This document shows positions 1 through 47,916 of a DNA stretch of 47,916 nucleotides, one piece after another. The stretch is from Bacteroidota bacterium (lineage in GTDB: Bacteria; Bacteroidota; Bacteroidia; Bacteroidales; UBA4417). The DNA is taken from contig JACAAZ010000002.1 in NCBI GenBank assembly GCA_013376995.1, positions 1 through 47,916 on the forward strand, read 5' to 3'. The stretch's first letter is position 1. Every line of letters begins with the position of its first letter. The position numbers and the translations under genes are program-made. A model generated the notes under the pieces. It saw only the letters and a program-made list of their open reading frames with translations, ran no database searches and had not been told where the DNA came from.

Positions 1-54
1 GAGCATCTGACTGTTAATCAGAGGGTCTCTGGTTCAAGTCCAGAAGGGGGAGCA
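1..54 (+). tRNA. tRNA-Asn (GTT), 5' end outside the window
   Basis: The window opens inside a tRNA gene. Visible are part of the D arm, a five-pair anticodon stem (TCTGA/TCAGA) around a loop with GTT at 13-15, a short variable loop, and a T arm (TCTGG/CCAGA around TTCAAGT). The 3' acceptor strand AGGGGGA and discriminator G (52) follow. Anticodon GTT reads asparagine codons, and G73 fits tRNA-Asn. The 5' acceptor strand and the start of the D arm lie before base 1. The last bases (42-56) are repeated at 1334-1348; see findings. Confidence 0.93.
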
Positions 55-56
55 AA
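42..56 (+). repeat. tRNA 3'-end direct repeat, copy 1 (possible attachment site)
   Basis: The 15-base AGAAGGGGGAGCAAA covers the end of the tRNA-Asn T stem, the acceptor strand and a few following bases. It recurs exactly at 1334-1348. A tRNA 3' end repeated downstream is the usual footprint of site-specific integration (family knowledge). No integrase is visible between the copies. Confidence 0.5.
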
Positions 57-61
57 AACAC

Positions 62-91
62 AAAAGGCGGCAGAAATGTCGCCTTTTTTTT
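62..91 (+). terminator. Rho-independent terminator of the tRNA
   Basis: An inverted repeat AAAAGGCG / CGCCTTTT with a short loop and a run of eight T follows 8 bases after the tRNA end. Confidence 0.85.
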
Positions 92-338
92 ATTACAAGG
101 AATTCGGTGGTTGCAACTTTTCTCATTTTTATATAATCTTCTTTACAAAAGCTGTCCTGTAAACGAAATTCTCTATCAATGTGGATATTTCTATGTTGCA
201 TCCTGAACGGGGAAGGCGCTTCATATCAGCCGAGGGCAGTAAATCTTACCGGAGCGTGCGAAGCGAAAGGATTGTCTCTGCCTGTCACGCCAATACAGGT
301 ATCTTCTAATGAAAACTAATTAGTCAAACTTTAATAGA

Positions 339-710
339 TTAGGGATTATCAGAAACGGCTTTCTTTTTCCCTATTAGCATTCCTGCAATTGCAGCAAGTA
401 TTGAAAGTACCCATCCAGTGCAAACAAACATCCACATCGTGGTTATCCAAAAATTCGGCTCAATGATAGCAGGTAAAATCCCAGCCAGGTTACTAATGAT
501 AATTACATACCAGATGCTTCCCGGGTTTTGTTTGACTATGAAATAGCAACCAACGACAATTACTAAATCATATACTCCATAGGCTAAATAATCAAGCTTT
601 GTTCCTTCGCCAATAGCGAATAACAAAATCGTTGATAAAATCATAGTCAAAAATGCTAATACCGCACTTGGGATTCCTGCGATGAAGGACTTTTTTCTTT
701 TTATTTCCAT
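339..710 (-). CDS. small integral membrane protein, unknown function
   Basis: A 123-residue protein if started at the ATG at 710; the frame stays open upstream to a TTG at 749, but the ATG is followed by the basic stretch EIKRKKS typical of a membrane-protein N terminus. About four hydrophobic segments are visible (roughly residues 10-35, 40-58, 65-82, 90-112), and it ends in a basic tail with GKKK. This suggests a cytoplasmic-membrane protein with both ends inside. I recognise no family motif. It lies between the two tRNA-end repeats, so it may be cargo of a decayed element. A gene remnant ends 60 bases upstream on the same strand. Confidence 0.65.
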   Translation of the reverse strand: MEIKRKKSFIAGIPSAVLAFLTMILSTILLFAIGEGTKLDYLAYGVYDLVIVVGCYFIVKQNPGSIWYVIIISNLAGILPAIIEPNFWITTMWMFVCTGWVLSILAAIAGMLIGKKKAVSDNP

Positions 711-769
711 TTCATTCAGATTTAGTGATACAAAAATTATTTTAGACAAAACTTAAAAAGTTTACACTA

Positions 770-1027
770 TTATGTAACAGGTGCCTGAGAATCTAACTTC
801 TTACTGGATAGGCCGATGGAGTTACCCTTTCAGGCTGATTTTCGTTGATCCCTCTTTACATTGATTTTTAAATGGGCAAGACGATCAAACAAGTTCGGCC
901 CAATGTGGTCAGGATAACTGGCCTATCTACTTTGCTGCTCCTTCGAAACGACTGATTTATCTTTTTGTGCAAATACAGAACCAGGTATTTGCAGAAAGAT
1001 AAGAAAATTTCCTAAAAAGACCTTCAT
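770..1027 (-). pseudogene. remnant of a secreted-protein gene with two in-frame stops
   Basis: Starting at the ATG at 1027, one frame encodes a clear Sec signal peptide (MKVFLGNFLIFLQIPGSVFA followed by QKDKS). After 34 codons it meets TAG, continues for 30 plausible codons to a TGA, and ends at TAA (770-772), 86 codons in total without a frameshift. The parts after the stops still have protein-like composition (for example LFDRLAHLKINVKRDQR). I read it as a degraded gene. The alternative is a real 34-residue secreted peptide with chance open sequence after it. Confidence 0.35.
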
Positions 1028-1214
1028 TGGGAAATATGAATTATAGCGTTCCGGTGCAATTGGTTGTTTTCCTTTTTTCCTCCTTTTCTGTTTATTTTAA
1101 TGTTTTGGTGGAAAAGGTGGGGCATCTGTCCACCTTTACCGGTTTTGGACAATAAAATTAGCATCCGGCCGGATTTTTATTTTGAAGAACTCTTGTAAAA
1201 CAATTGTAACTTGT

Positions 1215-1260
1215 TTTTCAAATATCTGCCAACTATTGGACAAACATTTGCAAGACACAA
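1215..1260 (+). repeat. dispersed intergenic repeat, copy 1
   Basis: TTTTCAAATA-nn-TGCCAACTATTG at 1215-1238 matches 14169-14192 at 22 of 24 bases with identical spacing; a second block AAGACACAA (1252-1260) matches 14198-14206 after a shorter gap. Both copies lie in non-coding sequence 13 kb apart. Confidence 0.5.
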
Positions 1261-1333
1261 CAGGTACAGATAACTAATATAAAACATGAGTTTACTCTAC
1301 CTTAAATGATGTCATGTGCTTGCAACTTTGAGG

Positions 1334-1348
1334 AGAAGGGGGAGCAAA
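1334..1348 (+). repeat. tRNA 3'-end direct repeat, copy 2 (possible attachment site)
   Basis: Exact copy of 42-56, with no tRNA body in front of it. Like copy 1 it runs straight into a terminator hairpin (1346-1372). This is the arrangement expected if an inserted element supplied a new tRNA 3' end and displaced the original end plus its terminator. Confidence 0.5.
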
Positions 1349-1372
1349 GAGGCAGTTTTCGTTGCCTCTTTC
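1346..1372 (+). terminator. Terminator next to the second tRNA-end copy
   Basis: Nine-pair stem AAAGAGGCA / TGCCTCTTT with an 8-base loop. No gene on the plus strand ends just before it, so it looks like an orphan tRNA terminator. Confidence 0.6.
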
Positions 1373-1681
1373 ATTTAATACTATTGATTTTTTATTTCTT
1401 GCAGTATGTTCAATATCTATTATATCTATTCAGATTCTTCTGATCTTTAATATATTGGCTCTTCCGACAATTTCTGAAGTAGATTGGACGAGCACAATTA
1501 GACGGATCATGTAACTTTTACTTCTAAACACAGGCCCTGCGAGTTGAGCTCTGGTTTACAAATGGGGCTGAACCGGAGAAAGGCTCTCTCCGATGTTTGG
1601 GTCAACTAAGAAGGGAGTGTGGTCTGATGTTTAGGAACTATTTTATCAGCAACTTTCTCTTTTACCTGGGCTTTTATTGCA

Positions 1682-2368
1682 TCAATAGGTACCAATGACG
1701 TTTGTAAGAATATTATAAGAAAAACTGAGATTATTTGTCCAATCTTTAAACCCTATGATTTGAGGGTTCAAACTAATGCTTTCATATAATCTCCCCCCTA
1801 TTGACAAGTTCTGGGTCATGCTAGAGACTTTCCAATTGGAGAGTTTTACCGAATAATAGGGATTAGATTGCCCGGGCACATACATTTTAAATTCAATACC
1901 CCCATTCATTGCACCCATTATCATCGCTTTAAAAAAATTAGTGGAATTGATGTCCTGGGTTTTAAGAAAGGACACGTCCTGAATATTGACATTGTTTGGA
2001 GAACCCGGATTTGACCCCCCGTAGGAGATAGAAGTTAATTGGTAAACGCCTGGACCAAATGAACCGGGGCCGAAGAAAGAATAAGTAATTGAATCGCCAT
2101 ATGTCCCTGACAATGCACTTGCACTTACCAAAGAATTCCATCTGGTGCCGTTATGAAAGGCTGGCGATTTGGTATTAATGTCATAAATCATCAATCCTGC
2201 GGAAGGATTGCTTACAGAACTGGTATCGTTTACACGGGGCAGTAAGAGGCCCTTGTTAGGACTGGTAAGGTCCAGTATGGAATTAGAACTGGGGTTCATA
2301 GTACCAATGCCTACTTGAGCAAAGGCTGTCTGAGCTGCAAATAAAATGCAGATAATGATATATTTCAT
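1682..2368 (-). CDS. secreted protein with an Hcp-like (type VI tube protein) domain
   Basis: 228 residues. Residues 1-17 form a signal peptide ending in AFA|Q. Residues 19-46 carry the VGIGT..P..S..LD...KGLLLPRV motif found at the N terminus of many Bacteroidota surface proteins. Residues about 88-210 resemble the Hcp1 family: a start like D.IT, a central SISYGGSN, then DVSFLKTQD, FFKAMIMG, the strand pair IEFKMYVPG / YYSVKLSNWKVSS, and a closing ESISLNPQIIGFKDW. Hcp proteins form the type VI secretion tube in the cytosol, so an Hcp-like fold behind a signal peptide should have another role, perhaps a ring-forming surface or periplasmic protein (inference). No T6SS gene is in the window. It is divergent from the small gene at 2602. 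Confidence 0.75.
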   Translation of the reverse strand: MKYIIICILFAAQTAFAQVGIGTMNPSSNSILDLTSPNKGLLLPRVNDTSSVSNPSAGLMIYDINTKSPAFHNGTRWNSLVSASALSGTYGDSITYSFFGPGSFGPGVYQLTSISYGGSNPGSPNNVNIQDVSFLKTQDINSTNFFKAMIMGAMNGGIEFKMYVPGQSNPYYSVKLSNWKVSSMTQNLSIGGRLYESISLNPQIIGFKDWTNNLSFSYNILTNVIGTY

Positions 2369-2601
2369 AACTGTATGATTATTGTTGCCTACTCTGAACT
2401 GTTTTCGGCTTCCCTTTATTTCTATTTAATTTCTGATTAATTCGTTATATTAACAATCATGTGTAACTATAGTTATTTGTAATGATTATAAATAAAAACT
2501 TTTTTGTTCGCAAATCTATGCAATACTCTATGCAACCCTTACAGAAGGTTATCTGAACATAACTATTCAATGGAATCATTTTTTACATCAAAACACAGGC
2601 C

Positions 2602-2829
2602 ATGAAGGATTGTAGCTTTTTTGAATGTTCAGATTCAAGAAGTGAGGCAATCAAAATCGAAAAGTTTATCAAAAATCAAAAATCCAGAAAACTGATTGAG
2701 AAAATGATCAGGCGTAATGAGCTATATGGACAACTGTCTAAGTTGGTTATCGTTCCTTTAAAACACAAGGAACCAAAGGGTCACAGGTTTATCAGGATAT
2801 CATACGGGAAAGGAGACGTTATAAAATGA
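2602..2829 (+). CDS. small basic protein, unknown function
   Basis: 75 residues, rich in Lys and Arg with a mixed charged helix (residues 15-45), no signal peptide and no membrane segment; presumably cytoplasmic. I recognise no family. A strong terminator begins 11 bases after the stop, which supports a real transcription unit. The 233 bases before it form a divergent intergenic region with the Hcp-like gene. It could be a chance frame. Confidence 0.5.
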   Translation: MKDCSFFECSDSRSEAIKIEKFIKNQKSRKLIEKMIRRNELYGQLSKLVIVPLKHKEPKGHRFIRISYGKGDVIK

Positions 2830-2839
2830 TTTGAAAAAA

Positions 2840-2876
2840 GGAGAGTGAAAAACGACTATTTTTTCACTCTCCGTTT
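2840..2876. terminator. bidirectional terminator between convergent genes
   Basis: A 13-pair stem GGAGAGTGAAAAA / TTTTTCACTCTCC with a short loop, A-rich on one side and followed by CCGTTTT on the other. It lies between the plus-strand gene ending at 2829 and the minus-strand gene ending at 2917 and could serve both. Confidence 0.8.
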
Positions 2877-2916
2877 TCAACTATTCATTTCTTTTTAGTC
2901 ACTCCCCAAATGGTAT

Positions 2917-4521
2917 CTATTCATTTTTGAGACACCTGATCGCTAATCCCCTGGTCTTGTATACATGTGCTTGATAAACATTAACATAATTATACCAAAT
3001 TGAATATTCTTCTGCAGAAACGGAACTATATTGTGTCGAAGTAAACATAATGAAATTCTGGTGTATCTCTCTGAATTCTAATCCATTAAAGACATTTCCT
3101 CCGCCTAATGCCGTAAACCCACTTGAATTGGTAGCTCCTGTATTGGGCGGATCCCAATGGTCGGTGCCAACTTCCTTCATTGGTCCTCCTGCCACAGACA
3201 GCCCCCCCAGAAAGCTGACAAGGTTCATGCCTTCTGCGAGAGTTGGTATATGCCACCCATCCGGGCATATGCCCTGGGCTCCTTCAGCAGTAATATATTG
3301 CATGGCCTCGTCCCACTGGTATAATCCACCATATATGTTGCAATTGGATTCGTTATTATCATAGCAGTATTTCTCAATTGTGCTATTGTTTGTCTGAGCT
3401 GTGGGAAGATTGATCATTGATCCTATATTCAGATTTTCCTTTAGCCAGCATTGTGATCCAATCTGGATGGTATTATAGTCCTGCCCGCCGTAATTGACCT
3501 GGGACGTTCCACAGGTAAATAGATTTTGTGCTGTAAAGATTAGATCAGCACCATAGGCAGTCCCCTGGCTATTAGTGGCATAAGCCCGTGCGTGATAAGT
3601 GCTATCCGGGGAGAGACCGGCGATATTACTGATAAATGTTCCTGTTCCACTTCCATCGATCGTATGAGTATCATCAAGAGTAGGGTTTTCTGACGTACTC
3701 CAGCATGTGCCCCGGGCAGTAACAGGGTTACCTCCATCGGAAATTACATTTCCATTGGCTGTAGCGGTCGTCTGCGTAATATTTGTTATGGAATCTGTAG
3801 TAACAATAGGCAATGTTTCAGTAGGAATCATTGAAAACATATAGGTTTCATTTGAAACCGGGTTGTCAAAGAGGATGTTATCCTGATAGCCGTTAACATG
3901 CGCTGTAAAACTGAGTTGGTCCCCAAAATAGAATATGAATCCAGGATTACTTTGGGTCGACTTAAGCCCAGAAACTTTAGTCCAGGATTGTCCAGCACTG
4001 GCTATCTCATTGCAATGATTATTGTTACCGGCATTAATCATTCTTATTGATTTGGAAGCGTATTTATTGGAAACACTCAGAAGGAGTTGTTGAGGCTTAT
4101 TCGCTGAAAGTATAAACATGTTCCAGCCTTTGCAGAATTGACCCTGACATTCTGCTAGTTTTTTCCCAAGGTTGTCGGACAACACCAATTTAAGTGGTCC
4201 GTCCTCATTGAGGAATATCATCACCTTTGTTTCCCCGGTAAAAGGATTTGGCATGTTTTGCAGCAGGATGAAGGATGAAGAGCTGAACGCAGATTGATCA
4301 CCAACTCCTACTGTCCCTTCTGCAAAAAGTGTTAAGATAGTGATTGGGTCCAAAAGCAAGGTATCACAATCCTCGGTAAGGTTATTCACATACAGGCTGT
4401 TTAAAGTCAATGGACTTTGGGTCAGCGAATCCTTTGCATGAAACGTAAGTACAACCTGACTTTGAGAGCTTACAGTAATGCCATAAAGCATTAAAACAAA
4501 TAAAAAGAATGTTCTTTTCAT
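2917..4521 (-). CDS. secreted FISUMP-domain protein with internal T9SS-sorting-like domain
   Basis: 534 residues. Signal peptide 1-19. Residues 88-163 read like a T9SS type A sorting domain (LLQNMPNPFTGETKV..., then LSDNLGKKLA, then a final SIRMIN strand) but sit near the N terminus instead of at the end. Residues about 238-332 form an Fn3-like module of the Bacteroidota kind (TATANGNVISDGGNPV, GTCWS, Y.ARAYATNSQGTAYG). Residues 336-531 match the FISUMP (Fibrobacter succinogenes major paralogous, TIGR02145) domain: YNTIQIGSQCWLKENLN, YGGLYQWDEAMQY, GICPDGWHIPT, GFTALGGG, and a final AIRCLKN. FISUMP proteins are surface-associated; their activity is not established. Cysteines are frequent in the C-terminal domain. 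Confidence 0.88.
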   Translation of the reverse strand: MKRTFFLFVLMLYGITVSSQSQVVLTFHAKDSLTQSPLTLNSLYVNNLTEDCDTLLLDPITILTLFAEGTVGVGDQSAFSSSSFILLQNMPNPFTGETKVMIFLNEDGPLKLVLSDNLGKKLAECQGQFCKGWNMFILSANKPQQLLLSVSNKYASKSIRMINAGNNNHCNEIASAGQSWTKVSGLKSTQSNPGFIFYFGDQLSFTAHVNGYQDNILFDNPVSNETYMFSMIPTETLPIVTTDSITNITQTTATANGNVISDGGNPVTARGTCWSTSENPTLDDTHTIDGSGTGTFISNIAGLSPDSTYHARAYATNSQGTAYGADLIFTAQNLFTCGTSQVNYGGQDYNTIQIGSQCWLKENLNIGSMINLPTAQTNNSTIEKYCYDNNESNCNIYGGLYQWDEAMQYITAEGAQGICPDGWHIPTLAEGMNLVSFLGGLSVAGGPMKEVGTDHWDPPNTGATNSSGFTALGGGNVFNGLEFREIHQNFIMFTSTQYSSVSAEEYSIWYNYVNVYQAHVYKTRGLAIRCLKNE

Positions 4522-4837
4522 ATTTTGGAATATTTAAATTGTTTATACGTTTTAAAGATAATCAATTTACATAGATATGAAATTATTAGCTTTTGAGATT
4601 TAATTGTTACAAAATCGAATTTGGCTGAAAATGATTAAGGTGATTTTTTAATCAACTCTAAATAAACATGACATGCGATTGGATCCCTGGCAATTTTCAA
4701 AGTTCATGACAGAAGGGTTAAACAGGTGAGGTTATAGCACTCTTATGGAGCATACTTCAGTTTGCAAATTCGGTGGAAATTTTGTATATTAGTATCTGGC
4801 AATTCTTTGGGTCAATAAATTCATTTTAAAGAGTATT
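4522..4837. other. divergent intergenic region
   Basis: AT-rich gap between the FISUMP gene (minus) and the 122-residue gene (plus). Apart from the promoter candidate at 4762-4792 I see no gene or RNA. Confidence 0.5.
4762..4792 (+). promoter_or_regulatory. candidate Bacteroidota-type promoter
   Basis: TTG at 4762-4764, a 20-base spacer and TATATTAG at 4785-4792, one base away from the -7 consensus TAnnTTTG, 45 bases before the ATG at 4838. Confidence 0.35.
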
Positions 4838-5206
4838 ATGAAGACGAAAGACCGTTCGCTTGAAATCGCAGATTTGAAGGCTGTGGGCCAGATTGAGGAC
4901 AACCTTGTTCTTTTTATTGCCGGCGAGGATCCTAATATCCCTTCTTCTCTTTGTGTTCAGGCTGATTTTGGCATGCAAAAGTTTGACCAGGTACAACCCA
5001 TGGCTAACTACCTCGAATCGAATTCATACCAGCACATTCATGACGGGGACAGGCGGATATCCTACCGGCAAAGAATCCCCGAGGAAATGAATCCTGATTT
5101 GATTGCTGCCATGCTCAAGGAGTTTGCTGAAAAACGGCGCCTGGTAAAAGGGAATGAAAGCATCGAGGGCTGGGAACCTTCCTGGGAACATCCTTCTGAA
5201 GTTTAG
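4838..5206 (+). CDS. hypothetical protein, 122 residues
   Basis: No signal peptide and no membrane segment, so probably cytoplasmic. The sequence is acidic with a conserved-looking centre (QHIHDGDRRISYRQRIPEEMNP, residues about 65-86) and an amphipathic helix after it (LIAAMLKEFAEKRR). Composition and length argue for a real gene, and a promoter-like sequence lies 45 bases upstream. I recognise no family. Confidence 0.65.
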   Translation: MKTKDRSLEIADLKAVGQIEDNLVLFIAGEDPNIPSSLCVQADFGMQKFDQVQPMANYLESNSYQHIHDGDRRISYRQRIPEEMNPDLIAAMLKEFAEKRRLVKGNESIEGWEPSWEHPSEV

Positions 5207-5614
5207 AAGATTGGGCAGCTAGATTTGCAAAATGAATAAATTTTCAACAGAACAGAATTGCTTTGTTCTTTAGCTCTTTTGGTTATCCAGCATATCGGAA
5301 CTAACAGGGAGGGATATGACAACTCTCGCTGCCGCCTGTTTTTCAACTTTTAAGCTATTACTTATTTGAAACGCTCTTAATAATTTCATATATTCATCAT
5401 CTCCTGATTCCTTTCAATCATTCAAATCAGAATAAAGGTTTAGCAAGCGCACACTTCCTTTCAGAAATTAATTTATTCAGAGTCAGACCTGGAATGTGAT
5501 CATCACAGTTTGAAAACTCCAGTAATTCCCAAAATAGAATAAATTTGCTATTGATATCCATTTGAATTTATTTATCCAAAAGGAATTGACACATCGTTAT
5601 ATAATTTTATAGGT
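5207..5614. other. intergenic gap with a possible gene relic
   Basis: No intact gene. The minus strand holds a possible degraded reading frame (5270-5561). A weak hairpin AGAACA/TGTTCT lies at 5249-5269. Confidence 0.45.
5270..5561 (-). pseudogene. possible relic of a small gene (frameshift plus nonsense codon)
   Basis: From the ATG at 5561 a frame runs 44 codons (MDINSKFILFWELLEFSNCD...) to a TGA. A shift near codon 40 joins a second open stretch, interrupted once by TGA, encoding KESGDDEYMKLLRAFQISNS and ending ...SSDMLDNQKS at a TAA (5270-5272). The total of 292 bases is not a multiple of three, as expected for a frameshift. The evidence is only protein-like composition on both sides of the break, so this is tentative. 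Confidence 0.3.
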
Positions 5615-6142
5615 ATGAAAGAAAATTTATTTGACAACCCGGAATTGGTGAAGCTTACAGATTCCCTGAACTCCTCGCATACCATCAGGCTTAACCTGGC
5701 GACTTTTTTTGCAACTTCCCACCTGGCATTTCTCAGTTATAGTTTGTCAGAAGGGAAAATATCCATCCTTATTATTGGATCTGCATTATTGGTTTTTTAT
5801 ATGATTGCTGATCATTTCATTTTAAGGGGAATTCTTGGTTATTATATTCGGGCAAAACGAATAATTAAAGTGGAGAATAACTATAAACACGAAACGCTCT
5901 TTGACATGTTCCGGCTGATAATCGTTGACAGAGGTAGCATGAAAACTGAAATGGACAGGATAATCACCATTGAAGATGATGAGACCCGTTTCAAAGCTAT
6001 CAAAATGTTACTTTGGAAGATACCATCAGTATTGGGATTTTGGGTACCCTCTGTCATCGTATTACTCGAAGGGCTCGTTGCTATCCTTGCATATAATCAT
6101 ATTATCACCATTTTTGAAGTCACTAAAAAATGTTGCTCCTAA
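5615..6142 (+). CDS. membrane protein of unknown function
   Basis: 175 residues. Hydrophobic segments lie at about 25-43, 47-70 and 137-165, with a long charged cytosolic loop between (residues 75-135, including KHETLFDMFRLIIVDRGSMK). That suggests a 3-4 helix protein of the inner membrane. No family motif recognised. It stands alone between two gaps, with no clear partner. Confidence 0.65.
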   Translation: MKENLFDNPELVKLTDSLNSSHTIRLNLATFFATSHLAFLSYSLSEGKISILIIGSALLVFYMIADHFILRGILGYYIRAKRIIKVENNYKHETLFDMFRLIIVDRGSMKTEMDRIITIEDDETRFKAIKMLLWKIPSVLGFWVPSVIVLLEGLVAILAYNHIITIFEVTKKCCS

Positions 6143-6334
6143 AATATTTAGCTGATCGAGCCAGTTCCCTTTCAAATTAGATCTCAATAATCATTACTGC
6201 AACAAAGGGTTTCATTTTATTGATTGCTTACCTCCAGTGACAAAATAAAATAGCTGTCGAAATCCTGATTGATCAAAAATTGCTACAATTACATCTAAAT
6301 TCAATTGTTAATTATCAGCATATATAACTGTTTT

Positions 6335-7282
6335 ATGAAAAGATATTTCTGCTTATTAATTCTTGTATTCAGCATTCAATTCCTGTTTGCCCAGGATCAT
6401 ATTATCTCAGGATTTGCTTCTTCTCCTTTATCTTTTAACCCTGCAACAACCGGCACTTTCGGGAATCAAAACTTGCGGGTATATACAGGCTATGGCTGGG
6501 ATCATTTTCCGGTACTTTTTGATGATAATTCAATAAATCTGTCAGTTGATAAATCGCTGTTGAAAGAACACCTTGGAATAGGAGTAAACTTATTGCATGG
6601 ATTTGGAAATGATTTTGAAAATACAGATTATGCAATGCTATCCGCTGCTTACCATTCAGGGTTCCTTGATAATCAATTCACTTACAGTTTCGGATTGCAG
6701 GGCGGACTCCTGAAACATTCCGTTGATTGGGATCAAATGATTTATCGTGACCCAATCTCTCCTATTTATGATTCTGTTTATATTTATCCAACGGATCACA
6801 TTATGGTTGGGGACTTTAACCTTGGCACCCTAATATTCAGGAACGGAGATATGATCAAAATCAGGCCCTGGATTGGGTTTTCTGTTTCCCATATATTTGA
6901 ACCAAACCTCTCGCTTTTAAACCTGTCATATCCATTGCCCCGCAAATTAATTATTCATGCTGGTTCTCATATTAGATTGAACAGGTTTTTTGTTTTTACA
7001 CCCAGGGTTATGTATTCCAGGCAAAAGGATTATCGAACACTGGACCTTGAAGGAACAATGAAATACCAGTCCGGAAAATTCTTAGTGTCGCTCGGAAATT
7101 CGTATGAGCACTCTAAACATGATTTTTTTGACATCAACCAGGTCCGTTTACTAGCATCTATTGGTTATGCCGGTCTAGAATGCCGGATGGAATTTCTCCT
7201 GCTGGAATTCAATCAGCTTGTAGATATTAATCAATCAACAGGATTTATTGGATTATGCTGGAATCTGCATAAATCCAAATGA
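6335..7282 (+). CDS. PorP/SprF family outer membrane protein (type IX secretion associated)
   Basis: 315 residues from the ATG at 6335; ten extra codons back to a TTG are unlikely because MKRYFCLLILVFSIQFLFAQ is a complete signal peptide. The mature N terminus shows the family pattern (S.FASSPLSFNPATTGTFG), followed by alternating beta strands ending in aromatic residues and repeated glycine turns, as in PorP/SprF beta barrels. Family members are outer membrane components linked to the T9SS and to adhesin secretion (SprF for SprB). It is not next to other T9SS genes here, and its neighbour is the T9SS-tagged amylase on the other strand. Length is typical of the family. Confidence 0.85.
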   Translation: MKRYFCLLILVFSIQFLFAQDHIISGFASSPLSFNPATTGTFGNQNLRVYTGYGWDHFPVLFDDNSINLSVDKSLLKEHLGIGVNLLHGFGNDFENTDYAMLSAAYHSGFLDNQFTYSFGLQGGLLKHSVDWDQMIYRDPISPIYDSVYIYPTDHIMVGDFNLGTLIFRNGDMIKIRPWIGFSVSHIFEPNLSLLNLSYPLPRKLIIHAGSHIRLNRFFVFTPRVMYSRQKDYRTLDLEGTMKYQSGKFLVSLGNSYEHSKHDFFDINQVRLLASIGYAGLECRMEFLLLEFNQLVDINQSTGFIGLCWNLHKSK

Positions 7283-7323
7283 TGCTGGTTATTAACTGTT
7301 CTCTTTAAAAACCAGATCGTTTG

Positions 7324-9408
7324 CTAGTATTTCAGGATGGCTTTTGTCACTTTCTTTCCATCAGGGCCGCTAAGCGTTAGATAATATACCCCGGATGGAA
7401 GTCCGGATAAATCAACCTGACAGGTTTCCAAATTCCAAATTGGTTTAACGGCTACAGCACGGCCTAATACAGAAGTTATTGATACATTCCTGAAATCCCC
7501 AAAAAAGTTGAAATAAACGAGGCCCTTTGTTGGATTTGGATAAACACTCCAACTTGAACTCAATGGATCTTCCATGCCTACATTCGGGCAAGCCACTTCG
7601 TTGGCCGTATATTTCCCGGCAGATAATGTTCCTGCATCCCAACATTTGTCAGTCGCGGTTGAAAGATCCACCGTTTGCTGATTAGCTGATGTGGAGCCAT
7701 TGTTAAATACGACTCCAATTGGCAAACTAGTGAACCCAGTGATATCATATGAATAATATCCATCGCTACCCAGGGTCATGGATGTACCTGGCCAGGCGCC
7801 ACTTAGCGGGGTAGATCCAACCCATGAATAAACCTTACAGGATGTCCAACCGGTAGGAACTTTAAACCGGACTTTAATGGATCCCGGCATAGATGAAATC
7901 GTATACGTTTCAGATTTCTCAGGCGAATACAAATGGGTCACAGGATCATACGCAATAACACGCAGCGTTTTTGAACTTGAAACGACAATGGGCGCAGTAT
8001 ATAAAGTCGAAGCATTGGTGGGTGCTGTATTGTTGGTGGTATAGTAAATCTGGGCCCCGGTAGTAGCTGTAACTGCAACAGATTGCGTCGAATAGTAAGT
8101 GCCCCCGGAAGGCGCCAGCATCATGGATGGTGCAACGGGATTGGTTGTTTTGGTCCAGATAGCATAGTCAGTTCCGGAAGTGGCCAGTGTGTAATCAGAA
8201 GGCGCTGTATAATTCCCACTCCCAACTTTAACAATCATGCTTCCATTCAGGCCGGTGGCAGTTGAAACATAAATATTCGCAGCATACTGGTTAACTACCA
8301 CATTGCTTTCAGAGTGAAGTTGAACGGCCCTGCGGGCGGCAATCATCTGGAAAATAGCAGTTTTATACAAGTTCCAATGAGCAAGCAGCACGCAAGGAAC
8401 ACCAGGTGATCCCATAAGGAATGCATAGGCAGCCGGAACGTTTCCATTGAACCTGTTTGCATTTCCGGTAACATAAGTATCGTGGTTATCAACAAATGTT
8501 ACTGCATATCGCTTGGTATCCGGGTGATGTATCAAACCAGCAGGCTGTGGTGTCGTTCCATTCATCAGCCACACTAATTTGGTAAGATCCATTCCTCCGC
8601 TCCACATAGCTGTATTCAATGCAAATTTTTCAGGGAAATCAAAAGTTGTTGAATTATTGCTGCATCCATTTATCCAGGCTTTGCAGGCATCATAACTGCC
8701 ATCAAAATACTCCCCTACTGAGAAATATGCACCGGCCGCATTGTTGTATTCATTGACAAAAGAGGCGCTGTATCCCTTTGTCATATCATAGCGCCAGCCC
8801 GCATATCCCATTTCATTCTTCAGAAATTGCATATAGCCTTTAATGTTGTTTCTTACTATGGTACTTAGATGGTCAAGGTCGCGGGATCCGTTGAAATCAT
8901 CTCCTGTATCAGGCGCCCCTGTTGGCTGTGCCTGCCCGGGTTGATTTTTCACCTCATCAGTATTGCATATTTGAGCAGGGCCCATCGAGTAGGTAACCCC
9001 GTTATAGGTTTCAGTCGGGAAATCAGTCCAGTTTGTTGCCCCGCTCCGGTGATTCACAACTACATCTGCTATCGTCTTGGTTCCCCTTGAAGTAAGGGAA
9101 GCAATAAGTGCCTTCAACTCATCCGCTGAACCAAAAGCCGAGTTCTGATCAAACCACCAGACGGGTGCATAACCCATGCTATTTGAACTTTGGCAGTTTC
9201 CACTCGGCGGAAGCCAAACCAGGCTATAAATAGGTGCAAATTCTCCTGCCCTGGTAGTAAGGGTTGTCCATTTGCTGTCGGTATAAGAATCCCAATAAAA
9301 AGCCTGTAACATAACATCCTGGCATTGAGCAGGAGCCTGGGCACGGAGGGTTTGTTTTCCCAGAGAGAGTAATGTCAGAAGTAATAGAAAAATTGAGATC
9401 CTATTCAT
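7324..9408 (-). CDS. secreted alpha-amylase (GH13) with starch-binding and T9SS sorting domains
   Basis: 694 residues; hydrolyses internal alpha-1,4 bonds of starch or related glucans outside the cell. Signal peptide 1-24. Catalytic GH13 barrel about 28-420 with all four conserved regions: ADVVVNH (114-120), GWRYDMTKG with nucleophile D208, VGEYFDG with acid/base E233, and FVDNHDT with D310. Then a chitobiase-C-terminal-like module (425-505, PSGGTYYSTQSV... YTTNNTAPT), a CBM26-like starch-binding module (510-592, YSWVGSTPLSGAWPG), and a T9SS type A sorting domain (620-694, SVYPNPTKG ... LPSGVYYLTL). The catalytic set is intact. It converges with the PorP/SprF gene, 41 bases away. Confidence 0.95.
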   Translation of the reverse strand: MNRISIFLLLLTLLSLGKQTLRAQAPAQCQDVMLQAFYWDSYTDSKWTTLTTRAGEFAPIYSLVWLPPSGNCQSSNSMGYAPVWWFDQNSAFGSADELKALIASLTSRGTKTIADVVVNHRSGATNWTDFPTETYNGVTYSMGPAQICNTDEVKNQPGQAQPTGAPDTGDDFNGSRDLDHLSTIVRNNIKGYMQFLKNEMGYAGWRYDMTKGYSASFVNEYNNAAGAYFSVGEYFDGSYDACKAWINGCSNNSTTFDFPEKFALNTAMWSGGMDLTKLVWLMNGTTPQPAGLIHHPDTKRYAVTFVDNHDTYVTGNANRFNGNVPAAYAFLMGSPGVPCVLLAHWNLYKTAIFQMIAARRAVQLHSESNVVVNQYAANIYVSTATGLNGSMIVKVGSGNYTAPSDYTLATSGTDYAIWTKTTNPVAPSMMLAPSGGTYYSTQSVAVTATTGAQIYYTTNNTAPTNASTLYTAPIVVSSSKTLRVIAYDPVTHLYSPEKSETYTISSMPGSIKVRFKVPTGWTSCKVYSWVGSTPLSGAWPGTSMTLGSDGYYSYDITGFTSLPIGVVFNNGSTSANQQTVDLSTATDKCWDAGTLSAGKYTANEVACPNVGMEDPLSSSWSVYPNPTKGLVYFNFFGDFRNVSITSVLGRAVAVKPIWNLETCQVDLSGLPSGVYYLTLSGPDGKKVTKAILKY

Positions 9409-9439
9409 ATTGAATTTAGTTATTGGTGCGAATGAAATG

Positions 9440-9447
9440 CAAAACTA
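9440..9447 (-). promoter_or_regulatory. -7 promoter box upstream of the amylase
   Basis: Read on the minus strand this is TAGTTTTG, an exact TAnnTTTG match 32 bases before the amylase ATG. No clear -33 TTG at the usual spacing. Confidence 0.4.
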
Positions 9448-9667
9448 ACTAAAAATCAGTCTTCACCCCCTGAATTACTTCTATGCTTACCGGCACATAG
9501 AAATTCAGTGTTCGAAGGGAGCCTGCTCTTCAAAACATACAGCTTTCCATAATTCACCTCTTTCGAAATAAGATAATTGCGAATTTCAACATAAAATAAT
9601 GAACTAAAGCAGCCAATATTCCTGAAATAGCTATTTTTGATTATACTGAATTTTGACAGGTTTGCGA

Positions 9668-9683
9668 TCCGTCAACTGACGGA
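9668..9683. promoter_or_regulatory. dyad-symmetric site, possible operator
   Basis: TCCGTCA-AC-TGACGGA is a perfect seven-base inverted repeat with a two-base centre, too tight for a stable hairpin and so more like a dimer-binding site. It lies between two divergent genes. Confidence 0.35.
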
Positions 9684-9796
9684 AGCTGGTAAGATTAAGT
9701 TATACTGAGCATGTTACCATGATTGTTATTCGCAATCCTGTTCAGCCGAAGTATAACTGCGGATTCCACTCTTAATATTGATTAAACCTTTGAATT

Positions 9797-10501
9797 ATGA
9801 AAAAAAATGTATTTCTGATTTTCTGTATATCTATCCTCCTTCTGAATTTCTTTAATCCCCAATTGAAAGCGCAGAGTGTAAAATGGAACCCCGAATATTC
9901 CTTCGATAAATGCAATTCTTTTGTAATAGAATTTTATGCGAAGAATAATGAACTGATGAAAACTAAGAATATCAAAACCTATTACCAGTTAAAAGGACAG
10001 GATTTCCTTGTAAAATCCATATCGGAAATCCCGGGAAATGGCGTTGAGACTATCATCGACAAAACCAATGAAGTGGCTATCCAGATTTTTGGGACCGGGG
10101 GAAGCGCTACCCCCATGTACAATGCCGGTGGATATAAATTCCCCACAGCTGAATATCTGAAAAAACTAGAATTGATTCCTACAGAAGAAAAGAAAGAAAT
10201 CCTTGGGTATTTGTGTAAAAAATACACTTATACCTACAAAAAAATCTTCGGTGAAATCTGGTTGACGGACCTGGTAACTTTATCAAATGATGTCGGAGTA
10301 TTCAGAGCATGCAAGATGGCTGCGCTGCACAATACCTTATCTGCTCCGGGGTTTGTAATGGAGATGACAACCGAAGATGCTAAAGGTGGCAAAACGCAGA
10401 TGAAAACAGTATCTCTTCAAAAAGACGAGAAATACAGTGTGGATCTTAAAAATGTGGAAGTTAGTAAAGCCCTCAACAAGGTGAATTATTTCACTTTTTA
10501 G
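9797..10501 (+). CDS. secreted DUF4412-like protein
   Basis: 234 residues. Signal peptide 1-25 ending in LKAQ. The mature part shows the pattern of DUF4412-like Bacteroidota exported proteins: an early FVIEFYAKNNELMKTKNIKTYY strand pair, a description of an intermediate state ending ...ETIIDKTNE, then the IPTEEKKEILGYLCKKYTYTY motif followed by EIWLTDLV. The family is thought to be periplasmic or outer-membrane associated with no known activity. Assignment is by pattern only, so moderate confidence. Confidence 0.65.
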   Translation: MKKNVFLIFCISILLLNFFNPQLKAQSVKWNPEYSFDKCNSFVIEFYAKNNELMKTKNIKTYYQLKGQDFLVKSISEIPGNGVETIIDKTNEVAIQIFGTGGSATPMYNAGGYKFPTAEYLKKLELIPTEEKKEILGYLCKKYTYTYKKIFGEIWLTDLVTLSNDVGVFRACKMAALHNTLSAPGFVMEMTTEDAKGGKTQMKTVSLQKDEKYSVDLKNVEVSKALNKVNYFTF

Positions 10502-10618
10502 TAAAGAATTTCCACCGGATGTTTGGTGAAAAACAGCCAATAGCCACACAGCCATAATTCCCGGGCATTATCCCGGCAAAATGGATAAATTCAAAAAAGA
10601 CTATACTGTGTGGTGTGG

Positions 10619-10870
10619 TTAAGCTCTGAGTAAGCTTTTTACGGTTTGTTTTTTGTGTTTGTCAGGGATGATGACCTTTATGAGATCGGAGAGCCCGATT
10701 GGTTTTTCGAAATTAGCAATGATGAGTTCGGGATTTATTTGTATGTACATGATTTGCAAGATTAGTTAATACTCTACCCGTATTCTTTCCCTCAAATTCC
10801 TTCTATTTCTTGCCTGCTTTACCTTTATTTTATTTTTTGGGTAACTCAGGATTTCCCGGGTAAAATCTGC
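10619..10870 (-). pseudogene. possible degraded gene, two short charged frames
   Basis: On the minus strand a frame open after a TGA (10871-10873) encodes 34 residues (ADFTREILSYPKNKIKVKQA, then RNRRNLRERIRVEY) to a TAA at 10766. Fifteen bases further a 43-residue frame from the ATG at 10750 (MYIQINPELIIANFEKPIGL ... KSLLRA) ends at 10619. Both look protein-like but neither makes a credible gene alone. The FEKPIGLSDLIKVI piece recalls the lysine-proline end of a response-regulator receiver domain, but this is weak. Confidence 0.27.
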
Positions 10871-11082
10871 TCATATCCTCTCAAAACCCATGCCATCTTA
10901 TATCTAACTGATTATCTGAGCAATACAACTGCCAATTTGACATTTTCAAGGCTCGGGCCATTGTAATTACCAAATTCATCGGACCTTCACATCCTTTATT
11001 ATTCATATTAACCAGGCTTATCAGAATATTTGTTTTATAATTACTCTTCAATTTAATTCTTTGCATCATTAGTATGCAAATA

Positions 11083-11116
11083 AAAAAAGCCTACCCTTAA
11101 TGGATAGGCTTTTTTA
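11083..11116 (-). terminator. terminator of the H1-like gene
   Basis: Read on the minus strand: AAAAAAGCCTATCC, loop ATTAA, GGGTAGGCTTTTTTT, a stem with one mismatch and a T run, 20 bases after the stop codon. Confidence 0.85.
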
Positions 11117-11135
11117 TAACTTCCTTATGCTATTC

Positions 11136-11843
11136 TTATGACTCAGGAGTTGGGGCAATGAGGGCGGGTGATTTTTCAACTTTAGCCTTTGGCTTGGTTA
11201 TTTTTTTTACAACCGGTTTCTTGGCTGCAACCTTTACCTTAGGCGCTGGTTTTTTCTTTTCAGCTTTTTTTGCGGGAGCTTTAACAGCTTTAGGAGCAAT
11301 TACCACAGGAGTTGCTACTTCAGCCTTAACTTCTGTTTTTGCTGCTTTTGGCTTGCTTTCTTTTTTTACCGGCACTTTTACCTTTACAGGCTTTTTAACT
11401 TTGGGGGCAGCTGCCTTTATTTCTTTAGCGGCTGGCTTCTTTTTCTCAGCAACAACAAGGGGGTTGATTGCGGCAAGCGTAGCAGCTTCAATCGTTGCTA
11501 CCTTAGGCTTTCTGCCACGCTTTTTCAACTCTTTCGGGGCTGCTGCCTTTTTCTCTTTTTTCGCAATAGCTACTTCCTTTTTGTTTTCTGCAGCGGCTAC
11601 AACAACTTTTGGTTTCCTGCCCCTCTTACCGGGCACTTTCTGTTCTTTTACTTTATTTTCTTTTTTCTTTTCTTTCCGGGCAGCTTTCTCTGCTGAAATT
11701 GCTTTTTCAGCTTTTATTGAAACACCCAGTTTTTTTAAAATTTCCCTGATCTGTTCAACGTATTTTTCGGCGTTGGCCAGTTCTTCGATGTATTGATCCT
11801 TAAGGAAATCCAGTTCCTTATCAGTAAATTTAATCGATGCCAT
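11136..11843 (-). CDS. histone H1-like, AT-hook nucleoid protein
   Basis: 235 residues. Residues 1-45 form an ordinary helical domain (MASIKFTDKELDFLKDQYIE ...) with coiled-coil character. The rest is a low-complexity Lys/Ala/Pro/Val tail like eukaryotic histone H1 or bacterial Hc1/AlgP tails. Two AT-hook-type cores occur: GKRGRKPKV (72-80) and KKRGRKPKV (107-115). Predicted to bind and compact AT-rich DNA in the minor groove (family knowledge plus inference). Preceded by an exact -7 box (11885-11892) and a 590-base AT-rich gap, followed by its own terminator, so a monocistronic unit. The opposite strand is open by composition only. Confidence 0.85.
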   Translation of the reverse strand: MASIKFTDKELDFLKDQYIEELANAEKYVEQIREILKKLGVSIKAEKAISAEKAARKEKKKENKVKEQKVPGKRGRKPKVVVAAAENKKEVAIAKKEKKAAAPKELKKRGRKPKVATIEAATLAAINPLVVAEKKKPAAKEIKAAAPKVKKPVKVKVPVKKESKPKAAKTEVKAEVATPVVIAPKAVKAPAKKAEKKKPAPKVKVAAKKPVVKKITKPKAKVEKSPALIAPTPES

Positions 11844-12434
11844 GTTTTTTAAAATTAGATTTTGCGTGCTAAATTTTATTGCAACAAAAGTACATCAATA
11901 ACTTAAGAAGTGGCACTAAATTTTTAATTTTCTATTTCAAATATTATAAATTAATTCATAATAAAAACATTGATCCTGTGTGACCTAATGATATCAATTG
12001 TTTTAAAATATTTAAATTATAAACTTTTGAAAGTTTGAAAATTCAATTCATCGAAAAATCAATTCATTTTATTTGAAATCCGATTTGTCAGAATACTATT
12101 TTAACTTCGATTTGTGTTATTATTCACCTGTAATAACGAAATAATTATTGATCTGAAACTTCATTATGAAATAGATCAAAAGGAAAACAAGTGAAAACAA
12201 ATTGTATTTAGCCAATATTGATCTTCAATATTTATAACATTTATTGCAGATTATGAGCTTATTACAATTCCATTACCAAATCCATTTCAGACATTGGCAT
12301 TTAATCCTAAGCTGAATATTTTTCATTAGCAGAAAATTATTTCCACCATACTTTCAATTCGAAAAACTCTTATAAAATGAATATCGGGAGTGCGGCAGAA
12401 ACTATTGTAAGAAATAATACGAATGAAAAATTAA
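11844..12434. other. AT-rich intergenic region upstream of the H1-like gene
   Basis: About 590 bases of very AT-rich sequence with many A and T tracts; no gene supported. The -7 box for the H1-like gene is at 11885-11892. The AT tracts could themselves be targets of the AT-hook protein (inference). Confidence 0.5.
11885..11892 (-). promoter_or_regulatory. -7 promoter box of the H1-like gene
   Basis: On the minus strand TACTTTTG, an exact TAnnTTTG match, 42 bases before the ATG. Confidence 0.45.
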
Positions 12435-14033
12435 TTACTGCTGAAAAGAGAATTTATATTCTTCATGTGGTTTTCGTCCTTTTGAATATACTATTGCACC
12501 AGAAATATAAACACCGGCACCTAAGGATTCAGGACGTTTTTCACCTTTCACCACAAGTTTAATGGTATGCTTTCCTTCCGGCAGATTCAGCACATGACAA
12601 ATGTTTATATTTTCATGTTCCTGGTTTGCATAATGGAAATAGCAATCAATACTTTTTTTGAAAGATCCATCAATATATACGTCAGCCTTCCCTCCTGATT
12701 TAAACCAATTTCCAATGATGGAAACCCCGGTTCCCGTGAAAGCAAAGGTAGCTTCGTCTCCTTTCTGGTCACTGAACTTAGCTGTTTCGGCGTTTTGTGA
12801 ATTCCCTGAGTTCTGCCAGTTTCCTTTAAAATCCCAATCATTACTATGAAAGGCACTAACTCTTTTCCTGAATATCATGTCAGGAAAAGAGGCTTCCATT
12901 GCAACTGAATGTAAAGGCTGTACTTTAACATCCAGGCCATCCTCATTAGCCTTGCCTCCATTACTTATACAAAGCTCCTTTGCATACTTAAGCGTTTGAT
13001 CAACGGCCTTATTGAAGGAATAATTTGTATTGATAAACAATGAGTCCCCCATCTTTTTAACTGCGTCCTGGAACTCCTGGGGCAACGATCTCAATCCTTT
13101 TACTACTCCTACTACAGCCATAGCACTGGAAGGGTTGCAGTCAGCGTCCTGTCCACAGCGAGCAGAAATTTCCATGGTCTTAAGTGGATCCCCGTCTCCA
13201 TAGAGTAGGCCCATTACCACAAAGGCTCCATTAATTTTAGCATCAATATTGAATGTTGAACCAGCTTCGCAAATATTTTCTTTCCCCCATTTTTGGTACA
13301 ACTCTTTCCAGGCTGCACGCCAATCGGAAGGATAATGATTATGAAGCAGAATGACATCTGCAATGGTCTTTGAATAATCACTTTCAGCTGGAAGAGTGTG
13401 CATGGCATCACTCACAATCTGATTTATATCGGTTTCAAAAAACGCTAAGGTATAGAGAGCAGAAAGGAAAACGCCTCCATATACACCATCGCCATAATTC
13501 ATGATATGGCCGATCCTGGATGCCATATTCTCAGCAGTTACAGGCATTCCCGGGCACATTAACCCGAGGTAGTCTGCTTCTATCTGGAAATCGATATCGT
13601 CAGCATGCAGGTTATTTTCCGGCATTCCTGACTGTGGTGGATAAATTCCATCAAAATAATTTTTCCTGGCCTGCACATTTGCATGCCATAAAGGATAGCC
13701 CGATTTGGCAAATAGCTCCTGGAAAACTGAAGGTGGCGCTTCCAATCCATACTTATCAATAGTCATCAGGAACGTGAGTTGCACATACAAATCATCTTGC
13801 CACATAGCCCCTATAACGTCTGATGGCTTCCAGGTAATCGGATCCTCGTATGTAATCCCCTGGGCCCTGAATTCAACAGGAGCTCCATAAGTAACTCCAA
13901 TCATCTTACCAGCCCAGCCGCCTGCTATTTTATCCCTCAGTTCTTTATTGCTGATATGTTGCGCCATTACACCAGGAATTGAAAACAGGTAAAGGCAAAA
14001 GATTGCAATTGTCTTACTTTTTATCATTGTCAT
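12435..14033 (-). CDS. secreted ADP-ribosylglycohydrolase-family protein with C-terminal carbohydrate-binding-like domain
   Basis: 532 residues from the ATG at 14033 (a second ATG two codons later is also possible; the frame runs open to a TTG at 14111 but only the ATG gives the signal peptide ending GVMAQ). Residues about 28-355 match the ADP-ribosyl-crystallin/DraG fold: IAGGWAGKMIGVTYGAPVEF (37-56), WQDDLYVQL (79-87) replacing the usual DDT metal motif, and CGQDADCNPSSAMAVVG (293-309) in place of GxDTDT. D80, D81, D296 and D298 could bind the two magnesium ions. Residues about 415-518 form a beta-sandwich (FTGTGVSIIGN, DVYIDG, LPEGKHTIKLVV) like carbohydrate-binding modules. Exported members of this family have no clear ADP-ribosyl substrate and may act on glycosides. 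Confidence 0.88.
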   Translation of the reverse strand: MTMIKSKTIAIFCLYLFSIPGVMAQHISNKELRDKIAGGWAGKMIGVTYGAPVEFRAQGITYEDPITWKPSDVIGAMWQDDLYVQLTFLMTIDKYGLEAPPSVFQELFAKSGYPLWHANVQARKNYFDGIYPPQSGMPENNLHADDIDFQIEADYLGLMCPGMPVTAENMASRIGHIMNYGDGVYGGVFLSALYTLAFFETDINQIVSDAMHTLPAESDYSKTIADVILLHNHYPSDWRAAWKELYQKWGKENICEAGSTFNIDAKINGAFVVMGLLYGDGDPLKTMEISARCGQDADCNPSSAMAVVGVVKGLRSLPQEFQDAVKKMGDSLFINTNYSFNKAVDQTLKYAKELCISNGGKANEDGLDVKVQPLHSVAMEASFPDMIFRKRVSAFHSNDWDFKGNWQNSGNSQNAETAKFSDQKGDEATFAFTGTGVSIIGNWFKSGGKADVYIDGSFKKSIDCYFHYANQEHENINICHVLNLPEGKHTIKLVVKGEKRPESLGAGVYISGAIVYSKGRKPHEEYKFSFQQ

Positions 14034-14112
14034 ATTATAGGTTAATGAAAAGTATCTTTGAATTTCAATCAGAAATAAGGCATTTACGTTTAAGCCTGTT
14101 GATTTAAACAAT

Positions 14113-14138
14113 TGATCACTGAATAATTAATGATCACT
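14113..14138. promoter_or_regulatory. paired TGATCACT sites, possible operator
   Basis: TGATCACT occurs at 14113-14120 and again at 14131-14138, each containing the palindrome TGATCA, 18 bases apart start to start (near two helical turns), followed by another GATCAA. They lie 80-105 bases upstream of the ADP-ribosylglycohydrolase ATG. Confidence 0.35.
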
Positions 14139-14168
14139 TCGATCAAAAACACGAATGATGATTCATGG

Positions 14169-14206
14169 TTTTCAAATAAATGCCAACTATTGTGCAAAAG
14201 ACACAA
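14169..14206 (+). repeat. dispersed intergenic repeat, copy 2
   Basis: Matches 1215-1238 at 22 of 24 bases, and 14198-14206 repeats AAGACACAA of 1252-1260. Confidence 0.5.
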
Positions 14207-14319
14207 GAATAAAAGTAGTGGTTTTCCGCTAACGGATTTACCCTTGCATATTAAATTCCAAGAAATAGACCATGGGATTCATACCTTTATTGATTACAGG
14301 AAAATCACGGGTATCAACC

Positions 14320-14440
14320 CCAGGACAAGCCCTGGACCCATTTTCGCCCCAAGGGGCAGGGTATTAAACCCTCCGTCACGTCTTTGACGCGACGGGATTG
14401 TTCAACATCTGTTTTCAATGCACTTCGTTTTTGAAAACAG
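14320..14440. repeat. cluster of hairpins, possible REP-like element or structured RNA
   Basis: Four inverted repeats in a row: CCAGG/CCTGG (14320-14335), GCCCC/GGGGC (14346-14357), CCGTC-CGTC/GACG-GACGG with one mismatch (14373-14395), and CTGTTTTCAA/TTGAAAACAG with a 12-base loop (14409-14440). GC content jumps compared with the flanks. Confidence 0.5.
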
Positions 14441-14717
14441 TGTTTCACGAAAAAAGCATACCCTCTTTGCCTTTTCCCAATTTCATAAAGTTATAAACCC
14501 ACGAAGAATCTTTTGCATTCAGCAAATATAACATGATGCTACTCCTAACATGACTTCTAACCTTACTTAAGCTGGTTACATGTTCAGAAAAATGTTAAAT
14601 TATAATAATACTTTGATCTAATGCCTGGGATTACGCTCATTAGCTGAACTTTTAAAAAACCTTATTGTTTAATCTATATAGTTCAGTTTTTACCAATCAT
14701 AAATAATTCCAGTTTCA

Positions 14718-15278
14718 ATGAAGAAAATACAGCTCCTATTTGCCTTTATCCTGGTAGCAGGATTATCTGCCTCAACCTATGCGCAGACTATGACTAACAT
14801 GAATATGTCATCTACGGCAAAGGATAATTCCATTCAACATGCGGTTTGCGTTATTAATCCAACCCAGGGAAACACCGTAAGCGGGTTGATTTCTTTCACC
14901 AAAGTAGAGGGCGGAATCAAAGTAACTGCAGATCTGGAAGGACTAGCTCCGGGCAAGCACGGCATACATATCCATGAATGTGGTGATTGTTCTGCAGCTG
15001 ACGGCTCATCAGCCGGCGGCCATTTTAACCCAATGGCAATGAACCATGGAGCACCGATGGATGCGATGCGACATGAAGGAGATATGGGAAACATAGAAGC
15101 AAATGACTCGGGCAAGGCTCATATGGAATATGTTGACCATTCAATTAGCCTGGAAGGAAGTTCATCAATCATTGGGAGATCTGTGATCATTCACAAAAAC
15201 GAAGATGATTTGAAAACCCAGCCAACAGGGAATGCTGGTCCCAGGATCGGATGTGGGGTAATTGGCATAGCGAAGTAG
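14718..15278 (+). CDS. sodC: Cu/Zn superoxide dismutase, exported
   Basis: 186 residues; converts superoxide to oxygen and hydrogen peroxide outside the cytoplasm. Signal peptide 1-22 (ends TYAQ), then a short Met-rich linker (TMTNMNMS) that could carry copper. Metal ligands are all present: copper H84 and H86 in GIHIHECGDC, bridging H102 in GGHFNP, zinc H110, H119 and D122 in RHEGDMGN, and copper H159 in IIHKNEDD. The disulphide pair is probably C88-C179, and R176 in GPRIGCGVIG is the substrate-guiding arginine. Only 16 bases separate it from the next gene, so the two are likely co-transcribed. Confidence 0.95.
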   Translation: MKKIQLLFAFILVAGLSASTYAQTMTNMNMSSTAKDNSIQHAVCVINPTQGNTVSGLISFTKVEGGIKVTADLEGLAPGKHGIHIHECGDCSAADGSSAGGHFNPMAMNHGAPMDAMRHEGDMGNIEANDSGKAHMEYVDHSISLEGSSSIIGRSVIIHKNEDDLKTQPTGNAGPRIGCGVIGIAK

Positions 15279-15294
15279 ACCTATTATATTCCAA

Positions 15295-16119
15295 ATGAAA
15301 AATACCAACCTAATTTACAGGCTGTCATTTCTTGCTGTGATCCTTTTGATTTCATCATTTTACAAGGTCCAAGCACAAACAGCCCCAATAAAGGAGAAAT
15401 CTGTTACTTATGTATCAGATGGTGTACAATTCAATTGCTTTCTGGCCTATAACGATCAAGTTAAAGGCAAACGACCAGCAATCCTCGTAATCCCCGAGTG
15501 GTGGGGTTTGAACGATTACACCCGGATGCGTGCCAGAAAACTGGCTGAGTTGGGATATGTAGCAATGGCTGTGGATGTTTTCGGAGAAGGAAAAACTGCT
15601 GCCAACCCCCAGGAAGCGCAATCATTTACAGGGCCTTTTTATAAAGATCCGGCGCTTGGCAAGAAAAGGCTTGAAGCTGCAGAAGCCAAACTAAAGGAAT
15701 TTGCTCTTACTGATCCTTCAAACGTTGCTGCTATAGGTTACTGTTTCGGGGGATATGTAGTTTTGAATACTGCAAAATCAGGCTCAGATCTCAAGGGAGT
15801 GGTAAGCTTTCACGGAGGACTTGGAGGTGTCAAACCAAGCAAGAAGCTTCTCAAATCAAAGATACTGGTTTGCCATGGCGCCATCGATCAATTCGTAACA
15901 AAAGAGGATGTGGAAACCTTCAAACATGAAATGGATTCCATAGGAGCCAGTTACACTTTCAAGCAATATGAAAATGCCACACATGCTTTTACAAATCCTG
16001 AATCTACGGCAAACGGAAAGAAATTTAACCTTCCAATAGCTTATAATGCAGCGGCTGACGCGGCATCATGGAATGATATGAAGCTTTTCTTCAGCCAGCT
16101 TTTTGAGATCAATAAATAG
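15295..16119 (+). CDS. exported dienelactone hydrolase family protein
   Basis: 274 residues. Signal peptide 1-28 (KVQAQ). An alpha/beta hydrolase of the dienelactone hydrolase (DLH) family: VIPEWWGLNDYTR (65-77) forms the oxyanion region, GYCFGG carries the nucleophile C150, GAIDQFV carries D198, and ATHAFTN carries H230, giving the Cys-Asp-His triad typical of DLH. The natural substrate is unknown; periplasmic DLH proteins hydrolyse esters or lactones. Pairing with sodC suggests a role in envelope stress or detoxification (inference). Confidence 0.92.
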   Translation: MKNTNLIYRLSFLAVILLISSFYKVQAQTAPIKEKSVTYVSDGVQFNCFLAYNDQVKGKRPAILVIPEWWGLNDYTRMRARKLAELGYVAMAVDVFGEGKTAANPQEAQSFTGPFYKDPALGKKRLEAAEAKLKEFALTDPSNVAAIGYCFGGYVVLNTAKSGSDLKGVVSFHGGLGGVKPSKKLLKSKILVCHGAIDQFVTKEDVETFKHEMDSIGASYTFKQYENATHAFTNPESTANGKKFNLPIAYNAAADAASWNDMKLFFSQLFEINK

Positions 16120-16250
16120 AGCTGCATCCGGATAACCTTATATTTTCTTTAGATTCTGTATTCCAATATTCCGGAATGCGGTAACGAAATCTTTATAAAA
16201 TCTTTATATCCTTGAGGGTAATCTTGATATCGAATTTATGAGTTGTATCC

Positions 16251-16273
16251 TAATTTTGCCCGAAATCATCGGG
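16251..16273 (+). promoter_or_regulatory. -7 box plus start-proximal hairpin of the kdpD-like gene
   Basis: TAATTTTG at 16251-16258 matches TAnnTTTG exactly. A CCCGA/TCGGG hairpin (16259-16273) follows at once, 5 bases before the ATG at 16279. The transcript would start in or near the hairpin, giving a very short leader. Confidence 0.4.
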
Positions 16274-16278
16274 TGGAA

Positions 16279-17361
16279 ATGGATTATTTTTTTATCAGGA
16301 AACTATCAAAAGCGAAACAATACTTATATAGTATTCTTCTGATACTAATTGTTTCTTCTGCCTGTTATTTATTTTCCGAATATACCGGCTATCATACCAC
16401 TGCCTTATTGCTGCTGGTATCGGTTTCATTGATAGCAATGTTCTTCGATTTTTCGCCTGTAATTGTGACAGCAATAGTCAGTGCATTAATCTGGAATTTC
16501 TTCTTCATTCCCCCAAGGTTTACCTTTCACATCGGCAAAAGCGAGGATATCCTGATGTTCCTTATGTACTTTGTGGTTGCCCTTATCAATGCTGCTTTGA
16601 CAATTAATATCAGGCAGTTTGAGAAACGGGAGCAGGTAAAGGAAGAGAAGGAAAATGTATTGAAGCTTTACAACACACTTTTAAACTCGCTTTCACATGA
16701 ATTGCGTACTCCTATTTCAGCTATACTGGGAGCGGCCGACAATCTCCAAACCAATAATGATAAACTTACCGAACAAAACAAATCTGACCTTGTGGCAGAG
16801 ATATCGCTGGCTTCTATGCGATTGAACAGGCATGTGGAGAACCTGCTCAATATGTCAAGACTCGAATCAGGAACCTTACAGTTAAAAAGGGATTGGTGCG
16901 ATATGACCGAACTGGTTTATGATGTAGTAAACAGGATCAATGAATATGAAACCACTCATAATTTTAATATTCAGATCCCTGAGAATATTCCATATTTTTA
17001 TGTAGATATTGGCCTTTTATCACAGGTTATTGTGAACCTGGTTCACAACGCGATTCAATATTGTCCGAAAGGTACAACCATCACTATTTACGCTACCTGT
17101 CTGATTGATCGGCTTGAGTTAATAGTTGAAGACGAAGGCCCGGGTTTTCCGGAAGAAAAAATAGCCTCGGTTTTTGACCGCTTTTACAGGATCAATGTCT
17201 CAAGAACTGGTGGAACCGGCCTCGGCTTATCTATTGTTAAAGGGTTTGTTGAAGCCCATCATGGAACAGTGTCATTAAGAAACAAGAGGGAAGGTGGTTC
17301 AGTATTTACTATTGACATTCCGGCAAAAACCTCCTATATGAATGATCTGAAAAATGAATAA
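16279..17361 (+). CDS. KdpD-like membrane sensor histidine kinase (short form)
   Basis: 360 residues from the ATG at 16279 (the frame is open 12 codons earlier to a TTG). Four membrane helices (about 15-115) form a DUF4118/KdpD-type sensor block including FFDFSPVIVTAIVSALIWNF and FIPPRFTFHI. Then a dimerisation domain with the H box NSLSHELRTPISA (phosphorylated H140) and an ATPase domain with N box VHNAIQ, G1 DEGPGF, F box FDRFYR and G2 GTGLGLSIVKG. It lacks the N-terminal KdpD and Usp domains of E. coli KdpD (about 890 residues). It overlaps the next gene by 8 bases and precedes a potassium transporter, so it probably responds to potassium or osmotic state. Confidence 0.93.
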   Translation: MDYFFIRKLSKAKQYLYSILLILIVSSACYLFSEYTGYHTTALLLLVSVSLIAMFFDFSPVIVTAIVSALIWNFFFIPPRFTFHIGKSEDILMFLMYFVVALINAALTINIRQFEKREQVKEEKENVLKLYNTLLNSLSHELRTPISAILGAADNLQTNNDKLTEQNKSDLVAEISLASMRLNRHVENLLNMSRLESGTLQLKRDWCDMTELVYDVVNRINEYETTHNFNIQIPENIPYFYVDIGLLSQVIVNLVHNAIQYCPKGTTITIYATCLIDRLELIVEDEGPGFPEEKIASVFDRFYRINVSRTGGTGLGLSIVKGFVEAHHGTVSLRNKREGGSVFTIDIPAKTSYMNDLKNE

Positions 17362-18040
17362 CCCGGAAATCCTTGTAATTGATGATGAACAGCAAATATG
17401 CAGGTTGCTTGCTATTACGCTGGAAAGCAATGATTACAAAGTTCATATTGCAAATTCTTCACGTGAAGGAATAATTGCTGCTGCGCAGTATTCACCTGAA
17501 CTGATAATCCTTGATATTGGTTTGCCGGACGAAAGCGGCCATGAAACGCTGACAAAGTTGCGATCCTGGTTTAACAAACCCATTATCGTCCTGTCCGTTT
17601 TACACGATGAACTTAACATAGTCAAAGCATTGGATAATGGTGCTAACGATTACCTGGTAAAGCCTTTCAGGACAGGCGAACTATTGGCCCGGATGCGGTC
17701 GGCACTCAGGAACACTTTAGTCAATGATGAATCTTCCATCATAAATTGTGAAGGATTGGTTATTGACCTGGCCGGCAGAAGTGTCAGGAAAGATGGAGAG
17801 TATATTAAACTTACTGCTACTGAATTTACATTGCTTTCAGTACTGGCTAATAATGAGGGCAAAATACTTACCCACCAGTTCCTTCTGCGCCATATCTGGG
17901 GACCCGGTTACATTGGACAATCACAATACCTGAGAGTTTTTATAGCTCAATTGCGAAAAAAGATCGAGAAGGATCCAAATCAGCCCGAATTGCTGATCAC
18001 AGCATTTGGAATAGGCTACAGATTTGTCTGTAATCCATGA
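17354..18040 (+). CDS. KdpE-like response regulator (OmpR family)
   Basis: 228 residues. Receiver domain 1-120 with acidic pair D10/D11, phospho-acceptor D54 (LDIGLPD), switch residues around S81 and the conserved K103-P. Winged-helix DNA-binding domain about 130-226 with LTATEFTLLSVL, HIWGP and the RVFIAQLRKKIE recognition helix, ending FGIGYRFV. Translationally coupled to the kinase by the 8-base overlap. Its likely target is the transporter gene 83 bases downstream (inference). Confidence 0.94.
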   Translation: MNNPEILVIDDEQQICRLLAITLESNDYKVHIANSSREGIIAAAQYSPELIILDIGLPDESGHETLTKLRSWFNKPIIVLSVLHDELNIVKALDNGANDYLVKPFRTGELLARMRSALRNTLVNDESSIINCEGLVIDLAGRSVRKDGEYIKLTATEFTLLSVLANNEGKILTHQFLLRHIWGPGYIGQSQYLRVFIAQLRKKIEKDPNQPELLITAFGIGYRFVCNP

Positions 18041-18123
18041 GTTAATATCTGTCATTCGATCCAAGTCATCTTTAAAATAATACTGAACCTAGGCTCCCAT
18101 TTTCAGATGGCAGCTAACCTGCG

Positions 18124-20130
18124 ATGAGAAAAGGAATAAAACTGCCCACAGAACTAAAATTTAAAGAGGTCTTTATCGGGAAAGCAAGAAGTCTTTCTGA
18201 TAAGGGTACCTTCCATAAGATATCTTTAATTGCCTTCCTTGCCTGGATTGGTTTAGGGGCTGACGGAATATCCTCCTCATCCTATGGGCCGGAAGAAGCA
18301 TTCCGGTATTTGGGACAGCACCACAGCCTTGCACTTTTTGTGGCATTAGGCACTATATTCACAATTCTTATTATAAGCACCAGCTATAAACAAATCATAA
18401 AGCTTTTCCCACATGGAGGTGGAGGATATTTTGTAGCAAGTAAACTTCTTTCCCCAACCCTCGGAATGATTTCGGGAAGTGCTCTTCTCATTGACTATTT
18501 GCTAACCATTACCCTGTCCATTTCTAGCGGTGCAGATGCCATTTTTAGTTTTCTCCCGGTTTCGCTGCATTTTCTTAAGCTAGTTGTTGCTGTTGCGGCC
18601 CTCCTCTTCCTGATTATTCTAAACATGAGGGGTGTTAAGGAATCTGTCATTTTCCTCACTCCCATATTTGTGTTATTCATGATAACGCATGTGTTTTTAA
18701 TCTGCTATGTGTTTTATGCCCGTTCATCGGATCTGACAACAACAATAACTGAGACTTCAACAGATCTTCATGCTTCCATCAGCCAACTCGGAATATTTGG
18801 AACGCTTTTCATTATTTTAAAGGCATATAGTATGGGTGCCGGAACCTTCACCGGAATAGAAGCTGTCAGCAACGGCATGCCTATATTAAGGGAACCCCGG
18901 CAGGTTACAGCCCGCAAGACCATGAACCTCATGGCTCTTTCTCTTTCCTTTCTTGTTTTTGGTTTATTGATGGGATACTCTTTGTATAAGGTCCAGATAA
19001 ATCCATTCAAAACACTAAATGCAGTATTATTAGATGCTTCAACAGCAGGCTGGAGTAAAATCATCGGATATCCTTTCGTGACCATCACCCTCATTTCAGA
19101 GGCTGCGCTCTTATTTGTAGCGGCTCAAACCGGCTTCCTGGATGGCCCAAGAATTATGGCAAATATGGCAGCTGATCAATGGTTGCCCAAACGGTTTGCA
19201 TCGCTTAGCGACAGACTAGTTAATCAGCGGGGTGTAATTATGATGGGGGCATCTGCCATTGTTCTCATGATTATTTCACGCGGAAGCGTCTCTCTGCTTG
19301 TTGTGCTTTATAGTATCAACGTCTTCATAACTTTCAGCCTTTCACAACTGGGAATGGTAAGACATTGGTGGCATTCGCGGAATAAAGATAAAGACTGGCT
19401 CAAAGGACTTCTGGTTAATGGAATAGGCCTTGTGCTTACAACATTTATCCTGATTAGTGTCATTATTTTCAAATTCGGGGAAGGTGGATGGGCAACCCTT
19501 GTAATAACAGGCACTTTAGCTTTTTTAGCTTTTAGGATCCGGAAACATTACTATGTTGTAAAATGCCGTCTTCAAAAACTGAGGCTCACATCATTCAAAC
19601 ATTTTGACGAGATCTATTTAAGACAAGGGATTGATGAAAAGCAAATAAAAAAGTTACAGTATAAACCGGATGATCCCACGGCAATCATATTGGTAAGCGG
19701 TTTTGGCGGTACAGGAATGACTGCCCTGATGAAGGTAATCGAGACCTTTCCTGGAACCTGTTCCAATATCATCTTTCTGAGAATAGGCGTGATTAATTCT
19801 AAAAATTTCAGGGGAACCAGGGAAATAGATCACTTTAAGGAATCCGTCATCAGCGACGGGCTTAAGTACATACATTATGCAAATCAATTGGGACATTATG
19901 CCCGCTATTTTTGGACCATTGGAACAGATCCAGTATTCGAAATAGAAAGGATGCTTCCAAGATTAATCAAAAACATCAAATATCCTACTTTCTTTGGAGG
20001 ACAGCTGGTATTCTCCACCAGGTATTCCTTTGAAGCACTGCTTCATAATCATACTATATTCATGGTTCAACGGAAACTATTCAAAAAAGGGCAGCCGGTC
20101 ATTATTTTACCCATCAACGTTCCGGATTAA
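18124..20130 (+). CDS. KimA-like potassium transporter (APC superfamily)
   Basis: 668 residues. About 12 membrane helices between residues 30 and 475, beginning with the GLGADGISSSSYGPEEAFRYLG motif of KimA/YdaO-type and related APC transporters (helix 1, substrate site) and containing AYSMGAGTFTGIEAVSNG. A cytoplasmic domain of about 190 residues (480-668, DDPTAIILVSGFGGTGMTAL...) takes the place of the Usp-like, c-di-AMP-binding domain of KimA. KimA imports potassium with protons at high affinity. Position behind kdpD/kdpE-like genes supports potassium uptake; an amino acid substrate cannot be excluded. Confidence 0.85.
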   Translation: MRKGIKLPTELKFKEVFIGKARSLSDKGTFHKISLIAFLAWIGLGADGISSSSYGPEEAFRYLGQHHSLALFVALGTIFTILIISTSYKQIIKLFPHGGGGYFVASKLLSPTLGMISGSALLIDYLLTITLSISSGADAIFSFLPVSLHFLKLVVAVAALLFLIILNMRGVKESVIFLTPIFVLFMITHVFLICYVFYARSSDLTTTITETSTDLHASISQLGIFGTLFIILKAYSMGAGTFTGIEAVSNGMPILREPRQVTARKTMNLMALSLSFLVFGLLMGYSLYKVQINPFKTLNAVLLDASTAGWSKIIGYPFVTITLISEAALLFVAAQTGFLDGPRIMANMAADQWLPKRFASLSDRLVNQRGVIMMGASAIVLMIISRGSVSLLVVLYSINVFITFSLSQLGMVRHWWHSRNKDKDWLKGLLVNGIGLVLTTFILISVIIFKFGEGGWATLVITGTLAFLAFRIRKHYYVVKCRLQKLRLTSFKHFDEIYLRQGIDEKQIKKLQYKPDDPTAIILVSGFGGTGMTALMKVIETFPGTCSNIIFLRIGVINSKNFRGTREIDHFKESVISDGLKYIHYANQLGHYARYFWTIGTDPVFEIERMLPRLIKNIKYPTFFGGQLVFSTRYSFEALLHNHTIFMVQRKLFKKGQPVIILPINVPD

Positions 20131-20517
20131 CTAATCCCTAAGATTATTTTTTCTGACATCTTTTCTCCCGGACCGGGTAAACCTTTCTGTTTTATCTATG
20201 AAATACAGGCTTATCCTGCTCTCATATCCTTATATCTGTTTATTTATTCTGTTTCTTCTGACAGTGTAATATTGGGAAATGATTTTAATCCTTATATTCC
20301 TTTGAACTTTTCATTGATTTTCAGTTGTTTATTATCTGTTTCTCTAAAACCGGTCTCGTCAGTCAGTGAAGGGGTCCAAGAAAAAAATCAATTATTTTTA
20401 GAGTGAAATTAATACTCACAGCTATTTCACATAATAATTATCTTTGTTAAAGGTTCAAACCGGGCTTCTTCATTGAATAGTTCATTCGTTGCCGGTTTCC
20501 TCGAAATTACACTGCAT
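20131..20517. other. intergenic region
   Basis: No convincing gene. A 23-codon hydrophobic frame from the ATG at 20198 (MKYRLILLSYPYICLFILFL...) could be a micropeptide but has no further support. The -7 box for the next gene lies at 20439-20446. Confidence 0.45.
20439..20446 (+). promoter_or_regulatory. -7 promoter box
   Basis: TATCTTTG, exact TAnnTTTG, 72 bases before the ATG at 20518. Confidence 0.4.
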
Positions 20518-21531
20518 ATGGGATTCTTCGATAATATGTTTAAAGGGATAAAGCATTATCCTGATTCTGTGAGAAAGAGAGTTATTCTTTCAGCTGAAAG
20601 TCTTTCGCGGATAGTAATTGAATCCATTGCTTCTGCCAGTAACTCCAACGATATTGATACAAAAAAATCAAGGTTGGATTATGCAATGAAAAAGCTGGTG
20701 GAACTTATAAAACTAGCCAATGAATATCCTTTCCTCGACTTTCGGAAGATCTCCTCAATTTATGATTCCATAAGGGAAATAAGAAATGAGATCAAGGAGA
20801 TGGAATCAAGTCAGGGCCAGCCTCAAATTCAGGAACCTGGCAGCCAGCAGTCTAATACCACTAAAAAAACAAAAACGGCGGGCCAGGGAGCAGAATCGGC
20901 TGTTTGTCCGTATTGCTCTCATATACTTCCTATCATGCCGCAACGCAGAACGATCTGTCCTGCCTGCAATAAGACCATTTATGTTTGGTATTCCACCAAG
21001 CAGAACATGAAAAAACTAATTACTGAAGATGAAGCATTAAAAATTGAAAAAGAAATTTCTGAAAATATTGAACGCTATGAAATCCTGAATAAGCATCAAA
21101 CACTGGATGAATCGGAAGATGAAGTAATTAATGTTCAGTCAAAGCTGAAGGAAAATGATCCCAATGCCACACTGGATGATGCATACATGTTCCTTTTGGA
21201 TAAAAAGATCAAGGACACTGATCATGATGGTGAAAAAGCCAGGTTGTATTACCTGAAAGCATTGATGCTTGACAATTCAGGTAAGGAGTTTTTTGCTTCG
21301 TTGGAAGAATCACGGAAATTTGAATTGCAACACCTAAAAAAGCATGAATTTGTCAAAAAGGTTCAAATTATTACTTCCCCTGATTCATGTGAAGCCTGCA
21401 AAACAAACTCAGATACAGTAATTTCCATTGATGAAGCACTAAAAGAAATGCCCCTACCCCATAAAAATTGCCATAGGGCTCTTTATAGTGAAAGAGGATT
21501 TTGCCGCTGTTCGTACCTGATCGTAAATTAG
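20518..21531 (+). CDS. zinc-ribbon protein with MuF-like C-terminal cysteine motif
   Basis: 337 residues from the ATG at 20518 (open earlier only to a TTG). No signal peptide, so cytosolic. Residues 1-98 are helical; 100-125 are a low-complexity linker; 130-150 form a zinc ribbon (CPYC ... CPAC, C130, C133, C147, C150); 165-280 are charged helices; 291-331 carry a second cysteine set, CEAC ... PLPHKNCHRALYS..GFCRC (C291, C294, C318, C329, C331). The last block resembles the C-terminal end of phage Mu gpF/SPP1 gp7-like proteins (..PH.NC.C.C). No phage genes surround it. Function unknown; probably a metal-bound nucleic-acid or protein-binding protein. Confidence 0.75.
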   Translation: MGFFDNMFKGIKHYPDSVRKRVILSAESLSRIVIESIASASNSNDIDTKKSRLDYAMKKLVELIKLANEYPFLDFRKISSIYDSIREIRNEIKEMESSQGQPQIQEPGSQQSNTTKKTKTAGQGAESAVCPYCSHILPIMPQRRTICPACNKTIYVWYSTKQNMKKLITEDEALKIEKEISENIERYEILNKHQTLDESEDEVINVQSKLKENDPNATLDDAYMFLLDKKIKDTDHDGEKARLYYLKALMLDNSGKEFFASLEESRKFELQHLKKHEFVKKVQIITSPDSCEACKTNSDTVISIDEALKEMPLPHKNCHRALYSERGFCRCSYLIVN

Positions 21532-21563
21532 TCAGGAATCTTGCCTGTAAGGTTAACTTCCCT

Positions 21564-22859
21564 TTACCATGTTAATTTTCCTATTTCCATTCTGACAGAT
21601 TCTTCAGAAGGATTGATCGGGAAAACCAGGTCCGGTTTAAGGTAATACAGATTCCGGCCTTCTTTAAAACGGATTTCACCACCACCAGTAATATTCAACA
21701 TAATAATAGCTTCCCTGTTGATTTTTCCTTCTGAAACTTCTCTCATTAAGGATGCTGTTGCAACTGCTGCTGCCGGGTGAATGTCGATCCCTTCCAGTTC
21801 CAGGAATTGACCGGCTGCCAATCTTGCTTCCTCGTTGGTTACCGGAAGAATGTCTCCTCCTGCATCCACTAAGGCATCGAATAATCCGCCTGCAATGGAA
21901 TAAGGAGGTTTTCGATTTGAAAGGACTTTCGCATCAATGATCTCAACATGTTTGCGGGCAAGACCGTCATTGTAAGGAAGCAATGCCCTGGATCCTGCTT
22001 TCCATGCCTCATACATCGGAAGAAAAGGTGCATTTTGTGAAAGCATTAGTTTCATTTTATGGTCTCCATACCTTCCATCCTGCAAAAACCTGAGATTTGC
22101 TTCCCAGGCCGCAATGGCACCTGTGCCGGATCCAACTGCCTGGAAATAAAGATGCGGAATCATTCCAATTGTAGTTGTGGCAGACAATACAGTTGTTCCC
22201 ATTCCATCCCTGCGAGCAACATTTTTTGCACCGCCTTCGGCGACAAATCCGTTAATGGTAGCAGCAATATTTGACAAATGAATTGCATCAAAATAATCCC
22301 CTCCTTTTTGGCTTGCAATCAGCTTGACACAAGGATCAAGCGGCCCATCAAACCAAAGAGCATCCAGGTTATCCATTGGAACACATAGCAACAAAGGAAT
22401 TTTATTATCAGAACACACCCTTGCAAATGCACGTGCCGTATTGCCGGCGGAGGCCACCACAAGGACCTTCCCAGGGTTTTGATCAAGCCTGGCACAAACC
22501 GTATATGCCTCTGTTTCCTTGAAAGAACAGGTTTTCATGAAGGCGCCTTTTTCAGGCCAAAACCCGCTGAAAGTAATATATAAATTTTCCAATCTGAGCA
22601 TACCGGCTAAACCCGCACTTTTGTAAGTAACCGGAGCTGAGGAGCCCATGAGGGCCGTATGGATCGGAAGCCAATCCTGAAACCTGTAGATACCGCAAGA
22701 ATCATCGCCAACATCCAGCCTTTGCTTTTCATATACGGCTCTAATCAGCGCCGGAACAGATTCCCCCGGAGCTTCCAGAAGCCAGCCACTATCATTGAAT
22801 ATAGCTTTAGTATGAAATGATTGCAATACATACCCGGAACTCTTTCTCTGTTCAGTCAT
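21564..22859 (-). CDS. cysteate synthase (PLP-dependent)
   Basis: 431 residues. A threonine-synthase-like fold II PLP enzyme that makes L-cysteate from O-phosphoserine and sulfite. Seen: AVYEKQRLDVGDDSCGIYRF near the N terminus, characteristic of cysteate synthases; the PLP lysine in TCSFKETEA (K114); SAGNTARA (137-144) binding the substrate phosphate or carboxylate; GSGTGAIAAWEA as the glycine loop; and NITGGGEIRF near the end. In methanogens the product feeds coenzyme M; in Bacteroidota it feeds sulfonolipid (capnine) synthesis. An exact -7 box lies 21 bases before the ATG. The usual partner acyltransferase is not in the window. It converges with the zinc-ribbon gene. Confidence 0.88.
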   Translation of the reverse strand: MTEQRKSSGYVLQSFHTKAIFNDSGWLLEAPGESVPALIRAVYEKQRLDVGDDSCGIYRFQDWLPIHTALMGSSAPVTYKSAGLAGMLRLENLYITFSGFWPEKGAFMKTCSFKETEAYTVCARLDQNPGKVLVVASAGNTARAFARVCSDNKIPLLLCVPMDNLDALWFDGPLDPCVKLIASQKGGDYFDAIHLSNIAATINGFVAEGGAKNVARRDGMGTTVLSATTTIGMIPHLYFQAVGSGTGAIAAWEANLRFLQDGRYGDHKMKLMLSQNAPFLPMYEAWKAGSRALLPYNDGLARKHVEIIDAKVLSNRKPPYSIAGGLFDALVDAGGDILPVTNEEARLAAGQFLELEGIDIHPAAAVATASLMREVSEGKINREAIIMLNITGGGEIRFKEGRNLYYLKPDLVFPINPSEESVRMEIGKLTW

Positions 22860-22879
22860 CCTATGTTACATTATTTTCG

Positions 22880-22887
22880 CAAAAGTA
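22880..22887 (-). promoter_or_regulatory. -7 promoter box of cysteate synthase
   Basis: On the minus strand TACTTTTG, exact TAnnTTTG, 21 bases before the ATG. Confidence 0.45.
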
Positions 22888-23238
22888 TGAAATCGGTATA
22901 TTCCTAAACCGGGTATCAGGATATTACATACGGTGCACATCTGTTCTCCGCTCAGGACAGGCTCAAGCTTTCCATTTCAAATGATGCAGAACCACACTGA
23001 ATGGTCAAAAATTTGCCTGATCTGAATAATTCCTGATACTTATGAACAGCTTTTAGATCGTACACAAAAAAAGATTGAATATTTTCTTGAAAATCTATTC
23101 AAATGAGATAAATATGTCGTTTTCCAAATCCCTCTGCCAATAAGCAATTCAGAAAAACAGAGCTATAATATACGGATTTTTCAAAATTATTATTTTATTA
23201 AATGCTGTATTTTATTAACAATATATCAATAAATGAAA

Positions 23239-23246
23239 TATTTTTG
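23239..23246 (+). promoter_or_regulatory. -7 promoter box of the giant surface protein locus
   Basis: TATTTTTG, exact TAnnTTTG, about 65 bases before the TTG start at 23312; the following leader is very AT-rich. Confidence 0.4.
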
Positions 23247-23311
23247 TATCACCTTTCAATAAAATCCCTGATTACTAAGCTCTAATATACTAATAATTAA
23301 CCAGTATACAA

Positions 23312-26300
23312 TTGAAAAGAACTACTTTTTTGGCGATATCTTTTTTTGTGATATTGCTCTTAGGAATTCAGAAGATCGGTTTACCCCAGGTTGTTATAAG
23401 CCAGATTTATGGAGGTGGGGGAAATACGAATGCTATTTACAAAAATGATTTTATTGAACTTTTTAACCGTGGAGCAGTTTCGGTGAATATTACAGGCTGG
23501 TCTGTTCAATATACCAGTGCTGCAGGTTCTTCGTGGGCATCAAATCAAACTAACATTACATCAAACGTAACCCTGGCCCCCGGGCAGTACTTCCTTATCC
23601 AGGAAGGTTCAGGCGGCTCTGTTGGTGTTACGCTGCCAACCGCTGATCTTACCGGTACTATCGGATTATCTGCTACAGCCGGGAAAATTGCCCTTGTAAG
23701 TTCAACTACCGCCTTAACAGGTACCTGCCCTACAGGTGGCTCCATAATTGATTTTGTTGGCTATGGTTCGGGAGCCAGCTGTTACGAAGGATCAGCCGCT
23801 GCCCCGGCTCCATCTAATACAACAGCCATCCTCCGCGCATCCAATGGTTGCCAGGATAATAATATAAACTCAACAGATTTTTCAACAGGAACTCCTCTTC
23901 CAAGAAATACGGCAACAACATTTAATCCTTGCTCAAACCCAATCATCACAATATCTGCTTCCGCTCTCACCGGCTTCAGCTACAGTTTTGGAACCGGACC
24001 GTCTGCAGAGCAAACTTTTAATGTTTCCGGCAGTAATCTCTCCGGCCCCATCAGTATTGTTGGAACTACCGATTTTGAGATTTCCCTTTCACCGGGAACT
24101 GGATATACAACACCATTAGTTCTTACTCCTTCATCAGGATCTGTTTCAAGCACACCTGTTTACGTACGTCTTAAAACCGGACTAGCAATAGGAACATACT
24201 CTTCAGAACTGATAAACCTCACATCTGCCGGAGCAACCAGCAAGACAGTTAGCTGTTCCGGCTCAGTAACTTCACCTGCCCTTACAGTAGGCACTATTAC
24301 AGGTTTTGGTGACCAGGTCATAAATACAACTTCTGCTGAAAAAAACTATGCAGTAACAGGTTCAAACCTTTCTGGTAACGTGGTAATTGTGCCACCTGCA
24401 GGGTTTGAAATTTCGACATGGACAGGAGCCGGTTTCGTAGCCACGAATCCAATTATCCTTAGCCCGTCATCCGGTTCTGTTAACTCAACAGTTTATGTCA
24501 GGTTCTCCCCGTCTGTTACAGGCTCTTATTCGGGGAACATCACACACAATAGTAGTGGTGCTGCACAACAAAATGTTGCTGTAAGCGGTAATGGCATTTA
24601 TAACACACCAAGCAATCATGTTTCCGGCTTTGCTGCAACAGTAAGTGATGCATCAACAATTAGTTTGTCATGGCTCGACAATAATGGTTCAGTCCCTGCA
24701 AGCGGCTTCCTGATCCTGGCAAATACTACAGGCACTTTCGCTGCCCCGGTTAACGGGACTCCTCAAACGGATGATGCTGTGCTGAGTGATGGAAGCGGAA
24801 TACTGAATATAGCGCCAGGAGTGCAATCCTGTTCCTGGACAGGTTTGTCTGCAAATACAATTTACTACTTCGTTATCTATCCTTACTCAAATGCCGGGAC
24901 ATCCATCCTTTACAAAACAACTCCAGCAGCTCCGCAATCTTCTTCCTCCATTCAAATAATCACTCAAACAATAGCCGCCTGGGTATTTGATAACACGCTT
25001 GCATCACCTGGTACTCCAACATCAGTTCCCGCTGATCTGGGCACTCAGGCCGGGACGGCAAATCTTTACGCAGATGGCACCAATGGATCTTCTTCCTGGT
25101 CGCAGGCTTCTGAACTTTCAGCATTCAGCGGAACAACACTCAATGATCCCAGGGTGGGATCAACCTTTGCAGGCATGTCATATTCCCCGCAGGGAGGTTC
25201 CGGTATTTCTGCCAATGGCAAGAGTATGATCATCAAGTTTTCAATGGCTGGTTACCAGGATCCGATTCTCTCTTTTGCAACAAGGGGAACATCCACAGGA
25301 TTTACAACTCATCAGTGGGCATGGAGTACTGATAATGTGAGCTATACAAATTTTGGGACCAATACAGCCAATACAACGGCTACTTTCCTTACCCGTACGC
25401 TTGACATGAGTTCCATCAATAACCTTGATCAGGCTTCAACTGTTTATCTTAGAATAACTTACTCCGGCGCTACCTCCAGCTCAGGAAACAACAGGATTGA
25501 TAATATTGTCCTTACAGCAACATCTGCAACTTCTGCACCTTTAACCCAGGCTCATGACCTCGTATTCAGCAATGTAGCCGGCACTTCAATGACTGTGGGA
25601 TGGACAAACGGTTCCGGAAGTAAAAGGTGTGTAGTTATTAACACGTCCAATAGCTTCACCACACCCTTAAATGGGACAGATCCTCCTGCAAGCTCAATTT
25701 ACGCTGGTAGTGGAGAGCAGGTAGTCTTTAATGGGACCGGTAATACTGTCAACGTCAGCGGTTTGTCATCTAGCACAACCTATTGGTTTAAAGTTTTTGA
25801 ATTTAATGGGACAGGGACCGGATCTAGTTATTGTACAGCTTCAGGAGTAAATAATCCGATGAGCCAGCTTACCCTCTTTGTTGCCGGGCCACCACATTTA
25901 TCTTCTCCAACTGCATCTGCAATTTCCACTAATTCAGGGATAATTGGCGGAACAATATTAAATGATGGAGGAAGTCCTCTACTGGAGCGTGGAACAATAT
26001 GGAGCATAAATTCGCCGGTGGCAATTACGGATAATAAATTGGCTGAAGGCGGTACCACAACTGGCTCATTTTCGCATTTACGATCAGGTTTGCCATCCGG
26101 TACAGAAATATTCTATGCCATATATGCAACGAATGCTCTTGGTACAGCCATTTCAAGCCAATCAAGTTTCTTCACTCTTGCTGATGAGCCTGACAGCCAG
26201 GCAATCAATTTTACCTCAGCCACACCATTGAGTTCCAGTATTACAATTACCTGGACAGACAATGATGGGATACAGCCTGCAACAGGGTTCCTCGTCCTGG

Positions 26301-27868
26301 CAAACACAACGGGGACATTTACTGCACCGGTTGATGGTGTTCCACAAACAGATGATCTTGTTCTGAATGACGGAAATGCAAAAGTCAATATATCCCATGG
26401 ACAGCAGAGTTTTACCTGGACAGGGTTAAATCCTTCCACTACCTATTATTTTTCGATTTACCCGTATACAAACAGCGGTTCCAGTATTGATTATAAAAAC
26501 GGTGCTACAGCTCCTGTAACTACTGCAACAACTACGGGAGCTGTATATTCATGGATTGGCTCTGACAATGGGGCCTGGACTACAGCAACCAATTGGTCAC
26601 CATTACGGGCAACACCCAGCTCAAATGACATACTTCAGTTCAATGATGGCACAACACGCACGGTAACAGCTGTGCCAAACCAGACTGTTGCAAAGCTTAT
26701 CATTTCAGGTAATTCAAAAGTGACATTTGCAGGAAGCAACACATTGACCATTTCCGGCACATTGAACCTGTCGGGCGGATTACTTTCCTTATCTTCGGCA
26801 AACCTGTTACTTGGTCCTTCAGCTTTTATTGCGGGGGCTCCTTCTGCTTCAGCCATGATTATTCCAACCGGTACCGGGCAGTTAAGGAAAGAGATACCTT
26901 CTGCTGGAGGAAGCTTTACATTCCCGGTTGGCGATAATACCGGAACCCCTGAATATTCACCTGTTACAATTTCTTTTACGACAGGTTCATTTGGAACGGG
27001 AAATTATGTTGGCATTTCTCTTTCGAATAGCATGTATCCTGGGATACCATCCGGGGTAAATTATTTGAATCGTTACTGGGCCCTTTCATCAAGCGGGATT
27101 TCAGGCTTTAACTGCAATGCTTTGTTCAACTATCCGGTTGCTGATGTTACCGGAAACGAGGGTTTTATTTCATGTGTCCAGATGACACCGTCACAGATTA
27201 CTTATGGCGTAACAAATGCAATTTTGCATCAGCTAACTGCAGGAAATCTAAGCAGCTTTGGAACATTCACAGGCAGTCAGGTTGACAAATCATTAATTCT
27301 CACTCTATTCCTGGAAGGGTTATATGCAGGAAATGGTATAATGAATAAGGCACAGGATATTTCAGGAAACAAGTTTCCGGGAAATACTGCCGACCAGGTG
27401 ATTGTTGATTTGCACAGTGGAGATGCAGGTAATTATTCCACCATCGAATATTCATCCGGCCTTATTAACCTGAGCACTTCAGGCCAAGCAGAACTTCCGG
27501 TCCCGGCAACACATTCCGGAGCGTATTATATTACGATCCGGCACAGAAACAGCATTTCAACAACAACAGCTTTGCCTGTATCCTTTTCAGGAAATTCCAT
27601 CAGCTATAACTTTTCTGACAATTCAACAAAGGCATTTGGGAACAACCTTATAACTTCTGGTGACGGGAGATACCTGATTTATGGGGGAGATGTGAACCAG
27701 GATGGATATATAAATCAGCTGGATATGGAAGCTGTAAGATTGGATTCAGAAGGCTTCCTTTCAGGTTATATTTCTTCTGATGTAAATGGTGATGATGTTG
27801 TGGATGAATCAGATATGATAATAATAGATAACAATACCGCAAACACGGTATCAACGCTTACCCCCTGA
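23312..27868 (+). CDS. giant modular surface protein with lamin-tail domain and dockerin-like C terminus
   Basis: 1518 residues. Start is TTG: the signal peptide (MKRTTFLAISFFVILLLGIQ) begins exactly there, no ATG is available, and it parallels the MKKTTFIAL start of the next gene. Modules: lamin-tail (LTD) 27-205; two PSAEQTF-type Ig-like units 207-430; Fn3 431-545; a jelly-roll-like domain 553-740 (DNTLASPGTPTS... NNRIDNIVL); Fn3 745-855; a Bacteroidota Fn3-like unit 865-960; Fn3 963-1070; a beta-helical G8-like block 1080-1325 (WIGSDNGAWTTATNWSP ... QLRKEIP ... FPVGDNTGTPEYSPV); and a C-terminal module 1326-1518 with two calcium-type loops DVNQDGYIN and DVNGDDVVD. There is no T9SS sorting domain. 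Probably a cell-surface adhesin or complex component. Confidence 0.88.
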   Translation: MKRTTFLAISFFVILLLGIQKIGLPQVVISQIYGGGGNTNAIYKNDFIELFNRGAVSVNITGWSVQYTSAAGSSWASNQTNITSNVTLAPGQYFLIQEGSGGSVGVTLPTADLTGTIGLSATAGKIALVSSTTALTGTCPTGGSIIDFVGYGSGASCYEGSAAAPAPSNTTAILRASNGCQDNNINSTDFSTGTPLPRNTATTFNPCSNPIITISASALTGFSYSFGTGPSAEQTFNVSGSNLSGPISIVGTTDFEISLSPGTGYTTPLVLTPSSGSVSSTPVYVRLKTGLAIGTYSSELINLTSAGATSKTVSCSGSVTSPALTVGTITGFGDQVINTTSAEKNYAVTGSNLSGNVVIVPPAGFEISTWTGAGFVATNPIILSPSSGSVNSTVYVRFSPSVTGSYSGNITHNSSGAAQQNVAVSGNGIYNTPSNHVSGFAATVSDASTISLSWLDNNGSVPASGFLILANTTGTFAAPVNGTPQTDDAVLSDGSGILNIAPGVQSCSWTGLSANTIYYFVIYPYSNAGTSILYKTTPAAPQSSSSIQIITQTIAAWVFDNTLASPGTPTSVPADLGTQAGTANLYADGTNGSSSWSQASELSAFSGTTLNDPRVGSTFAGMSYSPQGGSGISANGKSMIIKFSMAGYQDPILSFATRGTSTGFTTHQWAWSTDNVSYTNFGTNTANTTATFLTRTLDMSSINNLDQASTVYLRITYSGATSSSGNNRIDNIVLTATSATSAPLTQAHDLVFSNVAGTSMTVGWTNGSGSKRCVVINTSNSFTTPLNGTDPPASSIYAGSGEQVVFNGTGNTVNVSGLSSSTTYWFKVFEFNGTGTGSSYCTASGVNNPMSQLTLFVAGPPHLSSPTASAISTNSGIIGGTILNDGGSPLLERGTIWSINSPVAITDNKLAEGGTTTGSFSHLRSGLPSGTEIFYAIYATNALGTAISSQSSFFTLADEPDSQAINFTSATPLSSSITITWTDNDGIQPATGFLVLANTTGTFTAPVDGVPQTDDLVLNDGNAKVNISHGQQSFTWTGLNPSTTYYFSIYPYTNSGSSIDYKNGATAPVTTATTTGAVYSWIGSDNGAWTTATNWSPLRATPSSNDILQFNDGTTRTVTAVPNQTVAKLIISGNSKVTFAGSNTLTISGTLNLSGGLLSLSSANLLLGPSAFIAGAPSASAMIIPTGTGQLRKEIPSAGGSFTFPVGDNTGTPEYSPVTISFTTGSFGTGNYVGISLSNSMYPGIPSGVNYLNRYWALSSSGISGFNCNALFNYPVADVTGNEGFISCVQMTPSQITYGVTNAILHQLTAGNLSSFGTFTGSQVDKSLILTLFLEGLYAGNGIMNKAQDISGNKFPGNTADQVIVDLHSGDAGNYSTIEYSSGLINLSTSGQAELPVPATHSGAYYITIRHRNSISTTTALPVSFSGNSISYNFSDNSTKAFGNNLITSGDGRYLIYGGDVNQDGYINQLDMEAVRLDSEGFLSGYISSDVNGDDVVDESDMIIIDNNTANTVSTLTP

Positions 27869-28021
27869 TCTGAAAACTATGACTTTTGTTGCACAAATAA
27901 CTACTAATTTCGCAGCCAAATTATCTGTTTTTCAAAGCAGGAATTCTCAGATTTCATCGTATATTAGACCCCCCAATTTCAGACTGAAATCCATATTAAA
28001 ACATAATAATTAAAATAAAAT

Positions 28022-28051
28022 CCAAAAACCCAAACCCAAATCCAACAACTT
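28022..28051 (+). promoter_or_regulatory. A/C-rich leader before a giant surface gene
   Basis: Thirty bases made of CCAAA/CCCAAA units directly before the ATG, without guanine and so unstructured. Similar leaders precede the genes at 35903 and 44324. Confidence 0.4.
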
Positions 28052-31000
28052 ATGAAAAAAACTACTTTTATTGCCCTATTTACTGCGGCAATTTTGCTAA
28101 TTGGCTTCCACTCGAGCAGCTGGGGGCAGGCAATCCTATATGAGGATTTCAATTACACAGTTCCCGGTAATATTGGTGGAAACACTACTGCAAGTGGAAC
28201 AACCAACAACAACTGGACAACTCATAGTAACACGAAAGTTGGCACCGATGATGTTGTTGCTTCAAGTTTGACTTATACAGGTTTAAGTAATCCCACAGGA
28301 AATAAAGTATTTATTCCCGGAAATAACACAACTACACCGCGTGATGTAAACAGGGGCTTTACCAGTACTGCAACTGTGCTGTATTATTCAGCATTGATTC
28401 AAGTAGTTGATAACACTCAACTTGGAACTGCTGATGACTATTTTATGAACTTTGGAGCAACTTCAGGAGCAACTGTAACAAGCTTTGGAGGAAAATTGGG
28501 AATCAAATCTGTTAATGCAGGCGCCAATTTCAGACTTAGCATCAATAACACATCTGGTGGTACAGTCACATTTACTGAATTCGCAACAGATCTTTCTTTT
28601 GGTACTACCTATTTAGTAGTAGTTAAATATGATAGAAGTGTGAGTCCTACTGTTGCTAGTTTATGGGTTAATCCTGTTTCACTCGGGGGAACCGAACCAG
28701 CCGGGTCTGTATCAAATTCTAGTGGTACAGGTACCTTTGCTGCTTTTGCATCAATCTGTCTGAGAAATAGTTCAGGTACACCAAAAGCCAACATTGATGA
28801 AATCCGCATTGGAACTACCTGGGCTGATGTTACTCCGGGTGTTGCTGTTGTTGCTCCTACAGTTACCACGCAAACTCCTACAACAATTGGTACAACTTCA
28901 GCTACCGGTAATGGTAACATCACTGCAACCGGCGGAGAAAACCCCGGTACACGTGGTTTTTGCTGGGATCTTTCTACGAATGCTGACCCAACAACCGCTT
29001 CAGCACATACAACTGAAACCGGCAGTTTCGCAGCTGGTGCTTTTACAGGATCTATTACAGGCCTGACTGTAAATACCAGTTATAAAGTCCGTGCCTATGC
29101 TATCAATAGTGCAGGTACAAGCTATGGAGATCCGCTTACCTTTACCACTTCAGCCTCTCCTTCAATTACAGTTTCCACAAACACTCTCACAGGATTTACA
29201 TATACCGGAGCAGGGCCTTCAGCTGAACAAACCTTTACTGTTTCTGGTACGAACCTTACAGCTCCCCTTGTTGTTGCACCAGCAACTGATTATGAAGTTT
29301 CTCTTTCAACCGGCACTGGATTCACAACACCAATCTCTTTGACACCGAGTTCAGGAACAGTATCAACTACAACCATTTATGTACGTCTTAAAGGTGGTTT
29401 GGCTATTGGCACCTACAGTACTTTAGAAAATATTGTTGCTTCTTCAACTACAGCATCGCAAACAATAGCTTGCAGCGGTTCTGTCACTGCACCAGCTCCT
29501 GCAATTACACTTGGCGCTACTTCCTTGACTTTTGGAAGCCAAACCGTCAACACCACCTCAGCAGAGCAAACCTATACCGTTTCAGGAATCAACCTGACAG
29601 CTGATGTTACGGTTACGCCCCCCTCAGGATATAAAATCTCCACCACTACCGGCACAGGTTATGTAACCACACCGATAGTACTTACACAGACCGGTGGCAC
29701 CCTGGCTACAACAAATATCTACGTTGTGTTTGCCCCAACACTTGCTCAGTCCTATCCTGGAAACATCACCCATGTAAGTGGCGCTGTTACCCAAAATGTG
29801 GCCGTCACCGGAACTGGTGTAAATGCAATCACCAATCCTGTGCCACAGGCAATCCCTTATTCACAGGATTTCTCAGCTCTTGTCTGGGCATCAACAACCT
29901 ACCCGGCCGGATGGCAAGGATGGCAAATCGGCTCACCCAGTGCAGCTTATTCCACTGCTGCCCCTACAGCTGACAGGGTTTTAGCACCTTCAGTAACTGC
30001 AAACAGTACTTCCGGTAACGTCAACAATTATAATGGCGCTGTTGGATTCCTGAATACCTCTTCACTTGATTTATCCTTAGTGCTGGCTATCGATGCAACA
30101 GGCGCTTCCAATGTCAACCTGGCTTATGATATCAGCACTATCCGGAACCCTTATGATGGTACAACCAATACCCGTATCAACGAAGTTTCCCCTCAATACA
30201 GAATTGGTACCAGTGGTGCTTTCACCACCATAACCGGTTTCGAATACCAAAATAATACAACTCTGCAAACTGGATCTGTTACCACTCCTCAAAATGTGGT
30301 GACTAAAACCTTAGTACTTCCTTCAGCATGTGATAACCAATCTATCGTCCAGATCAGGTGGGCTTCCAAACAGGTTTCAGGAGCAGGAGGAAGACCAAGT
30401 TTTGCAGTGGATAATATTTCTGTAACCAATGGTGGCTCTGCCACTGTTGCAGCTCCAATATTTGCACCTCCGGGTGGAAATTATGTAACTAACCAGAGTG
30501 TAACTATTTCCTGCAGCACTCCAAGTTCTGAGATTCGTTATACAACCGACGGAACTGATCCTACTGCAACATCAACTCTTTTTAATATTTCTACACCAAT
30601 TTTAGTTAATGCTACAACAACCCTCAAAGCAAAAGCATTTGCAGCAGGGATGACAGCCAGTGCGACAGTTACCGCAGTATATACTTTCCCTGTACAGGTT
30701 ACTTCGATTGCAGCATTGCGCGCCGGGTTAACAAACGGGACAGTATATAAACTTACGAGCCAGGCCATTGTTACCTATCATCGCCCTTCAAACCTTGCAA
30801 ACCAGATTTGGCTTCAGGATGCAACCGGCGCTATTGTTACCTATGACGTAGGTGGTAATATAACTACAGATTATCAAATTGGTGACGGCGTAACCGGATT
30901 GACAGGAACAATACAATCATATAACCAGTTGCTTGAGCTCATCCCATCTGTTGGTGCTGATCCAGGTCCTGCTTCGTCAACAGGAAATACCATAACACCA

Positions 31001-34000
31001 ATTGCCAGAAGTTTATCTACCCTAACTTCAGCTGATCAATCCAAACTTGTATCCATTCCGAATGTTTCTTTCACCAATCCTACAGGGAATTTTGCCTATG
31101 CTCAGGTAGCAGGTACCCAGGCAGGTATTGCTTATCCCATCACGGATAATAATGGTTCAGGTACTGGAACATTCCAGACTTTGTTATCGGAGGCTGATTA
31201 TATCGGAAGCCCAATACCAACCATTCCGCAGAAAATTGTTGGATTAGTTGATCAATATGGGGCCAACATTACAATTACACCTCGTGTTGCTGCAGATATG
31301 ACCCCGTTTGCACCATCATGGACTTCAGGCTGGCCAAAAGCAGAAAATGCAAGCCAAACCGTATTTACAGCTAAAGTAAATATCGATGTTCCCGGTACAG
31401 CTTATTTTGTAGTTCTGCCAAGCGGAGCTCCAGCTCCAACTGCCTTGCAGGTAAAGAATGGCCAGAATGCAGCCGGTGTTGCCCTGGCATCCAACCTTTT
31501 TGGAACCATCCCTTGTGCAGCCGGAAGTACTGAATATGTTGCTCCTGTAACTGGTTTAACAGCTGCAACCACCTACAATGTTTACTTCGTTGCAGAAGCT
31601 TATACTACACTACAAGCTGCTCCGGTCATGGTTCCGGTTACCACTACGCTTGGGGGAACTCCTCCGGTTGTATTGTCTCCAACCGCCACATCCATTACTG
31701 ATGTAAGCGCTATTCTAGGTGGAGATATTTCATCAAACGGCGGTCAGCCTGTTCTTGAAAGAGGAACTGTATGGAGCACAGCGACACCTGTTCTTGCTAC
31801 AGACCATAAGCTTGCAGAAGGCGGAACAGCCATTGGCGTTTTCTCACATCTCCGCACCACACTCCCAACCGCCACGCATATCTATTATGCTGCCTATGCT
31901 AAGAATGCCCTGGGAACAACCCTCTCATCAGAAGGTAGTTTCTATACACTCTCATCAGAACCCACCAACCACGTAACAGGATTAACTGCATCGTCCAACA
32001 CAACAACTACAGTTCTTGTATCATGGACTGATGCTACTACAGGAGCTGTTCTTCCAGAAAAATACCTGATAAAGGGTAGCAATGTCAGCTATGCAGCAAT
32101 TACTGACCCTGTTGATGGTACTCCTGAAGCAGATGGAGGATTGGTTTATAATGTTGCACAAGGAGTAGGAAATCACACATTCACCGGTTTAATATTGGGT
32201 ACTCCATATTACTTTAAGATATACCCATATACCGGTTCCGCTGCTACTATCAACTATAAAACCACTGCAACCGTTCCACAGGCTACAGCGACAACACTCT
32301 CTGCAGTAACTTACACCTGGTCAGGTGCCGACAATGGATTATGGACAGATGCGACTAACTGGACTCCAAACAGGACCGCTCCGGACATCCAGGACCGTTT
32401 GGTATTTAATGATAATACTACCAAAACCGTAACGGGTGTAACCACTCAATCGATCGGACAATTACATGTAGTTGGTACAACTACAGCCGTAACCCTTGTA
32501 GCTGCCGCAACAGGAACTGTAGTTACTATCAGTGGTTTGGTAGGAAGCGCTGACCTCATCGTAAATCCGGGTTGTGCGTTAAACCTTTATGGAACCAACA
32601 CTCTTTCACTGACATTGGGAGCATCTGCAACCGGATCTATTGATGGGAATATGACTTTCTCTTCAACGGCCAGTACAGCTCATAGGCTGATTTCCGGTGC
32701 AGCAGGGGCCATTACATTTAATAACGGATCTGTATTTACTGCCGGCGCCTTCTTCAATGGAAACGCATTTGGAACACTTCCGTTAAATTCGGTTATCTTC
32801 ATGCCCGGATCAACTTATGTCCACTTCTCTGGTAGCAGCCCATTTGGTGCTTCTCAGCCAAACAGTGTTGTTGTTTTTCAACATGGAAGTCTTTGCAAGG
32901 TTACTGGCCCTGTAACCCCTAGTTACTCCGGCAGGACATATTCCAATCTTGAATACGACTATCCAACTGGAATTTTCACACAAACAGGAGCTTCTGCTGT
33001 TGTTATGGATAACTTAACCGTTACAAACGGCACCTTGAATTTTGGTGTTACAGCCATTCCTGGACATACAATTAAGGGTAATATCACTGTAGGAGCAGGA
33101 GGTATTCTTAATTTCAATCCTGGTTCAGCTTCAACTATCACTCTTGGCGGAACAGGCAACCAGACTATTTCAGGAACCGGTGCCATTTCAGGGAATGCAA
33201 ACCTCAATCTTGTTGTAGCGAATGGTTCAGGTGTAACCTTCGATAACAATATGACCCTTGATGGAATGATCACCTTGAACAGCAATAATAACATCGTTCT
33301 CGGAACGGGCAACCTTACACTTGGTACAGCTGCCACCATTTCAGGCACCTTCTCTGCTTCAAGCATGGTAATAGCTTCAGGAACAGGGCAGTTAAGGAAA
33401 ACTTTCTCTGCTACTTCTGCCACCAGCTACACATTCCCTGTTGGAGATAACACAGGCACTCCCGAATATTCCCCGGTTAGCCTTAATTTTTCCACTCCTA
33501 GCTCAACCAGCGGTTATGTAGGTGTTAACCTTGTAAATTCAGCTTATCCTTCGGTAACCGGTGATCATATTGCCCGTTACTGGAATCTTTCCACATCCGG
33601 ACTCACAGGATATACCTGCAGTGCACAGTTCAACTATGTTCTTGCTGATGTATCAGGAACTGAAAGCAATATCTATTGCTACCGGGTTGACCCAACTGTC
33701 AATCTCTTCAGTGCTGCCAACACAACTTCACATTTCCTTACAGCTACCGGCCTTACAGGATTCGGAACATTTACAGGCAAGGAACAACCTCCTACAACCA
33801 AAACCCTGAACCTGAAGATTTTCCTTGAAAGTTTGTTTAACGGCACCAACATGAACCAGGCTATGGACATGACTCCAACACCAAAGTTCACTGCCCCTGT
33901 TGCTGACCAGGTTACCGTAGAATTACACAATACATTTGCCCCGTATGATATGGTTCTTACCTTCAGCAATGTTAATGTGAATATAGATGGAACCGCTCCT

Positions 34001-34381
34001 ATTACTACTGTTCCGGGAGCATTAACAGGAAGCTACTACATTGTAGTAAAACACCGCAATAGTATAGAAACCTGGGATGCTACCCCTGTCAGTTTTTCCG
34101 GCTCAGGACCTTTCAGCTATGATTTCACAACATCTGCTGATAAAGCTTTTGGCAATAACTTAAAATCAATGGGAAGCATTTTTGCACTTTTTGCAGGAGA
34201 TGTTACCCAGGATGGTGTTGTCGATGGTTCTGACATGGCTAATGTTGATAATTCAAGCACTGCCATTCTCTTAGGTTATACTACCGACGATGTAAATGGT
34301 GACGGAGTTGTTGACGGCTCAGATATGGCTATTGTTGACAATAACGCAACTGCCATTGTTCAGGCAGTTAGGCCTCAATAA
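28052..34381 (+). CDS. giant modular surface protein (2109 residues) with dockerin-like C terminus
   Basis: Signal peptide 1-26 (SSWGQ). Modules: a lectin-like or LamG-like jelly roll 27-262 (ILYEDFNYTVPGNIGG ... IDEIRIG); Fn3-like 268-370; a PSAEQTF pair 371-600, homologous to the same pair in the preceding protein; a second jelly roll 605-795 ending FAVDNISV; a chitobiase-C-like module 800-885 (PPGGNYVTNQSVTI... YTTDGTDPT); an OB-fold/DUF5689-like domain 886-1090 (LTSQAIVTY... IWLQDATGAIVTY); further Fn3-like units to 1410; a beta-helical block 1420-1910 opening YTWSGADNGLWTDATNW; and the shared C-terminal module 1915-2109 with DVTQDGVVD and DVNGDGVVD. No T9SS sorting domain. It lies 183 bases after the preceding giant with no terminator between them. 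Confidence 0.88.
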   Translation: MKKTTFIALFTAAILLIGFHSSSWGQAILYEDFNYTVPGNIGGNTTASGTTNNNWTTHSNTKVGTDDVVASSLTYTGLSNPTGNKVFIPGNNTTTPRDVNRGFTSTATVLYYSALIQVVDNTQLGTADDYFMNFGATSGATVTSFGGKLGIKSVNAGANFRLSINNTSGGTVTFTEFATDLSFGTTYLVVVKYDRSVSPTVASLWVNPVSLGGTEPAGSVSNSSGTGTFAAFASICLRNSSGTPKANIDEIRIGTTWADVTPGVAVVAPTVTTQTPTTIGTTSATGNGNITATGGENPGTRGFCWDLSTNADPTTASAHTTETGSFAAGAFTGSITGLTVNTSYKVRAYAINSAGTSYGDPLTFTTSASPSITVSTNTLTGFTYTGAGPSAEQTFTVSGTNLTAPLVVAPATDYEVSLSTGTGFTTPISLTPSSGTVSTTTIYVRLKGGLAIGTYSTLENIVASSTTASQTIACSGSVTAPAPAITLGATSLTFGSQTVNTTSAEQTYTVSGINLTADVTVTPPSGYKISTTTGTGYVTTPIVLTQTGGTLATTNIYVVFAPTLAQSYPGNITHVSGAVTQNVAVTGTGVNAITNPVPQAIPYSQDFSALVWASTTYPAGWQGWQIGSPSAAYSTAAPTADRVLAPSVTANSTSGNVNNYNGAVGFLNTSSLDLSLVLAIDATGASNVNLAYDISTIRNPYDGTTNTRINEVSPQYRIGTSGAFTTITGFEYQNNTTLQTGSVTTPQNVVTKTLVLPSACDNQSIVQIRWASKQVSGAGGRPSFAVDNISVTNGGSATVAAPIFAPPGGNYVTNQSVTISCSTPSSEIRYTTDGTDPTATSTLFNISTPILVNATTTLKAKAFAAGMTASATVTAVYTFPVQVTSIAALRAGLTNGTVYKLTSQAIVTYHRPSNLANQIWLQDATGAIVTYDVGGNITTDYQIGDGVTGLTGTIQSYNQLLELIPSVGADPGPASSTGNTITPIARSLSTLTSADQSKLVSIPNVSFTNPTGNFAYAQVAGTQAGIAYPITDNNGSGTGTFQTLLSEADYIGSPIPTIPQKIVGLVDQYGANITITPRVAADMTPFAPSWTSGWPKAENASQTVFTAKVNIDVPGTAYFVVLPSGAPAPTALQVKNGQNAAGVALASNLFGTIPCAAGSTEYVAPVTGLTAATTYNVYFVAEAYTTLQAAPVMVPVTTTLGGTPPVVLSPTATSITDVSAILGGDISSNGGQPVLERGTVWSTATPVLATDHKLAEGGTAIGVFSHLRTTLPTATHIYYAAYAKNALGTTLSSEGSFYTLSSEPTNHVTGLTASSNTTTTVLVSWTDATTGAVLPEKYLIKGSNVSYAAITDPVDGTPEADGGLVYNVAQGVGNHTFTGLILGTPYYFKIYPYTGSAATINYKTTATVPQATATTLSAVTYTWSGADNGLWTDATNWTPNRTAPDIQDRLVFNDNTTKTVTGVTTQSIGQLHVVGTTTAVTLVAAATGTVVTISGLVGSADLIVNPGCALNLYGTNTLSLTLGASATGSIDGNMTFSSTASTAHRLISGAAGAITFNNGSVFTAGAFFNGNAFGTLPLNSVIFMPGSTYVHFSGSSPFGASQPNSVVVFQHGSLCKVTGPVTPSYSGRTYSNLEYDYPTGIFTQTGASAVVMDNLTVTNGTLNFGVTAIPGHTIKGNITVGAGGILNFNPGSASTITLGGTGNQTISGTGAISGNANLNLVVANGSGVTFDNNMTLDGMITLNSNNNIVLGTGNLTLGTAATISGTFSASSMVIASGTGQLRKTFSATSATSYTFPVGDNTGTPEYSPVSLNFSTPSSTSGYVGVNLVNSAYPSVTGDHIARYWNLSTSGLTGYTCSAQFNYVLADVSGTESNIYCYRVDPTVNLFSAANTTSHFLTATGLTGFGTFTGKEQPPTTKTLNLKIFLESLFNGTNMNQAMDMTPTPKFTAPVADQVTVELHNTFAPYDMVLTFSNVNVNIDGTAPITTVPGALTGSYYIVVKHRNSIETWDATPVSFSGSGPFSYDFTTSADKAFGNNLKSMGSIFALFAGDVTQDGVVDGSDMANVDNSSTAILLGYTTDDVNGDGVVDGSDMAIVDNNATAIVQAVRPQ

Positions 34382-34393
34382 TTTGAGTAAATT

Positions 34394-34443
34394 ATTCGAA
34401 GAAATTCCCGCTTGCTAACGCGGGAGTTTCTTCGAATTCTTTT
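34394..34443 (+). terminator. strong terminator after the 2109-residue gene
   Basis: An 18-pair stem (34394-34411 with 34420-34437, one G-T pair), an 8-base loop and then TCTTTT, 13 bases after the stop. Confidence 0.85.
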
Positions 34444-34602
34444 AATATCGAACGCCCCCTTTTCTATCTCGTTCTTTGCTTTGTTGATTATTTTATTTCC
34501 CATTGTAAACCAAGAAAATAAACCTTGTTTTATCGAGGATATGAAAACATGCAGGTATTTATCATTTTTTCCCTTTTGGACCCATAATATTCTGAATAGT
34601 AA

Positions 34603-34610
34603 TATATTTG
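34603..34610 (+). promoter_or_regulatory. -7 promoter box for the 382-residue and scaffold genes
   Basis: TATATTTG, exact TAnnTTTG, 86 bases before the ATG at 34696; a TTG lies at 34576, a little further away than usual. Together with the terminator upstream it marks a new transcription unit. Confidence 0.45.
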
Positions 34611-34695
34611 TTTCTAGCATATTTTACGATTGGTCAGCTTCCTTCTCTCCTCAAACTCTTGTTTCAGATTAGCGAAAATCATTGAAACCCCAGCC

Positions 34696-35844
34696 ATGAA
34701 AAAAAAAGCTAATTTCTCGTCATATATAATCTTATTGATCCTCATTTTTGGTGGTTCATTAAATACATTTGGGACCAATCCTACCTATTCGTGTGAAATT
34801 CGAAATGGTAGTTTTATTAACGCCCAAACTTTTGAATTTGATATTTATCTTACGCAAACTGGTGCTTCACAGCTGGAGCTTGCAGGGTTCAATACTGGCA
34901 TTTTACTGAACACTGGTTTTGTAAATGGGGGAATAATTACTCCTTCTTTTTTATCAGGTTCAGAATTAACAAGTTCACAGGTGCCCCAGCATATTGCTTA
35001 CGATGCTTCATACAGGTGTGTGAAAATTGCTCCCCGAACCCCTCCAAGAGATTATACTACCGGGCTTTCTTCGGGAACTATTATCAGTAATACGACCGGC
35101 ACTAAAGTATGCCGCGTCAGGCTTGAAAATTCAACAAGCTTTGGAACTGATCCTATGAATTACACCTGGAGCATGAGCCTGATGCCTTATCATACGGTAG
35201 TGGCGGCTTTCATACCGGGGAATACACATCCTGTCAATATTGCCGTAACATCGAATTCATCTCATTCCAAATCTGAAAATCTTTTCCTTTATCTCGAAGG
35301 ATTATATGCTACTGGAATTGGTAATCATAAAGCTCAGGACGAAAATGGTGATCATTATCCTGGTCCTGTTGCAGATAATATTTCAGTTAAACTTGCTGAA
35401 GCTTCATTCCCCTATTCACCGGTATTCAGTGATGACAACGTTCCTTTATATTCGAACGGGAAATGCAGTATCTCCATACCAGGCTCATTAACTGAGTCTT
35501 ACTATATTGTCATTCATCATCGTAACAGTCTTGAAACCTGGAGTTCTGCACCTGTTTCATTTACCTCCGGAATTATCAATTATGATTTCAGCACGGCTGC
35601 TACACAGGCCTTTGGAAACAATCTCAAATCAATTGGCGGTGGAATTTTTGCTATCTTTGGCGGGGATGTTTCCCAAGACGGAGTTATTGATGGCTCGGAT
35701 ATGGCTTCGGTGGATAATGCTTCCACAGCAATAATACATGGTTATTTCCCCAGCGATGTCAATGGAGATGGCGTAGTAGATGGATCAGACATGGCTTTGG
35801 TTGACAATAATTCAACTTCGGTTGTTACATTAATTAAACCATGA
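34696..35844 (+). CDS. surface protein with cohesin-like N domain and dockerin-like C module (adaptor candidate)
   Basis: 382 residues from the ATG at 34696; 22 extra codons upstream are not needed because MKKKANFSSY starts a complete signal peptide (1-27). Residues 28-187 are homologous to residues 28-190 of the next protein: NPTYSCEIRNGS, FEFDIYLTQTG, GFNTGILLN, NGGIIT, then CVKIAPRTPP, IISNTTGTKVCRVRLEN and YTWSMSL. The alternating strand pattern is what a cohesin-type beta sandwich would show (inference). Residues 193-382 are the C-terminal module shared with the two giants, with loops DVSQDGVID (324-332) and DVNGDGVVD (354-362). Having both ends makes it a plausible adaptor. Only 58 bases separate it from the next gene. 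Confidence 0.82.
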   Translation: MKKKANFSSYIILLILIFGGSLNTFGTNPTYSCEIRNGSFINAQTFEFDIYLTQTGASQLELAGFNTGILLNTGFVNGGIITPSFLSGSELTSSQVPQHIAYDASYRCVKIAPRTPPRDYTTGLSSGTIISNTTGTKVCRVRLENSTSFGTDPMNYTWSMSLMPYHTVVAAFIPGNTHPVNIAVTSNSSHSKSENLFLYLEGLYATGIGNHKAQDENGDHYPGPVADNISVKLAEASFPYSPVFSDDNVPLYSNGKCSISIPGSLTESYYIVIHHRNSLETWSSAPVSFTSGIINYDFSTAATQAFGNNLKSIGGGIFAIFGGDVSQDGVIDGSDMASVDNASTAIIHGYFPSDVNGDGVVDGSDMALVDNNSTSVVTLIKP

Positions 35845-35902
35845 TCAATAGATTTAAATAAATTAATCAGAAACCATTCATATTAATCAAACCAAACCAA
35901 AC

Positions 35903-38900
35903 ATGAAAAAACCGAAACTATTCCTTTTTTGGATGATAACGGCTTTCCTGATGCTTTCAAGCAGTATCAGCTCCCTGGCCCAAAATCCAACTTACATCTG
36001 TTCTCTTCGGAATGACGTCCAGGTATCTCAGACCGAGTACCAATTTGATGTCTATATTCAACGTACTGGACCAACAGTCTTCAAATTGGCTCAATTCCAG
36101 ATGGGTATCAACGTAAACCCAGCCATTAAGAATGGTGGAACCATTACTGTAACATCAGTTATTGGAACCTCTACTCTTACTAACACTGGCCAGGTTCCTG
36201 ATGATACAAAATTTTCTTTCAATGATACCAAAAACTGTATCATTGTAACCCCTGTTTCTCCTCCCGGAGCTGCAAATGCTTCTATCATTTCAAACGTTGC
36301 TCCAGGTACTTGTTTTATAAGAATCCGGGTTTCGAATTCCGTTCCTTTTGGTACTGCTCAGCCAAACCTCACATGGAGCTTTGCTCTTGCTAATGGATAC
36401 CAAACTAAAATGTTCGCTTATGTTGGTTCTACCAACACTGATGTTACCGTTCAAGCTTCACATATTACGTCTCCCCTCGTAAATCCTATTCTCAACCCGC
36501 CTTTGCCTCCAACTGCGTATGCTGTTACTGGCGGCGGTGCTTATTGCCAGGGGACTACCGGTTTACCCGTTGGCCTTGCAAACTCTGAAATAGGAACTAC
36601 CTATACTCTTATCAAGGATGGAAATCCTACTGCAGTTACCCATGCAGGAACTGGTTCAGCATTTAACTTTACTCCCAACCAATTCTTCGGAACTTATACA
36701 GTTTCAGGGCAAAACGCTATTGGTACAACAGCTATGACAGGAAGTGCTGTCATTACGGAAACGCCTTCAGCTCCTGTTAGTGTTGCCATCGTTGCGGATG
36801 CTTTGAGTGTTTGTGCCGGAGCTACTGTCAACTTTACGGCAACGCCTACCAATGGTGGTGCTGCTCCTACTTACCAGTGGTATGTAAATGCTGCTCCTGT
36901 TGGAACAGGACTGACAACCTTTTCATATGTTCCGGCAAACAATGATCAGATCTCGGTGGTTATGACCTCGAATCTTCCTGGTTGCCTCATGAACAATCCA
37001 GCTACTTCTAATATTATAACTGAAGCTGTTTCTGTTCCTGGCCCAGCAGGTGTCTCTATTGCTGCCAGTGCTAATCCTTCTTGCGGCACCAATACTGTTA
37101 CCTTCACAGCCACTCCTGTCAACGGCGGAACCCCAAGCTACCAGTGGTATTTAAATGGTAACCCGGTTGGCTCCAGCCTGCCTACTTATACATATACTCC
37201 TACTACAGGTGACCAGGTTTATGTTGTTATGACATCCAGTTTGCTTTGTGCAACTGCTAACCCTGCAACATCAAACATTGTTACCATGACAGTAAATGTT
37301 CCAGTTCCGGTTAGTGTAACTATGTCCCCTTCAACAAATAACGTTTGCTCTGGAACTCTTGTAACTTTCACTGCAACTCCAACTAACGGAGGAACACCAT
37401 CCTATCAGTGGTATAAAAATGGAAATCCAGTTGGAACAAACCAGGCAACTTACGCTTATGCACCGGCTAACAACGACCAGGTTTATGTTGTAATGACCTC
37501 AAGCATTGGCTGTACGACTGGTAACCCTGCAACTTCGGCTACTTCAACCATGACCATCTTTGCTTTACCTACACCTACACTGGCAGGACCTGCAACTATC
37601 TGTGCAACAACTACTGGCAATGTATATACTACTGAGGCTGGTTTTAGCAACTATGTATGGACTGTTTCTGCAGGAGGCTCAATTACGAGTGGTGGTACAA
37701 ATTCATCGAATACTGTAACTGTTACCTGGAATACTGCTGGAGCACAAACAGTAAGTGTAAATTATACAAATCCCAATAACTGTACGGCCGTTAGCCCTAC
37801 CGTTTACAATGTAACAGTAAATGCATTGCCTGCTCCAACCTTAACAGGTCCTGCTACCATTTGTGCAGGGACAGCAAGCAATGTTTACACTACACAGGCT
37901 GGCAACACCAATTATGTTTGGTCAGTTTCAGCAGGTGGTTCCGTTACTGCAGGTGGTACTGCTACCAGCAATACTGTTACTGTAACCTGGAACACTCCCG
38001 GGCCTCAGACTGTATCTGTAAATTACACTAATTCCAATTCCTGTACAGCCGCAGCACCTACTGTTTATCCGGTCACTGTTAATGCTTTGCCAGTTCCAAC
38101 TATTTCCGGATCGGCTTCAGTATGTCTAAATTCAACCGGTAACATATATACCACGGAAGCTGGTATGACAAGTTATGTATGGAATGTCGTGGGAGGAACA
38201 GTAACTGCCGGTGGAACAGCCACCAGCAATACTGTGACAGTTACCTGGACATCAACCGGTGCCAAAACTGTTTCGGTAAACTACACCAATGCCAACAGCT
38301 GCACTGCAGTTACTGCTACCGTTTATAACGTAACTGTTAACCCTCTCCCCGTACCAACAATTACAGGCCCGGCCACAGTTTGTGCAAGCAGTACAGGCAA
38401 CGTGTATACAACCCAGGCAGGTATGAGTGGCTATAACTGGGCAGTGTCTGCTGGAGGTAACATTACCGCCGGTGCCGGAACCAGTTCAATAACCGTGACA
38501 TGGAACACTGCCGGTGCACAGACTGTATCTGTAAACTACATCAATGGTAATGGCTGTACGGCAGCAAGTGCTACTGTAAACAATGTTACAGTTAATGCTC
38601 TTCCTGTTCCAACCATCACCGGTCCAACTCCAGTAGGTGTAGGATCTACCCAGGTTTATACTACTCAAACTGGTATGACCAATTATGTTTGGAGTGTTTC
38701 TGCAAATGGAACCATCACTGCCGGTGGAACAGCTACAAGCAGCTCTGTTACAGTTCTTTGGAATACTGCCGGAGCAGGAACCGTATCTGTTAATTACACC
38801 AACGCCAATAGCTGTTCAGCTCTTGCGCCAGTTTCATTCCCGGTTACAGTTCTTTCTGTTCCTCCTCCAGCAGGCACAATCACTGGCCCAACCTCTGTTT

Positions 38901-40387
38901 GCCAGGGTGCCACAGGAGTTCAATTTACTGTTCCTGCAATTCCAAATGCTACTGGTTATGTCTGGACATTGCCTGTCGGAGCAACAATTGCAACCGGAGC
39001 CAACACAAATACTATCACGGTTAATTTCTCCTACACAGCCGTGTCAGGCGTGATCACTGTTTATGGAACCAACCAATACGGAAATGGCGGACCATCACCT
39101 AACTTTGCTATAACCGTGTTACCTTCACCTGTTCCAACCATTACGGGTGATAATGATCTTTGCCAAAGTTCAGATTATTACTATTATTCCACAGAGCCTG
39201 GTATGACAAATTATGTTTGGAATATCAGCCCTAACAGCGGTACGATTACATGGGTAACTGGAAGCAACCAGGTTATGATTTTCTGGAATTCACCAGGTGC
39301 TCATTGGGTAAGCGTTTCCTATACCAATGGCAGTGGATGTACTGCTGGTACTCCAACTGTCTATAATGTAACCGTTCATCCTCTTCCAGGAGCTGCCGGA
39401 ACAATTAGTGGGAATGCACATGTTTGCGCCGGGACCAATGGCGTAACCTATTCAATTGCCTCCGTTACCAATGCAACTTCATACACCTGGACTGTTCCAA
39501 ATGGAGCTACAATCGCTTCAGGAGCAACCAGCAATACAATAACGGTTAATTTCTCATCGACTGCAGTTTCCGGCAATATCATAGTAACCCCGGTGAATGC
39601 TTGTGGTAATGGCCCGGCTTCTGCTCCATTCGCAGTAACTATTGATCCTGTTCCAGCCGCAGCCGGAGCTATTACTGGACCAGCAGCTATTTGCGAAGGC
39701 ACCCAGGGTGTTGTTTATACAGTTGGAACCATCACCAATGCTACAGGTTATTCATGGACTGTTCCTGCTGGCGCAACAATTGTGTCTGGCGGCAATACCA
39801 ATAGTATTACTGTGAATTTCGGAGTTCCCGGTTCTGGTGTCATTACTGTTAATGGTACAAATAGCTGTGGAAATGGCGTATCTTCCAGTATGAATGTTGT
39901 TGTGAACCCAATTCCTGCAACCCCGGTTATCACTCTATCCGGTTACACTCTTACCAGCAGCGCAGCTGTTGGAAACCAGTGGTACAGGAATGGTGAGATC
40001 ATAGTTGGTGCTACAGGACAATCCTACACAGCTCCCAATACAGCATATTATTATGTTGTTGTAACCATCAACGGATGTAGTTCCGACACATCCAACAATA
40101 TCCAGGTTCTGTATGAAGGAATCAGTGAACTTAACGTTCAGAAAGTTTCTGTATATCCTAACCCGAATAACGGACGTTTCACTTTATCTGTGACCACTGC
40201 AGCCAAAGAAAACTTTGACCTCAGGATTCTGAATAATTTGGGTATTTCTGTTTTCGAGGAGAAGAACCTTGTTATCGATGGCAAATTAAATGAAGTTATC
40301 GACCTTAAACATCTGCCAAATGGTGTTTATTCAGTTATCCTGAATAATTCCGACAAACAGATAATCCGCAAGATCGTTATCGAATAA
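35903..40387 (+). CDS. T9SS-anchored Ig/PKD repeat protein (scaffold candidate)
   Basis: 1494 residues. Signal peptide 1-26. N-terminal domain 28-190 homologous to the preceding protein (NPTYICSLRNDV, YQFDVYIQRTG, NGGTIT, CIIVTPVSPPG, LTWSFAL). A short link, then three Ig-like repeats of about 88 residues (VCxGxxVTFTATPxNGGxPxYQWY) and nine PKD-like repeats of about 87 residues (ITGPATVCA..TGNVYTTQAGM.NYVW, TVTVTWNT.GAQTVSVNYTN). Another Ig-like unit (about 1345-1410) precedes a T9SS type A sorting domain 1415-1494 (VSVYPNPNNGRF ... LPNGVYSVIL). It is expected to cross the outer membrane through the T9SS and be fixed to the surface. Followed by a strong terminator. Confidence 0.9.
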   Translation: MKKPKLFLFWMITAFLMLSSSISSLAQNPTYICSLRNDVQVSQTEYQFDVYIQRTGPTVFKLAQFQMGINVNPAIKNGGTITVTSVIGTSTLTNTGQVPDDTKFSFNDTKNCIIVTPVSPPGAANASIISNVAPGTCFIRIRVSNSVPFGTAQPNLTWSFALANGYQTKMFAYVGSTNTDVTVQASHITSPLVNPILNPPLPPTAYAVTGGGAYCQGTTGLPVGLANSEIGTTYTLIKDGNPTAVTHAGTGSAFNFTPNQFFGTYTVSGQNAIGTTAMTGSAVITETPSAPVSVAIVADALSVCAGATVNFTATPTNGGAAPTYQWYVNAAPVGTGLTTFSYVPANNDQISVVMTSNLPGCLMNNPATSNIITEAVSVPGPAGVSIAASANPSCGTNTVTFTATPVNGGTPSYQWYLNGNPVGSSLPTYTYTPTTGDQVYVVMTSSLLCATANPATSNIVTMTVNVPVPVSVTMSPSTNNVCSGTLVTFTATPTNGGTPSYQWYKNGNPVGTNQATYAYAPANNDQVYVVMTSSIGCTTGNPATSATSTMTIFALPTPTLAGPATICATTTGNVYTTEAGFSNYVWTVSAGGSITSGGTNSSNTVTVTWNTAGAQTVSVNYTNPNNCTAVSPTVYNVTVNALPAPTLTGPATICAGTASNVYTTQAGNTNYVWSVSAGGSVTAGGTATSNTVTVTWNTPGPQTVSVNYTNSNSCTAAAPTVYPVTVNALPVPTISGSASVCLNSTGNIYTTEAGMTSYVWNVVGGTVTAGGTATSNTVTVTWTSTGAKTVSVNYTNANSCTAVTATVYNVTVNPLPVPTITGPATVCASSTGNVYTTQAGMSGYNWAVSAGGNITAGAGTSSITVTWNTAGAQTVSVNYINGNGCTAASATVNNVTVNALPVPTITGPTPVGVGSTQVYTTQTGMTNYVWSVSANGTITAGGTATSSSVTVLWNTAGAGTVSVNYTNANSCSALAPVSFPVTVLSVPPPAGTITGPTSVCQGATGVQFTVPAIPNATGYVWTLPVGATIATGANTNTITVNFSYTAVSGVITVYGTNQYGNGGPSPNFAITVLPSPVPTITGDNDLCQSSDYYYYSTEPGMTNYVWNISPNSGTITWVTGSNQVMIFWNSPGAHWVSVSYTNGSGCTAGTPTVYNVTVHPLPGAAGTISGNAHVCAGTNGVTYSIASVTNATSYTWTVPNGATIASGATSNTITVNFSSTAVSGNIIVTPVNACGNGPASAPFAVTIDPVPAAAGAITGPAAICEGTQGVVYTVGTITNATGYSWTVPAGATIVSGGNTNSITVNFGVPGSGVITVNGTNSCGNGVSSSMNVVVNPIPATPVITLSGYTLTSSAAVGNQWYRNGEIIVGATGQSYTAPNTAYYYVVVTINGCSSDTSNNIQVLYEGISELNVQKVSVYPNPNNGRFTLSVTTAAKENFDLRILNNLGISVFEEKNLVIDGKLNEVIDLKHLPNGVYSVILNNSDKQIIRKIVIE
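36773..37559 (+). repeat. three tandem Ig-like coding repeats
   Basis: Units of about 265 bases begin near 36773, 37049 and 37307. The encoded core VTFTATPxNGGxPSYQWYxNGxPVG is nearly the same in each, while DNA identity is reduced at third positions. Confidence 0.75.
37567..39925 (+). repeat. nine tandem PKD-like coding repeats
   Basis: Units of about 262 bases start near 37567, 37822, 38083, 38349, 38603, 38861, 39124, 39386 and 39650. Units 1-5 and 7 follow one pattern (VYTTQAGMxNYVW); units 6, 8 and 9 follow a second (NATGYxWTxPxGATIxxGxxTNxITVNF), so the array mixes two subtypes. Two further copies of the first subtype occur in the nuclease gene at 40967. Confidence 0.75.
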
Positions 40388-40407
40388 TCTTGACTGAATT
40401 AAAAGAG

Positions 40408-40440
40408 AAGGGCTGTCAAAATTGACAGCCCTTTTTCTTT
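40408..40440 (+). terminator. terminator of the scaffold gene
   Basis: Eleven-pair stem AAGGGCTGTCA/TGACAGCCCTT, loop AAAT, then a T-rich tail, 20 bases after the stop. Confidence 0.9.
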
Positions 40441-40552
40441 GTAATTTTAGGCAATACTACAATTCCTTGCACTAACTCAATGATTTCTGAATAGCATGAG
40501 ATCTGAAGATGGAATATTGGATTACCATTACCACCTCAGAAGACTCTTCACC

Positions 40553-40756
40553 TTAGTCTTTCTTATCCCTGGCAACTATTAACGCCAGGAAAAAGAAAAT
40601 ACCCAAGAGAATAAAATTGTACGCAGGATAGAAATAATTTGACCAGAAATGACCGAGAAATCTATCCCCTGCAATAACAGCAATAATTCCAAGTAACATA
40701 AGGATCAGGCCTACGAGTCCGTTGATCCATGCCATAATTTTGAAGAAATTTCTCAT
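40553..40756 (-). CDS. small two-helix membrane protein
   Basis: 67 residues with two hydrophobic helices (about 8-29 and 43-62) and a charged C-terminal end ARDKKD; begins MRNFFKIMAWINGL. Probably an inner-membrane protein of unknown function. It is on the opposite strand from the surface-protein genes around it, and its coding-like composition makes it more likely real than not. Confidence 0.6.
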   Translation of the reverse strand: MRNFFKIMAWINGLVGLILMLLGIIAVIAGDRFLGHFWSNYFYPAYNFILLGIFFFLALIVARDKKD

Positions 40757-40841
40757 ATATGCTTATTTATTTATTTAGTAAAGATAGTAAAGCTTACAAA
40801 AATCCGGCATGTGCTCTATAAATTAATCAGTAAGAGTTTAT

Positions 40842-40894
40842 TACCTTTGTATTGGAATGACTATTCATATAAAAGCCTTTTGAAAAGGCTTTTT
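40842..40894 (+). promoter_or_regulatory. -7 box directly followed by a small terminator-like hairpin (possible attenuator)
   Basis: TACCTTTG (40842-40849) is an exact -7 match. About 15 bases after the expected start site comes AAAAGCCTTTT/AAAAGGCTTTTT (40871-40894), a terminator-like stem with a T run, still 70 bases before the nuclease ATG. Transcription may end early unless antiterminated, or this may make a very short RNA. Confidence 0.35.
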
Positions 40895-40966
40895 ATCTTC
40901 TTTCATTGAATGAAATCATTCTGGTAATGTCCACCCTATCCTTTAAAAAGGGTTCATCCGAATATC

Positions 40967-42646
40967 ATGAGAAAATTCTACTCGGCACTTCTGGGATTAC
41001 TGCTCTCCCTCCAATTATTAGGCTCTATTCCCCCCGGATATTACGACCCTGCAGCAGGACTTTCAAATGCAGCTTTAAAGACAGCTTTATACAATATAAT
41101 TAAGGACCACACGGTAAAAAGTTATGATTACCTGTGGACTGCATTCCAGACCACTGATAAAAAATCAAATGGCAAAGTTTGGGACATGTATTCAGATATT
41201 CCAAACGGAACACCTCCTTATGAATTTACGTTTGTAACAAATCAATGTGGTACATACAACAGTGAAGGGGATTGCTATAATCGTGAGCACTCATGGCCTT
41301 CAAGCTGGTTCAATGATGCATCGCCCATGTACACGGACCTCTTCCATTTGATACCTGCAGATGGATATGTAAATAACCGGCGTGGAAATTACCCGTTTGG
41401 GACTGTGTCCAACCCTACTTGGACCTCATTAAATGGAAGTAAAGTAGGCAGTTGTTCTGCTGCGGGTTATTCAGGAGTTGTTTTTGAACCTAGAGATGAA
41501 TATAAAGGAGATTTTGCACGTGCATATTTTTATATGGCGACCAGGTATGAGAATGTTATTTCCACATGGCATTCAAATGACGCTAATGCAGAAGCCGTTT
41601 TACAAGCAAATTCCTACCCGGTCTTTGAACCATGGTTTCTTAATCTTTTAGGTGCCTGGAATATTGCAGACCCTGTCAGCCAAAAGGAAATTGCCAGGAA
41701 TGATGCTGTTTATGCTATCCAGAATAACAGGAATCCTTTTATTGACCATCCCGAATATGTTTACGCCATATGGGGAGTTGGTGCGCCATTGCCTACCCCA
41801 ACAATTACAGGTCCGGCTTCTGTCTGTGCAGGGACATCAGGAAATGTTTATACTACTGAATCAGGTCAAACAAACTATGTCTGGACAGTCTCTTCGGGAG
41901 GCACCGTTGTATCGGGTGGTACATCCAGCAATAATACAATTACGGTAACATGGACAACCTCAGGAGCGCGTACGGTCTCTGTTAACTATACAAATTCGAG
42001 CGGGCTAACAGCCTTATCACCAACCATTTACAACGTTACTGTCAATAGTTTGCCAGTACCGGCACTTACTGGACCAAGTTCAGTTACTGTTGGGTCTTCA
42101 GGAAATGTATATACTACCCAATCTGCTATGACAAATTATAGCTGGGGAATACCCGCAGGAGGAACTGTTACATCCGGGGGAACCTCATCAAGCAATACTG
42201 CAACAATTACCTGGAATACGATAGGTTCCAAGGTTATCACAATAAATTATACAAATTCCAATTCCTGCACTTCCACAACACCCTCATCCTATACTGTGAC
42301 TGTTAATTTACAGCCAGAGCCTACAAATTTTCCTTCTGACTTTTCAGCACATAATATTCTTTTACAGTGGGTTGATGCAACTGGAGGCGTTCTCCCTACT
42401 GCTTACCTGATCCGTATGAACGCTTCAGGGTTCAATGAAATTCAAAATCCTGTTGATGGGATTCCGGTTCCTGACGGCCTCACTGACAAGAATATTGCCT
42501 ATGGTATACAGCAGGCAATATTCTCTGTTCTTACACCAAATACCACCTATTATTTCAAAATATTTGGATATACCGGGAGCGGCAGTAATATTAGCTATAA
42601 AACAAATGGCATTGTCCCGCAGATCCAAATGAGCACATCGCCATAA
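40967..42646 (+). CDS. secreted endonuclease I family nuclease with PKD and Fn3-like modules
   Basis: 559 residues. Signal peptide 1-19. Endonuclease I domain about 20-270: VWDMYSDIPNG, the catalytic CYNREHSWPSSW with H108 (beta-beta-alpha metal nuclease), TDLFHLIPADGYVNNRRGN with the metal-binding asparagines, VFEPRDEYKGDFARAYFYM, and PFIDHPEYV. Two PKD-like repeats follow (276-450), nearly the same as those in the scaffold protein, and then an Fn3-like unit (452-556, FSAHNILLQWVDATGG ... NTTYYFKIFGYTGSG). There is no T9SS sorting domain. Cleaves DNA outside the cell, probably for nutrition or biofilm DNA. Fifty-three bases from its paralogue. Confidence 0.92.
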   Translation: MRKFYSALLGLLLSLQLLGSIPPGYYDPAAGLSNAALKTALYNIIKDHTVKSYDYLWTAFQTTDKKSNGKVWDMYSDIPNGTPPYEFTFVTNQCGTYNSEGDCYNREHSWPSSWFNDASPMYTDLFHLIPADGYVNNRRGNYPFGTVSNPTWTSLNGSKVGSCSAAGYSGVVFEPRDEYKGDFARAYFYMATRYENVISTWHSNDANAEAVLQANSYPVFEPWFLNLLGAWNIADPVSQKEIARNDAVYAIQNNRNPFIDHPEYVYAIWGVGAPLPTPTITGPASVCAGTSGNVYTTESGQTNYVWTVSSGGTVVSGGTSSNNTITVTWTTSGARTVSVNYTNSSGLTALSPTIYNVTVNSLPVPALTGPSSVTVGSSGNVYTTQSAMTNYSWGIPAGGTVTSGGTSSSNTATITWNTIGSKVITINYTNSNSCTSTTPSSYTVTVNLQPEPTNFPSDFSAHNILLQWVDATGGVLPTAYLIRMNASGFNEIQNPVDGIPVPDGLTDKNIAYGIQQAIFSVLTPNTTYYFKIFGYTGSGSNISYKTNGIVPQIQMSTSP

Positions 42647-42699
42647 ATGCCAGGTAGGTAATCCGTACAGATTTATAGTTCAGTCTCACAAGAAACACC

Positions 42700-43854
42700 A
42701 TGAAAAAGCTAATTCTTCTTTTCCTCGTCAGTATAACTATTCTGGGTGCCAATGCTCAAATTCCAGCAGGCTACTACAATTCAGCTACAGGCTTGACTGG
42801 TGTGGCCCTGCAACAGGCACTTCACAATATTATTAAGAACCATACTGTCCTGACTTACACACCCGGGATATGGAATGCAATCTATACAACTGACGATAAA
42901 CCTAATGGTACCGTTTGGGATATGTATTCTGACATTCCGGATGGTACCCCAAATGGAAATCCACCATATGTTTATACTATGGGTACAGACCAATGTACCG
43001 GAGGATCTGCTGCTGAGGGGCAATGTTATGCACGGGAACATTCATGGCCTGAAAGCTGGTTTGGGTATGCTGCGCCAATGAATACGGACCTTTTTCACAT
43101 TTTCCCAGTTGATCAATATGTTAATCAACGTCACTCAAATAATCCTTATGGAGTAGTGGGGACACCTACATGGACATCACTCAACGGGAGCAAGTCCGGC
43201 CCTTCTGTAACACCAGGATATACAGGCACCGTTTTTGAACCCCGGGATGAGTACAAGGGAGATTTTGCACGTGGTTATTTTTACATGGAAACACGTTATT
43301 ATTCGGAAGATAGCGGCTGGCCCGGAAGCCCAATGGCTGTTGGATCACAATTGTTACCCTGGGCACAGGACATGATGCTTCAATGGGCTCAGAATGATCC
43401 TGTTTCACAAAAAGAAATTGACAGGAATAATGAGATTTACAATACCTATCAACATAACCGTAACCCTTTTATAGATCATCCAGAATATGCAACCTCCATT
43501 TGGGGTAGCAGTAGTGGCGTGTTAAATGAACCCTCGAATTACCCGGCTAATTTTTCAGCGCACAACCTATATGTGCAGTGGACAGATCCAACAGGGAACA
43601 ATGTACCAGAAGGTTATTTGGTCAGGATGAGTTCTGCAGGCTTTGATTCCATTCAGGATCCAGTTGATGGAGTTCCAATTCTAAATAGTGCTGCAGATAA
43701 GAATGTTTATTATTCCTTACAAGGTGCCTGGTTTACGAATCTCACAGCAAATACAACATACTATTTCAAAATATTTGCCTATTCCGGTTCTGGTAGCAGT
43801 ATCAATTATAAGACCACTGCTGTTCCAGAATATCAGCAAACGACTCAACCCTGA
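42700..43854 (+). CDS. secreted endonuclease I family nuclease, paralogue of the upstream gene
   Basis: 384 residues. Signal peptide 1-20 (ANAQ). Nuclease domain 21-272 with VWDMYSDIPDG, CYAREHSWPESW (H114), TDLFHIFPVDQYVNQRHSNNPYG, VFEPRDEYKGDFARGYFYM and PFIDHPEYA. The C-terminal Fn3-like unit (275-382) matches that of the upstream nuclease (FSAHNLYVQWTDPTG, NTTYYFKIFAYSGSG), but the PKD repeats are missing. The pair most simply arose by tandem duplication with loss or gain of the PKD block. Both active sites look intact. Confidence 0.92.
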   Translation: MKKLILLFLVSITILGANAQIPAGYYNSATGLTGVALQQALHNIIKNHTVLTYTPGIWNAIYTTDDKPNGTVWDMYSDIPDGTPNGNPPYVYTMGTDQCTGGSAAEGQCYAREHSWPESWFGYAAPMNTDLFHIFPVDQYVNQRHSNNPYGVVGTPTWTSLNGSKSGPSVTPGYTGTVFEPRDEYKGDFARGYFYMETRYYSEDSGWPGSPMAVGSQLLPWAQDMMLQWAQNDPVSQKEIDRNNEIYNTYQHNRNPFIDHPEYATSIWGSSSGVLNEPSNYPANFSAHNLYVQWTDPTGNNVPEGYLVRMSSAGFDSIQDPVDGVPILNSAADKNVYYSLQGAWFTNLTANTTYYFKIFAYSGSGSSINYKTTAVPEYQQTTQP

Positions 43855-43898
43855 CAGGATAGAATGAGCAGTGAAGAACTCTTTTTTGCCAACAAAGA

Positions 43899-43929
43899 GT
43901 CCGATTTCAGGAAGTCGGACACCTTTTTT
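43899..43929 (+). terminator. terminator of the nuclease pair
   Basis: GTCCGATT/AGTCGGAC stem with one G-T pair and a short loop, followed by ACC and six T. Confidence 0.8.
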
Positions 43930-44103
43930 ATTAATAATACACCTTGATCAGATTCGTTAATTATATCTCTCCTGCGGTTGTAATTTACGTCAGGAAGCTC
44001 TGAGTAATAATTTAATTGTTGATTAACAAATACTTAGATTTTATAGTTTTTATATTATTTTATTTTATGTATTCTAACGGGTTTCTCATTCCCTAGAAGA
44101 GAT

Positions 44104-44111
44104 TAATTTTG
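44104..44111 (+). promoter_or_regulatory. -7 promoter box of the last surface gene
   Basis: TAATTTTG, exact TAnnTTTG. It would give a leader of about 205 bases, long for this window. Confidence 0.4.
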
Positions 44112-44227
44112 CATTAATAGTGGCTTCCCATTTGAATTTTGGGGTTTATATTCCTTTTCCATTTCTTACTTTTGCTTTCCATTTCCTCAGTCTGTTTTAA
44201 GATTCAAACTAACTTCAGGTTTGCTCA

Positions 44228-44243
44228 ATGTACTTCGGTACAT
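44228..44243 (+). promoter_or_regulatory. UUCG-tetraloop hairpin in the leader
   Basis: ATGTAC-TTCG-GTACAT: a six-pair stem closed by the very stable C(UUCG)G loop, 80 bases before the ATG. Confidence 0.4.
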
Positions 44244-44300
44244 GAAAAAGCATTCTGTAGGCTTGAAATCGCAAGAAACAAATATATTCTTATAGGAATT

Positions 44301-44320
44301 CCAAAAACCCAAAAACCCAA
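44301..44320 (+). promoter_or_regulatory. A/C-rich leader
   Basis: CCAAAAACCCAAAAACCCAA just before the ATG at 44324, closely like the leader at 28022-28051. Confidence 0.4.
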
Positions 44321-44323
44321 ATT

Positions 44324-47300
44324 ATGAAGAAATTTACCTTCTTACTATTTTCAACGATTCTCCTGATTCTTTGTTGTCAGGTAAATTCGTTCGGGCAATT
44401 ATCTATTACCGCAACAGGTACTGCCTTTACTCAAAATTTTGATGGAATTGGTATTACTGCAACGGCAGCATTGCCATCAGGATGGACTGTTTCAGGTGGT
44501 ACTGTGTTTTCAGCAGGCACATTAGCTACAACTGTTGCATACGGAACTTCCGGAACCGGCATTGTTACCAGTTCGTCCGGTGGCGGAACAGTTAACTGGG
44601 CAAATGGTGTAACTGCCACATCTACTGATCGTTCTGTTGGTTTTTTAACATCGGGTTCTTTTGCAAGTCCCCGTAACTTGTTTGTTCAAATTGTTAATAA
44701 TACAGGTGGAACGTTAAATTCTATTACAATTTCTTTTGATATTGAGAAATACAGATCTGGTTCTCGTGCGTGGAATGTTAACTTTTATTCCGGGACGGAT
44801 GGATCTACCTGGGCTCCACAAACTGGTGGCGATCAAGCTTATCCAGCTGACGCAAATAATACAACGGTTTATAATCCTCCAACTTCACAATCAAAATCAG
44901 TTACGATAACTGGTCTTTCTATTGCAAATGGAGCTAATTATTACTTTCGCTGGGCCTATACAGGAACTTCTGGAAGTACTAATTCCCAAGGTTTAGGTTT
45001 TGATAATATTTCAATTACTGCTTCGGGAGGAGCTACTGCTCCTGCTGTAACTGCATCCAATGCAGGAAGCATTACTCCAACTTCGGCCCTTTTCAATGGT
45101 AATATTAGCAGCGACGGAGGTTCTGCTCTCTCAGACAGGGGTTTTTACTATAAGACGTCAGCAGGTGTTACAACATCTGACATCCAAACATCTGCCGGAG
45201 GAACTGCGACAGGTGATTTTTCGAAAAGTATGACCTTGTCATCCGGAACAAATTATTTCTATAAAGCTTATGCCACTAATGGAGTAGGTACAACTTTAAG
45301 CAGTAATGAGATAAGCTTCTGGACATTTTCCACAGAACCTACAGCACATTCAACTACTTTAACAAATAGTGTAATTTCTCAAACTCAGATAGACCTGGGT
45401 TTTGATGCTTTAAGTTCTATCACCAATGCCACAGGATACCTGATTCTGAAGAAAGCCGGATCTGCACCAACAGGCTTGCCGGCAGACGGCACTGCCTATA
45501 CTGTAGGAACAGCAATCGGTGACGGAACTGTAGCTGCAATTGTAACATCTGCTTCAGCTACCTCTTCCAGTATCACTGGCCTGACCGGTGGAACAGCGTA
45601 TTATTTCGAGATCATTCCCTTTGGCAACGGTTCAAATAATGCCACCTACAATTACAAAACTGATGGCATTATTCCAGTTACAAATGGAACAACCCTGGCA
45701 CCACTTGCAAGCACCTCAGAAATTTCCGGGCCAGCCCTGGGTAGCCAACCTAATCCAGTTTTGCTTTCTTCACTTACAACTACTGATGCGGCAGCTGTTC
45801 GCGTCCTTGATATGGATGTTTATGATTATGGTTCAGATGCTCAGCCTACCAAAATCACACAGGTTACTATAAAGGCTGGTACAGGAAATACGGCCAACTG
45901 GGCTAATTCTATTCAAGGTGTGAAACTTTCTAAAGATGCCGGAAGTACCTTTGTAACAATTGGCACTCCAACAATCACTGCCGCATCAATTGTTATCCCA
46001 ATTACTACAGGCAACCTGAATATTCCTGACAACAATGCTCTTACGCTCTCCTTGTATGTATACTTGAAGAGTTCAGGATTAACTGATAACCAGGTATTTG
46101 AATTCAAAGTTGATGCAACGGCCTCCTCGCATGGATTTGTTGCTGATGGTACAGGCTCAACATTTCTTGCCACTTTCACTGCTGCCCCGGTTTCAAATCA
46201 AATTCTGATTGATGTAGTTGCCACCAAGTTAAATTTCGTACAGCAACCTACCAATGTAGTTACTGCAGCCAATATCACGCCTGCAGTCACGGTAAGCGCG
46301 ACAGATGCGAATGGTAACAAGGATTTAAATTATACTACATCTGTATCAGTTGCTGCAACCGGGCTCACAGGAACTCCTGTTTCAGCAATACCTGTAAGCG
46401 GCCTTGCAACATTCAGCACATTGAGTTTTGCTGCTCCAGCAACGAGCGTTTCATTGGCTGCAACTTCAGGCTCGCTGACCTCAGCCACAAGTAATGCTTT
46501 TAATGTATTATTGGTGCCGGTAGCCGGAGAAATCGTGATCAATCAATTCAATCCCGGTTACAATGGAGCTTCAAATGAATACATTGAACTGCTCAATAAA
46601 ACCAATAAAACCTTCGATTTATCTCAACTCAAGATCGTTTATTCATCTGCAGGCGGATCAGGGCCAAGCAGCCTTGGAACACTGAGCGGAACACTTCTGC
46701 CTTACAGCTTTTGGCTTCTTTCACCTGATGCTACCATTACCGTAGGCTCAACCTCAGTTCTTGCCCGCGATGGGTCCTTAACAGCTGGTATGGCTGCTGC
46801 AAGTGGACAGATTGGTCTGCAGACTCTTGGAAATGTTAAAATTGATGGTGTAGCTTATGGTACAATTACCGTAAATACTGTTGGAGAAGGTTCGCCGGCT
46901 CCACCACCAGCTGTTGCAAAAGATGGAATCAAGAGAGCAGTTGAAGGCGTTGACAACAATACCAACAGCATAGATTTTGTATCCGTTTCAAATGCCTCCA
47001 TCTATCTGAGGAATCATAATTCAATTTGTGTTTCCGCTGCATACACCCTTCCTGCAACTTCATACCCGGCCGACGTGGTAATTTCAGGATCAACTCCTGC
47101 TGTTACGCTGTCAGGTAATACTACTATCACCGGGAAACTGACCATTTTGTCAGGAAGCCTCACTGTTTCTTCCAGTCAAAACCTTACAGTTACCGGAACG
47201 CTGACTAACTCAGCCGGAAATACTGGACTTATACTCCAGAGCGATGTTACAGGAACTGGTTCCCTAATTGAAAATAGCGGAGTACCTGCAACTGTTCAGA

Positions 47301-47916
47301 GGTATATTACCAAATACAATGCACCCGGAGATGATATGTTCCATTTCCTTTCGTCACCCGTTATTGCCCAGTCTATTAGTCCTCAATTCAGTGACCCGGC
47401 TAACAATTCAACTGATGACTTTTATAAGTTTGATGAAACTACTTATATGTGGATAAATCACAGGGATAATGCAGGCACTGGAATAAATGCTTCTTTTGGA
47501 GAAACCGATTTTGCAATAGGCCGTGGTTACCTGGTTGCCTATAATGCAGATGTTACAAAATCCTTTGGTGGAACTTTGAATACTGGTAATATTTCAATTC
47601 CTGCACTGTCACGTACAACTTTTTCGAACCCTGATAAAAGCGGTTGGAACCTGGTTGGTAATCCTTACCCATCGGCTATTGATTGGAATAATGTTGCATC
47701 AAGCCAGTATACAGATATTGATGCTGCTATTTATGTGTATGATAACGCCAGTTCTACCTATAAAAGCACTGTTCCGAATTCAGGCACTACTCCTCCAATT
47801 GGTAACCTCCCTGGTGGAATAATCCCGGCAATGCAAGGTTTCTTCGTTCATGCAAATGGATCAAGCCCGTCATTAATCCTTGAAAACCAGGACCGTGTTC
47901 ACAGCAGCCAGGCTTA
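44324..47916 (+). CDS. giant modular surface protein with lamin-tail domain, 3' end outside the window
   Basis: Open without a stop from the ATG at 44324 to the end of the window (1197 complete codons). Signal peptide 1-25 (VNSFGQ). A jelly-roll-like domain to about residue 232 (AFTQNFDGIG ... GFDNISITA), a Bacteroidota Fn3-like unit (240-340, FNGNISSDGGSALSDRG), an Fn3 unit (345-455, TAYYFEIIPFGNGS), a beta-rich region, a lamin-tail domain about 733-905 (GEIVINQFNPGYNGASNEYI), a beta-helical piece, and near the end GWNLVGNPYPSAIDWNNV, a block that in Bacteroidota usually comes shortly before a T9SS sorting domain. The true end and anchoring signal cannot be seen. It shares module types with the giants at 23312 and 28052. 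Confidence 0.9.
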   Translation, partial: MKKFTFLLFSTILLILCCQVNSFGQLSITATGTAFTQNFDGIGITATAALPSGWTVSGGTVFSAGTLATTVAYGTSGTGIVTSSSGGGTVNWANGVTATSTDRSVGFLTSGSFASPRNLFVQIVNNTGGTLNSITISFDIEKYRSGSRAWNVNFYSGTDGSTWAPQTGGDQAYPADANNTTVYNPPTSQSKSVTITGLSIANGANYYFRWAYTGTSGSTNSQGLGFDNISITASGGATAPAVTASNAGSITPTSALFNGNISSDGGSALSDRGFYYKTSAGVTTSDIQTSAGGTATGDFSKSMTLSSGTNYFYKAYATNGVGTTLSSNEISFWTFSTEPTAHSTTLTNSVISQTQIDLGFDALSSITNATGYLILKKAGSAPTGLPADGTAYTVGTAIGDGTVAAIVTSASATSSSITGLTGGTAYYFEIIPFGNGSNNATYNYKTDGIIPVTNGTTLAPLASTSEISGPALGSQPNPVLLSSLTTTDAAAVRVLDMDVYDYGSDAQPTKITQVTIKAGTGNTANWANSIQGVKLSKDAGSTFVTIGTPTITAASIVIPITTGNLNIPDNNALTLSLYVYLKSSGLTDNQVFEFKVDATASSHGFVADGTGSTFLATFTAAPVSNQILIDVVATKLNFVQQPTNVVTAANITPAVTVSATDANGNKDLNYTTSVSVAATGLTGTPVSAIPVSGLATFSTLSFAAPATSVSLAATSGSLTSATSNAFNVLLVPVAGEIVINQFNPGYNGASNEYIELLNKTNKTFDLSQLKIVYSSAGGSGPSSLGTLSGTLLPYSFWLLSPDATITVGSTSVLARDGSLTAGMAAASGQIGLQTLGNVKIDGVAYGTITVNTVGEGSPAPPPAVAKDGIKRAVEGVDNNTNSIDFVSVSNASIYLRNHNSICVSAAYTLPATSYPADVVISGSTPAVTLSGNTTITGKLTILSGSLTVSSSQNLTVTGTLTNSAGNTGLILQSDVTGTGSLIENSGVPATVQRYITKYNAPGDDMFHFLSSPVIAQSISPQFSDPANNSTDDFYKFDETTYMWINHRDNAGTGINASFGETDFAIGRGYLVAYNADVTKSFGGTLNTGNISIPALSRTTFSNPDKSGWNLVGNPYPSAIDWNNVASSQYTDIDAAIYVYDNASSTYKSTVPNSGTTPPIGNLPGGIIPAMQGFFVHANGSSPSLILENQDRVHSSQA

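Follow-up and report, generated by a model that had tools for sequence, protein, structure and literature searches.

The approx. 190-residue tail shared by three neighbouring proteins in the analysed stretch of DNA (the window; 47,916 nucleotides from a Bacteroidota bacterium) is likely to be an X-module/dockerin-type docking unit, belonging to a T9SS-anchored, cellulosome-like assembly in Bacteroidota. The three predicted-secreted proteins probably dock via this tail onto anchors that bear the common tag for export; the neighbouring gene encodes a candidate anchor of this kind. The tail would consist of a part of approx. 124 residues followed by a dockerin-like pair of calcium-loop/helix repeats of approx. 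60 residues, and it would plug signal-peptide cargo non-covalently into receptor domains of other surface proteins. These receptors would be PF00963 cohesins or an unnamed domain, here called NT. Receptor proteins ending in a T9SS tag would be exported and anchored by it, while those ending in the module would serve as adaptors, so that assemblies could be chained. Binding of module to receptor, the pairing of receptors with modules and the crossing of the outer membrane by untagged cargo are what we infer for this assembly.

The best reading of the window is two cargo proteins, an adaptor and an anchor, all on the forward strand. Cargo protein 1 (1518 aa, 23312-27868) has a signal peptide as judged by eye, LTD and fn3 domains and a C-terminal module (copy 1, 27290-27868), with the X part at about 27290-27664 and the dockerin-like part at about 27665-27868. 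The two calcium-type loops of this copy are DVNQDGYINQLD (27689-27724) and DVNGDDVVDESD (27779-27814). Cargo protein 2 (2109 aa, 28052-34381) contains CHB_HEX_C_1, DUF5689 and fn3 domains and ends in copy 2 (33800-34381) with the loops DVTQDGVVDGSD (34199-34234) and DVNGDGVVDGSD (34289-34324). An antisense open reading frame at 32959-33423 was judged by eye to be a by-product of the forward-strand gene. The adaptor (34696-35844, ATG at 34696) combines a signal peptide, again assigned by eye, with an NT domain as candidate receptor (34768-35271) and copy 3 (35272-35844), whose loops are DVSQDGVIDGSD (35665-35700) and DVNGDGVVDGSD (35755-35790). The candidate anchor (1494 aa, 35903-40387) has an NT domain (35975-36499), PKD_6 repeats and a T9SS type A sorting domain at 40151-40381 (PF18962, 52.4 bits in the six-frame search); the protein itself matched PF18962 with 45.3 bits and TIGR04183 with 35.6 bits. 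The N-terminal NT domain common to adaptor and anchor was not part of the initial annotation.

That annotation had assigned the three tails to one family, and indeed these open-frame C-termini can be aligned end to end with pairwise identities of 44% (E 3e-45), 45% (E 1e-44) and 52% (E 4e-61). The sequence motifs it quoted are present in the window's tails, and the paired loops, described as about 30 residues apart, start exactly 30 residues apart in all three copies. A profile of the three copies found 40 matches in the source genome, 37 of them full length; given these 40 matches, chance or coding bias is excluded as the cause of the likeness. The module was also expected to be terminal. It ends no more than three residues from the stop in 36 of the 37 full-length copies of the source genome, and 123 of 124 distinct full-length copies examined are C-terminal. 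One copy, that at C14:63277, is internal. For these counts, L031 and contig C497 of G001 are probably the same record (both have a length of 14407) and not independent, and the duplicate G001 copy was counted once. Among the matches listed, L037-L041 comprise the dockerin part only and were excluded from the module alignments.

A profile of the source genome's 37 copies was compared with 177,635 distinct PDB sequences and matched dockerin-type chains such as 2vn5_B (E 1.8e-4), always with its last third (residues ~125-183). At E ≤ 0.1 there are 19 PDB sequences, which all align within profile positions 114-183 and most of which are named dockerins or cellulosomal enzymes. The otherwise named ones are 8x39/8x3a (serine protease), 8zvk (AaBgIC) and 2jnk (hyaluronidase); 8x39_A (E 9e-6) is named a serine protease, yet the alignment covers two dockerin-like stretches. 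All six loops of the window have D at positions 1, 5 and 12, N, S or T at position 3 and D or N at position 9, which is the ligand pattern of type I dockerins. In a set of five genomes, D12 is invariant and D1 nearly so, and the G054 consensus has G at position 5. With the type I dockerin model PF00404 the window proteins scored 18.5, 16.7 and 21.2 bits in hmmscan, below the cut-off of 22.9, versus 30.2, 31.1 and 31.1 bits in the six-frame search when neighbouring half-matches were summed. From these sequences we infer the folds and the calcium binding. In the source genome, the 40 sites of the X part (residues 1-124 of the module) coincide with those of the module, and the X part was not found there without the dockerin part. 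It has no match to PDB sequences at E ≤ 0.1, and neither it nor the NT domain passed the cut-off of a Pfam model in our scans; the X part is undescribed.

Columns that are conserved within genomes and variable between them are enriched in the dockerin part (0.153 vs 0.059, permutation p 5e-5) in a comparison in which relatives were represented by their best-match subset. These lineage-specific columns recur with a period of exactly 30 residues (r 0.83), as compared to r values of -0.31 to 0.39 for the eight other offsets tried. Such a register is as for two equivalent binding faces that would be tuned to a genome-specific partner. High identity within a genome can stem from gene-family expansion alone, in which case the X part should be equally affected.

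PF00963 cohesins are known partners of dockerins. In the source genome, 15 matches to PF00963 exceed the cut-off, and the cohesins there in places share an operon or a protein with the module. Outside the window, proteins of 946 and 951 aa each combine three PF00963 stretches with the module in a scaffoldin layout. Proteins with three to four cohesins and the module directly adjoin proteins with a cohesin and a T9SS tag at six places in four genomes. Among 60 relatives, at least four cohesin matches were present in 9/9 module carriers vs 1/51 others (Fisher 7e-10, shared ancestry ignored), and some cohesin was present in 15 of the 51 module-free relatives. NT was found in 6/9 carriers vs 0/51 other relatives (2e-6, likewise ignoring shared ancestry). 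For the six strong carriers, defined by a best module match of E ≤ 1e-50 with the threshold chosen afterwards, the values were 6/6 vs 4/54 for cohesins and 6/6 vs 0/54 for NT, shared ancestry being ignored here as well. The weak carriers, namely G018 with six matches (best E 2e-6) and G046 and G055 with a single match each, are all without NT.

The same associations were seen in a sample of 395 genomes of the phylum. Cohesins occurred in 28/42 module genomes vs 100/353 others (2e-6) and NT in 9/42 vs 3/353 (1e-7), both without regard to shared ancestry. Three of the twelve NT genomes were thus without the module. The NT matches of G137 (E 6e-4) and G349 (E 4e-4) were lost with an iterated profile, and their removal left 8/42 vs 2/353 (p 3e-7, shared ancestry ignored). 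Neither PF00963 nor NT was detected in 12 of the 42 module genomes; ten of these match the module at E 1e-10 to 3e-19 only, and G239 (6e-44) and G191 (3e-23) match it strongly.

The role of NT is the point at which a narrower explanation has to be weighed, namely that PF00963 cohesins are the only docking partners of the module and that NT is an unrelated adhesin domain merely sharing operons. It is a possible explanation, though a rather doubtful one. The known partnership of PF00963 with dockerins and the recurring gene pairs of cohesin-module and cohesin-T9SS proteins agree with it. It is at odds with two genomes of family f80, G215 and G295, which have six and four module matches among those listed (best 1e-52 and 5e-50, with no more than eight candidates scored) and contain NT, but show no PF00963 match at E ≤ 0.001. 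Furthermore, an NT gene directly adjoins a module gene in five of the eight other phylum genomes with both. What follows NT is mostly a T9SS tag or the module: the 29 NT proteins of the examined loci include ten that end in the module, eleven with an over-cut-off T9SS tag at the end and four with a weaker T9SS-like end. Neither Pfam nor hhalign showed NT to be an ordinary cohesin. PF00963 was absent from the two NT proteins of the window at E ≤ 1 and, at E ≤ 10, from ten proteins or segments that carry NT, and the hhalign comparison of NT (with three, then 35 sequences) with cohesin gave a probability of 1.2% and P values of 0.042 (local) and 0.013 (global), the alignments being colinear. Against PDB sequences NT matched nothing at E ≤ 10.

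In its boldest form, the docking reading would make NT a new class of dockerin receptor that does not depend on PF00963 in part of the phylum. Untagged module cargo would then attach to T9SS-tagged receptors while still in the periplasm and be carried out with them, hitch-hiking through the T9SS. This combination is speculative and we consider it unlikely; if it were true, one secretion tag would serve many proteins.

The three tails had been described as lacking the T9SS tag, and they matched no Pfam or NCBIfam tag model (E up to 1), while the next gene (35903-40387) is tagged. The models used were PF18962, TIGR04183 and PF13585, the NCBIfam scan covering the three window proteins and the Pfam scan all 37 module proteins of the source genome. 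None of the 37 matched a Pfam tag model, so module and normal tag were not found together. Since proteins with the module have to get out of the cell by some route, the module itself might be the export signal. The T9SS would then recognise it as a new type of C-terminal domain, in which the loops would be a calcium part with a stabilising role. This would fit its nearly constant C-terminal position, the signal-like N-termini of 35 of the 37 module proteins (by a crude hydrophobicity rule) without a matching tag model, and SprA in all nine carriers among the relatives. It is nevertheless quite improbable. SprA is present in 59 of 60 relatives vs the module in nine, at least 150 ordinary T9SS tags occur in the same genome, the copy at C14:63277 is internal, and a conserved translocon would not explain lineage-specific change at symmetric dockerin positions. 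The module as a T9SS tag is supported neither by family models nor by its distribution, and the co-occurrence with T9SS genes considered at the outset gave way to one with cohesins. Of the two functions initially proposed, the docking domain was strengthened by the dockerin matches in the PDB, the cohesins in genome, operon and protein, the co-occurrence and the symmetric change of the repeats; the T9SS export or anchor signal was weakened by the SprA distribution and by the tags on receptor-type proteins. A partnerless stalk or C-terminal cap in large adhesins, stabilised by calcium and spread by duplication and gene conversion, would suit the mostly adhesin-like cargo and the likeness of copies within a genome, but is very improbable in view of the co-occurrence with cohesins and NT and of lineage-specific positions concentrated in the dockerin part in a 30-residue register.

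The docking reading concerns 37 proteins with one putative docking tail in the source genome, which has relatives both within its genus and outside it, and T9SS-tagged receptor-type proteins that occur alongside module proteins in recurring gene pairs. If it is true, T9SS surfaces can be put together from plug-in parts, an explanation is at hand for a large class of secreted proteins without a tag, and the way by which such proteins reach the outside can be tested directly. The tail family is not named in the titles and abstract starts of the literature searched, a scope that leaves aside supplementary files and most subscription papers.

With T9SS sorting domains of type A (PF18962, TIGR04183) and type B (PF13585) the module shares the C-terminal position, the signal-peptide proteins and the genome, but not the family models. 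Clostridial cellulosomes of the Clostridium thermocellum CipA type comprise type II cohesins with X-dockerins (XDoc) and anchoring scaffoldins. Like XDoc, in which an Ig-like X module directly precedes the dockerin, the tail would be a C-terminal dockerin with a partner module ahead of it. Putative counterparts are also present here of the primary scaffoldin, with its dockerin and several cohesins, and of the separate surface-anchored receptor proteins. In contrast, the X part lacks a match to any PDB chain at the above threshold, anchoring would be by the T9SS tag instead of Gram-positive devices, and NT is an additional receptor candidate. The cargo differs as well. The 37 module proteins of the source genome carry mostly adhesin-like domains (fn3, PKD, Ig, BACON, GEVED) and include few enzymes (GH13, GH57, papain-like, C39-like and esterase by Pfam), with no Pfam match to GH5, GH9 or GH48. 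A classical cellulosome is ruled out by this cargo, as plant cell wall enzymes do not dominate. A 2009 study reportedly found cohesin and dockerin modules outside cellulosomes and also outside Firmicutes; to our knowledge, it described neither an X-dockerin tail family nor a set of T9SS-tagged receptors of this kind. A cellulosome-like system has also been predicted for Ca. Stygibacter of the Cloacimonadota (PMC8542988). It belongs to another phylum, its dockerin-bearing enzymes are degradative, and the parts of that paper drawn on here mention no X part or NT domain. According to the same parts, it resembles the present system in its signal-peptide proteins with C-terminal dockerins and in a scaffoldin-like cohesin protein with a T9SS-type CTD (PMC8542988).

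The initial annotation held that the proteins at 23312, 28052 and 34696 end in one family, and the three copies are indeed 44, 45 and 52% identical across about 190 residues. Their coding coordinates (27290-27868, 33800-34381 and 35272-35844) were correct and are the C-termini of the three open frames. The paired calcium-type loops, described as about 30 residues apart, start exactly 30 residues apart in every copy. A profile of the three copies found 40 places in the source genome (5.05 Mb, 43 contigs), namely 37 full-length modules, a short 118-aa frame (C1:340152) and two divergent copies (C1:3614 and C1:4807). The surrounding DNA was retrieved and the frames were read. The module ended within three residues of the stop in 36 of the 37 full-length copies. 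The sole internal full-length module found (L059, C14:63277-63834) is followed by about 600 residues with Fib_succ_major domains, perhaps owing to a later fusion with these. A best-match subset from five relatives (13 in G014, 25 in G001, 25 in G011, one in G010 and 23 in G054) added 87 copies, all distinct and full length, each with at most 16 residues to the stop. Taken together, 123 of 124 copies are terminal, and the C-terminal position was upheld by the profile search. Twelve copies in Bacteroidales, Bacteroidetes and Ignavibacteria MAGs (L031-L035) ended at the stop, and 15 residues lay between module and stop in L036. The two divergent modules (L049, C1:3614-4126 and 4807-5325) contain WVPNFG-type repeats and are the ends of cohesin-bearing proteins, with a protein nearby that has both a cohesin and a T9SS tag; possibly, they have a second specificity.

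The module consists of an X part (positions 1-124) and a dockerin-like part. The profile of 37 copies matched 19 PDB sequences at E ≤ 0.1, all within profile positions 114-183. Most of their names are those of dockerins or of enzymes of cellulosomes. The two best matches, 8x39 and 8x3a, are named serine protease, with an alignment spanning two dockerin-like stretches, and the weakest, 2jnk (E 0.098), is named hyaluronidase and is a dockerin-bearing fragment. The three-copy profile gave the same result at E ≤ 1 except for two insignificant matches, one to a phage baseplate protein (E 0.19), which alone lies in X, and one to an EF-hand carrier protein (E 0.83). With the 37-copy profile, X had no PDB match at E ≤ 0.1 apart from one dockerin alignment that begins at 114, and none of the Pfam models reached its cut-off in X. 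A search of the source genome with X only gave the same 40 places and none besides; thus, X never occurs there without the dockerin part. The dockerin part does occur without X, as PF00404 (type I dockerin) was over cut-off outside the module places at C22:4227, 8678, 13057, 17712 and 33169, C12:341200 and C43:141745. The window modules are borderline members of PF00404, being below cut-off in hmmscan and above it with half-matches summed. Single weak matches to this model mean little because it also matched 9 of 14 control genomes, two of them over cut-off.

Two repeats that serve as equivalent binding faces adapted to a partner from the same genome should have positions that are alike within genomes and differ between them, and do so in register. 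This was studied with 37, 25, 25, 13 and 23 copies from five genomes. The mean within-minus-between identity was 0.153 for the dockerin part versus 0.059 for X in the five genomes and 0.067 versus 0.016 in the four genomes of one genus, each with a permutation p of 5e-5 that is optimistic because the test assumes independent columns, an assumption that does not hold. Between the two repeats, per-column values correlated at offset 30 (r 0.83), but not at the eight other offsets within 26-34 (r -0.31 to 0.39). Positions 2, 7, 10, 11, 13, 14, 16, 17, 18, 20, 21 and 23 differ between genomes, while calcium positions 1 and 12 do not. Type I dockerins are recognised through positions 10, 11, 17, 18 and 22; position 22 shows hardly any between-genome difference in the module. 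Ligand position 5 differs as well. In G054 (e.g. L078 and L082), the consensus has G instead of D at this loop position (DLDQGGWVDSDD), so that calcium binding may be weaker in these modules.

Cohesins (PF00963) are one candidate for the receptor. The source genome has 18 matches at E ≤ 1, 15 of them over cut-off. Two of its proteins (946 and 951 aa) carry three cohesins each and the module at the end, and each gene directly adjoins one for a protein of 1782 or 1910 aa that combines a single cohesin with a T9SS tag. Gene pairs of this kind also occur in G014 (945/1783), twice in G011 (1133/1726 and 796/647) and in G054 (881/1843), where cohesins were detected with a profile built from those of the source genome. 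All six tags pass the PF18962 cut-off, the weakest with 27.2 versus 27 bits. These loci were picked for closeness of cohesin and module matches and therefore show an arrangement, not its frequency. Immediately ahead of its own cohesin, each of the 1782- and 1910-aa anchors has a dockerin-type match (L046, C12:341200-341364; C22:33169-33333), which might fold back on that cohesin.

Among the 60 relatives, a set that includes the source genome, the module occurs in nine, five of the 16 genomes of the genus (40, 42, 36, 15 and 4 matches) and four others of the order (41, 6, 1 and 1), the last three being weak carriers (best E 2e-6, 1e-7 and 1e-17). The nine carriers have 17, 8, 12, 6, 4, 17, 6, 4 and 5 PF00963 matches, whereas only 15 of the 51 non-carriers have any and one has four (Fisher p 7e-10 for at least four and 9e-5 for any, shared ancestry ignored). 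In the phylum sample, the module (wider profile A7, E ≤ 1e-8) was found in 42 of 395 genomes, with PF00963 in 28 of these versus 100 of the other 353 (p 2e-6, shared ancestry again ignored). Two genomes of family f80, G215 and G295, count against cohesins as the receptor, as they have strong modules and no PF00963 match.

A second candidate is NT, the one family formed by the N-terminal domains of the putative adaptor (34768-35271) and the putative anchor (35975-36499). NT is present in 6 of 60 relatives, each of which also carries the module, and is absent from all 51 non-carriers; the three carriers lacking it are the three weak ones. Within the genus, it was found in 5/5 carriers versus 0/11 others. 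In the phylum sample, 12 of 395 genomes have NT, nine of the 12 with the module (p 1e-7), G215, G295 and G353 among them. Two of the 12, G137 (E 6e-4) and G349 (E 4e-4), were missed by the iterated profile; without them, the module is in 8 of 10 (p 3e-7). Eight other phylum genomes have both NT and module: in five (G231, G295, G326, G346 and G353), an NT gene directly adjoins a module gene, and in G137, G215 and G424 the matches lie on different contigs. In an Ignavibacteria MAG (L034), the protein after a module protein has NT and a T9SS tag. The loci retrieved contain 29 NT proteins. Ten of these carry the module terminally or nearly so, 11 a T9SS tag that passes the cut-off and four a T9SS-like end scoring below it; two are cut by contig ends, two have neither, and none has both. 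The order cargo, NT with module, NT protein is shared by the window and G001:C211, its first two genes also by C39 of the source genome and G010:C582, and its last two by G014:C523; in G001 and G014, the contig ends within the last gene. A lone NT domain with neither tag nor module lies in a 209-aa frame (L196, C12:160590-161078). Aligned with cohesins by hhalign, NT gave a colinear, insignificant match (probability 1.2%, P 0.042 local and 0.013 global).

As annotated initially, the three window proteins have no T9SS tag: no tag model matched them. One did match the next gene. PF18962 and PF13585 were absent from all 37 module proteins of the source genome (E ≤ 0.01 for 34, E ≤ 1 for the window's three). 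PF18962 has at least 150 matches in this genome. All nine carriers have SprA (TIGR04189), but so do 59 of the 60 relatives, and the module thus does not simply follow the T9SS. Another kind of dockerin coexists with the tag, since four frames at C22:3.3-18.7 kb (1642, 1453, 1429 and 480 aa) have PF00404 shortly before it; these had no X-part match.

In the window, two predicted cargo genes, a putative adaptor and a candidate anchor lie in this order on one strand with gaps of 183, 314 and 58 bases. The anchor would be exported through its tag, with cargo and adaptor retained by docking. The boldest possibility is that untagged cargo would cross the outer membrane by co-export with a tagged receptor. 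Piggyback or hitch-hiker co-export is a known principle for other folded-protein routes (PMC9251779), Cloacimonadota are predicted to have dockerin enzymes together with a scaffoldin-like cohesin protein that bears a T9SS tag (PMC8542988), and some cockroach-gut Bacteroidota cells have dockerin matches without cohesins (PMC10266427). A limited literature search gave no case of such export by the T9SS, and searches of open-licence papers no earlier description of this assembly. Judged from sequence, it is a putative assembly of the cohesin/dockerin type in Bacteroidota that is anchored by the T9SS and whose X part and candidate receptor are both undescribed.

The 37 module proteins of the source genome mostly contain fn3, PKD, Ig-like, BACON, GEVED, kelch and LTD domains. 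Enzymes are few (a papain-like peptidase, GH13, GH57, an esterase-like domain and two C39-like peptidases), so that the content is not that of a cellulosome. CBM96 and weak starch-binding-like matches were also found. By a crude rule, 35 of the 37 have a hydrophobic N-terminal segment; of the exceptions, one frame is cut at a contig end and one fails the charge criterion. Elsewhere in the window, tandem endonuclease I proteins (40967-42646 and 42700-43854; PF04231, 296 and 233 bits) have PKD_6 or fn3 domains and, by eye, signal-like N-termini, with neither T9SS tag nor dockerin match in the Pfam scan. A GH13 alpha-amylase with CBM26 and a T9SS tag is encoded at 7324-9408; together with GH13, GH57 and the weak starch-binding matches in the cargo, it may point to alpha-glucan use.
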